A DNA stretch of 64,000 nucleotides from the NCBI RefSeq assembly GCF_000178155.2, contig NZ_ADKM02000062.1:1-64000 (forward strand). Reading direction: 5' to 3'. The position numbers were made by a program, and so were the translations under genes. The first letter of the stretch is position 1; the number at the start of each line of letters is the position of its first letter. Shown here piece after piece: positions 1 through 64,000 of this stretch. A model generated the notes under the pieces. That model was not told the DNA's origin. It saw only the letters and a list, made by a program, of their open reading frames with translations, and searched no databases. The stretch is from Hominimerdicola alba 8. Lineage in GTDB: Bacteria; Bacillota; Clostridia; Oscillospirales; Ruminococcaceae.

Positions 1-36
1 TGCGCGGGGCTGTTTTCATATCAGTATTATGACAGT

Positions 37-66
37 CCCTCTGACTGCGAGAGGGGCTTTCTTTTT
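37..66 (+). terminator. Rho-independent terminator of an upstream + strand gene
   Basis: CCCTCT at 37-42 pairs with AGAGGG at 50-55 across a 7-base loop, and a T-rich run follows to base 66. It faces a gene that would lie left of the window and overlaps the 3' end of the converging ATP-grasp gene by two bases. Confidence 0.75.
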
Positions 67-1084
67 AGTCGGGCATTATTATGTAGCCTGCGGTGTCACC
101 GACGCGCACATCGCGGAAACCGCGCTTTATCGCCTGCACATCGACTTCATCACCGAAAGCATGGCTGACTGCAAGCTGAGGGAAATTCACGCCGACAGCA
201 TCAGCCTTATAACAGCCGCCTGCCATGCGGGTGTTTATCTCCATGAACACATACTCACCTTCAAGCGGGCGAAGCTGTATGTTATAGGGGTACTCGATGA
301 CAACTTTTTCGGATATTTTCTCGGCTATGCGGATAAACTCCTCATCAAACCTCAGCGCGGTGATGTGGCGGTCTACCTTACAGCGCGGGACAGCTATCAG
401 CCCGCCCGATGTACGCATGCAGTCGATGCTTATCTCAGGTTCGCTGAGGTAGGGCATGACCACTGTGGGGTATATGCGAGAACGGCTTTTAAGGTCTGCG
501 ATATAGGCGCTGACGCTGATATCTTCGGGCAGAGTTTTCGGCGCGTCCTCGTCATAGAGCCGCCTGTAGGTGATGCCGCCCTCGTCACGGTCAGCCTTTA
601 CGCATACCTTGTGCTGTCTGCCGTATTTTTCCTTGATGGCGGCATAAGCGCTCTCAAAGCCCTCTACTGTGGTTATCCTCTCCATCAGCGGGGTGGCACA
701 CAGACTGTTCTCGCGCATGAAATTACATGACCTGAACTTGCTGTCGAGCATGTCGTTCTGCTCAAAATTGCCGTCTGCGGTGACTTTTGTGCCTATCGCG
801 GCGAACTCATCGAGGTGTTTCATTATCTCGGCACGCCAGCGTTTAGGGAAGAACACATCTACCTCGTGTGCCTTGCAGAAATCCAGCGCCCACGCGGTAT
901 ACTGCACGCCGTCAACGCCGCGCGGCTCGGTATAACGCTCGTCTGCCGATGCGCCAAAGACAAAATCCCCTACCTTTGCGCTGGCGATGATATAGTTGCG
1001 CGCATCTCGCCTGAGCATCTCTATAAAATTATACGCCTGACTGAACCAGTGGTTGAACCAGATAACACGCTTGCCATTCTTCAT
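65..1084 (-). CDS. ATP-grasp domain protein, substrate unknown
   Basis: A 339-residue soluble protein with an ATP-grasp fold of the carbamoyl-phosphate-synthase-like type. An N-terminal pre-ATP-grasp region opens with KRVIWFNHWFSQAYNF. A nucleotide-binding middle follows, including KVCVKADRDEGG near residues 160-171. The C-terminal metal site reads FMEINTRMAGG, where the E-x-N pair should bind Mg. ATP-grasp enzymes join a carboxylate to an amine or thiol through an acyl phosphate. The substrate cannot be read from sequence, and there is no adjacent biosynthetic partner. The start follows an AAGGAG site. It lies downstream of the symporter on the same strand but behind a hairpin, so it is probably its own unit. 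The family call is firm and the function is open. Confidence 0.85.
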   Translation of the reverse strand: MKNGKRVIWFNHWFSQAYNFIEMLRRDARNYIIASAKVGDFVFGASADERYTEPRGVDGVQYTAWALDFCKAHEVDVFFPKRWRAEIMKHLDEFAAIGTKVTADGNFEQNDMLDSKFRSCNFMRENSLCATPLMERITTVEGFESAYAAIKEKYGRQHKVCVKADRDEGGITYRRLYDEDAPKTLPEDISVSAYIADLKSRSRIYPTVVMPYLSEPEISIDCMRTSGGLIAVPRCKVDRHITALRFDEEFIRIAEKISEKVVIEYPYNIQLRPLEGEYVFMEINTRMAGGCYKADAVGVNFPQLAVSHAFGDEVDVQAIKRGFRDVRVGDTAGYIIMPD

Positions 1085-1110
1085 ATGTATTTCTCCTTTA
1101 TATTACAGCG

Positions 1111-1139
1111 AAAAGCCCGAGAGCGTGCTCACGGGCTTT
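1111..1139 (-). terminator. Hairpin terminator downstream of the symporter gene
   Basis: AAAGCCCG at 1112-1119 pairs with CGGGCTTT at 1132-1139, and on the - strand the stem is followed by TTTTCG. It probably ends transcripts coming from the symporter gene. Confidence 0.55.
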
Positions 1140-1241
1140 ATAGCAATCCGCCTTAAAATTCAGACAAAATCCAGTCACAAAACCCATAGATCCGAGCTTT
1201 TGCGACTGGATTTTGTGAATTTAAATAGTTGGATTGCTATA
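1139..1241. repeat. Family A palindromic repeat, copy 1
   Basis: A 103-base near-palindrome bounded by TATAGCAATCC and GGATTGCTATA. The inner arms contain ACAAAATCCAGTC and GACTGGATTTTGT. The same element recurs at 5176-5278, 21184-21273 (inverted, shortened) and 36866-36968. It has no coding capacity. The terminal inverted repeats and scattered intergenic positions suggest a non-autonomous MITE-like or REP-like element. Confidence 0.85.
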
Positions 1242-1248
1242 GGATATT

Positions 1249-2799
1249 TTATTTATAACACTCAAATGCCTTTTCTGTCACCTTTGCGTCCTCTTCGCTC
1301 TGCTTTGTCACAAGGCTGACAACGGGTACGACTATAAGACCGAACAGCATCGCGAATGCACCTGCGTTTACGGGTGAAGCCAGTGCCAGACCGCCCAACG
1401 TCTTAGGCGCATCGGGTATCATGCCGAAGGTGTATATCAGCATGTGTACGACAGTTATGCCAACGCCGCAGATGAAACTTGCCATAACAGCCGCCTTTGT
1501 TACGCCCTTCCAGAACAGGCCGTACATGAAAGGTGCGAGGAAAGCGCCTGCCAGTGCGCCCCAGCTGATGCCCATCAGGCTGGAGATGACCATAGCGTCC
1601 TGCTTTGCGCCGCGCAGTGAGTAGATGGCGATAGCGACCGAGATAAGCAGGAAAACAGCGATGAATGCACGCATTATGTTGACTTCCTTCTTCTCGTCCA
1701 TCTTGCCTTTCATAAGGGGCTTTATCAGGTCGATGGTCAGGGTCGAGCTGGAAGTAAGTACCAGCGAGGACAGAGTGGACATCGAAGCTGACAGCACCAG
1801 CACGATTATCAGTGCGAAAAGTCCGCTGGAAAGGCTGTCCATCATTGAGGGGACGATAGCGTCAAAGCCTTCCTTTGGTGCGCCGTCAACGTTCTCCATG
1901 AACAGTCTGCCGAAGCCGCCGAGAAAATAACAGCCGCCTGCGACAACTATCGCGAACACGGTGGAAACGACTGTGCCTGTCACAACAGCCTTGTCGTCCT
2001 TGATGGCGTAGAACTTCTGCACCATCTGGGGCAGTCCCCATGTACCCAGCGAAGTCAGTATAACAACGCCCACAAGGTTTATGGGGTCGGGTCCGAACAG
2101 CGAGTTATAGACCTGTGTATTGCCGTTTGCATCGGGTATAGCGCCCATAGCTTTCAGCGAGCCTGAAAGACCGCCATGAACGTTCAGCACTGCCACAACA
2201 ACGGCGGCTATGCCTATCAGCATGATTATGCCCTGTATGAAATCGTTGAGCGCAGTTGCCTTGTATCCGCCCATGATGACATATATCGCTGTGAACACTG
2301 CCATTGCGATTATGCACCATTCATACTCTATGTGGAAACTCTTCTCGAACAGTCTTGAAAGACCGTTGTACACCGATGCGGTGTAGGGTATCAGGAAAAT
2401 GAAGATTATCAGCGCCGAAACTGTCTTCAAAGTTTTGGAATTATAGCGGTGCTCAAAAAATTCGGGCATCGTTTTGGCATCTAGGAATTTAGACATCGCG
2501 CGGGTGCGCTTGCCCAGCACAAGCCAAGCCAGCAGCGAACCTATCAGCGCGTTGCCGATGCCGACCCATGTTGAAGCCACACCGTAAGCCCAGCCGAATT
2601 TGCCTGCATATCCCACGAAGATAACTGCCGAAAAATAAGATGTGCCGTAGGCGAATGCCGTGAACCAGGGTCCAAGACCTCTGCCGCCCAGCACGAAATC
2701 AGCCACATTTGCCGTTTTTTTGCGGTAGTACACGCCTATACCTATCATAATGAACAGGTATACACCCAGTATGATCCATCTGACGATCATATCACTCAT
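1249..2799 (-). CDS. Sodium:solute symporter (SSS family)
   Basis: A 516-residue, 12-13 helix membrane protein of the SSS family, which includes the proline, pantothenate and sialic acid carriers. Family landmarks are the N-terminal helix with a GIGVYYRKKT loop, the ADFVLGGRGLGPWFTAFAYG stretch just after TM1, and a helix with SASMSTLSSLVLTSSS, where serines and threonines form the second sodium site. It should import a small organic solute with Na+ across the plasma membrane. The substrate is not determinable. The ATG at 2799 is chosen because AAGGAAG lies 8 bases upstream; an in-frame ATG 30 bases earlier lacks a good site. A strong promoter lies at 2878-2906. Confidence 0.92.
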   Translation of the reverse strand: MSDMIVRWIILGVYLFIMIGIGVYYRKKTANVADFVLGGRGLGPWFTAFAYGTSYFSAVIFVGYAGKFGWAYGVASTWVGIGNALIGSLLAWLVLGKRTRAMSKFLDAKTMPEFFEHRYNSKTLKTVSALIIFIFLIPYTASVYNGLSRLFEKSFHIEYEWCIIAMAVFTAIYVIMGGYKATALNDFIQGIIMLIGIAAVVVAVLNVHGGLSGSLKAMGAIPDANGNTQVYNSLFGPDPINLVGVVILTSLGTWGLPQMVQKFYAIKDDKAVVTGTVVSTVFAIVVAGGCYFLGGFGRLFMENVDGAPKEGFDAIVPSMMDSLSSGLFALIIVLVLSASMSTLSSLVLTSSSTLTIDLIKPLMKGKMDEKKEVNIMRAFIAVFLLISVAIAIYSLRGAKQDAMVISSLMGISWGALAGAFLAPFMYGLFWKGVTKAAVMASFICGVGITVVHMLIYTFGMIPDAPKTLGGLALASPVNAGAFAMLFGLIVVPVVSLVTKQSEEDAKVTEKAFECYK

Positions 2800-2877
2800 C
2801 ACATACACTTCCTTGTCAATTTTTAGCATTAACGTTTTAACGCTTTTATGCTTTTACTTAATAAAGTTTACCATGAT

Positions 2878-2906
2878 ATTATAATACATTTTCCCGCCAA
2901 TGTCAA
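2878..2906 (-). promoter_or_regulatory. Sigma-A promoter of the symporter gene
   Basis: On the - strand, TTGACA (2901-2906) is separated by 17 bases from TATAAT (2878-2883). It is about 80 bases upstream of the symporter start. The 2800-3138 interval holds only this promoter and the divergent one for the LCP gene; no other gene is seen. Confidence 0.85.
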
Positions 2907-3068
2907 CCGCCGCTGACTTCTTTTCGGCTATAAAATTTAACGAATTTTATCCGCCAAATTTGTACAGGTTGACTTTGATGAACATTCACAGCCGAGCGTT
3001 TTGCAGTTTAATCTATTACCAAAAGCTAAAAATATGGTGAAAGCGAGGTGAAATAAGTCGGCAAATGT

Positions 3069-3097
3069 TTGACAAAGGCGGAGTTTTACTATATAAT
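3069..3097 (+). promoter_or_regulatory. Sigma-A promoter of the LCP gene
   Basis: TTGACA at 3069-3074 and TATAAT at 3092-3097 are 17 bases apart, about 40 bases before the LCP start codon. Confidence 0.88.
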
Positions 3098-3138
3098 GTT
3101 TATACTTGCGAAAAGATGATACCGAAAGGAAAGATAGA

Positions 3139-4599
3139 ATGAACAGCAAAAACAACGGAGGTCGCCCTCTTGACCCGTATGAACTGCAATATCAGCAGCA
3201 GCTTGAACAGTTCACACAGCTGGCGGGCGACACAGATGATGATATCGGGCTTGACCCCGGCAGTATAGACGATGCCTTTGCGGGGTACGAACAGCAGACT
3301 CAGCAGCAGTACCCACTTCCGCGAAACTATGGTCAGCCGAATGGTGGTGCGGTCTATGGAAGACCTCAGCAGCCTTACCGTGAACAGGGCGAAACATCTG
3401 GCAGGGGCAGACAGCCTTACCGTGAACAGGGCGCTCGGCGCAGAGAACAGCAGTCGGACAGAGGTCAGCAGCCTTACAGACCCGCACCTCAGCGACCCGC
3501 AAGGCAAAACACTGAACCGCCCCCGCGTCCGCAGAAGAACAAAAAGCGCTCTTCAAGCAGGAACAGACCGCCAAAAAAGCAATACGAGCGTGAACAGCTG
3601 CAATTCGGCAGCCATCATGAAGAACACACGCGGGCAAAAAGACACCCGATACAGCGTTTTTTCAGCACAGTTGTCATTCTGGTGCTGGTGATGTTTTTAG
3701 CACTGAACTGCCTGCTATACTACTACGTTTGTCTTGTGAACCAGCGCGGCAGAGGAGAGAGGGCGGTCACGGGCGCTTCGATGAAGTCAGCCGATGTGAC
3801 CAACATACTGCTGATAGGCTCTGATACACGTTCACCCGAAGAATTCGGGCGTACCGACTCGATGATACTGTTATCGGTGAACAGTTCCAAAAAGACAGTC
3901 ACCATGACTTCTTTCATGCGCGACATGTATGTTGAGATAGTCGGGAACGACAACAATGGTGAGAAGGTCGATGTATGGGACAAGCTGAATTCAGCCTACG
4001 TTTACGGCGGTGCGGAACTGCTGATGGACACTATACAGTACAACTTTGACATAGCGGTAGACGACTATGTTTATGTGGATTTCTTCGCGTTCATCGACAT
4101 AGTGGACTCCATCGGCGGCATAGAGGTAGAAGTCACTGATGAGGAAGCGGAAGGAATGGAAGACCCTCAGCGTGAGCAGAACAAGTATCTCGGTCAGGCA
4201 AGCGGCACCGACCTGCTGACACACGGCGGCAAGCTGAACCTCAACGGCAATCAGGCGTTGGCTTATGCAAGGCTGAGGTATGTGGGCAACGCCGACTTTC
4301 AGCGCACCGAACGTCAGCGTGAGGTCATCGGCAAGATCATCGACAAGGTAAAAGGCTCGAACCCGCTGGTAATGAACAAATTCGCCAAAACATCACTGTC
4401 AAAGCTATCTACCAACATGAGCAGGGCTAAAATGATGACGACAGCGTACAAGGCTATATTCTCGCTGAACTATGAGGTGAAGTCGCTCAGACTTCCTGCC
4501 GAAGGTGCGTACAGCTACGGCTGGCATGGTGACCAGTCAACCCTTGATGTTGACATTGACGCTTGCAGGGCGCTTCTGAGAAGTGAGATATACGAGTAA
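3139..4599 (+). CDS. LytR-CpsA-Psr (LCP) family cell-wall glycopolymer ligase
   Basis: 486 residues. Residues 1-165 are a hydrophilic, Gln/Arg/Pro-rich cytoplasmic region with imperfect repeats (PYREQG occurs twice), followed by a basic stretch and one transmembrane helix (FFSTVVILVLVMFLALNCLL). The extracellular LCP domain starts at NILLIGSDTR. It keeps the acidic and arginine residues of the family: D in GSDTR, R in GRTDS, and RDMYV, which binds the lipid pyrophosphate. A late RLRYVGNADFQRTERQREV motif is also typical. LCP enzymes transfer teichoic-acid-like or capsular polymers from undecaprenyl carriers to peptidoglycan. The ATG at 3139 has GAAAGGAAAG just upstream. The long Gln-rich N-terminus is unusual in length. 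It appears monocistronic. Confidence 0.93.
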   Translation: MNSKNNGGRPLDPYELQYQQQLEQFTQLAGDTDDDIGLDPGSIDDAFAGYEQQTQQQYPLPRNYGQPNGGAVYGRPQQPYREQGETSGRGRQPYREQGARRREQQSDRGQQPYRPAPQRPARQNTEPPPRPQKNKKRSSSRNRPPKKQYEREQLQFGSHHEEHTRAKRHPIQRFFSTVVILVLVMFLALNCLLYYYVCLVNQRGRGERAVTGASMKSADVTNILLIGSDTRSPEEFGRTDSMILLSVNSSKKTVTMTSFMRDMYVEIVGNDNNGEKVDVWDKLNSAYVYGGAELLMDTIQYNFDIAVDDYVYVDFFAFIDIVDSIGGIEVEVTDEEAEGMEDPQREQNKYLGQASGTDLLTHGGKLNLNGNQALAYARLRYVGNADFQRTERQREVIGKIIDKVKGSNPLVMNKFAKTSLSKLSTNMSRAKMMTTAYKAIFSLNYEVKSLRLPAEGAYSYGWHGDQSTLDVDIDACRALLRSEIYE

Positions 4600-4644
4600 C
4601 CGCACAGCGGACAGTTCGTTATGAGATTGCTGATACAGAAAATT

Positions 4645-4690
4645 AAAGCCATAGTATCTCTGATGTGAAGTCAAGTACTATGGCTTTTCT
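4645..4690 (+). terminator. Terminator of the LCP gene
   Basis: AAAGCCATAGTA (4645-4656) pairs with TACTATGGCTTT (4676-4687), followed by TTCTGTTT. Confidence 0.85.
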
Positions 4691-4727
4691 GTTTACAGCA
4701 CAGAGTTTCGGGATAAGGAGGGAAAAT

Positions 4728-5180
4728 ATGTGCCTGATATGTGAACGCATAGAGATGATAAAAAAGGGCGTGAACCCTTATTTTGTAAAAGAACTTGAAA
4801 CAGGATATGTGGTGATAGGTGATAATCAGCATTTCTACGGATATACGCTGTTTCTTTACAAGCATCATGATGATAAGACAGAACTGTTTCATCTTGACCC
4901 TGCGGAGAGGGCAAAGTTCCTTGAAGAAATGACGATAGTTGCCGAAGCTGTTTCAAAGGCGTTCGGTGCAGATAAAATAAACTATGAACTGCTCGGCATG
5001 GGCGATGCCCATCTTCATTGGCATCTGTTTCCGAGAACCGACCGAGATATCGAAAACTACGGAAACAACGGCAGAGGTCCTGTCTGGTGGTATCCGATGG
5101 AAAAGATGTACTCAGATGACAACAGACCCGACCGCGAAGAACTTGAGGATATGAAACAAAGACTGCTTGATGAATTATAG
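4728..5180 (+). CDS. HIT-family nucleotide hydrolase or transferase
   Basis: 150 residues. The histidine triad appears as HLHWHLFPR near residue 105, the H-x-H-x-H nucleophile motif that forms the nucleotidyl-histidine intermediate. The protein starts MCLICERIEMI with a C-x-x-C pair common in HIT proteins. Members hydrolyse AMP-lysine, adenosine phosphoramidate or Ap4A-type dinucleotides in the cytosol; which one is not clear. The ATG at 4728 is preceded by TAAGGAGGG; an earlier in-frame ATG at 4665 lies inside the LCP terminator and is rejected. The stop codon (5178-5180) is formed from the first bases of a family A repeat, so insertion of the repeat may have reset the C-terminus. Confidence 0.9.
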   Translation: MCLICERIEMIKKGVNPYFVKELETGYVVIGDNQHFYGYTLFLYKHHDDKTELFHLDPAERAKFLEEMTIVAEAVSKAFGADKINYELLGMGDAHLHWHLFPRTDRDIENYGNNGRGPVWWYPMEKMYSDDNRPDREELEDMKQRLLDEL

Positions 5181-5278
5181 CGATCAGCCTTAAAATTCAG
5201 ACAAGATCCGGTCACAAAACCCATAAATCCAAGATTTTACGACCGGATCTTGTGAATTTAAACAGTTGGATCGCTATA
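5176..5278. repeat. Family A palindromic repeat, copy 2
   Basis: 103 bases from TATAGCGATC to GATCGCTATA, same length and order as copy 1. Compensating changes keep the stem paired: GATCCGGTC on one arm and GACCGGATC on the other, where copy 1 has AATCCAGTC and GACTGGATT. This covariation indicates that the folded form matters or that the copy arose from an already paired variant. It overlaps the HIT stop codon. Confidence 0.85.
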
Positions 5279-5377
5279 AGTCCTATATAGCCACTGTTTT
5301 TGTGGTGTGTAAGCGGGATAACCACATAGATAAATTATTGTAGATACAGTTCTGTCTGCATAGAACGGATAAATACT

Positions 5378-5417
5378 ATGCCCCTGAGTGCTTTGCGGCA
5401 CTTTGGGGCATATTTTC
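5378..5417 (+). terminator. Terminator-like hairpin
   Basis: ATGCCCC (5378-5384) pairs with GGGGCAT (5405-5411), with inner pairing AGTGC/GCACT, followed by ATTTTCT. It could end readthrough from the HIT gene. Confidence 0.6.
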
Positions 5418-5442
5418 TGTATGGGTGTATGTCGTGGGGGGC

Positions 5443-5495
5443 GTAGTACAGTTAAGAGGGGCGTAGTACAGTTCATGGTGGTGTGTAGTACAGTT
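5443..5495 (+). promoter_or_regulatory. Three direct repeats GTAGTACAGTT, possible regulator sites
   Basis: GTAGTACAGTT occurs at 5443, 5463 and 5485, about two helical turns apart. The reverse complement core GTACTAC recurs at 5629, just downstream of the promoter at 5594. The operon downstream encodes a GntR-type regulator, so these may be its operators. This link is inferred. Confidence 0.45.
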
Positions 5496-5593
5496 TTGGG
5501 GAGCACGCGGGATTAATTTTAGCAGATATCAACAAGTGTTTTATGTAAAAATGATGCTTTATTATGATATTTTACAATTCAAGCAGAGAACTA

Positions 5594-5658
5594 TTGACAA
5601 ATCGGGTGCTTGGTGTTATGCTATAGGTGTACTACGACAGATAATACAGTTGGTACAC
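5594..5658 (+). promoter_or_regulatory. Promoter with overlapping inverted-repeat operator
   Basis: TTGACA (5594-5599), 17 bases, TATGCT (5617-5622). Immediately downstream, GTGTAC (5627-5632) and GTACAC (5653-5658) form an inverted repeat around the expected transcription start. This is a plausible autoregulatory operator for the YtrA-type regulator encoded at 7302. Confidence 0.6.
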
Positions 5659-5721
5659 ATAGGACAGATGAAAAGAAACAACAAAACATTCCGCAAAGAA
5701 CGGAAAGAAAGGCAGGTCAAC

Positions 5722-5853
5722 ATGAGCGGTCTATTATCGTTGGCGATAGGTGCGCTGGGCGTATGTGTTTATCTGGCAGGCAAAGAAGATCGTCAGGACA
5801 CTGAAAGAAACAGAAAAAAAGACGGTGTATCACAGCAGACGATAGTCGAATGA
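5722..5853 (+). CDS. Small membrane peptide (hypothetical)
   Basis: A 43-residue ORF with one short hydrophobic helix (LLSLAIGALGVCVYLAG) and a charged tail. The ATG at 5722 has a weak GGCAGG site; an in-frame ATG at 5668 would add 18 very basic residues. It is the first ORF after the promoter at 5594. The position suggests it belongs to the lipoprotein/GntR/ABC operon. No family recognised; it may not be a real gene. Confidence 0.4.
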   Translation: MSGLLSLAIGALGVCVYLAGKEDRQDTERNRKKDGVSQQTIVE

Positions 5854-6170
5854 CCGCATAATGTCAGCTAAAAGAAAGGAGGTCGGCTATAAAATTATCA
5901 GGCTGACGACAGAAGATACGGAGAAAAGCGGCATCTGCACAGCGCGGAGAAAAAGCGGTGTGGGACAATGACGCGGAGAGAGAAAAAGAATATGGCTATC
6001 CCTTTAGCACACTGCTTTGCATGGGTGCGGCGCTGTTACCTATCCTCTGCCGAAGATGGGTCGGGTGATGAACGGTGATTATTCAGAGTACACATTAACA
6101 TGGTGCGGCGCGGTGTGTCGGCGGGATGACCATAACAGAGAAAAAAAATCAAAGAGGAAAAAGGAGAAAA
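5854..6170. other. Intergenic stretch inside the operon
   Basis: An orphan ribosome site (AAAGGAGG at about 5876) is not followed by a start codon, which may mark a decayed gene. The second half is occupied by a family B repeat (5991-6133). No intact gene seen. Confidence 0.5.
5991..6133. repeat. Family B MITE-like repeat
   Basis: About 143 bases between TATGGCTATCCCTTTAGCAC and GTGTGTCGGCGGGATGACCATA. These ends match those of the copies at 36391-36504 and 44699-44849. The interior is different from the other copies, so the terminal inverted repeats define the family. Confidence 0.6.
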
Positions 6171-6614
6171 ATGAAAATAGCAGTGATAATTGCCGCATCG
6201 GCGGTGATGGCTTTGGGGCTGAGCGGGTGTTCAAGCGAAGGTCCGAAGCAGGACATTGACACCATGAAATATGAGGTCGATGACATGAATGTTACAACGA
6301 AAAGTATGTATGAAACACTCGATACACAGGGTTATGTGGTTGACAATGTTGTTTACAGGGGCGATGATCTCTGTGACGATGAAGCGCTCGAACAACTCAA
6401 CAGTAATTGCGAAAATGACGAGCCGTACACAAGCTGTATAGGTTTCAAGGTGGACTATCACCTGTCATCGAACCCGTTAGTTTTGGCGCGAAGGCTTCTG
6501 GGCGGCAAAGATATAGACAATGAGGAGAAAACACAGTACTTCTGGTTCGGTAAAACAGATGACGGCGAATGGGAAAAAGCTTACAGCGGAGAGATAGACA
6601 TAGTCGTAAAGTAG
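6171..6614 (+). CDS. Lipoprotein, unknown function
   Basis: 147 residues with a type II signal peptide: basic start, hydrophobic core (VIIAASAVMALGL) and lipobox LSGC, with Cys21 as lipidated residue. The mature part is acidic and contains a MYETLDTQGYVV segment resembling MQKNLTDKGYNV in the next gene, so the two may be distant paralogues. It is expected on the outer face of the membrane. The ATG at 6171 has AAAGGAG 7 bases upstream; the longer in-frame start at 6126 would bury the signal peptide. No known domain recognised. Confidence 0.75.
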   Translation: MKIAVIIAASAVMALGLSGCSSEGPKQDIDTMKYEVDDMNVTTKSMYETLDTQGYVVDNVVYRGDDLCDDEALEQLNSNCENDEPYTSCIGFKVDYHLSSNPLVLARRLLGGKDIDNEEKTQYFWFGKTDDGEWEKAYSGEIDIVVK

Positions 6615-6655
6615 AACAGGAGAAAGAATACAGCAGAAAAAGGAGTGCATGATAT

Positions 6656-7045
6656 ATGAAAAAGCTGTTCGCGCTTGTGATGGTGACGGTATTGGCGGCA
6701 CTTATGACAGCATGTTACGCTGACGGCAGGGGCACATATTTCCCTGACAGCGGTGAGATGCAGAAAAACCTCACAGATAAGGGCTACAATGTCAGCATTG
6801 AGGACACTGACAGCGGTGAACACCTCATGGGCGGCAAGGGTGACACGTTCATAGAGTTTTATTGGCTCGACTCACCCGATGATGCAAAGGGGCTTTCAGA
6901 TGAACTGGCGGCACATCACGCCAACTACAAGGAACTTCGCAGTATCACCAACAGTGATGAACACGGCAACATAGTGTTCTGCTCGAACGGTTCGGCTATG
7001 GACGATGCGGGCATACAGATAGTTGAGGTCAAAGTTGGCGACTGA
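6656..7045 (+). CDS. Lipoprotein, unknown function
   Basis: 129 residues: signal peptide MKKLFALVMVTVLAALMTAC with the lipobox cysteine at residue 20. A small acidic mature domain of alternating predicted strands and helices follows. An AAAAGGAG site lies 13 bases before the ATG. It follows the previous lipoprotein by 41 bases and precedes a GntR regulator and ABC exporter, suggesting an envelope-stress or peptide-defence operon. No family recognised. Confidence 0.75.
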   Translation: MKKLFALVMVTVLAALMTACYADGRGTYFPDSGEMQKNLTDKGYNVSIEDTDSGEHLMGGKGDTFIEFYWLDSPDDAKGLSDELAAHHANYKELRSITNSDEHGNIVFCSNGSAMDDAGIQIVEVKVGD

Positions 7046-7301
7046 CGGCACATATATCAGCAATTACGTGTATAAGACCCGAATAAATAGATAATAGGGG
7101 TCGGCATAACAGAGATATGTATGCTGTTCGTGCATGCGCGGGAGAAAACTGACTTTCCAAAAGAACACCACCGTAAATGACGGTAAACAAAGAATAACAC
7201 TGACTGTCATACATGCCTGCTGAAAGGCGGTACGGTGTTCAGGCGGGATAGTCACACACAAAAAAGAGATAACAAGACATTTGACGAGAGGAGGAAAGCT
7301 C

Positions 7302-7673
7302 TTGATAAACATAGACCTGACAGGCAGGATACCCATTTATGAACAGATATGCAAAGGCTTTTCGGAACTGATAGGCAGCGGGGCGCTGAAAGAGAACGAC
7401 AAACTTCCCGGTGCGCGAACGCTTGCAAAAGAGCTGGGACTGAACCCGAACACGGTGGCTAAGGCTTACAGCAGGCTCGAACATGACGGCATAATATATT
7501 CGGTGGCGGGTAAGGGCTGTTTTGTGGCTAAGCAGAAAGGTCACATAGAAAAGAAGCTGTTCGAGGCATTCGATGCGGCGGCGATTGCGGCGCTCAGGGC
7601 GGGTGTCACCGCTGATGAACTGAAACAGCGGGTCGATGATGCGGCAGTCAGCTCAGGTAAGGAGGACAACTGA
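7302..7673 (+). CDS. GntR-family transcriptional regulator, YtrA type
   Basis: 123 residues. The start is a TTG at 7302, chosen because GAGGAGG ends 7 bases upstream; no ATG is available. Residues 1-75 form the GntR winged helix: RIPIYEQICKGFSELI, then the recognition helix region LPGARTLAKELGLNPNTVAKAYSRLE. A short C-terminal helical region follows instead of a ligand-binding domain, which is the YtrA subfamily pattern. YtrA regulators usually repress their own operon with an ABC transporter, as here: the ATPase gene overlaps its stop codon. Likely operators are the GTAGTAC/GTACTAC sites at 5443-5658. Confidence 0.9.
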   Translation: MINIDLTGRIPIYEQICKGFSELIGSGALKENDKLPGARTLAKELGLNPNTVAKAYSRLEHDGIIYSVAGKGCFVAKQKGHIEKKLFEAFDAAAIAALRAGVTADELKQRVDDAAVSSGKEDN

Positions 7674-8605
7674 TGATAGAGATAAACAATGTCACCATGA
7701 AGTTTGACAAAAACAAAGGTGAGAAAGAGGACTTCACTGCACTTGACAGAGTGAGCATAAACATACCCGAAAGCTGTATATACGGTTTTCTGGGGTCGAA
7801 CGGTGCGGGCAAAAGCACGCTGATGCGACTGATGTGCGGTGTATACCCATGCACTGAGGGCAGTATAAAGATAGACGGCAGAGAAGTATTTGACGACCCC
7901 GAAGCAAAGGGAAAAATATTCTTCGTTAATGATGAAACGATACAGTATTCGACATACACGCTGAAAGACCTGAAAAACTACTACAAATGCTACTACCCGC
8001 AGTTCTCGGAGGAAGTATTCGACAGGCTGACAGAAAAGCTGTCACTGCCGCAGAACAAGAGAATGTCGCAGTTCTCTAAGGGCATGAAGCGTCAGGCAGT
8101 GGTGGTGGCGGCGCTCAGCTGCAAGACCAAATACATAATGCTTGATGAAGCCTTTGACGGTCTTGACCCTGCGATGCGCAAGATAATCAAGACCATGATA
8201 GTCGATGAACTTATGGACAGAGATGCGGCGATGATAGTATCTTCCCATAACGTGGCGGAGATAAATGAACTTTGCGACAGGGCGATGCTGATACATCAGG
8301 GGCATCTGATATTTGCGGGCGAGGTAGACGAGATAAAGAGCGGTTTCTGCAAATTGCAGACCTCGCTCGGCAGCAGACAGATGACAAAAGAAATGGCAGA
8401 AGCGGCAGGACTGGAGGTAATGCAGTTCTCGACACTGGGCAGTGTGGCACAGATGATAGTGCGCGGCGGCGCAGAGGATTGTCTGGCAAAGCTGAAAGGG
8501 CTTTCGCCCATACTGCTTGAAGCAGTGCCGCTGACATTAGAGGAGATATTCATATACGAACTGGAGGTGCGGGGCTATGGTGCAGACATACTTAAAGAAA
8601 ATTGA
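7673..8605 (+). CDS. ABC transporter ATP-binding protein
   Basis: 310 residues. Walker A GSNGAGKST lies near residues 43-51. The signature is degenerate, SKGMKRQ in place of LSGGQ. Walker B reads YIMLDEAFDGLDP, and the switch histidine lies in IVSSHNVAE. The C-terminal 80 residues are the extra domain seen in exporter ATPases. It would energise the permease encoded next, whose gene overlaps its end by 29 bases. The ATG at 7673 shares bases with the GntR stop (TGATG) behind AAGGAGG, so translation is coupled. Substrate unknown; YtrA-linked transporters often export antibiotics or respond to cell-wall stress. Confidence 0.93.
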   Translation: MIEINNVTMKFDKNKGEKEDFTALDRVSINIPESCIYGFLGSNGAGKSTLMRLMCGVYPCTEGSIKIDGREVFDDPEAKGKIFFVNDETIQYSTYTLKDLKNYYKCYYPQFSEEVFDRLTEKLSLPQNKRMSQFSKGMKRQAVVVAALSCKTKYIMLDEAFDGLDPAMRKIIKTMIVDELMDRDAAMIVSSHNVAEINELCDRAMLIHQGHLIFAGEVDEIKSGFCKLQTSLGSRQMTKEMAEAAGLEVMQFSTLGSVAQMIVRGGAEDCLAKLKGLSPILLEAVPLTLEEIFIYELEVRGYGADILKEN

Positions 8606-10127
8606 ACTTGCCTCAAGAGCGGAATGCCGCAACAGAAAAAAGATAAGACTGATACTGCTGATACTTACGATAGTCGGGGCGCTGTTTGAGATAAAAGATT
8701 ACAAGGTCATGACCATCACAGAAAATGCTTACAATGATGGTATTCGTTTTCAAAGATCCCCTTCTTTGGAAGGTATATTCGGTGCATTCCTGATGTTTTT
8801 GGCGGCGTGCTTCGGGCTTTTTGCGGTGCATGGCGTGTTCAGTGACCTGACTTCAAAGCAGAATGCAGATATACAGCTGTCACTGCCGATGAATGCTAAA
8901 GAGAGGTATCTCTCAAAGCTGATGGCGGTGTTCAAGCTGCACATACTACCCATACTGACAGCAGGCATCGCTGTGATACTCATAGGCAGTGCAAAAGAGG
9001 ACGCTTTTGACATGATGGGCTATATCGTGCGTTTCCAGCTGGTGACGCTGGCTGTGGCACTGTTCGTTGACAGCGTGAGCATATTCTGCATGAGCTGCTG
9101 CGGCGCTAAGGCTGAGGGAATATACACCTCGATAATAATGGGAGGCTGCATCAGCGTACTGCCTATCATGTTTTTCATGGAAGCGATAATAGGTTTCTCG
9201 GGCGTTGACAACACATATTCTTTCTACATGAACCCGTTTTATGTGTTCGGCGGTTCGATACTGACCGCTCTTGAGGAAGTTGGTACAGGTATAGGCGCAA
9301 CAATGCCGTATATCCTTGCAAACCTGCTTATGAGTTTCGCGACCTTGTTCGCCGCATATTTCATATACCGCAGGCGTGACGGCAGACATGTGGGCAAGCC
9401 CATCGTGTACAGCTTATTCCTTGAACTGTTCATGTTCACAGGGCTGACAACGCTGTTCTTCGTATTCGTATACACAGGCGGCTGGTCGATAGGACTCACC
9501 GCTGCGCTGATAATCTGCATTGTGATACGCATAATACTGGCAAGGGCGAAGATAACCCCGATAAAGTTCGTCATATGGATAGGCAAATATGCTACTGCAC
9601 TTGCTATATTCATTGTGTTGATGGGTGCGGCTTACTACACGGGCGGTTTCGGCTACTACAAAGTGAGATACCATATGAATAACGAGAAAGCTATCAATAT
9701 TGAAGCCACTGCAATATCTGCTAACCCGTCAAGCGCCTACACTTCCTCCGAAACAAAAAACAGATATTTTCAGCGGGACTTCAGAACAGAAAATACCACA
9801 GCAGCAAATGATGTGACGGTACCCGCAAACTGCACCCGCGAAGAAGCAAAGCAGGCAGTTGAAGATATAAATGATCTGATCGACCGTTATCACAACCTCC
9901 AAGACCGCGATAACGAATCATTTCTCAGTATTTTTACGGATAATTACAGTAATTGGTATTATAGTCATGATTATGACTACTATAATATAAGGATAACGAT
10001 CAGTGATCTGAAATTCAATACTAAATATACGGCTAACATAACATTAGACGATGAAACCGAATATGAAGAGTTTTGCAGTGAACTGAGCAAGATACTGGAA
10101 GAATCGTACACAGAAAGTTACAGATAA
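8577..10127 (+). CDS. ABC transporter permease
   Basis: 516 residues. Residues 1-360 carry about ten predicted transmembrane segments. The last about 150 residues are a polar domain rich in Asn, Tyr and Asp, likely outside the cell, with YSNWYYSHDYDYYN near residue 460. That region is lower in GC than its neighbours. The start overlaps the ATPase gene and uses GGAGGTG as ribosome site. It is presumably the membrane half of the exporter. The extracytoplasmic C-terminal tail is unusual for this type and could sense a ligand. Ends before a terminator at 10135. Confidence 0.88.
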   Translation: MVQTYLKKIELASRAECRNRKKIRLILLILTIVGALFEIKDYKVMTITENAYNDGIRFQRSPSLEGIFGAFLMFLAACFGLFAVHGVFSDLTSKQNADIQLSLPMNAKERYLSKLMAVFKLHILPILTAGIAVILIGSAKEDAFDMMGYIVRFQLVTLAVALFVDSVSIFCMSCCGAKAEGIYTSIIMGGCISVLPIMFFMEAIIGFSGVDNTYSFYMNPFYVFGGSILTALEEVGTGIGATMPYILANLLMSFATLFAAYFIYRRRDGRHVGKPIVYSLFLELFMFTGLTTLFFVFVYTGGWSIGLTAALIICIVIRIILARAKITPIKFVIWIGKYATALAIFIVLMGAAYYTGGFGYYKVRYHMNNEKAINIEATAISANPSSAYTSSETKNRYFQRDFRTENTTAANDVTVPANCTREEAKQAVEDINDLIDRYHNLQDRDNESFLSIFTDNYSNWYYSHDYDYYNIRITISDLKFNTKYTANITLDDETEYEEFCSELSKILEESYTESYR

Positions 10128-10134
10128 AATGAAG

Positions 10135-10172
10135 GGCACTCACCGATAATGGCGAGTGCCGCTTTGTTTTAT
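10135..10172 (+). terminator. Terminator between converging genes
   Basis: GGCACTC (10135-10141) pairs with GAGTGCC (10154-10160), followed by GCTTTGTTTT. It ends the ABC operon and may also act on the opposite strand. Confidence 0.75.
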
Positions 10173-10182
10173 ACGCACGATC

Positions 10183-10683
10183 TTATCGAAGTATCAGTTC
10201 CATCAGTATACACTCACGGTCGCCTGCGGGCATGGGGAATATCTCTCTGCCAAATTCTTTGAAGCCCACCGCTTTGTAACAGCAGGCGGCGCTGACATTA
10301 TCGGCAAAAACGCCGAGATCTATCCTTTTGGCAGACAGTTCACGCCTTGCATATTCGATACCGAGCCTCAGCATCTCACTGCCCTTGCCCTGCCCCCTGA
10401 GTGCGGGGTCAACTATAACAAAGCCGAAGCGCACTGTGCTTTCGTCAGTCTTATCGGGATACCTTATTATAAAATGACCCGCGATACTGCCATCGTCCTC
10501 AACAGCAGTAAGCGGAAAAAACTTCCCTGCTGACTGCATATTCGCATAATTCTTGTCGATATCACTGCCCGTCAGCGGAAATCTGCAATACCTGTCAGCC
10601 GACCAGCTGTACAATTCTTCAATATTTCTTATCCAGCCCGCTATGGCTGTGCCGTCTTTGCTTTCATACTCACGCAGTAACAT
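10183..10683 (-). CDS. GNAT-family N-acetyltransferase
   Basis: 166 residues with the GNAT fold. The central strand FGFVIVDPALRGQGKG holds the acetyl-CoA pyrophosphate loop (R-G-Q-G-K-G near residue 97), followed by the helix SEMLRLGIEYARRE. The later AACCYKAVGFKEFGRE matches the last conserved helix and strand. The acceptor is unknown. The start has an AAAGGAG site. It is on its own on this strand. Confidence 0.88.
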   Translation of the reverse strand: MLLREYESKDGTAIAGWIRNIEELYSWSADRYCRFPLTGSDIDKNYANMQSAGKFFPLTAVEDDGSIAGHFIIRYPDKTDESTVRFGFVIVDPALRGQGKGSEMLRLGIEYARRELSAKRIDLGVFADNVSAACCYKAVGFKEFGREIFPMPAGDRECILMELILR

Positions 10684-10700
10684 AATGCTTTCTCCTTTAC

Positions 10701-10746
10701 TATAGCGATCCGTCTTTTTAGATCCACAAGATCCTGTTGCCGCCCG
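10701..10746. repeat. Fragment related to family A
   Basis: TATAGCGATCCG matches the left end of family A repeats, but the rest (GATCCACAAGATCCTGTTGC) does not match well and there is no right end. Probably a decayed copy. Confidence 0.35.
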
Positions 10747-10781
10747 AATTCCTTAAAAGTACGGCGCATGAACACGGTCTG

Positions 10782-11354
10782 TCACTTATCATAAATGCTC
10801 CTGATGACCCTTGCAGGACTGCCGACTGCTATCATGTCAGCGGGGATATCCTTTGTCACCACCGAGCCTGCACCGATCACGGCATTGTCACCGATGGTAA
10901 CACCGGGCAGGATAATACTTCCCGAACCTATCCAAACGCCCTTGCCGATATGTACGGGCGAGGGAATAAGGTCGCCGCGCTCTTCGGGCAACATACCGTG
11001 ATTTAAGGTCGCGATGACGGTGCCATGCCCGATAAGGCAATTATCACCGATAAATATCCCGCCCTGATCCTGAAACTTACAGCCCGCGTTGATAAACACG
11101 CCCTTGCCGAGATGGATATTCTTTCCGCAGTCGGTGTAGAATGGCGGGAACAGACCGAATTTATCATCAAGGGGCTGTCCTATCAGTTCTTCCATAAGGC
11201 GGCGGAGTTCGGTCGGTTCGTGATAACTTCCGTTTATCTGAGATGTTATGCTAAGTGCCTGCTGACTGAGTTCGTGCATTTTCAGGTGGACTTCACCGCC
11301 GCATTTTGTCTGAGCACTGCTGTTCATAGCATTAACAAATTCTTCGTTGGTCAT
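10782..11354 (-). CDS. Sugar O-acetyltransferase, left-handed beta-helix (maltose/galactoside acetyltransferase type)
   Basis: 190 residues. Residues 1-60 form the N-terminal helical Mac domain (MTNEEFVNAMNSSAQTKCGG onward). After that come hexapeptide repeats such as IFIGDNCLIG, VHIGKGVWIG and VTIGDNAVIG, which build the beta-helix. The catalytic His is probably in TLNHGM. These trimers move acetyl from acetyl-CoA to a sugar hydroxyl in the cytosol. The promoter is at 11395-11423. It stands alone, so the sugar is unknown. Confidence 0.92.
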   Translation of the reverse strand: MTNEEFVNAMNSSAQTKCGGEVHLKMHELSQQALSITSQINGSYHEPTELRRLMEELIGQPLDDKFGLFPPFYTDCGKNIHLGKGVFINAGCKFQDQGGIFIGDNCLIGHGTVIATLNHGMLPEERGDLIPSPVHIGKGVWIGSGSIILPGVTIGDNAVIGAGSVVTKDIPADMIAVGSPARVIRSIYDK

Positions 11355-11394
11355 TTTATATTTCTCCTTAGCATGATATTTTGCGTTTATGCTC

Positions 11395-11423
11395 AGTATA
11401 TCACAGCATCTGCCAAATTACAA
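11395..11423 (-). promoter_or_regulatory. Promoter of the sugar acetyltransferase gene
   Basis: On the - strand TTGTAA (11418-11423), 17 bases, TATACT (11395-11400), about 40 bases upstream of the start codon. Confidence 0.75.
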
Positions 11424-11479
11424 ATACCTATTGTGAATGCACTGCTATTCATTTTGCGAATAAGCTATATTCTCTTTTG

Positions 11480-11652
11480 TGGTTATCCCGCTGACACACC
11501 ACAAAAAAGCGGCTATACAGAACTTAAGGTTCTTGGCGTATATCTTTCCCCCGCCGCAGGCGGGGGAAAGATATGGGGCGCTCAATTATCCTTTTGTTTA
11601 ACGCATTTTTAGCACACCGGCTGAGAATGCGTTAAACAAGCGGGAGAACCAC
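11480..11652. repeat. Family B MITE-like repeat
   Basis: Starts TGGTTATCCCGCTGACACACC and ends near AGCGGGAGAACCAC. Its centre is the perfect palindrome TATCTTTCCCCCGCC..GGCGGGGGAAAGATA. The copy at 44699-44849 shares the interior from CACCACAAAAAA through CGCTCAATTATCCTTTTGTTTA. Confidence 0.7.
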
Positions 11653-11661
11653 GTTCTCTTT

Positions 11662-11877
11662 TTTACAAAAAGTACCCCGACTGTGAGTGGTCGTACAGTC
11701 GGGGCTGAAACTTAAAGTTTCTATTCAACAAAGAGGAAAAGAACATTTCATTACTCAGTGCCGCACCGCAATATCCTTTGAAGATACACAGTGCATTCCA
11801 TTTTCTGCATAAGTATGATGCTTATGCTACAGCATAAAGCGAAAAAATGTTAAGTAAAAATAACCTCTGTAGGTCAT
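11662..11877 (-). ncRNA. Predicted intergenic small RNA
   Basis: A near-consensus promoter on the - strand (TTGACA, 17 bases, TATACT; 11884-11912) has no protein gene downstream. About 170 bases after the expected start near 11877 lies a 10-bp GC-rich terminator stem (CCCCGACTGT at 11675-11684 with ACAGTCGGGG at 11695-11704), followed on this strand by TACTTTTTGTAAAAAA. Inside are smaller stems: GCATAAG/CTTATGC, and the GAAACTTTAAGTTTC palindrome. Expected transcript about 210 nucleotides. Length and genomic solitude are compatible with 6S RNA, but I could not fold it into the 6S shape. Class unknown. Confidence 0.6.
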
Positions 11878-11883
11878 GCTATA

Positions 11884-11912
11884 AGTATACACCATTTATT
11901 AATACTTGTCAA
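11884..11912 (-). promoter_or_regulatory. Promoter of the predicted small RNA
   Basis: On the - strand TTGACA (11907-11912), 17-base spacer, TATACT (11884-11889). Confidence 0.8.
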
Positions 11913-12034
11913 TACTTTTTGTATAAGTTTTACATTTAACTAATTATTTGACCGACGATTTTATATATATTGTATTTTTATTACAGGGAACTATTTACAT
12001 TCATACAATGTTATCAGTGCAGGAGCGTGTCAGC

Positions 12035-12064
12035 TTGACAAGTTCGGCGCTGACATGATATAAT
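12035..12064 (+). promoter_or_regulatory. Promoter of the P-loop kinase gene
   Basis: TTGACA (12035-12040), 18 bases, TATAAT (12059-12064). Confidence 0.8.
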
Positions 12065-12106
12065 TTCACTTATATGACAATATTCGCAAAGGATGGACAT
12101 GATAAC

Positions 12107-12721
12107 ATGGAAAACAGCAAGATGATAGCTAAAGCGGCACTGGAACTGCTTGAAAAAATGGAGATAGTCAGCGTTGGCATAGACGGTCTTGGCGGTGCGG
12201 GCAAAAGCACCATCGCGGAAGAGGTGCGCACTGAACTTGAAGCGGCAGGCGTGCATGTGGTACTTCTGCACATAGATGACCTGATAACCCCGCGTGCAGT
12301 GCGTTACAACAATAACTTTCCTGAATGGGAGTGCTACTATGTTTTACAGTGGCGGTATGACTATTTCACCGAAAAACTGGAAATACTCAAAAAGGGCGGC
12401 AAGACAGAGATAGAACTTTATGACAAGGACAACGACAGCTATATCACCGAAGAATACAGCACAGCAGGCAGAACTGTCATTCTTACAGAAGGTATATTCC
12501 TGCAGCGGAAAGAACTTGACGGTTCGTTCGACCTGACGGTATACATCGACCTGCCCGAAAATATAAGGCTTGAAAGGGTGCTGTGCCGCGACAGGTACAT
12601 CGGCAATGATGAGGAGATACGCGCTAAATATGAGGGCAGGTACTTCCCTGCCGAGCGCAGGTATGTCGAGGAATACAGCCCCTCTCTCAGGGCGGATATC
12701 ACTGTCAGCCTCAACAGCTGA
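12107..12721 (+). CDS. Uridine-kinase-like P-loop kinase
   Basis: 204 residues. VGIDGLGGAGKST near residues 20-32 is the Walker A loop; HIDDLITPR follows the second strand where uridine and phosphoribulokinases place their substrate aspartates. TVILTEGIFLQ is the Walker B-like strand. RVLCRDRYIGN supplies lid arginines. The best guess is phosphorylation of a nucleoside or related small molecule with ATP. True uridine kinases are of similar length, but the match is partial, so the substrate is uncertain. The start at 12107 has AAAGGATGG upstream; in-frame ATGs at 12074 and elsewhere are less well placed. Confidence 0.82.
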   Translation: MENSKMIAKAALELLEKMEIVSVGIDGLGGAGKSTIAEEVRTELEAAGVHVVLLHIDDLITPRAVRYNNNFPEWECYYVLQWRYDYFTEKLEILKKGGKTEIELYDKDNDSYITEEYSTAGRTVILTEGIFLQRKELDGSFDLTVYIDLPENIRLERVLCRDRYIGNDEEIRAKYEGRYFPAERRYVEEYSPSLRADITVSLNS

Positions 12722-12773
12722 AAATGTGTGCGCGGAGCGGTTAGTTAAATAATTACATTATATCGGGTTGATG

Positions 12774-12802
12774 TTGACATATTCACAAATTTGTGATATA
12801 AT
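12774..12802 (+). promoter_or_regulatory. Promoter with perfect palindromic operator between -35 and -10
   Basis: TTGACA (12774-12779), 17 bases, TATAAT (12797-12802). The spacer contains the perfect 14-base palindrome TCACAAATTTGTGA (12783-12796), ending exactly at the -10 box, where a bound repressor would block RNA polymerase. It drives the hybrid kinase gene. The cognate regulator is unknown. Confidence 0.75.
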
Positions 12803-12859
12803 TACAATGAAATATAAAACATTGGTCTGTAAAATAATCGCCCGAACGGAGGGAAGAGA

Positions 12860-14077
12860 ATGCACACGGAAGAAGAATATCGCGCGGCGCTGAGAGAGAT
12901 AACCGAACTGAAAGGCGAACTCTCGCGAATGCGGAAAAAATATGAAACGGTGACAGAATTCATGTCACACACCAGCCACGAGATACGCACGCCGATGAAC
13001 TCGATAATAAGTCTTGCAAGCATCGGTGAAGAAGAGTGCTACGGGCGGGCTGTCGGGGAATACTTCAAAAATATCCGCGAATCGGCAGAGTATCAGCTGG
13101 AGATACTCAATGAAGTGCTGGACATGGCGAAGATAGAGAGCGGCAGTGTGACCCTCTACCCCGAACCATATTCGCTGGAAAGTCTGGCAGAAAGCATAAG
13201 CGCCATCATTACACCGATGATGGAACAGAAGAAGATAGATTTCCGCTTTGAGTTCCACGATATTTTTGCCGACACGCTGGTGGTGGACAAACTGCGTCTG
13301 CGGCAGATATTCTTAAATCTGCTGTCAAATGCGGCAAAGTTCACGCCCGAACGCGGACGGGTCGAACTGATAGTTTCTCAGCTGGCGGCAAGCGGCGGCA
13401 AGGTGAGGACTGTTTTCACGGTGAAGGATAACGGCATCGGCATGAGCCGCGAATTTATCGACAAGATGTTCACGCCATTTGCACAGGAGAGGACTTCCTC
13501 CACTGCCGAGATACAGGGCACAGGGCTTGGTCTGCCCATAGCCAAAAACCTCACCGAGATAATGGGCGGCGAGATGCGTGTAACTTCTCAGCTCGGAGTC
13601 GGCACGACTTTCACGGTGGAACTGGACTGTCAGCCTGCGGGCGATGTGCCGTCAAACGACAAGGTAATAGTCAGGAACATAAACTTTGCAGGCAGGCGCG
13701 CACTGGTGGTAGATGACCACTCCATCAACCGCATACTGGAGGTAAAACTGCTTAAACGGGCAGGCTTTGAAACAGATGCGGCAAGCAACGGCTATGAGGG
13801 TCTTAAAAAGTTCATGGCGAGCGAGTCGGGGCATTATGACCTGATACTTATGGACATAAAGATGCCTGTAATGGACGGACTTGAAGCGGCGCAGAAGATA
13901 CGCGGACTTGATCGCAGTGACGCTGATACCGTCAGGATAGTGGCAATGAGCGCCAATGCTTACCCCGAAGATGTGAAGCAGTCAAAGGCGGCGGGCATGA
14001 ATGAGCATATCGCAAAACCTGTGATACCTGCGGTGCTTTACAATCAGCTGGCAATGCTGTTTTCAGAGGAAAAATAA
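12860..14077 (+). CDS. Cytosolic hybrid histidine kinase with C-terminal receiver domain
   Basis: 405 residues, no transmembrane segment. A short coiled coil (1-33) leads to a HisKA domain with phospho-acceptor His40 in TSHEIRTPMNS. The HATPase domain follows, with N box FLNLLSNAAKF, G1 box VKDNGIGM and G2 box GTGLGLPIAK. The receiver domain begins RALVVDDHSINR, with phospho-acceptor Asp332 in LILMDIKMPVMDG and a conserved KP near residue 387. It lacks an input domain of its own, so it may sense through a partner. It sits directly upstream of hydrogenase maturation genes on the same strand, which suggests a redox or H2 signalling role; this is inferred from position only. No output regulator is adjacent. 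Confidence 0.92.
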   Translation: MHTEEEYRAALREITELKGELSRMRKKYETVTEFMSHTSHEIRTPMNSIISLASIGEEECYGRAVGEYFKNIRESAEYQLEILNEVLDMAKIESGSVTLYPEPYSLESLAESISAIITPMMEQKKIDFRFEFHDIFADTLVVDKLRLRQIFLNLLSNAAKFTPERGRVELIVSQLAASGGKVRTVFTVKDNGIGMSREFIDKMFTPFAQERTSSTAEIQGTGLGLPIAKNLTEIMGGEMRVTSQLGVGTTFTVELDCQPAGDVPSNDKVIVRNINFAGRRALVVDDHSINRILEVKLLKRAGFETDAASNGYEGLKKFMASESGHYDLILMDIKMPVMDGLEAAQKIRGLDRSDADTVRIVAMSANAYPEDVKQSKAAGMNEHIAKPVIPAVLYNQLAMLFSEEK

Positions 14078-14136
14078 AACAACTGCGGCATTGATACCCG
14101 ACTGCTGTAAATATACTGAAAAGGTATCGGTTGTGC

Positions 14137-14166
14137 TTGACTAACCAACATTTATTGTGGTACAAT
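14137..14166 (+). promoter_or_regulatory. Promoter upstream of the TM1266-like gene
   Basis: TTGACT (14137-14142), 18 bases, TACAAT (14161-14166), about 60 bases before the start codon. It could start the whole hyd/nitrogenase-like/hyp unit. Confidence 0.7.
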
Positions 14167-14225
14167 TGAATTGTAAAAATCGAATATTTCACGGTGACTG
14201 ACACCGATAGAAAGGAAGCATGGTT

Positions 14226-14471
14226 ATGCAGACGAGAGTAGCTGTAATTTCTATCATCATCGAAGATTCAAGCACTGTGGAAAGCATAAACTCCATACTG
14301 CATGATTTTGCAGAGTACATCATCGGAAGGATGGGGGTTCCCTACCGAACTAAAAAGGTAAACATCATAAGCATCGCCATCGATGCACCGCAGGACAAGA
14401 TAAACACTCTTGCGGGCAGGATAGGCAGGCTGAACGGTGTTACAGCAAAGACGGTATATTCATCGGTCTGA
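14226..14471 (+). CDS. TM1266-type iron-only hydrogenase system regulator (ACT-like domain)
   Basis: 81 residues. The sequence RVAVISIIIEDSSTVESIN, the central GRMGVPYR, and the closing INTLAGRIGRLNGVTAKTVYS match the small ACT-like family found beside hydE, hydF and hydG in many [FeFe]-hydrogenase operons. Its exact action is not known; ACT domains bind small ligands. The ATG at 14226 is preferred over 14220 because AAAGGAAG (14211-14218) is correctly spaced only for the former. It is the first gene of the maturation cluster. Confidence 0.9.
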   Translation: MQTRVAVISIIIEDSSTVESINSILHDFAEYIIGRMGVPYRTKKVNIISIAIDAPQDKINTLAGRIGRLNGVTAKTVYSSV

Positions 14472-14492
14472 GTCTAAGCGCGGCTGACGGCT

Positions 14493-14597
14493 AAGACCTG
14501 AAATTTAACAGCGACAAGCATCTCCTGACGCCGAAAAGTTCTTTGAGGCGAAAGCAGCAAGCACTATACGGCTTCGTGCAGATCGGCGCGGGGTCTT
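14493..14597 (+). promoter_or_regulatory. Structured 5' leader of hydF, riboswitch candidate
   Basis: AAGACC (14493-14498) can pair with GGTCTT (14592-14597), enclosing at least two hairpins: CGCC/GGCG (14529-14550) and GCAC/GTGC (14561-14579). The layout resembles a multi-branch aptamer, and an intrinsic terminator follows directly. I could not assign it to a known riboswitch class. Confidence 0.45.
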
Positions 14598-14609
14598 TAT
14601 CGGTATACT

Positions 14610-14656
14610 TACCCGTGTTTTCTGAGGAAGGAGAACACGGGTATCTTTTATGCTTT
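14610..14656 (+). terminator. Terminator before hydF (possible attenuator)
   Basis: TACCCGTGTT (14610-14619) pairs perfectly with AACACGGGTA (14634-14643), followed by TCTTTTATGCTTTTT. It lies between the TM1266-like gene and hydF, which are otherwise expected to be co-transcribed, so it may be conditional. Confidence 0.8.
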
Positions 14657-14687
14657 TTACAGTTTTTTCACAAAGGAGATGAAGGGA

Positions 14688-15878
14688 ATGGGACTTAATG
14701 ACACACCCTCCGGCGAGAGGGTACACATCGGATTTTTCGGGCGCAGGAATGCGGGAAAATCAAGTGTGGTGAACGCATTTACAAATCAGGAACTGGCGAT
14801 AGTTTCCGACACGCCCGGCACTACCACCGACCCTGTATACAAGGCGATGGAACTTCTGCCGATGGGACCTGTGATGATAATCGACACACCCGGTTACGAT
14901 GACGAGGGCGAACTGGGCGAACTGAGAGTAAAAAAGACGGTGCAGGTGCTTGGCAAGACCGACTGTGCGGTGCTGGTGACAGACTGCACGCGCGAACTCG
15001 ATGACAGCGAAAAACAGCTGACAGAACTTTTCGTGCAGAAGAAGATACCTTATATAATAGCGAAGAACAAGTCTGACCTGCTGGAAAGCGTACCACAGGC
15101 GGGCAGTAACGAGATATATGTCAGTGCGCTGAACAAGACTAACATCAACGAGCTGAGAGAACTTGTCGGCAGGCTCAGCAATGTGAAAGAGCAGGAAGAC
15201 CCGCTGGTGGGCGACCTTGTCAAGGCGGGCGAACTGGCGGTGCTGTGCATACCGATAGACAAGGCGGCACCAAAGGGCAGGCTGATACTTCCGCAGCAGC
15301 AGGTGATAAGAGATCTGCTGGAGCATGGCGCGGCGGCGCTCACCTGCCGTGAAACTGAACTGAAAGGCTATCTCGAACAGCTTAACCCTAAGCCTGCTGT
15401 GGTCATAACCGACAGTCAGGTGTTTGCAAAGGCGAATGCCGACACACCTGCTGACATCAAGCTGACTTCATTCTCGATACTCATGGCAAGGCACAAGGGA
15501 TTTTTAGAGATCGCTGTGCGCGGCGCTAAGGCGATAGACACACTAAAGGACGGCGACAGGATACTTATCTCGGAGGGGTGTACACACCACCGTCAGTGCG
15601 AGGATATAGGCACTGTAAAACTTCCGAAACTGCTGAAAAAGTACACGGGTAAAGAGTTCAGGCCGGAATTTTCATCGGGCAGAGAGTTTCCCGATGACCT
15701 TAGCGACTTTGCACTGGTCATACACTGCGGCGGCTGTATGCTCAATGCCCGCGAGATGCAGAGCAGGATGCAGACTGTCGAAGACGCGGGCGTGCCTGTC
15801 ACAAACTACGGCACAGCTATCGCATACATGAACGGTATACTGAAAAGAAGTCTGGAGATACTGCCCGGACTTTTATAG
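14688..15878 (+). CDS. hydF: [FeFe]-hydrogenase H-cluster maturation GTPase HydF
   Basis: 396 residues. The N-terminal GTPase domain has Walker A GRRNAGKSS (18-26), DTPGTTTDP as switch, DTPGYDDEG as G3 and NKSD as G4. The middle dimerisation region leads to a C-terminal iron-sulfur domain with Cys298, His300, Cys347 and Cys350 in CTHH and HCGGC, the HydF C-x-H-x46-C-x-x-C pattern. HydF is the scaffold on which the diiron subcluster is built by HydE and HydG before transfer to HydA. The ATG at 14688 is chosen because AAAGGAG ends 9 bases upstream; the ATG at 14679 abuts the site. A leader with a terminator precedes it. HydG and the hydrogenase HydA are not in this window. Confidence 0.97.
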   Translation: MGLNDTPSGERVHIGFFGRRNAGKSSVVNAFTNQELAIVSDTPGTTTDPVYKAMELLPMGPVMIIDTPGYDDEGELGELRVKKTVQVLGKTDCAVLVTDCTRELDDSEKQLTELFVQKKIPYIIAKNKSDLLESVPQAGSNEIYVSALNKTNINELRELVGRLSNVKEQEDPLVGDLVKAGELAVLCIPIDKAAPKGRLILPQQQVIRDLLEHGAAALTCRETELKGYLEQLNPKPAVVITDSQVFAKANADTPADIKLTSFSILMARHKGFLEIAVRGAKAIDTLKDGDRILISEGCTHHRQCEDIGTVKLPKLLKKYTGKEFRPEFSSGREFPDDLSDFALVIHCGGCMLNAREMQSRMQTVEDAGVPVTNYGTAIAYMNGILKRSLEILPGLL

Positions 15879-15892
15879 AAAAGAGGTCAGCG

Positions 15893-16396
15893 ATGAAGAA
15901 TAAAGATGCTTTTCCATATGAAAAAACAGGTGCGAACGCAGACAAGTTCGCTGAGATAGACAAGTTTTTACAGCTGAACGCCCGTTTCAGCGGGGGCATG
16001 AACAAATTTAAAACAGTTCTGGGTTCTTTCGTCAACCGCGGAGGGAAAGCGCCCCTTGAAAGGGCTAAAAATATAGTGAACTCCGACGGTATTGACAGCG
16101 TTTATGACGACCTTATGCACTGCACGAGGATAGACAGGTGCGATATCTTTATCGGCAAAAAATACATTTTCAAACAGGGCATGTTCGTTTTCAGAATGAG
16201 TGATGTGCGCGAGTGCTATATAGTCGATGAAGCATCGGGCGATGACAACGAGTATCACTGCATGGTGGATATCAGCGATGAAACAGGTACCGATACACTT
16301 GAACTGAGAAAGCTGAGCATAATAAAAGTACAGCGTCAGCAGCAGTTTGAAACTATAAACAAACCCATCGAAGCGGCTAAGATAAGGCTGGAATGA
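15893..16396 (+). CDS. Unknown protein, paralogue 1 of 3 between hydF and hydE
   Basis: 167 residues, no clear transmembrane helix. It starts with YEKTGANADKFAEIDKFLQL and ARFSGG, matching the starts of the next two proteins (AEMYRAIDEYLRLTARFSP; QKYEKIDNFLALSARFSP). The shared middle reads LERAKNIVNSDGIDSVYDDLM. A C-terminal strand-rich part follows (FIGKKYIFKQGMFVFRMSDV). It appears to be a shortened paralogue in which the membrane segment of its sisters is missing. No family recognised. It follows hydF by 14 bases with an AGAGGT ribosome site. Its role is presumably linked to the island, but that rests on position alone. Confidence 0.75.
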   Translation: MKNKDAFPYEKTGANADKFAEIDKFLQLNARFSGGMNKFKTVLGSFVNRGGKAPLERAKNIVNSDGIDSVYDDLMHCTRIDRCDIFIGKKYIFKQGMFVFRMSDVRECYIVDEASGDDNEYHCMVDISDETGTDTLELRKLSIIKVQRQQQFETINKPIEAAKIRLE

Positions 16397-16428
16397 CAGT
16401 TCCCCCTGAAACATAACGGAGGTGCGGC

Positions 16429-17097
16429 ATGGACGGCAAAGAGATGATATCCTACTACGACATGGGCGGCAGAGATGCCGAGATGTACAGAGCGATAGAC
16501 GAATACCTGCGTCTGACAGCAAGGTTCAGCCCTGAAAATGTTGCGCGAAAAAGAAAGAAACTGCTGACGGTCACACTTGTCGGCGGTATACTGCTGTATG
16601 TATCTATCCCTGTCACACTGCTGACAGTTGGGTTCAAGATTCCCGCAGTGGGACCGGAATTTGTGATAGGCAATTTCCTGGTGGGCGTTTGGAGACTGGC
16701 AAGGCAGATATACGGTGTCGGTCCTTTCACTGAGATGGAGAGGGCTGAGAAAATAATCTCGGCGGACAGCCTTGAAAGGGTCTATAACGACTTTATACAT
16801 GCGAGACAGATGGGTGATACCAATATCAGGCTGGGCGAAGAATACATCTTCAAAAAGGACGACTGCCTTTACCGAATAAAGGACATACAACGCACCTATA
16901 TCAGGAAAGAGAACAGCGATGACAGCTGTCACTATTTCGCCAGCGCTGAGATACTGGACGAATGCGGCTTATGCCATGTCGATGTGAAAATGCTTCACGG
17001 TTTCAGCGAAAAGAAAATGCAGGCGCGTTTTGAGGAACTGACAGCGCCCATAGAACAGGCAAGATACAAGCAGAATAAATCGGAGGACAAGCTCTGA
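16429..17097 (+). CDS. Unknown membrane protein, paralogue 2 of 3
   Basis: 222 residues. The conserved N-terminal helix (MYRAIDEYLRLTARFSP) is followed by two hydrophobic segments: LLTVTLVGGILLYVSIPVTL and, more weakly, FVIGNFLVGVWRLA. The shared MERAEKIISADSLERVYNDF motif precedes a cytosolic C-terminal domain resembling that of paralogue 1 (LGEEYIFKKDDCLYRIKDIQ). An ACGGAGGTG ribosome site lies just upstream. Function unknown. Likely membrane-anchored with both ends in the cytosol. Confidence 0.75.
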   Translation: MDGKEMISYYDMGGRDAEMYRAIDEYLRLTARFSPENVARKRKKLLTVTLVGGILLYVSIPVTLLTVGFKIPAVGPEFVIGNFLVGVWRLARQIYGVGPFTEMERAEKIISADSLERVYNDFIHARQMGDTNIRLGEEYIFKKDDCLYRIKDIQRTYIRKENSDDSCHYFASAEILDECGLCHVDVKMLHGFSEKKMQARFEELTAPIEQARYKQNKSEDKL

Positions 17098-17128
17098 TAA
17101 CAGATGACAGAGGAAAGAGGACAAAAAT

Positions 17129-17782
17129 ATGGACAACAAAGTTGATTTTTACAGGCGGCTCGACAGTGCTGATGCACAGAAGTATGAGAAGATAGACAAC
17201 TTTCTCGCACTTTCGGCAAGGTTCAGCCCCAAAAGGATAAGACAGAAGAAGATACTTACAATAACGCTTGTTGCGTTCATAGCGGCACTGTTTCTGTTTA
17301 TGTGCTTGGCGGCAGATGACCTGAGCGTCAGAATAATGAGCCTGCTGACCCTGCCTGCGCTTTTTGCCGGAGCATATTATAGTGTCAGAAAGCTGAACAA
17401 CAACTTCTTTCCCGAAATGGAAAGGGTAAACACGATAATCGAAACTGACGGCATCGACGCTGTATTTGAGGGGCTTATGAAGGCAAGGAACATGAGCGTG
17501 AGCGGGTGTTCTTCTGACGGCAGGTATGTATATATCGCAGGCAAGACCATGTGCAGGCTCGCAAACATACAGAAAGTAAGCAAGCGGTATGTTTCACACG
17601 GCAGGGGCGGGTCGTATCACGTTTTTATCGAAGTTGCTGACGAGATGGGTCTGAATGAGATAGACCTGAAACAGCTGAGAGGTCTGCCGATGACGCAGGA
17701 TAAAGAGTTACAGCGGATAAATGCTGAGATAACGATAATGAAGTTTGCTTTGGAAAAAGCGGAAAAACAGGGTGAAATGTAA
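17129..17782 (+). CDS. Unknown membrane protein, paralogue 3 of 3
   Basis: 217 residues. The N-terminal helix with IDNFLALSARFSP precedes two transmembrane helices (ILTITLVAFIAALFLFMCLA; IMSLLTLPALFAGAYYSV). The MERVNTIIETDGIDAVFEGLM motif and a C-terminal strand-rich domain (YVYIAGKTMCRLANIQKV) follow. Its stop codon shares one base with the hydE start (TAATG), so it is translationally coupled to hydE. That coupling is the best evidence that the three paralogues belong to the cofactor island. No known family. Confidence 0.75.
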   Translation: MDNKVDFYRRLDSADAQKYEKIDNFLALSARFSPKRIRQKKILTITLVAFIAALFLFMCLAADDLSVRIMSLLTLPALFAGAYYSVRKLNNNFFPEMERVNTIIETDGIDAVFEGLMKARNMSVSGCSSDGRYVYIAGKTMCRLANIQKVSKRYVSHGRGGSYHVFIEVADEMGLNEIDLKQLRGLPMTQDKELQRINAEITIMKFALEKAEKQGEM

Positions 17783-18825
17783 TGGGCAGAGTAAGAGAGC
17801 TTATAGACAGGCTTGGTGAGAACAAACATCTTGACAAGGCTGAATGGGTGGAAGTGCTTTCTGGCTTCACCGATGAGGACAGGGAGTACGCGGCATCGCT
17901 GGCGCGTGAGATAAGTCTTGCGCACTACGGCAACAAGATATTCATACGCGGCATAGTGGAGTTCTCAAATATATGCAAAAACGACTGCCTTTACTGCGGC
18001 ATAAGGCGTTCAAATCAAAACGCACAGCGCTATCGGCTGACTGCTGAGGAGATATGCGAATGCTGTGACGAGGGGTATGAACTGGGTTTCCGCACATTCG
18101 TTCTGCAAAGCGGTGAGGATAAAAGCTATTCCACCGAGATGCTGTGCGGCATAGTAAGTAAGCTGAAAGAAAAGCACCCCGACTGCGCGGTGACCCTCTC
18201 GCTGGGCGAACTTGAATATGAGGACTACAAAGCTCTGCGTGAAGCGGGGGCTGACAGGTATCTGCTCAGGCATGAAACGGCGAACAAGGCGCACTACGAA
18301 AAACTCCACCCCGCCGAAATGTCGTGGGAACACCGCATGAAATGTCTGGAACAGCTGAAAGAACTGGGCTACCAGACAGGCGCGGGCATAATGGTAGGTT
18401 CGCCTTACCAGACGGTAGAGTGCATCGCTGAGGACATGCTGTTCTTTGAAAAATTCAAGCCCGAAATGATAGGTATAGGACCTTTTCTGCCCCACAAGGA
18501 CACGCCTTTCAAAGACGAGCCGAAAGGCAGTTACGAACTGACGCTGTTCCTGCTGAGTCTGTGCAGGATACTTCTGCCGAGAGTGCTTCTGCCTGCCACG
18601 ACTGCGCTGGGCACTATACACCCGCTGGGGCGCGAAGAGGGGGTAAAAGCGGGGGCAAACGTAATAATGCCCAACCTTTCGCCCACAGCGGTGCGCAAGA
18701 AATACATGCTTTACGACAACAAGATATGCACAGGCGATGAGAGCGCACAGTGCAGAGGCTGTCTTGAACAGCGCATGAAGTCCATCGGGTATGAGGTGGC
18801 AGTAACGAGAGGTGACTTTAAATGA
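17782..18825 (+). CDS. hydE: [FeFe]-hydrogenase H-cluster maturation radical SAM enzyme HydE
   Basis: 347 residues, the usual HydE length. The radical SAM motif NICKNDCLYCG places Cys65, Cys69 and Cys72 around the [4Fe-4S] cluster. LQSGEDKSY and RHETANKAHYEKLHP are typical of the HydE/biotin-synthase-like TIM barrel. MVGSPYQT and IGPFLPHKDTPF complete the barrel, as in HydE. A C-terminal CRGCLEQRM may hold the optional second cluster. HydE acts in building the azadithiolate-bridged diiron unit for HydF. The start is coupled to the preceding gene and the last four bases (ATGA) contain the start of the first nitrogenase-like H gene. This overlap ties H-cluster maturation and the nitrogenase-like genes into one mRNA. 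Confidence 0.95.
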   Translation: MGRVRELIDRLGENKHLDKAEWVEVLSGFTDEDREYAASLAREISLAHYGNKIFIRGIVEFSNICKNDCLYCGIRRSNQNAQRYRLTAEEICECCDEGYELGFRTFVLQSGEDKSYSTEMLCGIVSKLKEKHPDCAVTLSLGELEYEDYKALREAGADRYLLRHETANKAHYEKLHPAEMSWEHRMKCLEQLKELGYQTGAGIMVGSPYQTVECIAEDMLFFEKFKPEMIGIGPFLPHKDTPFKDEPKGSYELTLFLLSLCRILLPRVLLPATTALGTIHPLGREEGVKAGANVIMPNLSPTAVRKKYMLYDNKICTGDESAQCRGCLEQRMKSIGYEVAVTRGDFK

Positions 18826-19580
18826 TAAAATTTGCGATATACGGCAAGGGCGGCATCGGCAAGTCAACGATAGCCTGCAATATCTCGGCGGCGCTGGCGG
18901 CAAAAGGTCTTACGGTGATGCAGATAGGCTGTGACCCGAAAGCAGACTCGACTTCACTTTTACACGGCGGTGACAGGATACCAACTGTGCTTGACATGAC
19001 CAGAAAGACAGGCGGTAAATTCACGCTGGACGATGTGGTGTTCAGGGCTGAGTGCGGGGTGTACTGCGTTGAAGCGGGCGGTCCGATACCGGGTCTTGGC
19101 TGTGCGGGACGAGGTATAATAAACGCGCTGGAAAGTCTGGAAAAGCTGGGGGCTTATGAGAGGTTCAAGCCCGATGTAGTGATATACGATGTGCTGGGCG
19201 ATGTGGTATGCGGCGGTTTTTCCATGCCGATGCGCAAGGGCTATGCCGACAAGATATTCGTGGTCTGTTCGGGTGAGAAGATGTCGCGATATGCGGCGGC
19301 AAACATCTGCATGGCTGTGGATAATTTCAAGGGACGCGGCTATGCGGGTCTGGGCGGCATAATCCTCAACCGCAGAGGAGTCCCCGATGAGGACGATGCG
19401 GCGGCTGAACTGGCGGCTGACTTCGGCACTGAAGTGATAGGCACACTGGACAGGAGCGAGGATATACCGCTGGCGGAAGAGCGCGGCAAAACGATAGTCG
19501 CGAGTGCCCCCGACAGCGATACGGCGAAACAGCTGGAAGCGATCGCTGACAGCGTATATGCGGCTTGCGGAGGTGAGTGA
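18822..19580 (+). CDS. Nitrogenase-like iron protein (NifH homologue), set 1
   Basis: 252 residues. Walker [10 protein letters not shown] (residues 8-16) and the CDPKADST strand are as in Nif[10 protein letters not shown] and [13 protein letters not shown] hold the two cysteines (equivalents of NifH Cys97 and Cys132) that bridge the [4Fe-4S] cluster between subunits of the dimer. The arginine of CAGRG, the ADP-ribosylation site in NifH, is kept. It should be an ATP-driven electron donor to the D/K partner encoded next. It is shorter than NifH (about 290) at the C-terminus. Without nifB, nifEN or a true nifDK, it is best called a NifH/BchL/CfbC-type reductase of unknown target. The start overlaps hydE (ATGA). 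Confidence 0.93.
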   Translation: MIKFAIYGKGGIGKSTIACNISAALAAKGLTVMQIGCDPKADSTSLLHGGDRIPTVLDMTRKTGGKFTLDDVVFRAECGVYCVEAGGPIPGLGCAGRGIINALESLEKLGAYERFKPDVVIYDVLGDVVCGGFSMPMRKGYADKIFVVCSGEKMSRYAAANICMAVDNFKGRGYAGLGGIILNRRGVPDEDDAAAELAADFGTEVIGTLDRSEDIPLAEERGKTIVASAPDSDTAKQLEAIADSVYAACGGE

Positions 19581-19581
19581 T

Positions 19582-20895
19582 ATGCTGAAACAAGTCGGTC
19601 TTGACAGACCGCCCACAGTCAGGCTGGGCGATGCGGTGAACGGTGACTTCTTCGCGGGGGGACTTGAATACAATCCGCCAGCAAGGGGCGTGTGGAACAT
19701 AGTACACACAGGTATGCTGATACCCGAAACGCATGAGATATTCGCCTGCGCACAGGGCTGTCTGCGGGGCGTGATACTCACGGCGGCTGAGATGAACGCG
19801 CTGGACAGAATGAGCTGGATATCGGTATCCGAGCAGGATATGTTCGACGGCACACTTGAGAGCGATGTGACGGACGGTGTATGTGAGATACTTGAAAAAC
19901 TCCCCTGCCGTCCAAAACAGGTGCTTTTATACCTCAGCTGTATACACCTGTTCGCGGGGTGCGACTTTGATGTGATAATAGCGGAACTTTCAGAAAAATA
20001 CCCCGATATATACTTTGCCGACTGCTACATGACCCCCACCATGAGAAAGACTATCTCGCCCGATGCGAAGATGCGCGCACAGCTTTATGATGCGCTCAGA
20101 CCGATGGGACTTGACAGAAATTCGGTGAGCATACTGGGCAACGACAGGGCAACAGATGAAAACAGCGAACTGGTGAGGGTCATAAAGGATAACGGCTTTG
20201 TCCTGCGCGACCTGACAGCATGCACAAGCTATCAGGAATATCTTGACATGGCAAAAAGTTCGCTGAACATAGCTTATCTGCCCACTGCGCAGTTCGGGTG
20301 CGAAGAACTTTCGGCGCGGCTGGGGGCGCAGGCGATGTATCTGCCAAACAGCTTTGATGCTGACGAGATAAGGGCGAACATGGCAAAGCTGTGCGAAGCA
20401 CTTGGGGTAAACTGCCCCGACCTGACAGCAGAGGAAAATTCCGCAAAAGAAGCGCTGGCGGCGGCTAAGGAAGCTGTCGGTGATACGCCCATAGCCATCG
20501 ACTTCACGGCGGTGACTCAGCCGTTCGGACTGGCGGAACTGCTTGTCCGTCACGGTTTTGATGTGAGATATATCGTCAATGACTGTCTTGGCGAGGACGG
20601 TGCGGCGTTTGAGCGGCTGAAAAGTCTTGCGCCCGACATCACCATATGTTCGGCAGTGAATGTGAACATGCTGGATTTCCCCGAACTCGAACATGAGCGG
20701 GTAATAGCAATAGGGCAGAAAGCGGCGCACTATTTTAACACCGACTATTTTGTTAACATAGTGCAGAACGGCGGATACTGGGGTTTTACAGGCATAAGCG
20801 CCATAGCCGATCTTATTGCGGGAGCCGCCCGCGCACCTAAAGACAGGCGCAGGCTGATATCCCACAAGGGCATCGGGTGCGAAAGCTGTATCTGA
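19582..20895 (+). CDS. Nitrogenase component 1-like protein, D-type, set 1
   Basis: 437 residues, homologous to the NifD/BchN/CfbD superfamily (oxidoreductase/nitrogenase component 1). Candidate cluster ligands are Cys56 and Cys60 (FACAQGC) and Cys120 and Cys127 (YLSCIHLFAGC). The EQDMFDGTLESDVTDGV segment resembles the E-x-D-x-V-x-G region of nitrogenases. The protein ends in GIGCESCI, a C-terminal C-x-x-C tail not typical of NifD. The ATG at 19582 follows CGGAGGTGA and comes one base after the H gene stop; an upstream in-frame start would overlap the H gene and is rejected. Its K partner is 424 bases downstream, behind a repeat insertion. Substrate unknown. Confidence 0.85.
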   Translation: MLKQVGLDRPPTVRLGDAVNGDFFAGGLEYNPPARGVWNIVHTGMLIPETHEIFACAQGCLRGVILTAAEMNALDRMSWISVSEQDMFDGTLESDVTDGVCEILEKLPCRPKQVLLYLSCIHLFAGCDFDVIIAELSEKYPDIYFADCYMTPTMRKTISPDAKMRAQLYDALRPMGLDRNSVSILGNDRATDENSELVRVIKDNGFVLRDLTACTSYQEYLDMAKSSLNIAYLPTAQFGCEELSARLGAQAMYLPNSFDADEIRANMAKLCEALGVNCPDLTAEENSAKEALAAAKEAVGDTPIAIDFTAVTQPFGLAELLVRHGFDVRYIVNDCLGEDGAAFERLKSLAPDITICSAVNVNMLDFPELEHERVIAIGQKAAHYFNTDYFVNIVQNGGYWGFTGISAIADLIAGAARAPKDRRRLISHKGIGCESCI

Positions 20896-21069
20896 CCACT
20901 TAATTTAAAGGCGTATGCAGTAACAACAGGCGGTGCGCAAAAAAATGTCGTATATTGTTTTATGGTCATCACGCCGACACACCTGACATTAACAATAGTT
21001 GGCGGTTCTCTTTTACCCAACGCAGGCGTGGAAAGAGAACATCTCAATAACGATCACTTGTTAAACATA

Positions 21070-21167
21070 TCCCAATTTGGTTGTGTATTGTTCCCCCGCC
21101 GAAGGCGGGGGAACAATACGAAAGAACAGCCATTTTGTATCATCAGCAATACACATCAAAAATGGGA
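21070..21167. repeat. Family C palindromic repeat, copy 1
   Basis: 98 bases from TCCCAATTTGG to AAAATGGGA, with the central palindrome GTATTGTTCCCCCGCC..GGCGGGGGAACAATAC. Nearly identical to 36250-36347. Confidence 0.8.
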
Positions 21168-21183
21168 GTTAAACATTTATACT

Positions 21184-21273
21184 TATAGCAATCCAACTAT
21201 TTAAATTCACAAAATCCAGTCGCAAAAGCTCGGATCTATGGATTTTGTCTGAATTTTAAGGCGGATCGCTATA
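21184..21273. repeat. Family A palindromic repeat, copy 3 (inverted, shortened)
   Basis: 90 bases, in the opposite orientation to the other three copies. It lacks about 13 bases (GGTTTTGTGACTG in the reverse sense) near the loop, consistent with a deletion between short repeats. Confidence 0.8.
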
Positions 21274-21319
21274 GTGGTGTTTAAATGGATGACCATATAT
21301 TATTTTACAGGAGTATTTT

Positions 21320-22483
21320 ATGAAAAATGTTAGCAGGATAATCCCCTGTTATGCGGCAGACACTTCGGGCGTATGCTCGGCGCTGTACGAATTCGGGGGA
21401 ATGACGGTGGTGCATGACGCATCGGGGTGCAATTCGACCTATTCCACCCACGATGAACCGCGCTGGTACGACCAACGTTCGATGATATATATTTCTGCGC
21501 TGACCGAACTTGACGCGGTCATGGGCAACGACGAAAAGCTGATAGCTGACATAGTTTCGGCTGCTAAAGACCGTTCGCCCGCATTTATAGCACTGTGCGG
21601 TTCGCCCATGCCGATGATGACAGGCTTTGACTACCGCGCGGTGGCTGAGGACATACAGCACCGCACAGGTATACCGACTTTCGGAATAGAAACAAACGGC
21701 ACGCGCTCGTATGTTGACGGCGCATCAAAGGCACTGCTGGCACTGGTGAGAGAGTTCGTGCATGACATGCCGAAAGACAGCTTTGAAGGCACAACTGTCA
21801 ATATCATCGGTGCTACACCCCTTGACTTTGGCATGACAGGCGCAGTCGAAAGCATGCGGAGATATTTCAGTGAGCACAAGATAAAGGTGATATCCTCGAT
21901 AGGCATGGGAAGCACCCTTGACGAGATACGCAAAGCGGCTTCGGCTAAAGTTGATCTTGTGGTGTCATACACAGGGCTTGAAACTGCGCGGTATATGGAA
22001 AAAGAGTTCGGCATACCCTATATCTGCGGTGTGCCTGTGGGAGAAACAGTGCAGGCGGAAACTTGCTGCGCTGCACTGCATGAGGCGGCGCATGGCGGCA
22101 GACCGATGTCAGTTATGTATCGCGGCAAGTGCGTCGAAGAAAAAGCCGAGCGTCTGGTAATAGGCGAAGCTGTGACGGCAGGTTCGATAGCATTTTCATG
22201 GCATATACTTACTCACAGTGCAGTCGATGTGATATGCCCACCCGATATCGATGCTCCCCTCAGCCCTGATAAAAAAGACCTGCCTTTGCTTTCGGAAGAT
22301 GAGATAACGGCTTATCTTTCGGATAACGGCATAAAAACGGTAGTCGCTGATCCGCTGTACAGATACATTCTGCCAGAGGGCTGCAAGCTGATCGAACTGC
22401 CGCACTTCGCGTTTTCGGGCAGATGCTTTGCAAGGGATATGCGCGATATCATCAACAATGTTAATAAGGAGTTTTTTGAATGA
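21320..22483 (+). CDS. Nitrogenase component 1-like protein, K-type, set 1
   Basis: 387 residues, short compared with NifK (about 520). The N-terminus carries Cys10, Cys19 and Cys37 in [14 protein letters not shown] and DASGCNST, followed by HDEPRWYDQ. It aligns with the K-type protein of set 2 through SGxCSxLYExGG, DEPRW, GATPL and the late LPHFAxSG. The component 1 fold is therefore clear, but the set of cluster ligands differs from NifK. It should pair with the D-type protein at 19582. RBS CAGGAG lies 7 bases before the ATG. Its last four bases overlap the next H gene, so set 1 and set 2 are translationally linked. Confidence 0.82.
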
Positions 22484-23244
22484 TAAAACTGGCGATATAC
22501 GGCAAGGGCGGCATCGGGAAATCCACCTGCACGGCAAATCTGGCGGCGGCGTTCGCTTCACTGGGCAAAAGGGTGATACAGATAGGCTGTGACCCCAAAG
22601 CAGATTCCACCATTAACCTGCTGGGCGGCACACCTGTCACCCCTGTGATGGACTACATGCGCGAACACGATGACGAGCCGACTTCCATTGAAGAGATAAG
22701 CAAGGTGGGCTACGGCGGCATACTCTGCATCGAAACAGGCGGACCAACACCAGGTCTTGGCTGTGCGGGACGCGGCATAATAACCACCTTCGCACTGCTG
22801 GAAGAACTTGAACTCTTCGAGAAATTCAAACCCGATGTGGTGCTTTACGATGTGCTGGGCGATGTGGTCTGCGGCGGATTTGCCGCCCCCATACGCGAGG
22901 GCTATGCCGACAAGGTGCTTATAGTGACTTCGGGCGAGAAGATGGCGCTGTATGCAGCAAACAACATCAACAAAGCGGTGAAGAACTTCGAGGACAGAAG
23001 CTATGCAAAGGTGCGCGGCATAATAATGAACCGCAGGGCTGTCGAGAACGAGGAAGAGAAAGTCAGGGCTTTTGCCGAAAGTGCAGGGCTTGATGTTGCG
23101 GCTGATATCCCACGTTCGGCTGACATAATAAAGTACGAGGATATGGGCAAAACCGTCATTGAGGGCGACCCCGAATGTGAAACCGCAAAGCGTTTCTTCG
23201 GGCTGGCAAAACTGCTTATTGCGGAGGACGAAGCTAATGGTTGA
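22480..23244 (+). CDS. Nitrogenase-like iron protein (NifH homologue), set 2
   Basis: 254 residues. Walker [18 protein letters not shown], and both cluster cysteines in GLGCAGRGI and [13 protein letters not shown] are kept. It is clearly a paralogue of the set 1 protein: the same length, and the FKPDVV and [12 protein letters not shown] blocks are shared, but the C-terminal third differs. Two distinct H proteins argue for two distinct partners rather than simple duplication. It starts within the K1 stop region (ATGA) and overlaps the next gene by 8 bases. Confidence 0.93.
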
Positions 23245-24523
23245 AGCATATTACATCACGGCGGCAGAACTGGCGGAAAAGGGCTTTGAGAACACGCCCG
23301 ATGAACTGATGAGTTCAAAGCACATGATATACAGTTCACCTGCCACGCTGGATTTCAACTCGCCCGGTGCTAAGGGTTTCGGCGTAAAGCGTGCGGGTCT
23401 GGCAATACCCGGTTCGGTGATGCTGCTGGTAGCACCCGGCTGCTGCGGACGAAACACCGCTCTGCTGAACGAACTTGGCTACAACGAGAGGTTTTTCTAT
23501 CTTCTGCTGGACGATACCGACATCGTTACAGGCAGGCATCTTACTAAGATACCCAAAGCCTGCAAGGAAGTCTGTGACAGCCTTGACTACACGCCAACGG
23601 CAGTGATGATATGTATAACCTGCGTTGATGCACTGCTTGGCACTGACATGGAGAGAGTCTGTCGAAAGTGTGAGGAAGCGACAAGCGTCCCCACACTGCC
23701 TGCATACATGTATGCGCTGACCAGAGAAAAGCGTCTGCCGCCGATGGCAGGCATACGCAAGTCGGTATACGGTCTGCTGAAACCGCAGAAAAGGCGCGGC
23801 GACCGCTGTAATATACTGGGCTATTTCTCGCATCTCCATGACAGCTGTGAACTTTACAACCTGCTTAAGTCGGTAGGGGTAAGCACACAGGAACTTTCGC
23901 GCTGTGACACCATAGAGCGCTACCACGAACTTTCAAGCGCCAACTTCAACCTTGTCATAAACCCCGAAGCCAGATACGCCGCACAGGATATGGAAAAGCG
24001 GCTGGGCATACCGTTCATAGAGATAAACAGGTTTTACCGCATAGACAAAATACGCAATCAGTACCGCCTGCTTGGTCAGGCGTTGGGTGTGCAGTTTGAA
24101 GACGGCAAATTCTATGACGCGGCAAAGAAGTCAGCAGAGGACTTAGCGGCAAAGCATGGCACTGTCAGATTTGCGGTGGGCGAATGCGTAAATGCTGACA
24201 GCTTTGAACTAGCCCTTGCGCTGACAGAGTACGGTCACAAGGTAAGTGAGATATACGGCACAGTGGGTGAGCGCAATTTCTTCTATATAAAAAAGCTGGC
24301 GGAACTTTCGCCCGATACAAGGATATTTACAAATCTTTCACCGACTATGCTGAACTATGAGCGCAAAACTGAGATAGATGTCACCATCGGCGTAGATGCG
24401 GGCTACTATCACCCCGACCTGCCCAATGTGCCGTTCAATGATGAAGAACAGCCTTTCGGTTATGAGGGCGTGTCACTTCTGGCAGAACAGCTTTCAAAAG
24501 CACTTGAAAAGGAGGGTAAGTGA
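23237..24523 (+). CDS. Nitrogenase component 1-like protein, D-type, set 2
   Basis: 428 residues. [16 protein letters not shown] near residues 59-74 resembles the first P-cluster-ligand region of NifD-type proteins. A second cysteine group follows ([21 protein letters not shown], from residue 126), like the CPGGLIGDD region of nitrogenase. [13 protein letters not shown] provides the acidic region between them. A late [23 protein letters not shown] parallels the HYFNTDYFVN..GYWGFTG of set 1. The ATG at 23237 has GCGGAGG upstream and overlaps the H2 gene by 8 bases. Cofactor and substrate unknown. Confidence 0.85.
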
Positions 24524-25545
24524 TGAAAAAACTGCTGAGATTTATTTCTCCCCTTGCCCCCGATGATTCGGGCGCATGTTCGGTGCTTTACGAACTGGGC
24601 GGCATAACGGTCATATGTGATGCGGGCGGCTGTGCGGGTAATGTCTGCGGTTTTGACGAACCGAGATGGTTCACCAAAAAGTCGGCACTGCTGAGTGCGG
24701 GGCTGAGAGATATGGACGCCATACTGGGCAGAGATGACCGCCTTGTGGCAAAGCTGGCGCGTGCGCAGGAACAGCTTGGAAGAGCGTTCACCGCAGTGGT
24801 GGGCACACCTGTACCCGCTGTTATCGCCACCGACTACAAAGCCATAGAACGCATGGCAGAAAAGAAAACAGGAGTTCACTGTATATGCGTGCCCTGTGAC
24901 GGCACAAAGCTGTACGACAAGGGCGAAGAGGACGCATATCTGGCGCTGTTCAAGCGTTTTGCACAGGATAAACTGCCCACAGAAAAAGGCACTGCCGCCG
25001 TGATAGGCGCGACACCCCTCAACACAGGCTTTGCCAAAGCTGACAGGATAACAGAAGTCATAAAGGCTGAGGGCTTTGATGAGGTAAAGTGCATCGGGCT
25101 TGACAGCGGACTAGATGAGATAAAGAACATATCGCGGTTCGAGAAAGTTTTCGTGACAGCGCCTTCGGGCATGAAAGCGGGGGCTTATCTTAAAGAAAGA
25201 TTCGGGCTTGATGTGACAGCACACGGCTGTCCGATACCGAAAGGATATGAGGACAAGCTGAAAGCGCTCGCACCTGCGGAAAAGACGCTGATAATACACC
25301 AGCAGTTCACGGCGAACGCGGTGCGCGAAATCATCGGCGGCGGTGTCTGCGGAACTTTCTTCAAGCTGGACGAAAGTGCGGCACAGGCGGGCGACTTCCA
25401 CATAGCTGACGAAGAGGACTTCGCTCAGAAGGCGATGGGCTTTGAGAGGATAATAGGAGATATCAGTCTTAAAAGGGCACTGCCCGACTTCGGCGGCGAA
25501 TGGATAGATCTGCCGCACTTCGCAGTGTCGGGAAAAATGTTTTGA
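24523..25545 (+). CDS. Nitrogenase component 1-like protein, K-type, set 2
   Basis: 340 residues, shorter than its set 1 paralogue. The N-terminus lacks Cys10 but has Cys19 (SGACS), Cys32, Cys37 and Cys42 (ICDAGGCAGNVCG), then DEPRWFTKK. The GATPLNTGF block and final DLPHFAVSGKMF match set 1. The start is ATG 24523, sharing one base with the previous stop and preceded by GGAGGG; a GTG one codon upstream is possible. It is followed after 15 bases by hypF, with no terminator between, so it is co-transcribed with the hyp genes. Confidence 0.82.
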   Translation: MKKLLRFISPLAPDDSGACSVLYELGGITVICDAGGCAGNVCGFDEPRWFTKKSALLSAGLRDMDAILGRDDRLVAKLARAQEQLGRAFTAVVGTPVPAVIATDYKAIERMAEKKTGVHCICVPCDGTKLYDKGEEDAYLALFKRFAQDKLPTEKGTAAVIGATPLNTGFAKADRITEVIKAEGFDEVKCIGLDSGLDEIKNISRFEKVFVTAPSGMKAGAYLKERFGLDVTAHGCPIPKGYEDKLKALAPAEKTLIIHQQFTANAVREIIGGGVCGTFFKLDESAAQAGDFHIADEEDFAQKAMGFERIIGDISLKRALPDFGGEWIDLPHFAVSGKMF

Positions 25546-25560
25546 TACGGAGCAACTAAA

Positions 25561-27867
25561 ATGAGAAAAACCGTTAATATACGCGCTTTCGGCATAGTGC
25601 AGGGCGTGGGTTTCAGACCGTTCACGGCGGTGGCGGCAGAAGAACTTGGGCTGGTCGGTACGGTGGCTAACAAGGGTTCGTATGTGGATATTATTGCTAC
25701 AGGCGAGGAAGAAGCGCTTTACACTTTCGCTGACAGGATAAAGCATGAACCGCCCGAAAGGGCGATGGTGCTGAGTGTTGATATAAGCGAAGCCGAGTAC
25801 ACCGAGTTTTCGGGATTTGAGATAATCGAGAGTGAAAAGGAGTACGGCGATATATTCGTTTCGCCCGATATTGCGACCTGCGATAAGTGCAGGGCAGAAC
25901 TGTTCGATAAAACGGACAGGAGATATCTTCACCCGTTTATAAACTGCACACAATGCGGTCCTCGCCTGACAATACTGGACACCATGCCATACGACCGCGA
26001 GCGCACCACCATGCGTGAACACCCGATGTGCAAAAAATGCGCCGCAGAATATCACGACCCGTCCACAAGGCGGTTCGATGCACAGCCTGTCTGCTGTAAC
26101 GAATGCGGACCTGAGGTGTATATAGTCGGCACAGATATTCGCGGCGGGGCAGCGATAACAGAAGTGCGCCGCGCCATCATGGAGGGAAAGATAGCGGCAA
26201 TAAAGGGTATAGGCGGTTTTCACCTGTGCTGTGATGCGCACAATGAAGATGCGGTGGCAAGGCTGAGAGAACTCAAAAAGCGCCCAGCAAAGCCGTTCGC
26301 ACTGATGATGAAAGACATCGGCACTGTACGGCGCGAATGTCATGTCCGCGCGGGACAGGAGGAATATCTCACAGGCTGGCAGAAGCCCATAATGCTTCTG
26401 AAAAAGCGCAGTACCACCACCATCAGCGAACTGATAGCCCCCCGCAACACGACAGTCGGAGTGATGCTGCCATACGCACCTGTGCAGATGCTTATTTTCG
26501 ACTACCCTGACGGGATACAGTTCAGCGACTGTCTGGTGATGACCAGCGGAAATGTGCGCGGCGCACCCATCTGCCGAAATGACGAAGATGCGCAAAAAGA
26601 GATAGGCGGCTTCTGCGACATAATGCTTTCGCATAACAGGCAGATACTTCTGCGGGCTGACGACAGCGTTTGCGACTGGCTGTTCGGCAGACCCTACATG
26701 ATACGGCGTTCGAGGGGATTTGCGCCCTTGCCGTTCATGCTGAAAAATAAGGATAACAGGCAGGTGCTTGCCATCGGCGGCGAACTGAAAAACTGCTTCT
26801 GCATAGCGCGGGGCGACCTGCTTTACCCCTCGCCTTATGTGGGCGACATGGCTGATATACGCACCGTCAAGGCGCTGGAAGAAAGCACCGAGCGCATGTG
26901 CGGTCTTTTGGAAGCCGAACCGCAGGTCATAGTCTGTGACACGCACCCTAAGTACAACACAGTGCGGGTGGCTGAGGAAATAGCGCAGAAGCGCGGCATT
27001 CCCCTGCTGAAAGTCCAGCACCACTACGCGCATATACTCTCCTGCATGGCTGAGAACGGCTATGAGGGCGAGGTGATAGGTGTCAGCTTTGACGGCACAG
27101 GCTACGGCGATGACGGCACGATCTGGGGCGGCGAACTGATGGTATGCAGCTACAAAGCCTACAGGCGCGTGGGAAGCATCAAGCCGTTCATACAGACGGG
27201 CGGCGACCTTTCATCGAAAGAGGGCTGGCGCATCGCTTCGGCACTGCTGAGGGACGCTTTCGGTGACGGCGGAGAGATACTCTGCCGCAAGCTGGGCATC
27301 TGCGAAACTAACGAGTACAAACTGCAAAAAGCGATGGCTGAGAAAGGTCTTAACAGCGTGCGCTCCACAAGCTGCGGGCGGCTGTTCGATGCGGTATCTG
27401 CCATACTGGGCATTGTCAGGACTTCGACTTTTGAGGGTGAGGCTTCCACCGCGCTGATGTGCGAGGCTGAGAAGTATCTTGAAAAGCACCCCGCCATCGC
27501 GGATAACTACCGCAAGCCCGAAAAACTCATAAAAGCGGACGAGGACTATGTGACCCTCTGCACTATGGTGCTGGCGGCGGATATTGCCGAACGCAGGCTT
27601 GCAGACTGTCAGGCTGGGGCGCTGGCATACACGTTCCATGCGGTGCTGGCTGACATGGTGACTGCCGCCTGTGTGAAGATAAGCGCTGACACGGGGCTGA
27701 AAACAGCCGCCCTCAGCGGAGGTGTCTTTCAGAACAGACTGCTGACGAGGCTGTGCTGTGACAGGCTGAGCGATGCAGGCTTCAGTGTGCTGACCCACAG
27801 TCTTGTACCGCCAAACGACGGCGGCATAGCGCTGGGTCAGGCGGCTTACGGCATATACAACGTCTGA
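25561..27867 (+). CDS. hypF: Carbamoyltransferase HypF (hydrogenase cyanide-ligand synthesis)
   Basis: 768 residues, full length. Domain order: acylphosphatase (GIVQGVGFRPF, 13-23), two zinc-finger units with C-x-x-C pairs (CDKC, CTQCGPR, CKKC, CNECGPE), a YrdC-like nucleotide-binding domain (IAAIKGIGGFHLCCDA), and a Kae1-like domain (VQHHYAHILSCMAENG, then GVSFDGTGYGDDGTIWGGE). HypF makes carbamoyl-AMP from carbamoyl phosphate and ATP and passes the group to the C-terminal Cys of HypE for dehydration to cyanide. All key blocks are intact. Carbamoyl phosphate could come from carAB at 37-42 kb. The gene follows the nitrogenase-like K2 gene by 15 bases. Confidence 0.97.
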   Translation: MRKTVNIRAFGIVQGVGFRPFTAVAAEELGLVGTVANKGSYVDIIATGEEEALYTFADRIKHEPPERAMVLSVDISEAEYTEFSGFEIIESEKEYGDIFVSPDIATCDKCRAELFDKTDRRYLHPFINCTQCGPRLTILDTMPYDRERTTMREHPMCKKCAAEYHDPSTRRFDAQPVCCNECGPEVYIVGTDIRGGAAITEVRRAIMEGKIAAIKGIGGFHLCCDAHNEDAVARLRELKKRPAKPFALMMKDIGTVRRECHVRAGQEEYLTGWQKPIMLLKKRSTTTISELIAPRNTTVGVMLPYAPVQMLIFDYPDGIQFSDCLVMTSGNVRGAPICRNDEDAQKEIGGFCDIMLSHNRQILLRADDSVCDWLFGRPYMIRRSRGFAPLPFMLKNKDNRQVLAIGGELKNCFCIARGDLLYPSPYVGDMADIRTVKALEESTERMCGLLEAEPQVIVCDTHPKYNTVRVAEEIAQKRGIPLLKVQHHYAHILSCMAENGYEGEVIGVSFDGTGYGDDGTIWGGELMVCSYKAYRRVGSIKPFIQTGGDLSSKEGWRIASALLRDAFGDGGEILCRKLGICETNEYKLQKAMAEKGLNSVRSTSCGRLFDAVSAILGIVRTSTFEGEASTALMCEAEKYLEKHPAIADNYRKPEKLIKADEDYVTLCTMVLAADIAERRLADCQAGALAYTFHAVLADMVTAACVKISADTGLKTAALSGGVFQNRLLTRLCCDRLSDAGFSVLTHSLVPPNDGGIALGQAAYGIYNV

Positions 27868-28005
27868 TAAGGAACATTTATCAAGGTGTTTTCTTTCCTC
27901 CGCCTGTGGTGGAAGGAAGAAAAGCGCCAACTATCAACAATACCCACTGAAAAGTTGTTTGATATGGTGTGGGATATCACATCAGAAAATAAGGAGGAAA
28001 TTCAA
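27868..28005. repeat. Palindromic spacer between hypF and hypC
   Basis: 138 bases with the stem CTTTCCTCCGCC/GGTGGAAGGAAG, flanked by ATCAAGGTG and TTTGATATGGTGTGGGATATC. The GC-rich central palindrome resembles those of families B and C, so this may be a relic of such an element. It ends in the hypC ribosome site AAGGAGG. Confidence 0.5.
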
Positions 28006-28215
28006 ATGTGTGTTGGTTTATCTGCAAAAGTAGTAAGTGTTAAGGACGGCACTGCGCTGATAGATGCGAACGGCGCAAAGCGCGAGGTAAGCGCCGACCT
28101 GCTGGAAGAACTTGAACCCGGCGATTACGTGATGGTACACGCAGGCGTTGCCATCGCGAAGATAACCGAGAGCGATGAAGACGAAGCTAACGATGTAATG
28201 GAGAATTTGTTATGA
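28006..28215 (+). CDS. hypC: Hydrogenase assembly chaperone HypC
   Basis: 69 residues of the HypC/HupF family. MCVGLSAKVV has Cys2, which after Met removal becomes the N-terminal cysteine that binds the iron of the Fe(CN)2CO unit with HypD. EPGDYVMVHAGVAIAKI is the family signature. In known systems it carries the iron group to the hydrogenase large subunit. No large subunit is in this window. The ATG at 28006 follows AAGGAGG; longer in-frame starts would displace Cys2 and are rejected. It overlaps hypD by four bases. Confidence 0.95.
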   Translation: MCVGLSAKVVSVKDGTALIDANGAKREVSADLLEELEPGDYVMVHAGVAIAKITESDEDEANDVMENLL

Positions 28216-29258
28216 ACGAACAGGCTAAAAAAGCGCGTGACATTATCACAAATTATAAGGGCAGACCGCTGAGGATAATGGAAGTCTGCGGCACCCACAC
28301 CCACGAGATATTCAGGCTGGGTCTGAGGAAACTTCTGCCCGAAAATGTTGAACTTATATCGGGACCGGGATGTCCCGTATGCGTGACACCTGTCGGCTTC
28401 ATCGACGAAGCTATCTGGCTGGCGCTGGAAAAGGGCTGTATCATCACCACTTTCGGTGACCTGATACGTGTACCCGGCACTGAGATGCCGCTGGCGGGCG
28501 CAAGGGCTAAGGGTGCGCAGGTAAGACCTGTCTACTCGCCGCTGGACGCAGTCGAAATGGCGCGGCAGAACCCCGATGAACAGATAGTTTTTCTGGCGGT
28601 GGGCTTTGAAACCACCACGCCGTCGGCATGTCTTGCAGTGGAAACAGCAAAGAAAGAGGGGCTTAAAAACTTCTCACTGCTGACCGCCAACAAGACCATG
28701 CCAAACGCCTACAACGCCCTTGAGGGCAGTGCAGATGCTTTTCTCTATCCGGGACATGTCAATGCCATAGCAGGCACAGAGATATGCGAAGAACTGAAAA
28801 AGCGCGGAGTTTCGGGTGTAGTTGCGGGCTTCACCGCAAGCGAACTGCTGACAGCGCTGGCTGTCATACTGGTGAACGCCGAAAAGGGCGAGCCGTTCTT
28901 TGTAAACTGCTACCCCCGCGTTGTCAAGGCAGAAGGCAATCCCTCAGCGCGTGAACTGGTAAAGCGCGTGATGGAACCCTGCGACACCGAATGGCGCGGT
29001 CTGGGCGTGATACCCATGTCGGGCATGAAACTGCGTGATGAGTTCGCAGAGTTCGATGCGCGCAAAAAATTCGGCATGCCGAAGATAACAGGCAAGCCGA
29101 ACCCAGCCTGCCGCTGCGGAGAAGTTTTGCAGGGTAAATGCAAGCCAAGCGACTGCAAGGTATTCGGCAAAGTCTGTACCCCCGAACACCCTGTCGGTGC
29201 CTGCATGGTATCGGACGAGGGCGCTTGCGCGGCTTATTATCAGTACGGCGGAGTATAA
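28212..29258 (+). CDS. hypD: Hydrogenase cofactor assembly protein HypD
   Basis: 348 residues, full length. MEVCGTHTHEIFR (Cys26), SGPGCPVCVTP (Cys54 and Cys57) and GFETTTPS are the three HypD signature blocks. The C-terminus contains the [4Fe-4S] cysteines in CRCGEVLQGKC, CKVFGKVC and GACMVSDEGAC. HypD with HypC is the scaffold where cyanide from HypE and CO are placed on iron. It is translationally coupled to hypC (ATGA). Confidence 0.96.
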   Translation: MNEQAKKARDIITNYKGRPLRIMEVCGTHTHEIFRLGLRKLLPENVELISGPGCPVCVTPVGFIDEAIWLALEKGCIITTFGDLIRVPGTEMPLAGARAKGAQVRPVYSPLDAVEMARQNPDEQIVFLAVGFETTTPSACLAVETAKKEGLKNFSLLTANKTMPNAYNALEGSADAFLYPGHVNAIAGTEICEELKKRGVSGVVAGFTASELLTALAVILVNAEKGEPFFVNCYPRVVKAEGNPSARELVKRVMEPCDTEWRGLGVIPMSGMKLRDEFAEFDARKKFGMPKITGKPNPACRCGEVLQGKCKPSDCKVFGKVCTPEHPVGACMVSDEGACAAYYQYGGV

Positions 29259-29342
29259 ACAGACTTCATGGATAAAACGGCAGTAAAAAATCACTAGCGA
29301 AAGTACACTTTATCGTACAACAGCATAAAGGAGTAAATTGAA

Positions 29343-30350
29343 ATGGCAGAAAAAACAGTAACACTGGCACACGGCGCGGGCGGAAAACAGACCTCCGAAC
29401 TGATAGATCAGGTATTCAAGGCGCACTTCTCGAACCCGCAGTTCACCGCAGACGATGCGGCTGTGCTGAACATGGGCGAGGGCAGACTGGCTATGTCCAC
29501 CGACGGCTTCATCGTTTCGCCTTTTGAATTCAATGGCGGAAACATCGGCAAACTCAGCATTTGCGGCACAGTAAACGACCTGAGCTGCATGGGCGCAAAG
29601 CCCCTCTACATGACATGCGCTTTCGTCATCGAAGAAGGCTTCCCACTTGACAAGCTGGAAGAGATAGCGGCTTCGATGGAAAAGACCGCCAACGAAGTCG
29701 GCGTTAAGATAGTTGCAGGCGATACTAAAGTCGCAGGCAAGGGTCAGGTGGATAAGATATTCATAACCACCACAGGCATCGGTAAAATAATGGACAATGC
29801 AGACACCTCAGGCACTTACGCAAAGCCTGGTGATGCTGTTATCGTGACGGGCGATGTGGGCAGACACGGCTGTACTATCCTGCTGGCGCGTGACGAATAT
29901 GGCATAGATGCTGATGTTGACAGCGATTGCGCACCGCTCTGGGGAACAGTCGAAAGCCTTTACACCGTCACCAACGAGATACACACCATACGCGATGCCA
30001 CACGCGGCGGCGTGGGTACAGTCCTCTACGAGATAGCCGAGCAGAGCGGCGTGGGCGTTCGCCTTAATGCGGCTGACATACCCGTAGACCCCGCAGTTAA
30101 GGGCGTTTGCGGCATGCTGGGTCTTGAACCCCTCTACCTTGCTTGTGAGGGCAGACTTGTCATAATCGCCCCGAAAGACAAAGCGCCCGCGCTGGTCGAG
30201 AAACTGCGCGAGGGCAAGTATTCTAAGAATGCGGCGATAATAGGCGAGATAACCGCCGATAACGCAGGAAGAGTCGTTATGGAGACCGAGATAGGCGCAC
30301 AGACGATGCTGCCTCAGCCGGGCGGCGAACTTCTGCCGAGAATTTGCTAA
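29343..30350 (+). CDS. hypE: Carbamoyl dehydratase HypE
   Basis: 335 residues of the PurM-like ATP-binding family. The start VTLAHGAGGKQTSELI, the TDGFIVSPFEF block and GTVNDLSCMGAKPLY are HypE-specific. The protein ends in LLPRIC, with the C-terminal cysteine that receives the carbamoyl group from HypF and turns it into thiocyanate. Presence of this terminal Cys indicates an active cyanide donor. It has its own AAAGGAG site, 84 bases after hypD, and is followed by a strong terminator, so it closes the island. Confidence 0.97.
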   Translation: MAEKTVTLAHGAGGKQTSELIDQVFKAHFSNPQFTADDAAVLNMGEGRLAMSTDGFIVSPFEFNGGNIGKLSICGTVNDLSCMGAKPLYMTCAFVIEEGFPLDKLEEIAASMEKTANEVGVKIVAGDTKVAGKGQVDKIFITTTGIGKIMDNADTSGTYAKPGDAVIVTGDVGRHGCTILLARDEYGIDADVDSDCAPLWGTVESLYTVTNEIHTIRDATRGGVGTVLYEIAEQSGVGVRLNAADIPVDPAVKGVCGMLGLEPLYLACEGRLVIIAPKDKAPALVEKLREGKYSKNAAIIGEITADNAGRVVMETEIGAQTMLPQPGGELLPRIC

Positions 30351-30356
30351 AAATCA

Positions 30357-30387
30357 AGCGGACAGGCATTGACCTGTCCGCTTTTTT
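30357..30387 (+). terminator. Terminator closing the cofactor island
   Basis: AGCGGACAGG (30357-30366) pairs with CCTGTCCGCT (30373-30382), followed by TTTTT. Confidence 0.9.
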
Positions 30388-30458
30388 GTGCATTTATCTG
30401 CGGCTTTCCTTCCCGCACCTGCGGCGGGTGAAGAAAATATCCGACTGTTCTCCCGGTT

Positions 30459-30899
30459 TTATCTGCCTGTCGAACCAAACCCGCCCGCGCCGCGTTCGGT
30501 ATCCGAAAGTTCGGTCACTTCACAGACTTCGGGACGGAAGATGGGTGTTACCACCAACTGCGCTATGCGCTCGCCCGCATTGATTGTCTGCGGCTTGTCG
30601 GAATGATTGTGCAGTGCGACTATCAGTTCGCCGCGATAGTCCCAGTCTACCACACCAACGCAGTTTGCAGGCGCAAGTCCCAGCTTTGTTGCGAGGGAAC
30701 TGCGTGCATAGATCAGCAGAACGGCGTTTTTCTCGCCGTCAAGTTCTGCCGCCAGACCTGTCGGGACTTTTTCAGTCGCCCCCGCCGCGATGGTCAGCGG
30801 CGCATCAAGGCAGGCAGTCAGATCCATGCCTGCGCTGAATTCGGTCTGGTAAGCGGGTATCACCGCATTTTCACGTAGTTTTTTGAATAGAAGTTTCAT
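30459..30899 (-). CDS. dut: dUTP diphosphatase
   Basis: 146 residues. SAGMDLTA is motif 1, RSSLATKLG motif 2, GVVDWDYRGEL motif 3 with the catalytic Asp, ERIAQLV motif 4, and RGAGGFGSTGR the flexible C-terminal motif 5. The trimeric enzyme hydrolyses dUTP to dUMP, keeping uracil out of DNA and feeding thymidylate synthesis. The ATG at 30899 is chosen because AAGGAG lies 6 bases upstream; the longer frame runs into the U32 gene. It is the last gene of a - strand unit with the U32 peptidase and zapA. Confidence 0.96.
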   Translation of the reverse strand: MKLLFKKLRENAVIPAYQTEFSAGMDLTACLDAPLTIAAGATEKVPTGLAAELDGEKNAVLLIYARSSLATKLGLAPANCVGVVDWDYRGELIVALHNHSDKPQTINAGERIAQLVVTPIFRPEVCEVTELSDTERGAGGFGSTGR

Positions 30900-30909
30900 A
30901 GCTTTCTCC

Positions 30910-32958
30910 TTACTGCACACCGCGATAGTAAAGCCCGCGAGTGATCTTGTCGGGGCGGCCAAGTCCGCCGATGGAATATTCATCAATGATGCGGCGCACC
31001 TGTGCGGGTCTTTCATCGGTAAAGTCCAGCATCAGGAAATCAGCTTTGCCGAAGTCACCGATCTTGTCTGCCATGTAGAGGGTGTCGCTGTTGAGTATCT
31101 CCACGTAGCCCTCTTTGCGCGAACAGCGCACAGGAAATTCTCTGCCTGTACGGTCGGTGACTTTTTTTGTACAGCTTTTGCACCCCACCGCCGCCGATAT
31201 GGGGCAGTTAGCCGTCAGCATCAGCGGAAGCCTGCCATAAGCGTAAACGCCGACAGGCAAGGGCTTTTTCAGGCGTGCGATCTGAACGGCTCTCAGTTCA
31301 AAGCTGACAACAGCATCAGCCGCGCCCAGCTTTTTCGCCACATTCAGCGCACAGGAATTGGTCAGATTAAATCCGAATCCCGCGTGGAAAGTCATTCCCA
31401 GCCGTTCAGCTATCTCAGCATGTGCGAGATTAGCAGCGTAAATGCGTGTGATGCCTGCCGACTGCGCCAGCTTTGTACGGTTTATCACCGACTTTTCATC
31501 AAAAGTAAATCTCGGCAGACAGACAGCCAGCTTTTCGGCAGGAAATACCTCAGCCGCCTTTACCGCGATATTCAGCGGGACAGCGCAAAATTCCACATCT
31601 TCGGGTGAAACAGCCGCCAGCTGTTCGAGCGTTGTCACGCTTGCCCGCAGAGTCCTGCCGCCGCCGTGATACTCTTCAAAGTCCAGAATATCCGCCTTTT
31701 CAAAGCCGACTTCCCTGCCGTTGACCTTAGCACGCAGTTCGTCCATATCCCTGCACGCGCGGCGGCGCAGGTCGTTGAGTGCTTTCGGGCTGACATACAG
31801 CCCCTCACCTATATGACAGACTACCCCCGCTGATGTGTATATGCTGTCGCCCAGCTTTGAAAGCTGTTTTTCCGCAAGTTCCCTGTCAAGGGCGCGGTTC
31901 TCGGCTTTTGAGGGTGCAGGGTCTTTCTCGGTGACACGGTTGCCATCGTCATCTTCGGCAGTCAGCGCTATCTCTTCGCCGTCACTGACGAAAAGTTCAA
32001 ATTTAAGGGCTGAGCGCTTGTCCTCAGCGCGGTAAAGTTCATGTATCTTCGGGAATGCTTTTGCGCCTGCCGCCGCATCTTCACCTGTGCGCATGCCGAA
32101 CATATCTGCCCCCAGCTTGTGGTGCAGATAACCGTCAGTAAAACCGCCCCGCGAAAACACCGCTTCGAGTGTGCGGCGGTCGTAAGGCTCTCCGTTCAGC
32201 GCATGTTTACAGCTGTCAACGGCGGCAGCGGCGTATTCGGGGCGCTTCATTCTGCCCTCTATCTTCAGCGAACTTACCCCCGCCGCAACTATCTCGCGCA
32301 GTTCATCGCAGTATGACATATCTTTCAGCGATAGATCGTAGCGCTCTTTTCCTCTTCCGCCCGCATTACACGGCAGACGGCAAGCCTGCGCACAAAGCCC
32401 CCTGTTGGCACTGCGCGAACCTATCACCGCACTCATATAGCACTGCCCCGACACCGACATGCACAGCGCCCCATGCACGAACACCTCAGTTTCGATGCCA
32501 AGCGCTGACAGTTCGCGGATAATATCCAGCGGCAGTTCGCGTGAAAGTACAGTGCGCTTGAAGCCCAGTTTTTTTGTCAGTTCCACCCCGCAGGCGGTAT
32601 GCACCGTCATCTGCGTAGATGCGTGTATCGGCAGTTCGGGACAGCATCGGCGTGCAATCTCGGTAAGCGCCAGGTCCTGTGTGATGATGCCGTCCACGCC
32701 GACTTTAGCGCAGTGTTCCACCGCCGCCATGCACTGTTCAAGCTGTTCATCGAACAGCACCGTGTTGATGGTGCGGTACAGCTTGACGCCGCGCCTGTGG
32801 CACTCATAGACAGCCCGCTCTATCTCTTCATTGGTGAAATTCACCGCGTTCTGCCTTGCAGAAAAATCTTCGCCCCCAAGATAGACCGCATCGCAGCCTG
32901 CCCTGAGGGCTGCCTGCAACACTTCAAACGAGCCGCAGGGTGCAAGTATCTCAGCCAT
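30910..32958 (-). CDS. U32 family peptidase-like protein (RlhA/YegQ type)
   Basis: 682 residues. The U32 domain occupies the N-terminal half: ILAPCGSFEVLQAALRAG, AVYLGGEDFSAR, and HGALCMSVSGQCYMS, the signature with the conserved cysteines. Further cysteines in NRGLCAQACRLPC likely bind an iron-sulfur cluster. IEGRMKRPEY follows. The C-terminal region corresponds to the DUF3656/collagenase-associated extension and has CKSCTKKVTDRTGREFPV. Long U32 proteins of this type include RlhA, which makes 5-hydroxycytidine in 23S rRNA, so an RNA modification role is more likely than proteolysis. The start codon overlaps the zapA stop (TAATG). Confidence 0.9.
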   Translation of the reverse strand: MAEILAPCGSFEVLQAALRAGCDAVYLGGEDFSARQNAVNFTNEEIERAVYECHRRGVKLYRTINTVLFDEQLEQCMAAVEHCAKVGVDGIITQDLALTEIARRCCPELPIHASTQMTVHTACGVELTKKLGFKRTVLSRELPLDIIRELSALGIETEVFVHGALCMSVSGQCYMSAVIGSRSANRGLCAQACRLPCNAGGRGKERYDLSLKDMSYCDELREIVAAGVSSLKIEGRMKRPEYAAAAVDSCKHALNGEPYDRRTLEAVFSRGGFTDGYLHHKLGADMFGMRTGEDAAAGAKAFPKIHELYRAEDKRSALKFELFVSDGEEIALTAEDDDGNRVTEKDPAPSKAENRALDRELAEKQLSKLGDSIYTSAGVVCHIGEGLYVSPKALNDLRRRACRDMDELRAKVNGREVGFEKADILDFEEYHGGGRTLRASVTTLEQLAAVSPEDVEFCAVPLNIAVKAAEVFPAEKLAVCLPRFTFDEKSVINRTKLAQSAGITRIYAANLAHAEIAERLGMTFHAGFGFNLTNSCALNVAKKLGAADAVVSFELRAVQIARLKKPLPVGVYAYGRLPLMLTANCPISAAVGCKSCTKKVTDRTGREFPVRCSRKEGYVEILNSDTLYMADKIGDFGKADFLMLDFTDERPAQVRRIIDEYSIGGLGRPDKITRGLYYRGVQ

Positions 32959-33488
32959 TACTTATTGCTCCCGCCGCCTGCATAATTGCCCGCAAGGTTC
33001 AGCGGTTTCTGTGCGGCACTGGTAACAGCGCTGATATCTTCTGCCCCCACAGATGACTTCTCGCCTATCGCCGCCTCGATATCGCCTTTAAGTATATCCA
33101 CAGCACTGACAGCTTCGCCCACATTATTTGATGAGCCGAAATTCGTGCGCTCTGCCAGTTCCTTTTCCAGCTGTTCCACCCTCTCTTTGAGAGCCTTTAT
33201 CTCACGCTGAGCGGCAGCTGCCTGATTTCTCGCCCTGCCCGCATCGTCAACATAATCCTTTATCTGGGTGCGTATATTGTCGATATTGCGGTTCTGCTGA
33301 CCCAGTTCGTCCATACAGTCAAGGGCAGTCAGCACAGCACAGTCAGTGACAGAAAGGCTGGAAAATCTTGCGCGCATGGTGCGTATACGCTTGTCGAGTG
33401 CCTCCGCCAGCTTCTCCGTATAGTCCTTATTCTCCTCACTGGTAAGATTATACTCCTTACCCATTATAATAACCTTATAGGTCGCCAT
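32958..33488 (-). CDS. zapA: Cell division protein ZapA
   Basis: 176 residues. Residues 1-95 match ZapA: YKVIIMGKEYNLTSEENKDY, then RIRTMRARFSSLSVTDCAVLTALD. A coiled coil follows (REIKALKERVEQLEKELAE). The last about 55 residues are a low-complexity tail. ZapA bundles FtsZ filaments at the division site. The ATG at 33488 has AAGGAGG 6 bases upstream. ZapA next to U32 peptidase is a common clostridial arrangement, which supports both calls. Confidence 0.9.
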   Translation of the reverse strand: MATYKVIIMGKEYNLTSEENKDYTEKLAEALDKRIRTMRARFSSLSVTDCAVLTALDCMDELGQQNRNIDNIRTQIKDYVDDAGRARNQAAAAQREIKALKERVEQLEKELAERTNFGSSNNVGEAVSAVDILKGDIEAAIGEKSSVGAEDISAVTSAAQKPLNLAGNYAGGGSNK

Positions 33489-33577
33489 AATAATACCTCC
33501 TTGCAGACCAAAATACTTCACACTTCATTATACAACATTTTTCACAAAAAATAAAGACCTTTTGCAAAAAAAGTTTT

Positions 33578-33610
33578 CAAAAAAATCGGAGCATTTTTCC
33601 ATGCTCCGAT
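33578..33610 (-). terminator. Terminator of the RNA methyltransferase/pepF unit
   Basis: ATCGGAGCAT (33585-33594) pairs with ATGCTCCGAT (33601-33610); on the - strand it is followed by TTTTTTTGAAAAC. Confidence 0.88.
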
Positions 33611-33614
33611 CTTA

Positions 33615-34415
33615 TCATTTTTCATCAGTACATCTTGTTTCCCAGAAAGCCACTGCGCCTGCCGCCGCAACGTTCAGCGAGTCAACGCCGTGTGCCATCG
33701 GTATCTTTACGGTAAGGTCGCAGGCTGAAATGGTATCTTCCCGCAGACCGTCACCCTCTGTACCCAGCACTATTGCAAGTTTTTCCGCGTTTTTCAGACG
33801 CTCGTCCGCTATACTCACAGTGTCGTCCCGCAGTGCCATAGCCGCCGTCAGCCAGCCGTCAGCTTTCAGCTTTTCTATATAGCCGCTGTCGGAAGTCCCC
33901 GCATATCTCCACGCTATCTGAAAGACCGTCCCCATGCTGACACGGATAGTGCGCCTGAAAAGCGGGTCGGAACAGCCGTCGGTCAGCAGTATGCCGTCAA
34001 TTCCCATAGCCGCCGCCGAGCGGAACACCGCGCCGATGTTGGTCTGGTTCATTATATCCTCCAGCACCGCGATGCGCCTTGCATTTTCGGGAAACGCCTG
34101 CATAGCGCGGCGCTTCATGGCGCACAGCACCCCCTGTGTCAGCTTGAAGCCCGTTATCTTCGTCAGCTGTTCCCTGTCGGCGGTGTAGACAGGTACATCG
34201 CCCAGCCGCGCGATGATGTCTGCCGCCTGACCGCTTACATACTTCTTTTCTGCCAGCATCGAAACTGCTTCAAAGCCTGCGTCCAGCGCCGTTCTTATGA
34301 CTTTCGGGCTTTCCGCCACGAATATGCCCGCCGCTTTCAAGCCGAGTTCGGCAGTGTCAGTGTATGGCGCAAGTTCGGGCGCGGCGAGGTCAGTGACCTC
34401 GATGATATTTGCCAC
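33615..34415 (-). CDS. SpoU/TrmH-family RNA 2'-O-methyltransferase
   Basis: 266 residues. The C-terminal SPOUT domain has all three motifs: EDIMNQTNIGAVFRSAAAMG (motif 1, with the catalytic Asn and Arg), VLGTEGDGL (motif 2) and IPMAHGVDSLNVAAAGAV (motif 3). This trefoil-knot domain binds SAM. The N-terminal about 90 residues form a substrate-recognition region. It methylates a ribose 2'-OH of rRNA or tRNA; which base is unknown. The start is one base after the pepF stop, so the two are co-transcribed. Confidence 0.93.
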   Translation of the reverse strand: MANIIEVTDLAAPELAPYTDTAELGLKAAGIFVAESPKVIRTALDAGFEAVSMLAEKKYVSGQAADIIARLGDVPVYTADREQLTKITGFKLTQGVLCAMKRRAMQAFPENARRIAVLEDIMNQTNIGAVFRSAAAMGIDGILLTDGCSDPLFRRTIRVSMGTVFQIAWRYAGTSDSGYIEKLKADGWLTAAMALRDDTVSIADERLKNAEKLAIVLGTEGDGLREDTISACDLTVKIPMAHGVDSLNVAAAGAVAFWETRCTDEK

Positions 34416-34416
34416 C

Positions 34417-36219
34417 TCAGCCCTCCAGCTCGTCCATCTGCTTTATCAGGTCACCGAACAGTGCAAGCGCATCGGTGACAGGCTTTGTGGTGGACATATC
34501 CACGCCTGCCCTCTTCAACAGAGATATCGGGTCGGTCGAACAACCGCCGCTGAGGAATCCCTCAATGTAGTCCTTAACAGCGGGCGCACCCTCTTTCAGT
34601 ATCCTCTGTGAGAGCGCTATCGCCGCAGAATAGCCTGTTGCATACTGGTAAACGTAGTAGTCGTAATAGAAGTGCGGTATCCTCGCCCATTCCATCTTGA
34701 TATCTTCGTCAAGCACCACACCGTCACCGAAATACAGCTTGTTCAGTTCACCGTATATCTCGCAGAGAGTGTCAGCAGTCAGCGAGTCGCCCGATGCACA
34801 TATCTCATTGCATTTCAGTTCAAATTCAGCGAACATGGTCTGCCTGTAAAGTGTTGTGCGGAACTGTTCGAGGAAATAGTTTATCAGATATGCCTTTTCC
34901 TTCTTGTCATCGGTGTGCGCCAGCAGGTATTGCATCAGCAGTGCTTCGTTGCAGGTCGAAGCCACTTCTGCCACGAATATCACATAATCGCTGTATACCA
35001 CAGGCTGGTTCTTGTTGGAGAGATATGAGTGTATCGCATGACCCATCTCGTGCGCCAGCGTGAACATGCAGTCAAGGGTGTCCTTGTGATTCAGCAGAAC
35101 ATAAGGGTGTACCCTTGCACCCGCAGAATAAGCGCCGCTTGTTTTGCCCTCGTTCTCGTAAACATCTATCCAGCGGTTTTCAAAGCCCTCGCGCAGTATT
35201 GCAAGATATTCCTCTCCCATCGGCGCAAGCGCTTTCAGCACTGTTTCCTTAGCCTCTTCAAATGTCACCTTCATCTCAAAGTCTGAAACGATAGGTGTGT
35301 AGAGGTCATAGTAATGCAGTTCGTCAACGCCCAGCAGTTTTTTGCGCAGTGCCACATAGTCATACATATAGTGCATGTTGTCATGTACTGCCTTTATCAG
35401 GTTGGTATATACCTCAGTGGGAACTTCGTTGGCAGACAGCGCCGCCTCAAGCGAAGAGCCGTACTTTCTCGCCTGCGAATAGAAGTTCACCGCCTTTATC
35501 TGAGCATTCAGCGTAGCGGCGCAGGTGTTCCTGAATGTGCCGTAGCTTTTATACATCGACTCAAAAGCCGACTTTCTCAGCACACGGTCGGTACTCTTCA
35601 CCAGCGGTATATAACTGCCGTGAGTTACCTGATGCGCTTTGCCGTCCTTGTCAACAGCATCATCGAATTTAAGGTCAGCATCAGCAAACATGCCGTAGAT
35701 ATTCTCGGCAGAATTGCCCATCTCGCCTGTCATGGCAAGGAGTTTTTCCTCAGCTTCCGACAGAACATGTTCTTTTTTCAGGCGTATGCGGTCGAGGTGA
35801 TGGCGGTAGAGTTCAAGGTCTTTGTTCGCCTTGTAGAAGCCGTCCAGCGTTTCATCGGGTATCGCGATAAGTTCGGGCGTTTCAAAACTGCCCGCTGAAT
35901 TTATCGCCACATACACATTCATCAGCTGACCTGTGTAACTCTGGTACTTTGCAACGGCAGTGTCCTCATCGGACTTGCGCTGTGCGTAGTTGCCCAGCGC
36001 ATCGCAGGCAACGGATATCTCATCACACATTTTCAGATATCCCAGCAGAGTGTCAGCGCTCTCAGCCAGTCTTCCTTTGTAAGAAGCTATCCTTTCGGGG
36101 AACTTTTTCAGTTCTTCCAGCGCAGTCTCCCACGCCTCATCTGTAGCAAAAATATCTTCTATCGCCCAAGTATTCTCGCGGGCAACTTCCGACCTCTTTG
36201 GTATTCTTTCTTCGCTCAT
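34417..36219 (-). CDS. pepF: Oligoendopeptidase F (M3 family zinc peptidase)
   Basis: 600 residues, the standard length. The zinc site is HEMGHAIHSY near residue 388, with the third ligand Glu in VAEVASTCNEALL about 30 residues later. N-terminal WAIEDIFATDEAWE is typical of PepF. The cytosolic enzyme cleaves peptides of about 7-17 residues for amino acid recycling. The AAAGGAG site lies 9 bases before the ATG. The promoter at 36738-36766 would give a leader of about 500 bases that contains repeats B and C. Confidence 0.95.
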   Translation of the reverse strand: MSEERIPKRSEVARENTWAIEDIFATDEAWETALEELKKFPERIASYKGRLAESADTLLGYLKMCDEISVACDALGNYAQRKSDEDTAVAKYQSYTGQLMNVYVAINSAGSFETPELIAIPDETLDGFYKANKDLELYRHHLDRIRLKKEHVLSEAEEKLLAMTGEMGNSAENIYGMFADADLKFDDAVDKDGKAHQVTHGSYIPLVKSTDRVLRKSAFESMYKSYGTFRNTCAATLNAQIKAVNFYSQARKYGSSLEAALSANEVPTEVYTNLIKAVHDNMHYMYDYVALRKKLLGVDELHYYDLYTPIVSDFEMKVTFEEAKETVLKALAPMGEEYLAILREGFENRWIDVYENEGKTSGAYSAGARVHPYVLLNHKDTLDCMFTLAHEMGHAIHSYLSNKNQPVVYSDYVIFVAEVASTCNEALLMQYLLAHTDDKKEKAYLINYFLEQFRTTLYRQTMFAEFELKCNEICASGDSLTADTLCEIYGELNKLYFGDGVVLDEDIKMEWARIPHFYYDYYVYQYATGYSAAIALSQRILKEGAPAVKDYIEGFLSGGCSTDPISLLKRAGVDMSTTKPVTDALALFGDLIKQMDELEG

Positions 36220-36249
36220 GTCAATTCTCCTTTACGATTTATAATATTA

Positions 36250-36347
36250 TCCCAATTGGGTTGTGTATTGTTCCCACGCCGAAGGCGGGGGAACAATACG
36301 AAAGAACAGCCATTTTGTATCATCATCAATCCACATCAAAATTGGGA
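36250..36347. repeat. Family C palindromic repeat, copy 2
   Basis: 98 bases from TCCCAATTGGG to AAAATTGGGA, nearly identical to 21070-21167. Central palindrome TGTTCCCACGCC..GGCGGGGGAACA with one mismatch. Confidence 0.8.
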
Positions 36348-36390
36348 GATAATATTTACATTTGAACTTTGCTGATACATAATTCATAAT

Positions 36391-36504
36391 TATGACTATC
36401 CCTTTAGCACAACGGCTGAAATGCGGTGGGGGAAAGATATACGCCAACCACTTTAAGTTCTGCCGGATCGCTGTTTTTTGAGGTGTGTCAGCGGGATAAC
36501 CATA
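36391..36504. repeat. Family B MITE-like repeat (inverted, shortened)
   Basis: TATGACTATCCCTTTAGCAC at the left and GTGTGTCAGCGGGATAACCATA at the right. The interior GGGGGAAAGATAT and AACCACTTTAAGTTCTGC matches the copy at 44699 in reverse. One arm of the central palindrome is missing. Confidence 0.7.
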
Positions 36505-36688
36505 TTCATAATTATCAGCATAACAGTGCCGCAAACAAAGTAAAGCGCGAGTCAAAGCGTTCGGTCAAGCCCGCCGCCGTAGGGCTTGCGGAGAGTTTGA
36601 GGGGCAGCGCCCTTCAATTTGGTAAACAGTCCAAACACGGGCATTTCGCCCAAAATTTCAAACGCACAGATCTTCCGCCCCTGCCAAT

Positions 36689-36726
36689 AATTATGAATTA
36701 TGAATTATAAATTATGAATTATAAAA
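36689..36726. repeat. Tandem AATTATGAATT repeats
   Basis: Four near-perfect head-to-tail copies of the 10-base unit AATTATGAAT/AATTATAAAT. The same unit occurs at 49278-49311 and 49370-49400. Confidence 0.75.
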
Positions 36727-36737
36727 GATGCACTACT

Positions 36738-36766
36738 ATTATACCACGCTTTTCGCGAAATAGCAA
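36738..36766 (-). promoter_or_regulatory. Promoter candidate for pepF
   Basis: On the - strand TTGCTA (36761-36766), 17 bases, TATAAT (36738-36743). The next - strand gene is pepF. Confidence 0.6.
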
Positions 36767-36865
36767 GCGCTTTTTGTCAATTTGGTTATACAAAACTAAC
36801 CATCACACAAAAGAGAACAGCCCACAGCTGTTCCCACTTTTTATCCGTACAGAAAAACAGATCAC

Positions 36866-36968
36866 TATAGCAATCCGCCTTAAATTTCAGACAAAATCCA
36901 GTCACAAAACCCATAGATCCCAGCTTTTGCGACTGAATTTTGTGAATTTAAAAAGTTGGATTGCTATA
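36866..36968. repeat. Family A palindromic repeat, copy 4
   Basis: 103 bases, TATAGCAATCC to GGATTGCTATA, almost identical to copy 1 apart from a few changes (AAATTTCAG, CCCAGC, GACTGAATTT). Confidence 0.85.
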
Positions 36969-36982
36969 AAAGCACGTATCCT

Positions 36983-37315
36983 CTATTTCTCCCTCTTTCT
37001 GAACTTCTGCTTTATATCGGGCAGATATTCCAGAAACAAAGACAGAGCCAGCCCGCCGACACATCCGGGGTCAGCCAAAAGAGGTATCACCCACAGCCAT
37101 ACCCGCTTTATGCCAAAAGCCACTATCAGCCCCAGCGCACACAGCATACCGCCGTAAAACGGCGCACCCGACGGCAGTCTTTTGCGCTCTTCTTTTGGCA
37201 GTTTCCGCATTTTTCTGCCCGCGTATATCAGATAATAGTTCAGCGCTATCATAGCCGCACCCGGCAGGAACAGCAATGCGCCCGCTATTATCATCTCAAC
37301 TCTGTATCTTTCCAT
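36983..37315 (-). CDS. Small membrane protein, unknown
   Basis: 110 residues with three hydrophobic segments (MIIAGALLFLPGAAMIALNYYL; GGMLCALGLIVAFGI; LWVIPLLADPGCVGGLALSLFL), a basic loop after the first and a basic C-terminal tail (KQKFRKREK). No family recognised. It lies between the carB-dapF terminator and a family A repeat. An in-frame start with upstream AGAACATT is weakly supported by a ribosome site. Confidence 0.65.
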   Translation of the reverse strand: MERYRVEMIIAGALLFLPGAAMIALNYYLIYAGRKMRKLPKEERKRLPSGAPFYGGMLCALGLIVAFGIKRVWLWVIPLLADPGCVGGLALSLFLEYLPDIKQKFRKREK

Positions 37316-37338
37316 AATGTTCTCTTATATATCGAAAT

Positions 37339-37366
37339 TCAGCCCGCTGAAACGAGCGGGCTGAAT
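37339..37366 (-). terminator. Terminator downstream of carB-dapF
   Basis: TTCAGCCCGCT and AGCGGGCTGAA form an 11-bp stem with a short loop. On the - strand it is followed by TTTCGATATAT. Confidence 0.75.
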
Positions 37367-37373
37367 GCTGATA

Positions 37374-40300
37374 TCAAACTCTTATATCTCCCTCGAACAC
37401 AGTGACAGCTTCGCCTGTCATGTAGACTGTGTCCTCAGTGTAGCGGATAGTCAGGTTGCCGCCGCGCAGCATAACAGTGACTTCCTCATTCATCGGGCAG
37501 TAACCGTTCAGCACTGCCGCCACCACTGCCGCACAAGCGCCTGTGCCGCATGCGAATGTTTCGCCCGAACCGCGCTCCCATACACGCATTTTCAGTGTGT
37601 GGCTGTCTATCACCTTGATGAACTCGGTGTTCACCCTCTCAGGGAATATCGGGTCATGCTCAAACTTCGGACCTATCTTCTCTATCTCCATATCATCGAT
37701 ATTGTTCATAAAGACGATGCAGTGAGGGTTGCCCATAGATACGCATGTAACGCGGTGCTTCTCGCCCGCTATCTCAACTTCCCTGTCAACAACTCTGCCG
37801 TTTTCGTCAGCAGGAAGTGTGCATGGTATCCTCTCAGGTTCGAGTATAGCCGCGCCCATGTCAACAGTAGCGCCGTTTACCTCGCCGTAATGCCTGCTGA
37901 GTTTTACCTTGATTATGCCCGAAAGCGTTTCGATGGTCATTCTGTCGCGGTCTACCAGACCGTTATCGCGCATGAACTTTGCAACACAGCGTATGCCGTT
38001 ACCGCACATCCTGCCCTCCGAACCGTCAAGGTTGAACATTCTCATCCTGCCGTCAGCAACCTTAGAGCGGCATACCAGTATAACACCGTCACCGCCCACG
38101 CCGAAATGCCTGTCAGACAGGTTCAGCGCAAAGCCCTCAGGGTTATCTATCATGCGGTCAAAGCAGTTGAAGTATACATAGTCGTTGCCGCAGCCGTGCA
38201 TCTTTGTGAAGTGCAGTGTGGTCTTTTCGCGGCGCATGTTGTTAATATCGACTATCTCGGTGTTCGATTCATTGTACTTGCTTCTTATGGAAGCCGCGAT
38301 AGCGTTCGCGGTATCTATCGAAGTCAGGCATGGTATGTTCCACTCGACCGTCTTTCTTCTTATCTTAACAGAATCTCTTGACGGTATGCGTCCCTTTGAA
38401 GATGTGGAGATAACGTAGTTTACCTTGCCGCTCTCGATAAGGGTCAGGGTGTTTTCATCACTCTCGTGTATCTTCTTGACAGCTTCCGCCTTGATGCCGT
38501 GATCGTGCAGTACCCTCGCAGTACCCTCAGTAGCGTATATCTTGAAGCCCAGATCCGAGAACATCTTCGCGGTCTGAGGTATCTCCTTTTTATCGGAGTC
38601 ACGCACCGTGATGAACACGCCGCCCTTCTGTTCCAGCTTGTAGCCTGCCGCAGTCAGACCCTTGTACAGCGACTCTTCCAGCGAACTTGAAACTGCCAGT
38701 ACTTCGCCTGTTGACTTCATTTCAGGTCCCAGATGGTTGTCAACGCCTATCAGCTTCTCAAAGCTGAACACAGGCACCTTTACCGCAACATAAGGCGAAT
38801 TCGGGTGCAAACCCACGCCGTAGCCCATATCTCTCAGCTTTTCGCCCAGCATAGCTTTTGTTGCAAGGTCTACCATCGGCACGCCCGTAACTTTTGAGAT
38901 GTACGGTATAGTTCTTGAAGAACGCGGGTTTACCTCGATGACATAAAGTTCGTCCTCGTAGATAAGGTACTGTATGTTGACAAGACCCTTCGTTTTCAGC
39001 GAGAGCGCCAATCTCTTCGAGCAGTCAACTACCTTGTCTATCAGCCTGTCGGAAACGTTCCATGCGGGGTAAACAGCTATCGAGTCGCCCGAGTGTATAC
39101 CTGTTCTCTCGATATGTTCCATGATACCCGGTATGAGTATATCCTCACCGTCACAGATAGCATCTATCTCCAGTTCGATACCCATCAGATACTTGTCTAT
39201 CAGCACAGGGTTCTCGATGCCCTGATCGAGTATGATCGCCATGTACTCCTTAATATCTGCTTCGTTGAATGCGATTATCATGTTCTGACCGCCCAGCACG
39301 TAAGATGGACGCATCAGCACAGGATAGCCTATCCTGTCAGCAACTTCCAGCGCTTCCTCACAGGTCATTACCGTGAAGCCCTCAGGACGCTTGATGTGCA
39401 GTTCTTCCAGCAGCTCATCAAAGCGCTCTCTGTCCTCAGCCGCATCTATCGAATCGGGAGGTGTGCCCAGTATCTTCACGCCGTTCTCATTGAGGTGCTT
39501 TGTCAGCTTGATAGCCGTCTGTCCGCCGAAAGCCACAACAACGCCTGCGGGCTTCTCAACGCGGATTATGTTCATAACATCTTCATCGGTCAGCGGCTCG
39601 AAATACAGCCTGTCAGCGGTATCAAAGTCGGTGGAAACAGTTTCGGGGTTGTTGTTGACTATTACAACATCATAGCCGTGTTCTTTCAGCGCCCATACGC
39701 AGTGTACCGACGCATAGTCGAACTCGATGCCCTGTCCTATCCTTATAGGACCCGAACCGAATACGATGACAGTTTCTTTCTTCTGCTTCTGCTCAGCGAT
39801 AAATTCCTCCGCTTCGTCCTCGTCATCATATGTCGAATAGAAGTAAGGTGTGTTAGCCGCAAACTCAGCCGCGCAGGTATCGACCATCTTGAAGACAGCA
39901 TGTGCGTGTTCTTTCACAGGTTCGCCGCTTATGCGCTCAATGACCTTGTCGGGGTAGCCCATGCGCTTTGCTTCAAGGTAAGTTTCCTTTGAAACATCGC
40001 CCTTAGCCAGTTTCCTCTCCATGTCGATGAGCTTTGTCAGCTTGTACAAAAACCACTCATCTATCATAGTTTCAGCGTGAAGTTCATCAACGCTCACGCC
40101 GCGCCTGAGTGCTTCGTATACAAGGAATATCCTCTCATCACTTGGCTTTTTCAGCTTGTCCTTTATCTCTTCAAGGGTGAGGTCTGCCATCTTTGGCGAG
40201 ATAAGGCAGTCGTGACCTATCTCAGCGCCGCGCACAGCCTTCATGATAGCCTGCTCGAAAGTAGTGCCTATCGCCATGACCTCGCCCGTTGCCTTCATCT

Positions 40301-41429
40301 GTGTGCCCAGTTCGCGCTTTGCATAAACGAACTTGTCAAAAGGCCACTTGGGGAGCTTTACAACAACATAGTCCAGCGCAGGCTCGAAACATGCGTAAGT
40401 TTTGCCTGTTACGGCGTTCTTTATCTCGTCGAGGGTGTAGCCGATAGCTATCTGTGCCGCCACCTTAGCTATGGGGTAGCCCGTAGCCTTTGAAGCCAGC
40501 GCCGACGAACGCGAAACTCTGGGATTTACTTCTATTACAGCATACTCGAAAGTTTCGGGATTCAGCGCGAACTGACAGTTACAGCCGCCCTCCACTTTCA
40601 GTGTGTCGATTATCTTCAGCGCCGCCGAGCGAAGCATCTGATACTCCTTGTCAGCCAGTGTAACCGCAGGCGCTATAACTATCGAGTCACCTGTGTGAAC
40701 GCCCACAGGGTCAAAGTTCTCCATCGAGCAGACGGTTATCACGTTGCCCTTAGAGTCACGCATCACCTCGAACTCTATCTCTTTCCAGCCTGCTATGCAC
40801 TTTTCCACCAAAACCTGTGTGATAGGCGAAAGGTACAGACCGTTTCTGGTTATCTCGATAAGTTCCTCTTCATTGTTGACGATTCCGCCGCCGGTTCCGC
40901 CGAGAGTGAATGCGGGGCGGATTATCAGCGGATAGCCGATGCCCTCTTCGTTTGCGAAAGCCACAGCGTCCTCAACAGTATTTACGACCTTAGATGGTAT
41001 GCAGGGCTGACCGATCGACTCCATAGTGTCCTTGAACAGCTGTCTGTCCTCAGCCTTGTCGATGGTCTCTGGGTTAGCGCCCAGCAGCTTTACATTGTAC
41101 TTTTCAAGGAAGCCCTCTTTTGCCAGCTGCATCGAAAGGGTAAGACCTGTCTGACCGCCAAGTGTTGACAGCAGACTGTCAGGGCGCTCTTTGATTATCA
41201 CCCTCTTGACCGTTTCAAGTGTCAGCGGTTCAATGTATATCTTATCCGCCATCGCATTGTCTGTCATGATGGTGGCGGGATTGGAATTTATCAGTATTAC
41301 CTCAAGACCCTGCTGCTTCAAAGCGCGGCAAGCCTGAGTGCCCGCATAGTCGAACTCAGCAGCCTGACCTATAACGATAGGACCCGACCCGATGACCAGA
41401 ACGCGGCGTATTTCATTATTTAAAGGCAT
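37374..41429 (-). CDS. carB-dapF: Carbamoyl-phosphate synthase large subunit fused to diaminopimelate epimerase
   Basis: 1351 residues in one open frame. Residues 1 to about 1064 are a complete CarB: the first ATP-grasp half begins RRVLVIGSGPIVIGQAAEFD, the second begins ETVIVFGSGPIRIGQGIEFD near residue 555, and an MGS-like allosteric domain follows (GFKIYATEGTARVLHDHG). Residues 1065-1351 are a complete DapF: TKMHGCGNDYVY, GSEGRMCGNGIRCVAKF with one catalytic Cys, and ERGSGETFACGTGACA with the other. CarB makes carbamoyl phosphate for pyrimidines and arginine; DapF makes meso-diaminopimelate for lysine and peptidoglycan. At the junction an internal ATG (38237) has no good ribosome site, so a real fusion protein is likely. 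It lies 16 bases after carA. Confidence 0.93.
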   Translation of the reverse strand: MPLNNEIRRVLVIGSGPIVIGQAAEFDYAGTQACRALKQQGLEVILINSNPATIMTDNAMADKIYIEPLTLETVKRVIIKERPDSLLSTLGGQTGLTLSMQLAKEGFLEKYNVKLLGANPETIDKAEDRQLFKDTMESIGQPCIPSKVVNTVEDAVAFANEEGIGYPLIIRPAFTLGGTGGGIVNNEEELIEITRNGLYLSPITQVLVEKCIAGWKEIEFEVMRDSKGNVITVCSMENFDPVGVHTGDSIVIAPAVTLADKEYQMLRSAALKIIDTLKVEGGCNCQFALNPETFEYAVIEVNPRVSRSSALASKATGYPIAKVAAQIAIGYTLDEIKNAVTGKTYACFEPALDYVVVKLPKWPFDKFVYAKRELGTQMKATGEVMAIGTTFEQAIMKAVRGAEIGHDCLISPKMADLTLEEIKDKLKKPSDERIFLVYEALRRGVSVDELHAETMIDEWFLYKLTKLIDMERKLAKGDVSKETYLEAKRMGYPDKVIERISGEPVKEHAHAVFKMVDTCAAEFAANTPYFYSTYDDEDEAEEFIAEQKQKKETVIVFGSGPIRIGQGIEFDYASVHCVWALKEHGYDVVIVNNNPETVSTDFDTADRLYFEPLTDEDVMNIIRVEKPAGVVVAFGGQTAIKLTKHLNENGVKILGTPPDSIDAAEDRERFDELLEELHIKRPEGFTVMTCEEALEVADRIGYPVLMRPSYVLGGQNMIIAFNEADIKEYMAIILDQGIENPVLIDKYLMGIELEIDAICDGEDILIPGIMEHIERTGIHSGDSIAVYPAWNVSDRLIDKVVDCSKRLALSLKTKGLVNIQYLIYEDELYVIEVNPRSSRTIPYISKVTGVPMVDLATKAMLGEKLRDMGYGVGLHPNSPYVAVKVPVFSFEKLIGVDNHLGPEMKSTGEVLAVSSSLEESLYKGLTAAGYKLEQKGGVFITVRDSDKKEIPQTAKMFSDLGFKIYATEGTARVLHDHGIKAEAVKKIHESDENTLTLIESGKVNYVISTSSKGRIPSRDSVKIRRKTVEWNIPCLTSIDTANAIAASIRSKYNESNTEIVDINNMRREKTTLHFTKMHGCGNDYVYFNCFDRMIDNPEGFALNLSDRHFGVGGDGVILVCRSKVADGRMRMFNLDGSEGRMCGNGIRCVAKFMRDNGLVDRDRMTIETLSGIIKVKLSRHYGEVNGATVDMGAAILEPERIPCTLPADENGRVVDREVEIAGEKHRVTCVSMGNPHCIVFMNNIDDMEIEKIGPKFEHDPIFPERVNTEFIKVIDSHTLKMRVWERGSGETFACGTGACAAVVAAVLNGYCPMNEEVTVMLRGGNLTIRYTEDTVYMTGEAVTVFEGDIRV

Positions 41430-41445
41430 ATCTTATCTGTCCTTT

Positions 41446-42525
41446 CTAAACATTTTTGTACTCGTCCATCAACTCGACAAAGCGGTCGAACAGGAAGCCT
41501 GTATCGAGAGGACCGCCGCAAGCCTCAGGGTGGAACTGCACCGAGAAAGCGGGTTCGTCAGTATAGCATACACCCTCGCAGGTGCCGTCATTAGCATTCA
41601 CAAAGCTGACCTCAGCACCAGCGGGCAGCGAGTCATTGACGACTGCATAGCCGTGATTTTGAGAAGTGATATAAACTCTGCCTGTAGCTATCTCCTTGCA
41701 GGGCTGGTTAGCACCGCGATGACCGTATTTCAGCTTTTCGGTCTTAGCGCCGTGTGCCAGTGCAAGCAGCTGGTGCCCCAGACAGATGCCGAATGTAGGC
41801 AGCTTGAGTTCAGCTATCTTTTTCAGTTCTTCGATTATCTCGGTGTTCTCAGCGGGGTCGCCTGGTCCGTTTGAAAGCATTATGCCATCAGGAGCGATCT
41901 CCTTCACGCGCTCCACTTTTGTGTATGCGGGTACAACAGTGACCTCACACCCTCTCTTCACAAGACAGCGGCAGATGTTAGCCTTAGCGCCGAAATCGTA
42001 CAGCACTACTCTGCGCTTTACCTCACCCTCAGGCGAGAAAACTTCTTCCTTATCGCAGGTGGTGTTCTTCACCGCATCGATTATCCTGTAGCCCTTTATC
42101 TCCTCAGGTACAGTGCCGTCATACGAAGCGACTATCTTGCCGTTCATAACGCCGTGTTCCCTCACTATTCTGGTGAGATGGCGTGTGTCGATGCCGTAAA
42201 GACCGACTATGCCGTTTTTACGCAAAAAAATGTCAAGATCACCCTCGCAGCGGAAGTTGCTGGGTTCTTGACACCATTGTCTTACAATATATGCTTTTAC
42301 ATGGGGGCAGTCCGACTCAAAATCAGAGGGGATCACGCCGTAGTTGCCGATCAGCGGGAAAGTCTGGACAACGATCTGTCCGTAATAACTGGGGTCGGTA
42401 AGTGTTTCGAGATAGCCTGTCATCGCAGTGGTGAAAACTATCTCGCCGACAGCCTCGCCCTCAGCGCCGAACGACTTGCCCTCAAATACAGTGCCGTTTT
42501 CAAGAATAAGGTATGCCTTATGCAC
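41446..42525 (-). CDS. carA: Carbamoyl-phosphate synthase small subunit
   Basis: 359 residues. The N-terminal CarA domain (KAYLILENGTVFEGKSFG) is followed by a class I glutamine amidotransferase domain with the nucleophile in FGICLGHQLLA and the His-Glu pair in VQFHPEACGGP. It releases ammonia from glutamine and channels it to CarB. The start is taken as GTG at 42525, which has AAAGGAGG 7 bases upstream; the ATG 21 bases earlier overlaps the ribosome site. It shares an operon with carB-dapF. The promoter is at 42557-42585. Confidence 0.95.
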   Translation of the reverse strand: MHKAYLILENGTVFEGKSFGAEGEAVGEIVFTTAMTGYLETLTDPSYYGQIVVQTFPLIGNYGVIPSDFESDCPHVKAYIVRQWCQEPSNFRCEGDLDIFLRKNGIVGLYGIDTRHLTRIVREHGVMNGKIVASYDGTVPEEIKGYRIIDAVKNTTCDKEEVFSPEGEVKRRVVLYDFGAKANICRCLVKRGCEVTVVPAYTKVERVKEIAPDGIMLSNGPGDPAENTEIIEELKKIAELKLPTFGICLGHQLLALAHGAKTEKLKYGHRGANQPCKEIATGRVYITSQNHGYAVVNDSLPAGAEVSFVNANDGTCEGVCYTDEPAFSVQFHPEACGGPLDTGFLFDRFVELMDEYKNV

Positions 42526-42556
42526 ATCAAGTCCTCCTTTGTACATTCTTCCCCAT

Positions 42557-42585
42557 ATTATAACACAAGCCCGTCCGTTTGTAAA
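42557..42585 (-). promoter_or_regulatory. Promoter of carA-carB-dapF
   Basis: On the - strand TTTACA (42580-42585), 17 bases, TATAAT (42557-42562). The leader is only about 25 bases, leaving no room for a pyrimidine attenuator. Confidence 0.8.
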
Positions 42586-42732
42586 GTGGGGGTCTGTACA
42601 AAATCACCCTATTTTTTAGCTGAGATTTTGGAAACTGACATTATCTGACAAGCATTAACATTTCTGTGTTATGTATCTTCTTATCCTTGATCCATCGAAA
42701 ATCGATCTTTAAAGTTACTGCCGATTTTTCTC

Positions 42733-42761
42733 TTGACAAGACATTGACAATGTGGTATCAT
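42733..42761 (+). promoter_or_regulatory. Promoter of the dockerin gene
   Basis: TTGACA (42733-42738), 17 bases, TATCAT (42756-42761), 49 bases before the start codon. A second TTGACA at 42744 overlaps the spacer. Confidence 0.75.
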
Positions 42762-42810
42762 ATATTCGTATTAGATAAATCTTTTGTCAAAAAAGAAAAG
42801 GAGTAAAAAC

Positions 42811-44301
42811 ATGCTTAAAAGAAAAATTGCGGCACTGTCTGCGGCGGCTGTGATGGTGCTGAATACGATGCCTGTATCGGCTTATTACTATGATGTCGAT
42901 GTTTCAAACCCCGACAGTGTCATAGATGTACGTGTAAACAAGCCTTATTTCAACTTCATCGTCAAAGCCGGCGAGGGAGTTAACATGGACGATATGAAAT
43001 TCGCGCTGAAAAACAGCAGCGGCGATGTGGTCGCCAGATTCGGCGGCGGTGACAGCAGGCTTGAAGTGCTTGATGAACACGCTTTTGATTTTTCAAGCTA
43101 CCACAGTGTCAGCGATGCCAAATGGTTCCCATCAAGCTATGACAGATATGACGATGTTTACGACCTATTCACTCCCGACCCGATAAAGGGCGTTGAACCC
43201 ACAGGTCAGATGTACAATGCAGTCGGCGGCGGCGTTATCAACGGCGACAAATACTACCTGCAATTCAAGGACGAATACTATTACTATTATGCTGACAAGA
43301 ACAAGTTCAACATAGTCGATCAGGTCACTGTCCCCGCAAATACGATACTGGTGGATACCGATGCCAAGTATGCCACCAACAACGACAAGACCACCTATTT
43401 CTGGCTTGAACCTATCTCTTCGGCCGACCTTGTAAGCGACCACCCGCAGAGCAACGAATTGAGAATGTGCAATGTCGCAGGCAAGACTGTAAAGTTCAAA
43501 GCACAGCCGGGCACCTATCATGTTCGTGTCAACGGCGGACGCGCAGGCGGTTACACCTGTCAGGCATACGACCACGAAACCACATACCTGAAAGTAAAAA
43601 TACCTTTCACTGAGGCTTTTCCCGATTTTTGCAACAGCGACCTTACGATCGACAAAGAAGCATTCGGCAAGACCTACCATTACGATCTTCGCGGTGACCA
43701 GTCGGTAAATACTTTCTCGGCACTGTATTACAGCGGTGCAGCTATATCAGCACCTATCCCCGATGCTGACGGAAACATTCAGCTGTGGGTAAGCGAAGAT
43801 GAACTCACCGCTTATATGGAGTATGACTATACCTTCCGCGATGATTCATCTATCGGCGGCGGCGGCGGTTCTGTGCGCCAGGTTCAGCTTCCGCGAAGTG
43901 TCGAGAAGATAAACAACATCTTCGAGTTCCCGCAGAAAGGCTACTGCATCTACAACATTCAGCCATCGACCTACCAGCTGGTGCTCGATGACCCCATTCT
44001 GGCGCGTGACTATGTGATAAACAGCAACACAGTTAAAGTCACCGATACCAAAAAGATACAGCAAAAATCGTTCACTGTTGATGTAAAGCCGCTGTTGCTG
44101 GGCGACTGCAACCGTGACGGTGCCATCAATATAATAGATGTTTCCATAGTTGCTGCACAGGTCAAGGGCATCAAAAAGCTGGACGGCAGAGGTCCGCTGA
44201 CCGCCGATGTTGACGAGAACGGAAAAATAAACATCACCGATGTTTCCAGCATCGCGGCACATGTAAAGAATTCAAAGAAGATACCGAGAAAATACGTCTG
44301 A
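42811..44301 (+). CDS. Secreted dockerin-containing protein, unknown N-terminal module
   Basis: 496 residues. A signal peptide (KRKIAALSAAAVMVLNTMPVSA) precedes a mature part of about 400 residues rich in Asp, Tyr and aromatic residues, with DEYYYYYADKNKFN near residue 150 and a GGGGGS linker near 355. I recognise no catalytic domain there. The C-terminal about 65 residues are a type I dockerin with two calcium loops: GDCNRDGAINIIDVSIVAAQ and ADVDENGKINITDVSSIAAH. Dockerins plug into cohesins on a scaffoldin, so the protein is likely delivered to a cellulosome-like or surface complex. The ATG at 42811 follows AAAAGGAG. It appears monocistronic, with its own promoter and terminator. Confidence 0.9.
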   Translation: MLKRKIAALSAAAVMVLNTMPVSAYYYDVDVSNPDSVIDVRVNKPYFNFIVKAGEGVNMDDMKFALKNSSGDVVARFGGGDSRLEVLDEHAFDFSSYHSVSDAKWFPSSYDRYDDVYDLFTPDPIKGVEPTGQMYNAVGGGVINGDKYYLQFKDEYYYYYADKNKFNIVDQVTVPANTILVDTDAKYATNNDKTTYFWLEPISSADLVSDHPQSNELRMCNVAGKTVKFKAQPGTYHVRVNGGRAGGYTCQAYDHETTYLKVKIPFTEAFPDFCNSDLTIDKEAFGKTYHYDLRGDQSVNTFSALYYSGAAISAPIPDADGNIQLWVSEDELTAYMEYDYTFRDDSSIGGGGGSVRQVQLPRSVEKINNIFEFPQKGYCIYNIQPSTYQLVLDDPILARDYVINSNTVKVTDTKKIQQKSFTVDVKPLLLGDCNRDGAINIIDVSIVAAQVKGIKKLDGRGPLTADVDENGKINITDVSSIAAHVKNSKKIPRKYV

Positions 44302-44308
44302 TATCATA

Positions 44309-44347
44309 TATCCCCGCAAGGCTTGCATACTTGCGGGGATAATTTCT
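44309..44347 (+). terminator. Terminator of the dockerin gene
   Basis: TATCCCCGCAAG (44309-44320) pairs with CTTGCGGGGATA (44330-44341), followed by ATTTCTGTTCT. Confidence 0.88.
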
Positions 44348-44555
44348 GTTCTGCTGTACATTTATTTACGCTTATACCAAACACAGCCGCGCGCTGATAC
44401 CCTCCCCACTCAAGCTGCTATCTCAGCGCCGATACCCGTTTTGCCCTGTATCAGCCGTTTTTGGGTCAGCCCAAGACCGAAAACAGAACAGCGTTCTTCA
44501 CCACAACAGGGTATATCATAATATTTTAAAAAAGGTAAATTTTTTGACAAGGGTC

Positions 44556-44585
44556 TTTACAAAATGCCGTCAGGTGTGATATAAT
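44556..44585 (+). promoter_or_regulatory. Promoter of the topoisomerase operon
   Basis: TTTACA (44556-44561), 18 bases, TATAAT (44580-44585). Confidence 0.75.
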
Positions 44586-44698
44586 AACTGTGTATGCTGA
44601 ATTATACTTAATACGAACAATTGTTTACATTCAATTCCCGATTTTTATGTGTATTGCTGATGATACAGAATGGCTGTTATTTCGTATTATGCTTATCC

Positions 44699-44849
44699 CG
44701 CTGACACACCACAAAAAACAGCGATCTAGCAGAACTTAAAGTGGTTGGCGGATATCTTTCCCACGCCGCAGGCGGGGGAAAGATATGGAGCGCTCAATTA
44801 TCCTTTTGTTTACAGCATTTTCAGCTGGTGTGCTAAAGGGATAGTCATA
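44699..44849. repeat. Family B MITE-like repeat
   Basis: About 151 bases, starting ATGCTTATCCCGCTGACACACC and ending GGTGTGCTAAAGGGATAGTCATA. Central palindrome ATATCTTTCCCACGCC..GGCGGGGGAAAGATAT. This is the most complete copy with both ends recognisable. Confidence 0.75.
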
Positions 44850-44911
44850 TTTCGTATTTCTCCACAGCCTTCGGCGGGGGGAGAAATATACGACCAAATC
44901 GGGATACATTT
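44850..44911. repeat. Family C fragment
   Basis: TTCGTATTTCTCC and GGAGAAATATACGACCAAATCGGGATA form the central palindrome and one end of family C, in the opposite sense. The other end is missing. Confidence 0.5.
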
Positions 44912-44930
44912 AATAATGTGAGGTTATGAA

Positions 44931-46916
44931 ATGGCTAACAAAAAACAGGATTACGCTAATGACGATATTACGATGCTGAAAGGCGCTGACCGTGTGCGCA
45001 AGCGTCCTGCGGTAATTTTCGGCTCTGACGGCATAGACGGCTGTCAGCATTCGGTGTTTGAGATACTTTCAAACTCAATAGATGAAGCAAGAGAGGGTCA
45101 CGGCGACAAGATAATCGTGACCAAGTACGATGACAATTCCATCGAGGTGCAGGACTTCGGACGAGGCTGCCCCGTTGACTATAATCAGCGTGAAAAGCGC
45201 TATAACTGGGAACTGGTCTACTGCGAACTGTACGCAGGCGGCAAGTTCGACAACAATTCGGGCGAGAACTATTCGTTTGCGCTGGGTCTTAACGGTCTGG
45301 GCGCATGTGCCACACAGTATTCGTCAGAATATATGGACGTTGAGGTCTTCCGTGACGGCTATAAGTACGACCTGCATTTTGAAAAGGGCGAAAACAAGGG
45401 CGGTCTTAAAAAGGAAGAAACAAAGCAGAAAAAAACAGGCACCCGCACTCACTGGAAACCCGACCTCGATGTTTTCACCGATATAAATATCGATAAGTCG
45501 TTCTTTGAAGACGTTATGAAAAAGCAGGCTGTGGTAAATCCCGGCGTGACTTTCCTGCTGAGGGTGCAGAGAAATGACGGCACTTTTGAAGAGCAAACTT
45601 TCTTCTATGAGAACGGTATAGCCGATTATGTCAAGGAGATAGCGGGCGAAGATACGCTGACAAACGTTCAGTACTTCACAGGCGACAGACGCGGACGCGA
45701 CCGCGCCGACAAGGACGAATACAAGGTCAAGCTGGGCGTGTCTTTCGTGTTCTCAAACAAGGTGCAGACGCTGGAATATTTCCACAACTCCAGCTTCCTT
45801 TCACACGGCGGTTCGCCCGATGATGCGGTGAGGAGCGCTTTCACTTCGCAGATAAACGCATATCTGAAAAACAACAACAAGTATAACAAAAACGAAAAGC
45901 CCATAAACTTCCAGGACGTTGCTGACTGCCTTGTGCTGGTATCAAGTTCTTTCTCAACACAGACTTCTTATGCGAACCAGACCAAAAAGGCGATAACCAA
46001 CAAGTTCATCAAGGAGTGCATGACCGAATTTTTAAAGCACAACCTTGAGGTGTACTTCATCGAAAATCCTGATGAAGCGCTGAAAATTGCCGAGCAGGTG
46101 CTTGTCAACAAGAGAAGCCGCGAGAGCGCAGAAACTTCCAGGCTGAACATTAAAAAGAAGTTGCAGGGCACCATAGACCTGTCAAATCAGGTGCAGAAGT
46201 TCGTTGACTGCCGCTCGAAAGACCTGAGCAGGCGCGAACTCTACATCGTGGAGGGTGACTCGGCGCTGGGTTCGGTAAAGCTGGCGCGTGATGCGGAATT
46301 TCAGGCTGTCATACCCGTTCGCGGCAAGATACTCAACTGCCTTAAGGCTGACTATGACAAGATATTCAAGAACGAGATAATCACCGACCTCATAAAGGTG
46401 CTGGGCTGCGGCGTTGAGGTAAATACAGGCAAAAAGAAAGACCTCTCGGCTTTCAACCTCGATAATCTTCGCTGGAACAAAGTCGTCATCTGTACCGATG
46501 CGGACGTTGACGGCTTCCAGATACGCACACTGATACTCACGATGCTGTACAGGCTGACTCCTACCCTTATCGAAAAGGGCTATGTGTACATCGCAGAATC
46601 GCCGCTGTTCGAGATAACTACCAAAGACAAGACCTACTTCGCTTATGACGAACCCGAAAAGGACAAGATACTGAAAATGATAGGCGATAAGAGTTTTACC
46701 ATACAGCGCTCGAAAGGTCTTGGCGAGAACGAAGCCGACATGATGAGCCTTACCACCATGAACCCCGAAACCCGCCGCCTTATCAAGGTCAACCCCGATG
46801 ATGTGGAGATGACCCAGTGGATGTTCAACATGCTTCTGGGCGATGACCTGGCGGGCAGAAAAGAATTCATCACAAATAACGGCGCTGACTATCTCGAAAT
46901 GGCTGACATTTCTTAA
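44931..46916 (+). CDS. Divergent type IIA topoisomerase subunit B (ParE/GyrB-like)
   Basis: 661 residues. The GHKL ATPase domain has NSIDEAREG with the catalytic Glu, QDFGRGCPVD and LGLNGLGACATQYSS. The usual RPGMYIG start appears as RPAVIFGS. The TOPRIM domain has YIVEGDSALGS where GyrB/ParE normally read EGDSAGGS, then PVRGKILNCLKA and CTDADVDGFQIRTL; the metal-binding Glu and DxD remain. It ends in the RSKGLGENE block (normally RYKGLGEM). With ParC it forms an ATP-driven DNA gate. The changes mark it as a second, divergent enzyme rather than the housekeeping gyrase. It precedes the A subunit by 43 bases. Confidence 0.9.
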   Translation: MANKKQDYANDDITMLKGADRVRKRPAVIFGSDGIDGCQHSVFEILSNSIDEAREGHGDKIIVTKYDDNSIEVQDFGRGCPVDYNQREKRYNWELVYCELYAGGKFDNNSGENYSFALGLNGLGACATQYSSEYMDVEVFRDGYKYDLHFEKGENKGGLKKEETKQKKTGTRTHWKPDLDVFTDINIDKSFFEDVMKKQAVVNPGVTFLLRVQRNDGTFEEQTFFYENGIADYVKEIAGEDTLTNVQYFTGDRRGRDRADKDEYKVKLGVSFVFSNKVQTLEYFHNSSFLSHGGSPDDAVRSAFTSQINAYLKNNNKYNKNEKPINFQDVADCLVLVSSSFSTQTSYANQTKKAITNKFIKECMTEFLKHNLEVYFIENPDEALKIAEQVLVNKRSRESAETSRLNIKKKLQGTIDLSNQVQKFVDCRSKDLSRRELYIVEGDSALGSVKLARDAEFQAVIPVRGKILNCLKADYDKIFKNEIITDLIKVLGCGVEVNTGKKKDLSAFNLDNLRWNKVVICTDADVDGFQIRTLILTMLYRLTPTLIEKGYVYIAESPLFEITTKDKTYFAYDEPEKDKILKMIGDKSFTIQRSKGLGENEADMMSLTTMNPETRRLIKVNPDDVEMTQWMFNMLLGDDLAGRKEFITNNGADYLEMADIS

Positions 46917-46959
46917 CATGGCATAACAGCTTTTACATAATACGAAAGGACAGTAAAAT

Positions 46960-49203
46960 ATGGCAAGAAAAAAAGCAGAGCCTAAGAAAAAGGCTGCTGC
47001 CCCCAAGATGGACGCTTACATCGAGGGCGCGGGTCTGGTGGCTGAACAGAAGATCACCCAGACCCTTGAAAAAAACTACATGCCTTATGCGATGAGCGTC
47101 ATCGTATCGAGAGCATTCCCCGAAATAGACGGCTTCAAGCCCTCCCACAGAAAACTGCTTTACACCATGTACCTGATGGGTCTTATAAAGGGCAAGCTGA
47201 CAAAGTGCGCAAACATCGTGGGTGCGACAATGAAACTCAACCCTCACGGTGACGGCGCGATATATGAAACACTGGTAAGACTTTCGCGCGGCAATGAGGC
47301 ACTTCTGCACCCATACGTGCAGTCAAAAGGCAACTTCGGCAAATCCTATTCGCGCGATATGGCTTACGCGGCATCGCGATACACTGAGGCTAAGCTGGAA
47401 CCCATCTGCGAAGAGCTTTTCAGGGATATCGACAAGGAAACGGTGGACTTCGTGCCGAACTACGACAACACCATGACCGAACCTACTCTCTTCCCTGCCA
47501 CTTTCCCGACGATACTGGTAAACGCAAACGTCGGCATCGGCGTTTCGATGGCTTCGGCAGTCTGCCCTTTCAACCTCACTGAGGTCTGCGAAACTGCCAT
47601 CGCACTGATGAAAGATCCCGATGCTAATGCACTTGATACACTGAAAGGTCCTGATTTTCCCGGCGGCGGTTATCTGCTGTACGATGAAGCCGAACTCGAC
47701 AAAATATACCGCACAGGCAGAGGTTCGGTAAAGCTGAGGGCAAAATACCGCTACAATTCCGACGAGAGGTGCATAGAGGTCACCGAGATACCCGCCACCA
47801 CTACCATCGAAGCGATAATCGAAAAGATAATCGCACTGGTAAAGGCGGGCAAGATAAAGGAGATATCCTATATCAGAGATGAAACAGACCTCGACGGCTT
47901 GCAGATAGGTATTGACATCAAAAAAGGCGTTGACCCCGAAAAGCTGATGCAGAAACTCTACAAGCTGACCCCCTTGCAGGATACCTATTCCTGCAACTTC
48001 AACATACTGGTACACGGCTACCCTAAGGTAATGGGCGTGTATGAGATCTTGGACGAGTGGACAAAGTTCAGGCTTGACTGCGTAAAACGCAGGGTAAACT
48101 ATGACCTCAAAAAGAAGCGCGACAGACTCCACCTGCTGAAAGGTCTGGGCAAGATACTGCTGGATATCGACAAGGCAATAAAGATAATCCGTGAAACTGA
48201 GGAAGAGAGCGAAGTCGTTCCCAACCTGATGATAGGCTTCGGCATTGACGAGGTACAGGCTGAATACGTGGCTGAGATAAAACTGCGCCACCTCAACCGC
48301 GAGTACATCTTAAAGCGCACCGCCGATACCGAAAGACTCGAAAAAGAGATAGCTGAACTGGAAGAGATACTGGGCAGCGAGAAAAAGCTGAAACAGGTCA
48401 TCATCAGCGAACTGAACGATGTTATAAAGAACTACGGTCAGGAACGCAAAACACAGTTCTTCTACCAGAGCGACATCGAAGAAGTCGAAGAAGAGGAAGA
48501 GATAGAGGACTACCCATGCAAGCTGTTCATCTCCGAGAGCGGCTATTTCAAGAAATGTACCATGCAGTCATTGAGAATGGCAAGCGACCAGAAACTGAAA
48601 GAGGGCGACCGCATGATGGCGGAGATAGAGTCCTCAAACAGGGCGGAACTGCTGTTCTTCTCCGACAAGGCGGCAGTGTACAAGGCTAAGGCAAGCAGAT
48701 TCGGCAACACAAAAGCGAGCGACCTCGGTGATTATATCCCCGCAGTGCTGGGCTTTGACAGCGGTGAGGGATTTTCGGCAATGGTCGAAACTATGGACTA
48801 TTCGGGCTACCTGCTGTTCGTCTACGACAACGGCAAGGCGGCAAAAGTCCCGCTCAACGCCTACGAAACAAAGACCAACCGCAAAAAGCTGTCCAACGCA
48901 TACTGCGAAAAGGCAGGTCTTGTGACGATACTCAAGCTGAACGACAACGCACAGGTGATGCTGAGGACGACCAACGGCAGGGCGCTGCTTTTCGATACAG
49001 CACTTCTTCTGCCAAAAACCACCAGAAACACTCAGGGCGTTCAGGTCATGACCCTTAAGGCTAAGAATGCAAAGATAGAAAAAGCCTACATCGTCAGCGA
49101 TGAAGAAGCTGAAACGCTGTCGAAGTTCCGCAGCAAGACCATACCAGTTGCAGGCAGTCTGGCAAAAGACCTCGAAGACCCCGACCAGTTACAGCTTTTC
49201 TGA
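46960..49203 (+). CDS. Divergent type IIA topoisomerase subunit A (ParC/GyrA-like)
   Basis: 747 residues. After a Lys/Ala-rich start, the winged-helix region reads YAMSVIVSRAFPEIDGFKPSH, where ParC has RALPDVRDGLKPV. The catalytic tyrosine is Tyr141 in AASRYTEAKL, and FPTILVNANVGIGVSMAS matches the domain that follows. A coiled coil is predicted at 420-520. A Glu-rich stretch (DIEEVEEEEEIEDY) leads to a C-terminal beta-pinwheel-like region. It cuts and rejoins duplex DNA with its B partner. The absence of the standard GyrA box and the altered quinolone pocket (GNFGKSYSRD, where enzymes usually have GNFGS-x-DGD-x-AA) are notable. Terminator at 49214. Confidence 0.9.
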   Translation: MARKKAEPKKKAAAPKMDAYIEGAGLVAEQKITQTLEKNYMPYAMSVIVSRAFPEIDGFKPSHRKLLYTMYLMGLIKGKLTKCANIVGATMKLNPHGDGAIYETLVRLSRGNEALLHPYVQSKGNFGKSYSRDMAYAASRYTEAKLEPICEELFRDIDKETVDFVPNYDNTMTEPTLFPATFPTILVNANVGIGVSMASAVCPFNLTEVCETAIALMKDPDANALDTLKGPDFPGGGYLLYDEAELDKIYRTGRGSVKLRAKYRYNSDERCIEVTEIPATTTIEAIIEKIIALVKAGKIKEISYIRDETDLDGLQIGIDIKKGVDPEKLMQKLYKLTPLQDTYSCNFNILVHGYPKVMGVYEILDEWTKFRLDCVKRRVNYDLKKKRDRLHLLKGLGKILLDIDKAIKIIRETEEESEVVPNLMIGFGIDEVQAEYVAEIKLRHLNREYILKRTADTERLEKEIAELEEILGSEKKLKQVIISELNDVIKNYGQERKTQFFYQSDIEEVEEEEEIEDYPCKLFISESGYFKKCTMQSLRMASDQKLKEGDRMMAEIESSNRAELLFFSDKAAVYKAKASRFGNTKASDLGDYIPAVLGFDSGEGFSAMVETMDYSGYLLFVYDNGKAAKVPLNAYETKTNRKKLSNAYCEKAGLVTILKLNDNAQVMLRTTNGRALLFDTALLLPKTTRNTQGVQVMTLKAKNAKIEKAYIVSDEEAETLSKFRSKTIPVAGSLAKDLEDPDQLQLF

Positions 49204-49213
49204 TAAATAAGCC

Positions 49214-49245
49214 AAAAACGGACATCGCAAGATGCCCGTTTTTAT
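49214..49245 (+). terminator. Terminator of the topoisomerase operon
   Basis: AAAAACGGACATC and GATGCCCGTTTTT form a near-perfect stem with loop GCAA, followed by ATTTT. Confidence 0.85.
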
Positions 49246-49277
49246 TTTGGTCAGCGCAGTATACTACGCCAGCCAAT

Positions 49278-49311
49278 AATTATGAATTGTGAATTATGAA
49301 TTATGAATTAA
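49278..49311. repeat. Tandem AATTATGAATT repeats
   Basis: Four head-to-tail decamers (AATTATGAATTGTGAATTAT and onward). A second block at 49370-49400 is nearly identical, so the 50-60 bases between them, with the phosphoketolase terminator, are flanked by direct repeats. Confidence 0.75.
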
Positions 49312-49345
49312 AAACTGCCCCCGCAGAACGATCCCGCAGGGGCAG
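49309..49345 (-). terminator. Terminator of the phosphoketolase gene
   Basis: CTGCCCC (49315-49321) pairs with GGGGCAG (49339-49345), with inner CGCAG/CCGCA pairing; on the - strand TTTTTAATT follows. Confidence 0.8.
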
Positions 49346-49369
49346 CATACTATATCACATGTCAATAAT

Positions 49370-49400
49370 TATGAATTGTGAATTATGAATTATGAATTAT
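49370..49400. repeat. Tandem AATTATGAATT repeats, second block
   Basis: Same unit as 49278-49311, ending at the phosphoketolase stop codon. Confidence 0.7.
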
Positions 49401-51760
49401 CAAACGTCCCATTTCCAGTTGCGTACTTCGGGCAGGTCAAGACCGACCTCGTGAATGTACTGCTTGTGCTCGACCAGCTTGTCCTGCATCATCTGGTACA
49501 GGTAAGAACCTGTGTTACCCAGCTGCGGCAGACGCTTCAGCATCTCCATAACAAGGTGGAAACGGTCTATCTCATTCTGTACACGCATGTCGAACGGCGT
49601 GGTGATAGTGCCTTCCTCGTTGTAGCCGCAAACGTACAGATTGCGGTTGTTTCTGTGGTAAAGCAGTTCGTGGATAAGTGTTGGGTAACCGTGGAATGCA
49701 AAGATTATGGGCTTGTCCTTAGTGAACAGCGCATCGAACTCAGCATCAGACAGTCCGTGAGGGTGCTTGCTCTTGGGCTGTAACTTGAACAGGTCAACAA
49801 CGTTTATAAATCTTATCTTTACATTCGGCATGTTCTTGCGCATTATGGTGACAGCCGCCAGCGCTTCAAGAGTCGGGGTGTCGCCGCAGCATGCCAGTAC
49901 CACATCAGGTTCCTGACCCTGATCGTTTGAAGCCCACTCCCAGATGCCGATACCCTGTGTGCAGTGCTTTACAGCCTGCTCCATAGTCAGCCACTGCTGA
50001 CGAGGGTGCTTGGAAGTGACCATAACGTTCACGTAGTTCTTGGAACGTATGCAGTGATCGAAAACGCTCAGCAGACAGTTGGTGTCGGGCGGCAGATACA
50101 TTCTTACCACATCTGCCTTCTTGTTGGCAACGTGGTCGAGGAAACCGGGATCCTGATGGGTGAAGCCGTTGTGATCCTGCTGCCATACGTTTGAAGAAAG
50201 AATGTAGTTCAGCGATGCTATCTTCTGCCTCCAGGGGAGTTCACTGGTGACTTTCAGCCACTTTGCGTGCTGCGAGAACATCGAGTCAACTATTCTGATG
50301 AAAGCCTCATAGCTTGCAAAGAAACCGTGACGACCTGTCAGCAGGTAGCCCTCCAGCCAGCCCTCACACATATGCTCGGAAAGATAGCTGTCCATTACAC
50401 GACCGTCAGTCGCAAGGAACTCGTCGTTGTCCTTCATGTCAGCGTTCCAGTCGCGCTTGGTAGCTTCAAATACCTTGCCCAATCTGTTCGACATGGTTTC
50501 GTCAGGTCCGAAAATACGGAAGTTCCTGCTCTCTGCATTCAGCTTGAAGATATCCCTTACAAAGCCGCCCAGTTCGATCATATCCTGCGCTTCGGTAGCA
50601 CCCGGCGCGGGAACTTCGATGCCGTAGTCGCGGAAATCGGGAAGTCTTAGATCTCTCAGCAGCAGACCGCCGTTTGCATGTGGGTTAGCGCCCATTCTTC
50701 TGATGCCTGTGGGAGCCAGCTCTTCCAGTTCGGGGATAAGTCTGCCGCTCTCATCAAACAGCTTCTCAGGGTGATAGCTTTTCAGCCACTCCTCCAACTG
50801 AGCCATGTGCTCAGGCTGTGACATATCCATCGGCACCTGATGCGCTCTGAATGTGCCCTCGATCTCGTTGCCGTCTACCCACTTCGGACCTGTCCAGCCC
50901 TTTGGTGAACGGAATACGATCATCGGCCAGATAGGTCTTTCGGTCTTGCCGCCGACTCTTGCGTCCTTCTGGATAGTCTTGATCTCTTCAATAACAGTGT
51001 CGAGAGTTTCAGCCATCTTCCTGTGCATCTCCATCGGGTCGCTGCCCTCAACGAAATAGGGCTTCCAGCCACATCCTCTGAAGAAGCTCTCCAGCTCTTC
51101 ATGGGTAATTCTTGAGAAAACAGTGGGGTTGGAGATCTTGTAGCCGTTCAGGTGAAGTATAGGCAGCACCGCACCATCGGTAACTGGGTTCAGGAACTTG
51201 TTAGAATGCCATGCAGTAGCCAGCGGACCTGTTTCAGCTTCACCATCGCCCACAACGCATGCCGTTATAAGATCGGGGTTATCAAAAACCGAACCAAAGC
51301 TGTGTGCCAGAGAATAACCAAGTTCACCGCCCTCGTTGATAGAGCCGGGAGTTTCGGGTGCAACGTGGGAAGATATTCCGCCGGGGAAAGAGAACTGCTT
51401 GAACAGTTTCCTCATGCCCTCAACATCTCTTGAAATGTTGGGATATACCTCTGAATAAGAGCCCTCAACATAAGTATTTGCGACCATGAAGTTTCCTCCG
51501 TGACCGGGACCTGAGATGTAGATCATATCAAGATCATACTTCTTGATAACGCGGTTGAGGTGAACGTAGATGAAGTTCTGACCGGGAACAGTGCCCCAGT
51601 GACCTACGATCTTCTTTTTGATATGCTCTTTTTTGAGCGGTTCTCTGAGCAGCGGGTTATCGAGCAGATAAAGCTGACCTGCGGAAAGATAGTTCACAGC
51701 GTCCCAATATCTGTTCATTTTGTCCAGCAGCTCGGGTGTGATGGTTGTTACATCAGACAT
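49400..51760 (-). CDS. xfp: Xylulose-5-phosphate/fructose-6-phosphate phosphoketolase
   Basis: 786 residues, the usual length. The start has [18 protein letters not shown], followed by [18 protein letters not shown] and YISGPGHGG, family blocks around the substrate site. The thiamine diphosphate region is [21 protein letters not shown] near residue 180. [25 protein letters not shown] follows in the second half. The enzyme splits xylulose-5-P or fructose-6-P with phosphate into acetyl phosphate plus a shorter sugar phosphate, giving ATP through acetate kinase. In a fibre degrader it handles pentoses from xylan. Strong AATCGGAGGG ribosome site; promoter at 51826-51854. Confidence 0.97.
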
Positions 51761-51825
51761 TTTTGACCCTCCGATTAAAAATTTGTGTGAAAATCCCAGA
51801 TTGACAACATTTTCACAATGACAAT

Positions 51826-51854
51826 ATTATAGCACACTTCCCGCACGCTTACAA
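51826..51854 (-). promoter_or_regulatory. Promoter of the phosphoketolase gene
   Basis: On the - strand TTGTAA (51849-51854), 17 bases, TATAAT (51826-51831). Two TTGTCA direct repeats in the leader could be regulator sites. Confidence 0.75.
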
Positions 51855-52064
51855 GCTAATTTTTGCGAATATCTCCGACAATAATTGGCATGTCCGCTTC
51901 AAAGAAATATCTCACCCGAGCGCCTTTTTACGCCCTTTCGACCGTTTTTTGCGCATATAAGTTGTCACAACATTTGGTCAATCAAAGCAATACAAATTTG
52001 CAAGTTGTATGTATCTGCATTTAGCAATTGTTATTACATATCCGATATTCAAAACCTTATAAAA

Positions 52065-52096
52065 GCAAAAAATGCGGGGACAAAAACTGTCCCCGC
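52065..52096 (-). terminator. Terminator of pilB-pilT
   Basis: GCGGGGACA (52074-52082) pairs with TGTCCCCGC (52088-52096); on the - strand the stem is followed by ATTTTTTGC. Confidence 0.88.
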
Positions 52097-52166
52097 AAAG
52101 GTGAAACTGCATTAATATCAGCATATATCCCCGCCGACTTCACATCGGACAGGCTAGTCCTTAAAA

Positions 52167-53234
52167 TTAGCCCTGCTGGATATATCTGTTGAGGTCGTTG
52201 GCGTTTACGCACTTTTCAAGAGCAACTTCCTTAGAAATAACTCTGTTTCTGACCAGCTTAGCCAACTCCTGATCCATAGTCTGCATTCCGACAGCACGAC
52301 CTGTCTGCATAGCAGAACCGATCAGGTGTACCTTATCATCACGGATCATAGCCTTGATGGAGTCGGTAGCGTTCAGTATCTCACAGCAAGCTACACGGCT
52401 TGTGCCGTCGAAAGTACGGCAAAGTGTCTGTGTACAGATGCCGACCAGTACCGATGCCAGCTGAGTTCTGATCTGGTGCTGCTGGTGAGCAGGGAAAACG
52501 TCGATGATACGGTCGATGGTGGAAGCCGCATCGGTCGTATGCAGAGTAGACATAACAAGGTGACCTGTTTCTGCGGCAGTTACAGCAGCTTCGATAGTTT
52601 CAAAGTCACGCATTTCTCCGACGAGTATGATATCAGGGTCCTCACGGAGGGCAGCTCTCAGCGCCATAGAGAAGCTGGGTACATCGGGTCCGATCTCTCT
52701 CTGGTTTATCATACATCTCTTGTGTGAGTGCATATACTCGATAGGGTCTTCAACAGTGATTATGTGAGAAGACTTGTGGATATTAACATGGTCGATCATC
52801 GCAGCCAGTGTGGTAGATTTACCCGAACCGGTAGGACCTGTAACGAGCACCAGACCACGAGGACGCATAACGAACTCTGCCAGTACGGGAGGCAGGTCGA
52901 GATCGGTCAGAGTAGGTATATCGTTTCTCAGCAGACGGATAGCGATAGCTGTGTTGCCTCTCTGGTGGTAAACGTTAACTCTGTGACGGAAACCTCTGCT
53001 GGATACATATGTAAAGTCGGTATCGATCCTGTCCTTGATCTGCTGCCTCTGCTTATCATTACACATATCCTCGCATACTCTGAGTATTTCGATCTCGGTC
53101 ATATCAGGATAGCTGGACAGCTTTCTCAGGTTACCGCCCTGTCTTACTATAGGGGGAATACCAACGGTAAAGTGCAAGTCCGAGCAGCCCAGTGCTCTGG
53201 ATTCGTCCAGTATCTTGTTAATATCAATTGCCAT
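52167..53234 (-). CDS. pilT: Type IV pilus retraction ATPase PilT
   Basis: 355 residues. Walker A VTGPTGSGKSTT (near 129-140), the Asp box EDPIEYMHSHKRC, Walker B DIILVGEMRDFETIEAA and His box GHLVMSTLHTTDA are all intact. The N-terminal PAS-like domain begins ILDESRALGCSDLHF. Near residue 300 an AIREIL-like motif region (VACCEILNATDSIKAMIR) supports retraction. PilT hexamers pull pilin subunits back into the membrane, giving twitching or tight adhesion. It lies 93 bases downstream of pilB on the same strand. The ATG has an AGGAGG site. Confidence 0.95.
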   Translation of the reverse strand: MAIDINKILDESRALGCSDLHFTVGIPPIVRQGGNLRKLSSYPDMTEIEILRVCEDMCNDKQRQQIKDRIDTDFTYVSSRGFRHRVNVYHQRGNTAIAIRLLRNDIPTLTDLDLPPVLAEFVMRPRGLVLVTGPTGSGKSTTLAAMIDHVNIHKSSHIITVEDPIEYMHSHKRCMINQREIGPDVPSFSMALRAALREDPDIILVGEMRDFETIEAAVTAAETGHLVMSTLHTTDAASTIDRIIDVFPAHQQHQIRTQLASVLVGICTQTLCRTFDGTSRVACCEILNATDSIKAMIRDDKVHLIGSAMQTGRAVGMQTMDQELAKLVRNRVISKEVALEKCVNANDLNRYIQQG

Positions 53235-53327
53235 TTGTTTATACCTCCAAACAATATATTTACAGACGGCTGTCCGGCATTCTCCCGGCGGTCAGCATTC
53301 CTCCACAGCCACCTAAATTCACAATAA

Positions 53328-55007
53328 TTAAACTGCGTATGTTACACGCACCAGCTCGTCGATGGTAGTTCTGCCCTGCTGTACCAGCTCAGAAACGTTA
53401 TCTCTCAGCAGACGGCAGCCTTCCTGTCTGGCAAGTTCCTGTATCTCCTCATTCTTAGCGCCCGCAGTGATTATCTCCTTCATCTTTGGTGTCGCCAGAA
53501 GTATCTCGTGTATAGCGGTACGTCCTACGTAACCGTTGGTACACTTCGGGCAGCCCTTAGCCTTGTAGATCGGCACGCTCTCCGAGATCTCCATAAGATC
53601 GTTTTCTTCGGGAGTTGACATGTAACCCTCGCGGCAGTTCGGGCAAACGACCTTAGTGAGTCGCTGTGCAACGACACCGATCAGCGAAGTTGCCACCATG
53701 TAGGCATCAACGCCCATATCAACAAGTCTTGTAACGGTCGATGAAGCATCGTTTGTATGCAGAGTTGAAAGAACAAGGTGTCCTGTGATAGCGGCTCTTA
53801 TACCGATCTCTGCTGTTTCGGTATCACGCATCTCACCGATCATTATGATATCAGGGTCCTGACGAAGTATCGAACGCAGAGCCGCCGCAAAGGTCATGCC
53901 CGCTTTCTCATTTATCTGACACTGATTTATATTAGCTATCTTCTTCTCGACAGGGTCTTCGACTGTGATAACGTTCAGGTTAGGCTTAGCGATCTCGCCC
54001 AGCGCCGCATACAGTGTGGTAGATTTACCTGAACCTGTAGGTCCTGTGACCAGAACAACGCCCTGAGGCACCTTAAGGCAGGATACGAAACGCTTATAGT
54101 TATAGTCGGTCATACCAAGATCCTGTATCCTTCTTACCGAACTGTCGCCCGCAAGTATACGGAGAACGACCTTCTCGCCGTAAACCATTGGCAGGTTGGA
54201 TACACGGAGGTCAACAACGGTGCCGTCGATCGTCTGCGACATACGACCGTCCTGAGGTATACGCTTTTCGGCGATGTTCATACCTGAAAGGATCTTGAAT
54301 CTTGTTACCAGCGAAACATGCAGTCTTGCATCGATGTTTTCCATCAGAGGTATCAAGTCACTGTTGACACGCACTCTGATCTTTGTGAAGTCCTTGAAAG
54401 GCTCGATATGTATATCGGTCGCACCCTGACGATATGCCTGTTCAACGATCGCAGTCGCCAGCTTAACGATAGGCGCATTGTCAACACGGTCAGAACTGAG
54501 GTCGATCTCGTTGAGGTTGATCGATTCTTCTTCCTTCTCCGCAGTAGCTTCCTCAGCCACCTTCGCAGCCGCACCCTCCGAGTACATCTTACCGATCGCT
54601 CTGTTGATAGCACTCTTCGTAGCAAGGTGAGCGGTGATGTTACAGCCTGTCTGAACTCTCAGGTCTTCAAAAATGTAGAAGTTCATCGGGTCATCGGTAG
54701 CAACGATCATACGCCTGCCTATCTTCCTGACTGCGATAACATTGTACTTTCTTGCAGTCTGTTCAGGTATCATCTTGACTATCTCAGCATTCAGCGGAGT
54801 GTTGTCGATATCCACAAACTCTACATTCATTCTTTCAGCCAGTGTTTTTGCGAAATCCACATCACTGACCAGTTTCATTTCGATGACAAGATCACCGAAC
54901 TTCTTACCGTTGCCTTCGGCTTTCTGACGGTCAAGAACTGCCTTCAGATCTTCTTCACTGAGCAGACCCTTTTCTACCAGATATTGTCCAATTGGTCCGT
55001 TTCTCAT
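53328..55007 (-). CDS. pilB: Type IV pilus assembly ATPase PilB (GspE family)
   Basis: 559 residues. An N-terminal MshEN/GspE-N domain (IGQYLVEKGLLSEEDLKAVL) may bind cyclic di-GMP in related proteins. Walker A LVTGPTGSGKSTTL, Walker B DIIMIGEMRDTETAEIG and the His box GHLVLSTLHTNDA follow. A C-terminal zinc site is formed by CPNC and CPKC. PilB powers pilin extrusion. The ATG at 55007 follows AGGAGAG; the longer in-frame start overlaps the divergent promoter region. It is divergent from pilD. Confidence 0.95.
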   Translation of the reverse strand: MRNGPIGQYLVEKGLLSEEDLKAVLDRQKAEGNGKKFGDLVIEMKLVSDVDFAKTLAERMNVEFVDIDNTPLNAEIVKMIPEQTARKYNVIAVRKIGRRMIVATDDPMNFYIFEDLRVQTGCNITAHLATKSAINRAIGKMYSEGAAAKVAEEATAEKEEESINLNEIDLSSDRVDNAPIVKLATAIVEQAYRQGATDIHIEPFKDFTKIRVRVNSDLIPLMENIDARLHVSLVTRFKILSGMNIAEKRIPQDGRMSQTIDGTVVDLRVSNLPMVYGEKVVLRILAGDSSVRRIQDLGMTDYNYKRFVSCLKVPQGVVLVTGPTGSGKSTTLYAALGEIAKPNLNVITVEDPVEKKIANINQCQINEKAGMTFAAALRSILRQDPDIIMIGEMRDTETAEIGIRAAITGHLVLSTLHTNDASSTVTRLVDMGVDAYMVATSLIGVVAQRLTKVVCPNCREGYMSTPEENDLMEISESVPIYKAKGCPKCTNGYVGRTAIHEILLATPKMKEIITAGAKNEEIQELARQEGCRLLRDNVSELVQQGRTTIDELVRVTYAV

Positions 55008-55103
55008 AGATACTCTCCTGTCTTCCGCCTCAGTGTGCAACACGGATCTCTGCACTGCGGATAAAATAATTTTTTGAATAAATTCTTAAATTCTTAATAC
55101 CTC

Positions 55104-55132
55104 TTGTAATTCATGTTAAATTGTGTTAAAAT
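55104..55132 (+). promoter_or_regulatory. Promoter of pilD
   Basis: TTGTAA (55104-55109), 17 bases, TAAAAT (55127-55132), in the 181-base pilB-pilD divergent spacer. Confidence 0.6.
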
Positions 55133-55188
55133 ATATATATGAAATGCGAATAGCAGATCAATTCTTACGGAAAGGAGGCTTATTTATT

Positions 55189-56022
55189 ATGGATAATGAG
55201 ATGATATTCACATTTATCATCTACGTGTTCGTCTTTCTGTTCGGCGTGTGTATCGGCAGTTTTCTCAATGTCTGCATCTACCGCCTGCCTTTGGGCGAAA
55301 GCCTGATAAAGAGCAATTCGCACTGCATGACCTGCGGCACACCTATCAGGAAACGTGACCTGATACCTGTCATAAGCTGGTGCATGCTGCGTGGCAAGTG
55401 CCACGCCTGCGGTGCGAAAATATCGCCGCGCTACACAGTGGTCGAGCTGCTCAACGGTGTCTGCTACCTGCTGATATTCCTGCATTTTGATGTAGTCATC
55501 AGCCCGCTTTACGCCGCGCTGGTGTCACTGATGACCTCAGCACTGATCGTAGTATTCTTCATGGACTGGGATACTCAGCTGATAAACACATGGGTCGTGG
55601 TATTCATCGGCGTGCTCGCCATACCGAAGTTCCTGCTCTGCCAGAGTGCTGCACCGCTGTCGCTCTCCGCGATGATACTGGGTGCATTCGTCGTCAGCAT
55701 ACCGTTGCTGGTCATCGCACTGGTAAGCCATGAAAAGGCGATGGGCATGGGTGATGTCTACCTCATGGCGGCTGGCGGTCTGTTTCTCGGTGCACCGAAC
55801 ATACTGGTCGCAATGGCGATAGCCCTGATAGTCGGCTCGGTGTGCGGCGTGATACTCAAGCATGCCAACGGCAATTCGGTATTCGCCTTCGGACCTTACC
55901 TTTCGCTGGGCATCGCAGTCGCCGCACTTTACGGTGACAGCATCACCGCATGGTACATGGATTTCACAGGGCTGAACGAAACGCTCAGTGAAACCACTGC
56001 TTTGATAGCATCAATATTCTGA
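55189..56022 (+). CDS. pilD: Prepilin leader peptidase/N-methyltransferase PilD
   Basis: 277 residues with about eight membrane segments. The N-terminal zinc loop has CMTCG and CHACG around RDLIPVISW, a signature of the methylase part. The aspartyl protease residues are in FMDWDTQLI (replacing the more usual D-x-D context) and the GMGDVYLM block near residue 186, the GxGD protease motif. It cleaves prepilins before the phenylalanine of GFTLIE-type leaders and methylates the new N-terminus. The ATG at 55189 has AAAGGAGG. Its substrates are the pseudopilins encoded downstream on the other strand. Confidence 0.95.
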   Translation: MDNEMIFTFIIYVFVFLFGVCIGSFLNVCIYRLPLGESLIKSNSHCMTCGTPIRKRDLIPVISWCMLRGKCHACGAKISPRYTVVELLNGVCYLLIFLHFDVVISPLYAALVSLMTSALIVVFFMDWDTQLINTWVVVFIGVLAIPKFLLCQSAAPLSLSAMILGAFVVSIPLLVIALVSHEKAMGMGDVYLMAAGGLFLGAPNILVAMAIALIVGSVCGVILKHANGNSVFAFGPYLSLGIAVAALYGDSITAWYMDFTGLNETLSETTALIASIF

Positions 56023-56029
56023 TAATCAA

Positions 56030-56062
56030 AAATATCCGCTGAGCGATCAGCGGTATTTTTTT
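56030..56062 (+). terminator. Terminator of pilD
   Basis: AATATCCGCTGA pairs with TCAGCGGTATT across loop GCGA, followed by TTTTTT. Confidence 0.85.
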
Positions 56063-56089
56063 GCCCATTTTATAGAGCTTGTTTTGCTC

Positions 56090-56126
56090 AAAAGGTCCTC
56101 GCGAGAACCCTCGCGGGGATCTTTTC
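56090..56126 (-). terminator. Terminator of the pseudopilin operon
   Basis: AAAGGTCCTCGCGAG (56091-56105) and CTCGCGGGGATCTTT (56110-56124) form a long stem with one mismatch. It probably ends the - strand pilus operon. Confidence 0.7.
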
Positions 56127-56165
56127 AGCAAGCGGCTTATCCAGCCGCTTGTGAAATTGATTAAA

Positions 56166-58343
56166 TCAATAATGCTTTACATTTAAAACTTTCAACATAT
56201 CTTTTGCTGCCTGCTCATCATAGATTTTCTCAATATATTGTACCTTACATCCTAGTGAGATATAATCACTCTGATACTTGGGAAGATTTCCTGTTTTAGT
56301 AATGTACAGCTTATTTCCAGAAAGTGAAACGCTACCATTTTCATCAGAAACAACCACACCCAAACTTTCAATATCTACATTAAATTCTACCTCAACTGTA
56401 ATAGTAACATTATCAATATCTGTATCTGAATTATTTCTATATGAAAATTTCAAATTTACAGTTGGATAATGAAAGTTTTTATAATCATTGCCTACTTTTT
56501 CAGTTCCAGCATAATAAGCCAAATTAGAAACATTTTTCTCAGTTTCTATTACAGATGATGGTAATGTCGCTGCAGGCATATCTCCAAGTTCTGGCTTAAC
56601 CCAGAAGTTATTCTCAGTATCAGGGAAACTGCTCATTGTTTCGAGATCAGCCACATAATTATTACTTGAATCGTAAACTTTCCAAGTAATTGTCTTTTTT
56701 GCTGCTGTCTTCGCATTAATAAACGCTTGAATTTCAGGACTGGTCGTGAATTCACTGCTTAAAGTTACCTCATTACCTGTCGCAGAATGTCTTATAGTTA
56801 CAACGTCGCTATCACCGGACGGATTCAGTTCTGCATCAGTTTCATCTACGAATGTCAGTACAGCAGGATCCTTGTAAACCGCAAAATACTCCTCATCGCC
56901 ATAGATCGTTCTATAGTACAGATTATTACCGTGGGACGTTGTGCCCAGTTCATTTAAAGCAAGAACATTGCCCGAACCATCTTCCCAGTGGTCGAATTCG
57001 TGTACACCGTCACCGCCGGGGTATTTTACCTCAATTGAATCAAGTACATCGTCACCCTCACTGCATACAGGAGTGTAGATAGGAACGCTCCAGTAAGGGT
57101 TGGAATTGTATTTGCCGTTGGCATCATCTATCCATACGTTTGAGTCGTCAAAACGGTCATAGAATTTTACCCAGAAGCTCGGTGAAGGCACTATTTGCTT
57201 ATCATATCTTGCGATAAGTTCAAGGTCATTGGTGATCGCCGCATCTTTTATAGTTTCAAAATCAGCGCCGTTAGCATCAAAGTATTTGAATGTTATACGA
57301 TACCAGTCACTGCCAATCTGATGCAGACCAACATAAGCAGGAGAATTTGCGAGGGTCTTCCACTCCGTCAGCATCGCATCGGTGACAATACTGCCCGAAG
57401 TAAAATCAGTTTTTTCCGCGATTGTAGCACCATCTTCGTGCTTGACAGTTATAGTCACCTTTTCATTATCAGGCACTGACTTAGTATAGAAGATGTAAGT
57501 GAACGAGATAGCGTTGCCGTTCTCGTCATTTCCGTTGTACAAATAGCTGACATTGGGGTTTGAAGAAGTTGATGTGCTTTCTCTTGCAAACTTGGCGTAA
57601 TCCAGTGTCTGCGCAAGATACTTTGTAGGATCATTAGTATCAACTCTTGTTGTATAATATTCAGCTGAATATTTTGAGTATTTCGTAATGACATCCGATC
57701 TGAGGTTTATGTTTACCAGTTCAAAATCTCGTTTCTGATTGAATATCAACTTTTTGAAATCATAGCTGGTACCGTTGCCCTCAGGCTTGTATAGCTTTGA
57801 ACTGAGAGTCAGACAGTTGTTCTTCGAATCATCAACGTTGATGTAGCCCTCAAACTCGCATTTCATGTCGCTGTAAAGAGGCTCGCCGCCGACTATCTCC
57901 AGCTTATCCATATCGATACCGTCCTTATTGAGCGGTGCATACAGCAGTTGACCTCTTGCACGCTTTCTGTGAGCTACATTTCCGTTTTCATCGTAGCCTG
58001 CCATTACACTGCCGCGAAGACTGTCGTTATCGATCACTATAACATCAGTGTACTTCGCGTTGATAGCCTTACCGCCTGTCGAATCTCTCAGGTAGCCGTC
58101 AACGACAGCAGGCACACCCTCATAACCTTCAAGCACGCAGATATTTGTAGCATATCTGATCTGTGACTCAAAAGTATCCTGTAAGATATTTCCGACATCG
58201 TTGGCATCAGAATTGTAAAGTGTTCTCTGATAGAAATTATTCATCGGCTGAATAAAATTGAGTATCGCGCCCATTATCATGACCATTATGGTCGATACGA
58301 TGATGAGTTCTATCAGGGTAAAACCTTTTTTGTTAGTCTTCAT
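56166..58343 (-). CDS. Large pseudopilin with prepilin leader (PilW/GspJ-like)
   Basis: 725 residues, far longer than ordinary minor pilins (150-350). Leader MKTNKKGFTLIELIIVSTIM has the PilD cleavage site G-F and Glu5. The hydrophobic helix follows. The exposed part contains aromatic-rich modules, e.g. PSFWVKFYDRFDDSNVWIDD and repeated EKVTITVKHEDG/ANNVTITVEVEFN-like beta segments, suggesting stacked Ig-like or adhesion domains. The gene's 3' half is markedly more AT-rich than the rest of the window. It probably sits at the pilus tip or initiates assembly and may contact fibre or host. Family assignment by the leader is firm; the ectodomain is unknown. Confidence 0.88.
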   Translation of the reverse strand: MKTNKKGFTLIELIIVSTIMVMIMGAILNFIQPMNNFYQRTLYNSDANDVGNILQDTFESQIRYATNICVLEGYEGVPAVVDGYLRDSTGGKAINAKYTDVIVIDNDSLRGSVMAGYDENGNVAHRKRARGQLLYAPLNKDGIDMDKLEIVGGEPLYSDMKCEFEGYINVDDSKNNCLTLSSKLYKPEGNGTSYDFKKLIFNQKRDFELVNINLRSDVITKYSKYSAEYYTTRVDTNDPTKYLAQTLDYAKFARESTSTSSNPNVSYLYNGNDENGNAISFTYIFYTKSVPDNEKVTITVKHEDGATIAEKTDFTSGSIVTDAMLTEWKTLANSPAYVGLHQIGSDWYRITFKYFDANGADFETIKDAAITNDLELIARYDKQIVPSPSFWVKFYDRFDDSNVWIDDANGKYNSNPYWSVPIYTPVCSEGDDVLDSIEVKYPGGDGVHEFDHWEDGSGNVLALNELGTTSHGNNLYYRTIYGDEEYFAVYKDPAVLTFVDETDAELNPSGDSDVVTIRHSATGNEVTLSSEFTTSPEIQAFINAKTAAKKTITWKVYDSSNNYVADLETMSSFPDTENNFWVKPELGDMPAATLPSSVIETEKNVSNLAYYAGTEKVGNDYKNFHYPTVNLKFSYRNNSDTDIDNVTITVEVEFNVDIESLGVVVSDENGSVSLSGNKLYITKTGNLPKYQSDYISLGCKVQYIEKIYDEQAAKDMLKVLNVKHY

Positions 58344-58358
58344 CGTTAAGCGCCCCCT

Positions 58359-59087
58359 TTACTCTCCCGCATGATTTGATTCATAGGTTTCCTTATTTAC
58401 GAATTCACCATTCTCATAGTAAATCGAAACATAACCGGCGGTATTGTCAGTATTCTTCTCTGTAGCATAATCCACAAGATTAATAGTCTGACTTTTCGTA
58501 GAATTATCGCTTATCACCAGCGCACTGCTATTATCACCGCTAATATTCCTTATACCTATCTTCCTCATGCCGCCGTTAGCAGGATATATACGATCTAAGG
58601 ATTCAGTACCTGCATCTTCTTTCTCATTGTTAAAAAATATAAAGCCGGGCTGAGCATAAATATCAAACGATTTGTCAGTCGGATCAGCATTATAAATGGT
58701 TATCCACCATTCGCCCGGAAGAACAGTTACACGCTCGATAGGTGAGATAAAGCTGAGCTGATAGGTCTTGTCTTCGGGATCAGCGAGCGCCGTGTAACCA
58801 TAAACATCCTTGTTTACGACCTTAATAGTTCCGAAATCGAAGCTGACACCGTATTTTTCAGGCATTTCCTTAACGTTCAGCAGCGTAGGGTCAATGACCT
58901 TTGAATAATTGGAGAAATGTTCAAGGTTAGTTGTCTGTTCATTTGCGATACGGTTTCTGGCGTGCGACTTTATCTGCGCTCTTATGCAGCTAGTCGCAGC
59001 CATTGTAAAACCGGTAGTTGCAACTGCGAAAACAGCCATAGCGATGATACACTCAACCAATGTCATACCTTTGTTATTCTTTTTCAT
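58359..59087 (-). CDS. Minor pilin, PilV/GspI-like
   Basis: 242 residues. Leader MKKNNKGMTLVECIIAMAVF matches the type IV prepilin signal (G-M cleavage, Glu5), followed by a long hydrophobic helix containing a cysteine. The rest is a beta-rich globular domain without recognised relatives. The ATG at 59087 is 8 bases after AGGAGG; an upstream GTG overlaps the site. It belongs to the pilus operon, 15 bases before the large pseudopilin. Confidence 0.88.
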   Translation of the reverse strand: MKKNNKGMTLVECIIAMAVFAVATTGFTMAATSCIRAQIKSHARNRIANEQTTNLEHFSNYSKVIDPTLLNVKEMPEKYGVSFDFGTIKVVNKDVYGYTALADPEDKTYQLSFISPIERVTVLPGEWWITIYNADPTDKSFDIYAQPGFIFFNNEKEDAGTESLDRIYPANGGMRKIGIRNISGDNSSALVISDNSTKSQTINLVDYATEKNTDNTAGYVSIYYENGEFVNKETYESNHAGE

Positions 59088-59106
59088 GAGTGACACCTCC
59101 TACGAC

Positions 59107-61569
59107 TTAATAACTGTCATACCTGTCAAGAGTAAATGTTCTGTCTGCAAGTGATTCTGCGAAACCGTGTGCAACAGCCACCATACTCTTTGAAGATACG
59201 GGGTTGTAAACTATAGTATTGTTGTTGTCGCTTGTAACAAAGTTCTGTATGATACAGCTGCCTATGATGTTGGTCATTATGCTGTCCACACCGTCCTCAG
59301 CTGCCGGGTAGATCTTAAGACTCTTACCATTATTTGTCCACTGGAAAGTTGCTCTCGGACCATATATGGTGCACTGCATGTAGGTTTCCTGAGGTGCAAC
59401 GAATGTAGCGCCCTCAGTCAGCAGCATGATTATGCAGCCGTGAGGCAGGTCGTAAATATCAGGGTCATTGTATTCCTTGTCTGTAGGATTCAGACCGTGA
59501 CCTTTTTGAACCTCAAAATAGGTATCCCACTCCTGCAGATTAAATCTGTTGTTGGAGTTGAAGTAAGGTTTAGCAATGAAATTGCTGTAGGTGGATTCTT
59601 TGGTCCTTAAAGGTGCCTGAGTGGCATACTCATTATTTACAATACCAACGCCCGAATCAGATACAAGGTAGCAGAATCTCGGGTCATCGCCTTCAGAATC
59701 GTGATTCTGGTTCTTAACGATTATTTCGAGGTTATTCATAACAGTTGTGTTGTTACCCAGTATGATTACGATATCATGTCTGCCGTCTGCATTTGCTTCT
59801 GCATTATCAAGGTCAACAAGAATAGAAGCATTATTTATCTTCTGTCCATTGCCGCCCAGTACAAAACTCTTCTTGGCAACAACAGTAAAGTGCTTTGTAT
59901 TGCCATTAGAATCTGAAACATCAACATCGCTTTCAAAATTCACGGTATCAGTAGGTTTACCATTATCATCTGTTGTCAAATGAGGTGTAGTGTCGCTTGC
60001 TGGTTTCAGAGTTACGCCGTCTGATTCATAGAAATTCTTGTAGGTATTGCAGATAGTCGAAACTGTCATACCCGATTCACCGGGCAGGCACATCATATGC
60101 TCAGGATAGTAGTAGTAAGGCAAGGGCGCGAAGTTGTTAGGAACAGTTGCTCTGCCTCCCAGAAGCGTCCAGTCTACAAACTCAACTTTGCCGCTGTTTT
60201 CAAACGTTAGGTTTGAATAACCAAATACCCTGTTAGCAATAGTATCAGCAGCACCACCCTTAGGCTTGATGTAAATGTTGCCATCAATTGTAAAACCCTT
60301 CAGTACATGTACATCGCCTTCAACATACAGGTCACCAATGATCTTACAGTTGTTGCCCTCTGAAGCAGCGCCCAAATAAGCTGAACCGTCAAAAACGTCA
60401 TTCAGTTTGCGGACATATATGTTGCCATATACCTTGATACCATTGCCGTTACCACCGCCATTTACCGTTGCCTTATAATCATCTACTTTATTGGTAACTG
60501 ACGCTGCCATTGCATCAAGCAGATTATCACCGTTTGTAAGTGTGATAGCACTGGGGTGAGAACCCATAGAGAACAGATGTGTGTAAATGTCGATCTCATG
60601 ACTAGTTTCGCCAACAAAACATTGATCACCCATCATACACATTGCCTCATCTACCTGAATGTAGTTGAAAGCATTTTCACCCTTGGGTGCAACATCATAT
60701 TTCGTAGGGTCGACAGCGTTTCGCTCTTTTACGTATTTACTGGTCAGACTGCCTGTGTTCTGGTTCATTGTAAAGGATCTCGAAACATAAAGTGTACAGC
60801 CCTTTGTCTGACCATTGTCCTTACCGGGTACATAGTAGGGGTTAGAAGTCATCTTAGGCGAACCGCCCGAAAATGCCAGTGTACCATAGATGCTGGTATC
60901 ACCGTAGAACTTTGAGTTATTCTTTGTTACCGAATATATGGTATTTACATTGTGCGACTCTAACAGAGGTGCAGATGTATTACCATATACGCTGATGTTG
61001 TTGTACGATGAGTTACCACCGCCGTTAGTACCGATGATCTCCAGTGCACCCGGAACAGTTTTACCCATTGCCAGTTCCTTGGTAGACATGTAAGCAACTA
61101 CCTTTGCCTCTTTGCCGAGATACTTACCAACAGCAATAGCCTTTAAGCTGTAATTGCTACCTTCTATCTTCACAACTCTCAGGGTTACTGTTATGTCGTT
61201 CCATCTGGCGTGTTTTGCACCGATAAGATTGCCCTCATCTACCTCGCCCGCACCATTCAGCTCGCCGATCTTGACCGTTGCAGTCGTACCCGACTTAGCT
61301 ATGTCACGAAGTTCATCGAGCTTTTGCTGAATGAAATCATTCGTGTATGTGCCGTCAGCTATCATGTTCGTTTCCTTTACAACGAACGCCTCCAAACACG
61401 ATGAAGCCGCAAAATACGCTTGTTTTTTGCGATACTCTTCATTGGTCCTGGAATTGGTATGCGCCACCAGCGAGATCGCTGCGCCCACGATAACTACCAT
61501 CATTACCGCTACGATCGTCACTGTCATGAGAACTGCGCCCTGTCGATTGGACTTGTGTTTTCTTCTCAT
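59107..61569 (-). CDS. PilX-like pilus-associated protein with large ectodomain
   Basis: 820 residues. The N-terminus (KSNRQGAVLMTVTIVAVMMV) is a PilX-type helix with an ALM-like start after Gly, then AYFAASSCLEAFV, the alanine-rich motif of PilX_N proteins. A very long polar region follows, rich in Asn, Gly and Thr. It contains NIYVRKLNDVF, GDLYVEGDVHV and TIDGNIYIKPKGG, repeated right-handed beta-helix-like strands as in polymer-forming or adhesin modules. Being much longer than PilX, it may be a surface adhesin carried by the pilus. Function inferred. Confidence 0.82.
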   Translation of the reverse strand: MRRKHKSNRQGAVLMTVTIVAVMMVVIVGAAISLVAHTNSRTNEEYRKKQAYFAASSCLEAFVVKETNMIADGTYTNDFIQQKLDELRDIAKSGTTATVKIGELNGAGEVDEGNLIGAKHARWNDITVTLRVVKIEGSNYSLKAIAVGKYLGKEAKVVAYMSTKELAMGKTVPGALEIIGTNGGGNSSYNNISVYGNTSAPLLESHNVNTIYSVTKNNSKFYGDTSIYGTLAFSGGSPKMTSNPYYVPGKDNGQTKGCTLYVSRSFTMNQNTGSLTSKYVKERNAVDPTKYDVAPKGENAFNYIQVDEAMCMMGDQCFVGETSHEIDIYTHLFSMGSHPSAITLTNGDNLLDAMAASVTNKVDDYKATVNGGGNGNGIKVYGNIYVRKLNDVFDGSAYLGAASEGNNCKIIGDLYVEGDVHVLKGFTIDGNIYIKPKGGAADTIANRVFGYSNLTFENSGKVEFVDWTLLGGRATVPNNFAPLPYYYYPEHMMCLPGESGMTVSTICNTYKNFYESDGVTLKPASDTTPHLTTDDNGKPTDTVNFESDVDVSDSNGNTKHFTVVAKKSFVLGGNGQKINNASILVDLDNAEANADGRHDIVIILGNNTTVMNNLEIIVKNQNHDSEGDDPRFCYLVSDSGVGIVNNEYATQAPLRTKESTYSNFIAKPYFNSNNRFNLQEWDTYFEVQKGHGLNPTDKEYNDPDIYDLPHGCIIMLLTEGATFVAPQETYMQCTIYGPRATFQWTNNGKSLKIYPAAEDGVDSIMTNIIGSCIIQNFVTSDNNNTIVYNPVSSKSMVAVAHGFAESLADRTFTLDRYDSY

Positions 61570-61644
61570 AACACAATTACCACCTTTCTTAATAAAATTT
61601 TTTCCCGACTTTCATGATCAAAATTAGAAATTTTAATCATTATT

Positions 61645-61694
61645 TATAGCAGTATTTGGCAGGCGGAGGTAGTTTCCGCCCACCAAATGCTATA
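61645..61694. terminator. Strong hairpin between the PilX-like and PilO-like genes
   Basis: TATAGCA, ATTTGG and GGCGGA on the left pair with TCCGCC, CCAAAT and TGCTATA on the right, leaving a short loop. There is no T-run of note. The ends TATAGC/GCTATA resemble family A ends, so it may be a processing hairpin or a short repeat. Confidence 0.5.
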
Positions 61695-61710
61695 ACCTTG
61701 ATCTGTGACC

Positions 61711-62508
61711 TTAATCCTTCTTGCTCTCTTCGGTTTCCTTAGTTTCCTTAGAATCCTTAGAATTGCCCAGAGTATCAGGATCAGGCAGCTTCTTGACTAC
61801 CATCATGGTCAGTGTGCAGGAACCGGATACATCCTCTTCGGAGTACTCCTCGCCTTCCTTGCCTTCCTTGCCTTCCTCTTTTTCTTCCTTCTCGAACTGG
61901 TAGGAAATGCTCGATACGGTCATAGTCTTCTGATCGTTCTTGCTCTTCATGTGGTCGCAGAATTCCTGTACCTTATCTACCTTACCCTTAAAGTTGAAGG
62001 TTATCTCGTAAGAACCGATAGCCGCAGGTGCTGCAACGACCTCACCCTCAGTGGGAGCCGTTTCGGGTGTTACAACAGGTGCGCCCTCGTTAACATAACC
62101 CTCTACCAGCAGATCCGACTCAGTAACGATAGTTGGATCTACATAAACGTAAGGAGTGATCGGGTGGTTGGAATATGGCGAGATGGTGATATCAAGGTTT
62201 GTGATCTCGTCGCTTGCCAGCAGGTCATCTATCTGCTGCGATGCTACCTGAGTTTCCTGGATATCGTAGAACGACTCAGTCATCTTTGTAACTTCGTTGT
62301 ATGCCTCTTTGATCCTGTCAGGAAGACCTTCGTCCTCCTTGATCCTCTTCTTCAGGTCAGATCTGGTGGACTTTGCATTATCCAGCGCTGTCTGTGAATC
62401 CTGAAGACCTTCTATCGCGGGCTTAATGAAAAACATTACACCAATTGCCCAAACAAAAATTACGATCAGTATAGTAAGTAAGATCCTATCACGATAATTC
62501 AGCTTCAT
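61711..62508 (-). CDS. PilO-like type IV pilus alignment protein
   Basis: 265 residues: short cytosolic start MKLNYRDR, a transmembrane helix (ILLTILIVIFVWAIGVMFFI), a coiled coil (about 30-75) and a globular domain, the PilO/GspM pattern. The C-terminal tail is extremely charged (EKEEKEEGKEGKEGEE and KDSKETKETEESKKD). PilO links the inner-membrane PilM/N to the outer pilus parts. It lies 3 bases downstream of the PilMN-like gene, so they are co-translated. Confidence 0.8.
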   Translation of the reverse strand: MKLNYRDRILLTILIVIFVWAIGVMFFIKPAIEGLQDSQTALDNAKSTRSDLKKRIKEDEGLPDRIKEAYNEVTKMTESFYDIQETQVASQQIDDLLASDEITNLDITISPYSNHPITPYVYVDPTIVTESDLLVEGYVNEGAPVVTPETAPTEGEVVAAPAAIGSYEITFNFKGKVDKVQEFCDHMKSKNDQKTMTVSSISYQFEKEEKEEGKEGKEGEEYSEEDVSGSCTLTMMVVKKLPDPDTLGNSKDSKETKETEESKKD

Positions 62509-62511
62509 TTA

Positions 62512-64000
62512 TCATTCACCCTCTTCCATAAAATACAATACAAGATTGCTTATCTGAATAGTCTTATCCTCTTCCTTGACTTCTTCGTCACCCTTTGTCT
62601 GAGGTTCAACTACTCTGTAATCATAGTAGTCAACATTGGCAACGAAATCAATAGCCTTGAGATCATCGACCAGTTTCTTGACTTCTTCTTTTTCCTTTAC
62701 AGTAACGGGTGAGATCGTGTAAGCGCCGTTGTTCAGATCGAATGCGATATCGGTGTATGTAGCCTCATGCTTGTCGATAACTTCCTGTATCTTGTCGAAC
62801 TTATCCTTTGTAAGCTGAGGAAGTGTGTCGATATCCAGCTGAACCGTCTTAACATAGTTCTTATATGTATTGATCATTTCCAGTCTGTTATGCAGTACCT
62901 CGTTAGCCTTTACCTGCGCTTCGAGCTTAGCATTCTCAGCCTCGACCTTCTCGGTTTCCTTGTCGATGCCCGATGCTCTCAGCGAGATAAAGCCGTAAAC
63001 AGCCGCGATCAGTATCGCAGATGCCGCAGCCAGTATACCTGCTGTGGTAAGCATAGAACTTATACCCGAAGATGCTTCCTTGCTGGTAGTTCTGTCAACT
63101 TCGAGGAGGTTTATCCTCTCAGTCTGCTTGTTTCTTCTGTAGAGTGCGCCGATCGCATTTGCGAAAACAGTGAACTCAAAGTTCTCGTAGCCTGTTATCT
63201 GAGCGGGTGTACCAAGAACAGAAGCCTTGATATCCAGACCGTCCAGAGCATCAACTATCTTCATGTAATCATCTATGAAACCATAGAGGATAACGTTAGC
63301 CAGACCTGAGCCGCCTCTTGCCTTGTTGAACTGCTCCATTCTGAAGATGTTCTCGTTCAGAGCTTCGAGCACGTAATCATCTGCATCATATTCATCAGGC
63401 GAGATCGGTACGTATCTTGCGAAAGCCATCTGTCCGTTCTCGAACAGTGTCAGACCCAGGAAGTTGTTGTCCAGCTGGCAAACCAGCAGCGGCATCTTGT
63501 CGGCATTCGACTTATCAGCCAGAACTATTCTCGCGATGGAGTTACAGCCGATGTTAACGCTTCTCAGATTGATGTTCATAACAGCGAACAGCTTTCTGAA
63601 ACCTTCAACTATCGAACTCGGGCACGCAGTAGCCAGTACCTTTACCGCACCGGGATTATCTTCGCCTGCTTCACCTACAACAGTATATGAGATCGAATAC
63701 TCGTTGGATATACCCATTTCCTGACTCATGTGGTTCTGTACCATCTGCAGGAACTCGGCACCCTTAGCCTTAGGAACGATAAGTTCCTTGAATACGATAT
63801 TGCTGGACGAGAATGTTACGATAGCATCTCTGTCCATCATCTGCTCACTTCTCAGCTGAGTCAGCAGCAGTTCGGACAGACCCGAAAGCTGGATAACTTC
63901 ACCGTTAACGATCATGTCCTCAGGCACCATTACGGAAGTCGAGTTGTCGATGCGGATCTTGTTAGCTGTATTGTCACCTTTTACGATGTTGATCTGCCTA
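62512..64000 (-). CDS. PilM-PilN-like fusion protein, partial (start beyond the window)
   Basis: At least 496 residues; the frame stays open to the window's right edge, so the true start lies beyond base 64000 and the internal ATG at 63930 is unlikely. Residues up to about 300 resemble the PilM actin-like fold (CQLDNNFLGLTLFENGQM, ANVILYGFIDDY). A transmembrane helix (LTTAGILAAASAILIAAVYGF), a coiled coil (KVEAENAKLEAQVKANE) and a small domain follow, the PilN pattern. A PilM-N fusion would tie the cytosolic ring to the membrane scaffold in one polypeptide. Separate pilM and pilN genes are the norm. Confidence 0.78.
   Translation of the reverse strand, partial: RQINIVKGDNTANKIRIDNSTSVMVPEDMIVNGEVIQLSGLSELLLTQLRSEQMMDRDAIVTFSSSNIVFKELIVPKAKGAEFLQMVQNHMSQEMGISNEYSISYTVVGEAGEDNPGAVKVLATACPSSIVEGFRKLFAVMNINLRSVNIGCNSIARIVLADKSNADKMPLLVCQLDNNFLGLTLFENGQMAFARYVPISPDEYDADDYVLEALNENIFRMEQFNKARGGSGLANVILYGFIDDYMKIVDALDGLDIKASVLGTPAQITGYENFEFTVFANAIGALYRRNKQTERINLLEVDRTTSKEASSGISSMLTTAGILAAASAILIAAVYGFISLRASGIDKETEKVEAENAKLEAQVKANEVLHNRLEMINTYKNYVKTVQLDIDTLPQLTKDKFDKIQEVIDKHEATYTDIAFDLNNGAYTISPVTVKEKEEVKKLVDDLKAIDFVANVDYYDYRVVEPQTKGDEEVKEEDKTIQISNLVLYFMEEGE

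What the first reader, a model, noticed from the sequence alone, without database searches (positions are those of the whole stretch)
18822..30350. Two nitrogenase-like H-D-K sets in one operon with HypF, C, D and E
Seen: two NifH homologues, two D-type and two K-type component 1 homologues in order H1-D1-K1-H2-D2-K2, followed after 15 bases by hypF, then hypC, hypD and hypE. Known: HypCDEF make Fe(CN)2CO; NifH-like proteins deliver ATP-driven electrons to component 1-like catalysts (nitrogenase, protochlorophyllide and chlorin reductases, CfbCD, the MarBHDK methylthio-alkane reductase). Inferred: the Hyp-made iron-cyanide-CO group may be a substrate, precursor or cofactor part for these nitrogenase-like proteins. 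I do not know of a described system of this composition.
Basis: partly seen in the sequence, partly recalled or inferred. Interest (0 to 1): 0.92.

Follow-up and report, generated by a model that had tools for sequence, protein, structure and literature searches.

The report
HydG-free assembly operon for [FeFe]-hydrogenase
Ruminococcus-type bacteria appear to build the iron-cyanide-carbon-monoxide heart of their hydrogen-making enzyme without the usual enzyme HydG, using instead a kit borrowed from another hydrogenase family plus two nitrogenase-like machines.

Summary
In detail: H1-D1-K1-H2-D2-K2-hypF-C-D-E lie at 18822-30350. Missed were the genes directly upstream: TM1266 regulator, HydF and HydE, maturases of [FeFe]-hydrogenase (14220-18825). 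The third maturase, HydG, source of the Fe(CO)2(CN) unit, is missing here and in all 74 distinct D2-carrying genomes tested, while 177 of 188 other HydF-positive genomes of the class sample have it. No NiFe large subunit was found in 54 of 57 carriers tested. In a 40-genome panel hypD occurs only with a NiFe hydrogenase (9) or with this operon (7). All seven panel carriers have an [FeFe]-hydrogenase with H-cluster motifs; Ruminococcus albus, a carrier, is a known H2 producer. Best reading: HypCDEF plus two nitrogenase-like complexes replace HydG and feed an Fe-CN-CO unit to HydE/HydF. A 2012 paper noted NifHEN-like genes beside hydrogenase maturation genes, and a 2022 paper noted missing HydG in acetogens; my searches found no paper joining the two. 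Replacement of HydG is well supported by gene content; the chemistry is inferred.

The parts
14220..14471 (+). TM1266-type [FeFe]-hydrogenase system regulator
   Evidence: TIGR03959 111.5 bits, cut-off 60.8; PF21699
14679..15878 (+). HydF, GTPase scaffold of H-cluster maturation
   Evidence: TIGR03918 551.5 bits, cut-off 325.55
15893..17782 (+). u1-u3: three small proteins of unknown function in series; similar proteins only in the nearest relatives
   Evidence: ORFs; no Pfam match for u1, u2 and u3 not scanned; found in 6, 6 and 5 of 80 loci
17782..18825 (+). HydE, radical SAM maturase; overlaps H1 by 4 bases
   Evidence: TIGR03956 567.9 bits, cut-off 254.6
18822..19580 (+). H1, NifH-like ATP-driven reductase
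   Evidence: PF00142 281 bits; P-loop and both cluster-Cys motifs found twice in the window, one set for each H
19582..20895 (+). D1, nitrogenase component 1-like; C60 and C120 invariant, C56 nearly so
   Evidence: PF00148 1.3e-16; alignment A2 of 29
21320..22483 (+). K1, short nitrogenase component 1-like; C37 invariant
   Evidence: PF00148 4.5e-31; alignment A3 of 29
22480..23244 (+). H2, second NifH-like reductase
   Evidence: PF00142 294 bits; motifs
23237..24523 (+). D2; C68, C69, C125, C128 invariant in 22 sequences
   Evidence: PF00148 5.4e-27; alignments A1 and A4; AF2 model pLDDT 86.5, nitrogenase fold
24520..25545 (+). K2, shortest component 1-like subunit; C38, C43 invariant in 22 sequences
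   Evidence: PF00148 3.8e-15; alignment A5; AF2 pLDDT 82.3, NifEN chains are the best PDB matches
25561..27867 (+). HypF, carbamoyltransferase
   Evidence: TIGR00143 731 bits, cut-off 466.1
28006..28215 (+). HypC with N-terminal MCVG
   Evidence: PF01455 1.5e-22; motif
28212..29258 (+). HypD with CGTHTH and GPGCPVC motifs
   Evidence: PF01924 1.9e-138; motifs
29343..30350 (+). HypE ending in PRIC
   Evidence: AIRS and AIRS_C; C-terminal Cys motif

Best explanation
The operon is a HydG-independent maturation pathway for [FeFe]-hydrogenase. Inferred course: HypF and HypE make cyanide from carbamoyl phosphate; HypC-HypD assemble an Fe(CN)x(CO) unit. As no NiFe hydrogenase is present, this unit goes to the nitrogenase-like complexes instead. 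H2-D2-K2, tied to hypF, takes over or reductively remodels the Hyp product. H1-D1-K1, tied to hydE, supplies CO by low-potential reduction or exchanges a CN ligand for CO, giving an Fe(CO)2(CN)-type unit equivalent to the HydG product. HydE and HydF then build the [2Fe] subcluster as usual. Shown by sequence: gene content and linkage, absence of HydG and of a NiFe large subunit, presence of HydA, intact motifs. Inferred: every chemical step of the nitrogenase-like complexes and the division of labour between them.
For: HydG over its cut-off in 0 of 7 carriers of a 40-genome panel, 0 of 18 carriers from the genome collection and 0 of 50 more (one of these, G356, is G210 again), so 0 of 74 distinct genomes. 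Among 195 HydF-positive genomes of the class sample (HydF E up to 1e-60; HydG E up to 1e-90): HydG in 0 of 7 carriers against 177 of 188 others, Fisher p 1.7e-8 (phylogeny not corrected). In one genus (g63) four species have the operon and no HydG, two (G085, G241) have HydG and no D2 match. NiFe large subunit 0 of 7 and 3 of 50. HypD in 16 of 40: the 9 NiFe genomes and the 7 carriers. HypD of 14 operon loci is one branch, 100/99, apart from 9 NiFe-linked HypD. Linkage 70 of 70 and 52 of 52. A HydA with the three H-cluster motifs in each of the 7 carriers; in G158 its ORF ends 322 bases before the H2 ORF. R. albus AR67 and KH2T6 carry the operon, no HydG, no NiFe match, and R. albus ferments with HydABC (passages of PMC6288185).
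Against: No biochemistry. Three HydF-positive genomes at least 98% complete (G160, G280, G283) lack HydG and show no D2 match, so missing HydG is not always explained by this operon. G228, G069 and G142 lack HydG and HypD and have only H1-D1-K1 with a metal-complex ABC importer, so Hyp is not the only partner. HydE and HydF are seen in 44 and 38 of 80 loci (many contigs cut short, the rest not searched genome-wide), and G121 keeps HydF about 0.6 Mb away. Three of 50 carriers have a short NiFe-type match, and acetogens, of which one probably carries the cluster, are reported to have a group 1a NiFe hydrogenase (PMC9431212). Carriers are related: the seven panel ones fall in 4 genera of 3 families. 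The authors of PMC9431212 also consider an atypical HydG in all their acetogens but one. Six genomes have HydG without HydF, so single-gene absences occur in this sample for other reasons.
Confidence: 0.77

Rival explanations
1. One reading: D1K1 and D2K2 are new catalysts that themselves carry a Hyp-made Fe(CN)2CO group, unrelated to H-cluster assembly.
For: Strict linkage of H2-D2-K2 with hyp genes (70 of 70); no NiFe match in most carriers tested.
Against: Does not explain linkage with HydE, HydF or TM1266 (52 of 52 loci) nor the exclusion of HydG (0 of 74 carriers).
Confidence: 0.1
2. HypCDEF alone supply the diatomic ligands to HydE/HydF; the nitrogenase-like complexes only reduce Fe-S clusters or supply iron.
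For: HypCDEF make an Fe-bound CN/CO unit (established knowledge); the nearest relatives of D1K1 sit with Peripla_BP_2/FecCD importers.
Against: In three HydG-less genomes D1K1 is present without HypD, so there D1K1 rather than Hyp is the constant part.
Confidence: 0.1
3. HypCDEF serve a NiFe hydrogenase and the linkage is incidental.
For: 3 of 50 carriers have a NiFe-type match; acetogens are reported with a NiFe group 1a enzyme (PMC9431212).
Against: No NiFe match in 7 of 7 and 47 of 50 carriers; operon HypD is a branch of its own.
Confidence: 0.02

Closest known systems
HydE-HydF-HydG maturation of [FeFe]-hydrogenase
   Same: HydE, HydF and the TM1266 regulator present and linked in the window; HydA present
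   Different: HydG, source of CO and CN, is absent
HypABCDEF maturation of NiFe hydrogenase
   Same: HypC, D, E, F with intact motifs
   Different: No NiFe large subunit match in this genome; HypD forms a separate branch; hypA/hypB not searched
NifHEN-like pairs of Coprococcus catus and Dorea longicatena (Dos Santos et al. 2012, PMC3464626; passages and section 11 seen)
   Same: Two linked sets, similar Cys pattern, in C. catus and other Firmicutes noted beside hydrogenase maturation proteins; [quoted passage not shown]
   Different: HydG and HypD do not occur in that text; which maturases, the exclusion of HydG and the absence of NiFe hydrogenase are added here. Its sequences were not compared with mine
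NifEN, scaffold of FeMo-cofactor
   Same: Fold and position of bridging-cluster Cys residues
   Different: Own branches with 100% support, apart from Nif, Bch and the Mar-like pair

Membership tests
HydEFG [FeFe]-hydrogenase maturation | HydE and HydF | tested here: met
   Both far over NCBIfam cut-offs
HydEFG [FeFe]-hydrogenase maturation | HydG | tested here: not met
   Best match 183.5 bits against a cut-off of 312.15 in this genome
HydEFG [FeFe]-hydrogenase maturation | client HydA with H-cluster motifs | tested here: met
   PF02906, 4 matches in this genome; TSCCPGW, IPCTAKKFE, EIMACPGGC in the one read
NiFe hydrogenase maturation (Hyp) | HypC, D, E, F with catalytic motifs | tested here: met
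   Of loci holding the gene: HypC MCxG 78 of 78, both HypD motifs 78 of 78, HypE C-terminal Cys 67 of 68, HypF GVGFRP 80 of 81, HypF zinc-finger pattern 80 of 81, HypF GGxFQN 69 of 81 (sought in six frames of each locus, some genes cut, short motifs can match by chance)
NiFe hydrogenase maturation (Hyp) | NiFe large subunit as client | tested here: not met
   PF00374 no match in G000
NiFe hydrogenase maturation (Hyp) | HypA and HypB | not tested
Nitrogenase (NifDK) | Cys275-type FeMo-cofactor ligand | tested here: not met
   Aligned position is N in D2, L in D1 against NifE, S in K1
Nitrogenase, DPOR, COR, CfbD | NCBIfam cut-offs of the component 1 families | tested here: not met
   Best scores 17.5 (D1), 70.5 (K1), 62.7 (D2), 31.9 (K2) bits, cut-offs 268 or more
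Group IV NifHEN-like proteins of PMC3464626 | two Cys in D/E, one in K/N, no cofactor ligands, linked pairs | tested here: met
   D1 C60 and C120, K1 C37; D2 and K2 have further conserved Cys
HydG-independent H-cluster assembly | activity of HydA without HydG | not testable with these tools
   Needs genetics or in vitro maturation

The most novel reading that the evidence does not exclude
A second, wholly different biosynthesis of the H-cluster: carbamoyl-phosphate-derived cyanide from HypCDEF and two ATP-driven nitrogenase-like enzymes that do chemistry on an iron-carbonyl-cyanide unit, a reaction type I know of for no member of the nitrogenase superfamily. It would be the route in R. albus-type rumen bacteria and in C. 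ljungdahlii-type gas fermenters; a sister variant (H1-D1-K1 with a siderophore/heme/B12-type importer, no HypD) would obtain its iron complex from outside.
Probability: 0.4. Interest if true: 0.97.

Novelty: new variant of a known kind. Interest (0 to 1): 0.9.

Why it matters
HydG is regarded as the source of CO and CN in the H-cluster. A HydG-free route, whose D2 marker gave 453 matches in one genome per species, among them H2-producing R. albus, would change the picture of H-cluster biosynthesis, give a function to an orphan branch of the nitrogenase superfamily, bear on the question left open in PMC9431212 (how acetogens without a typical HydG mature their hydrogenase), and offer a tyrosine-free way to make organometallic cofactors.

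Tried and rejected
Rejected: (1) that HypCDEF serve a NiFe hydrogenase here; (2) that the D/K proteins are ordinary nitrogenase, DPOR or CfbD; (3) that missing HydG is an assembly gap: G121 is a single contig at 99% completeness, and the R. bicirculans 80/3 locus (L135) lies on a record titled complete chromosome I; neither genome has HydG over the cut-off.

Led nowhere: NCBIfam naming of D1, K1, D2, K2 (weak scores only); Zheng et al. 2014 not held; no paper text found for the genome size of C. ljungdahlii. HydE of HydG-free and HydG-bearing genomes was not compared. Of the 80 loci, the genomes of 68 were tested for HydG; 12 were left out to keep within 50 per call, chosen mostly for short contigs (L084, L088, L089, L090, L102, L104, L105, L107, L111, L121, L148, L157). 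NiFe was tested in 50 of those 68. The 80 loci are the best of 453 matches. The trees use chosen loci, not all; the tool warns of long branches in both.
Full report
Observation. The unit is larger. Directly upstream lie a TM1266-type regulator, HydF, three small proteins of unknown function and HydE, whose end overlaps the start of H1. HydE and HydF score far over their NCBIfam cut-offs. The genome (G000, 4.05 Mb, 98.8% complete) has one further strong NifH-family protein, over the NifH cut-off, in a sulfur-linked cluster described under Noticed in passing.

Conservation. A search with D2 in 291 genomes of the class found seven genomes with a close D2 (own 100%, others 51-64% identical). The 20-kb neighbourhoods of the six others show the same set, partly rearranged: H2-D2-K2 followed by hypF and further hyp genes, with D1-K1 in six of six and HydF or TM1266 in five of six; no separate H1 was seen in the four of genus g63. 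A scan of one genome per species gave 453 relatives; the best 80 were read. Of these 80, D2 is in 80, H2 79, K2 78, K1 76, HypF 70, D1 68, HypC 67, HypD 67, H1 66, HypE 57, TM1266 56, HydE 44, HydF 38; many contigs are short. Where enough sequence is held, a hyp gene follows K2 in 70 of 70 and a Hyd gene or TM1266 precedes D1 in 52 of 52. In two loci of one genus H1 and D1 are one open reading frame (L039, L155).

What is missing. HydG (TIGR03955) is over its cut-off in 26 of 40 panel genomes but in 0 of the 7 carriers. It is in 0 of 18 and 0 of 50 further carriers. The weaker matches (171-228 bits, open frames of 373-424 residues) are of ThiH size; that name is from my knowledge. Class-wide, HydF is in 195 of 291 and HydG in 183 of 291. 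Eighteen HydF-positive genomes lack HydG: the 7 carriers, 3 with H1-D1-K1 only (G228, G069, G142), 3 nearly complete ones with neither (G160, G280, G283) and 5 under 90% complete; six genomes have HydG without HydF. Fisher tests: carriers 0 of 7 with HydG against 177 of 188, p 1.7e-8; with the H1-D1-K1-only genomes 0 of 10 against 177 of 185, p 2.5e-12. The carriers are related, so these values overstate. In genus g63 the two states replace each other: G058, G135, G158, G200 carry the operon, G085 and G241 carry HydG.

Clients. No NiFe large subunit match in 7 of 7 carriers and in 47 of 50; the three matches are short, in frames of 361-366 residues. In the panel HypD is found in 16 of 40: nine with NiFe and seven carriers. 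HypD of 14 operon loci forms one branch (100/99) against nine NiFe-linked HypD. PF02906 is in 39 of 40 panel genomes; the HydA read in each of the seven carriers holds the three H-cluster motifs, as do those of G142 and G069; in G228 the third pattern was not found (the motif definitions are recalled). In G158 that HydA lies just before H2.

The nitrogenase-like proteins. In a tree of 74 chosen rows, D1, D2 and the importer-linked D relatives share a branch (100/100), the K proteins another (100/100), apart from NifD, K, E, N, BchN, B and a Mar-like pair; long branches make the deeper placing unsure. The D1 of the sampled Hyd-linked loci, with or without Hyp, is one branch of 13 (100/100). The D1 relatives outside it (L046-L049, L168) each lie beside a substrate-binding protein, a FecCD-type permease and an ATPase (L048's ATPase by gene size, L049's importer by its sequence); of the four of these genomes tested, three have HydG and the fourth, G141, has neither HydG nor HydF. 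By profile alignment D2 C69 and C128 and D1 C120 fall on bridging-cluster positions of NifE, and K1 C37 on that of NifN; D1 C60 I place there by spacing only. The Cys275-type cofactor ligand is absent from D1, D2 and K1. In wider motif counts the strict D2 patterns PGCCGRN and C(I/V)TCVD are found in 86 and 81 of 91 loci. AF2 models of D2 and K2 have the nitrogenase fold. A bridging Fe-S cluster without FeMo-cofactor is therefore likely (inference).

Variant without Hyp. G228, G069 and G142 have Hyd-clade H1-D1-K1 with a Peripla_BP_2-type binding protein, a BtuC/FecCD-type permease and an ATPase, and neither HydG nor HypD. I read D1K1 as the constant step next to HydE and D2K2 as the Hyp-side step; in this variant an imported iron complex might take the place of the Hyp product. 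This is inference.

Physiology and literature. R. albus AR67 and KH2T6, R. bicirculans 80/3, Anaerostipes MSJ-23 and Clostridiaceae BL-3 are carriers. A review (PMC6288185, passages) states that in R. albus the reducing equivalents of glucose fermentation are reoxidized by HydABC, citing Zheng et al. 2014, which I could not read; the strains may differ. In the genus of BL-3, 6 of 13 genomes carry D2, BL-3 and G210 among them. PMC9431212 (passages) reports HydE and HydF without a typical HydG in five of eight acetogens, HypCDEF without HypA/HypB in five of eight, one group 1a NiFe hydrogenase in each, and wonders about mechanisms 'not yet identified'; it also names an atypical HydG candidate in all but one. 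PMC3464626 (passages and section 11) reports two linked NifHEN-like sets in Coprococcus catus and Dorea longicatena, and in one sentence the association of such proteins, in C. catus and other Firmicutes, with hydrogenase maturation proteins and a possible role in assembling the metallocluster. PMC11736057 (passages) gives the current HydG-HydE-HydF model. Ten full-text searches, read as listings and in part as passages, showed no paper joining these facts; most subscription papers are not held.

Verdict. The finding is real and more interesting than first read. That the operon replaces HydG is well supported by gene content; the chemistry remains to be shown.

Noticed in passing
G000:C25, locus L057 4490-12003: A further H-D-K set with a NifB-like protein, a cysteine synthase and a cystathionine-lyase-like enzyme, resembling (recalled) the methylthio-alkane reductase (Mar) cluster; H is over the NifH cut-off, D and K are below the NifDK cut-offs.
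   Followed up: partly
L050, L051, L052 (G228, G069, G142): HydG-less, HypD-less genomes with Hyd-clade H1-D1-K1 and a siderophore/heme/B12-type ABC importer.
   Followed up: partly
L058, L059, L060 (G160, G280, G283): HydF-bearing, nearly complete genomes with neither HydG nor a D2 match; HydE adjacent to HydF in L058 and L060. Source of CO/CN unknown; HydA not searched there.
   Followed up: no
L039 10712-12805 and L155 5994-8093: H1 and D1 fused in one open reading frame of about 700 residues.
   Followed up: no
window 15893-17782: Three small proteins of unknown function in series (u1-u3) between HydF and HydE, found in 5 or 6 of 80 loci.
   Followed up: no
window 20896-21319: 424-base gap between D1 and K1 with an inverted repeat (CCCCCGCCGAAGGCGGGGG); in L135 D1 and K1 overlap, so it may be a small insertion.
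   Followed up: no
L168 7000-13296 (Treponema saccharophilum plasmid pTS1): H-D-K set with an iron-type ABC importer outside the Clostridia, K 33% identical to K1.
   Followed up: partly
L051 901-1938 and L062 7459-8520 (G069): Two HydE-like genes in one genome, one beside H1-D1-K1, one beside HydF.
   Followed up: no
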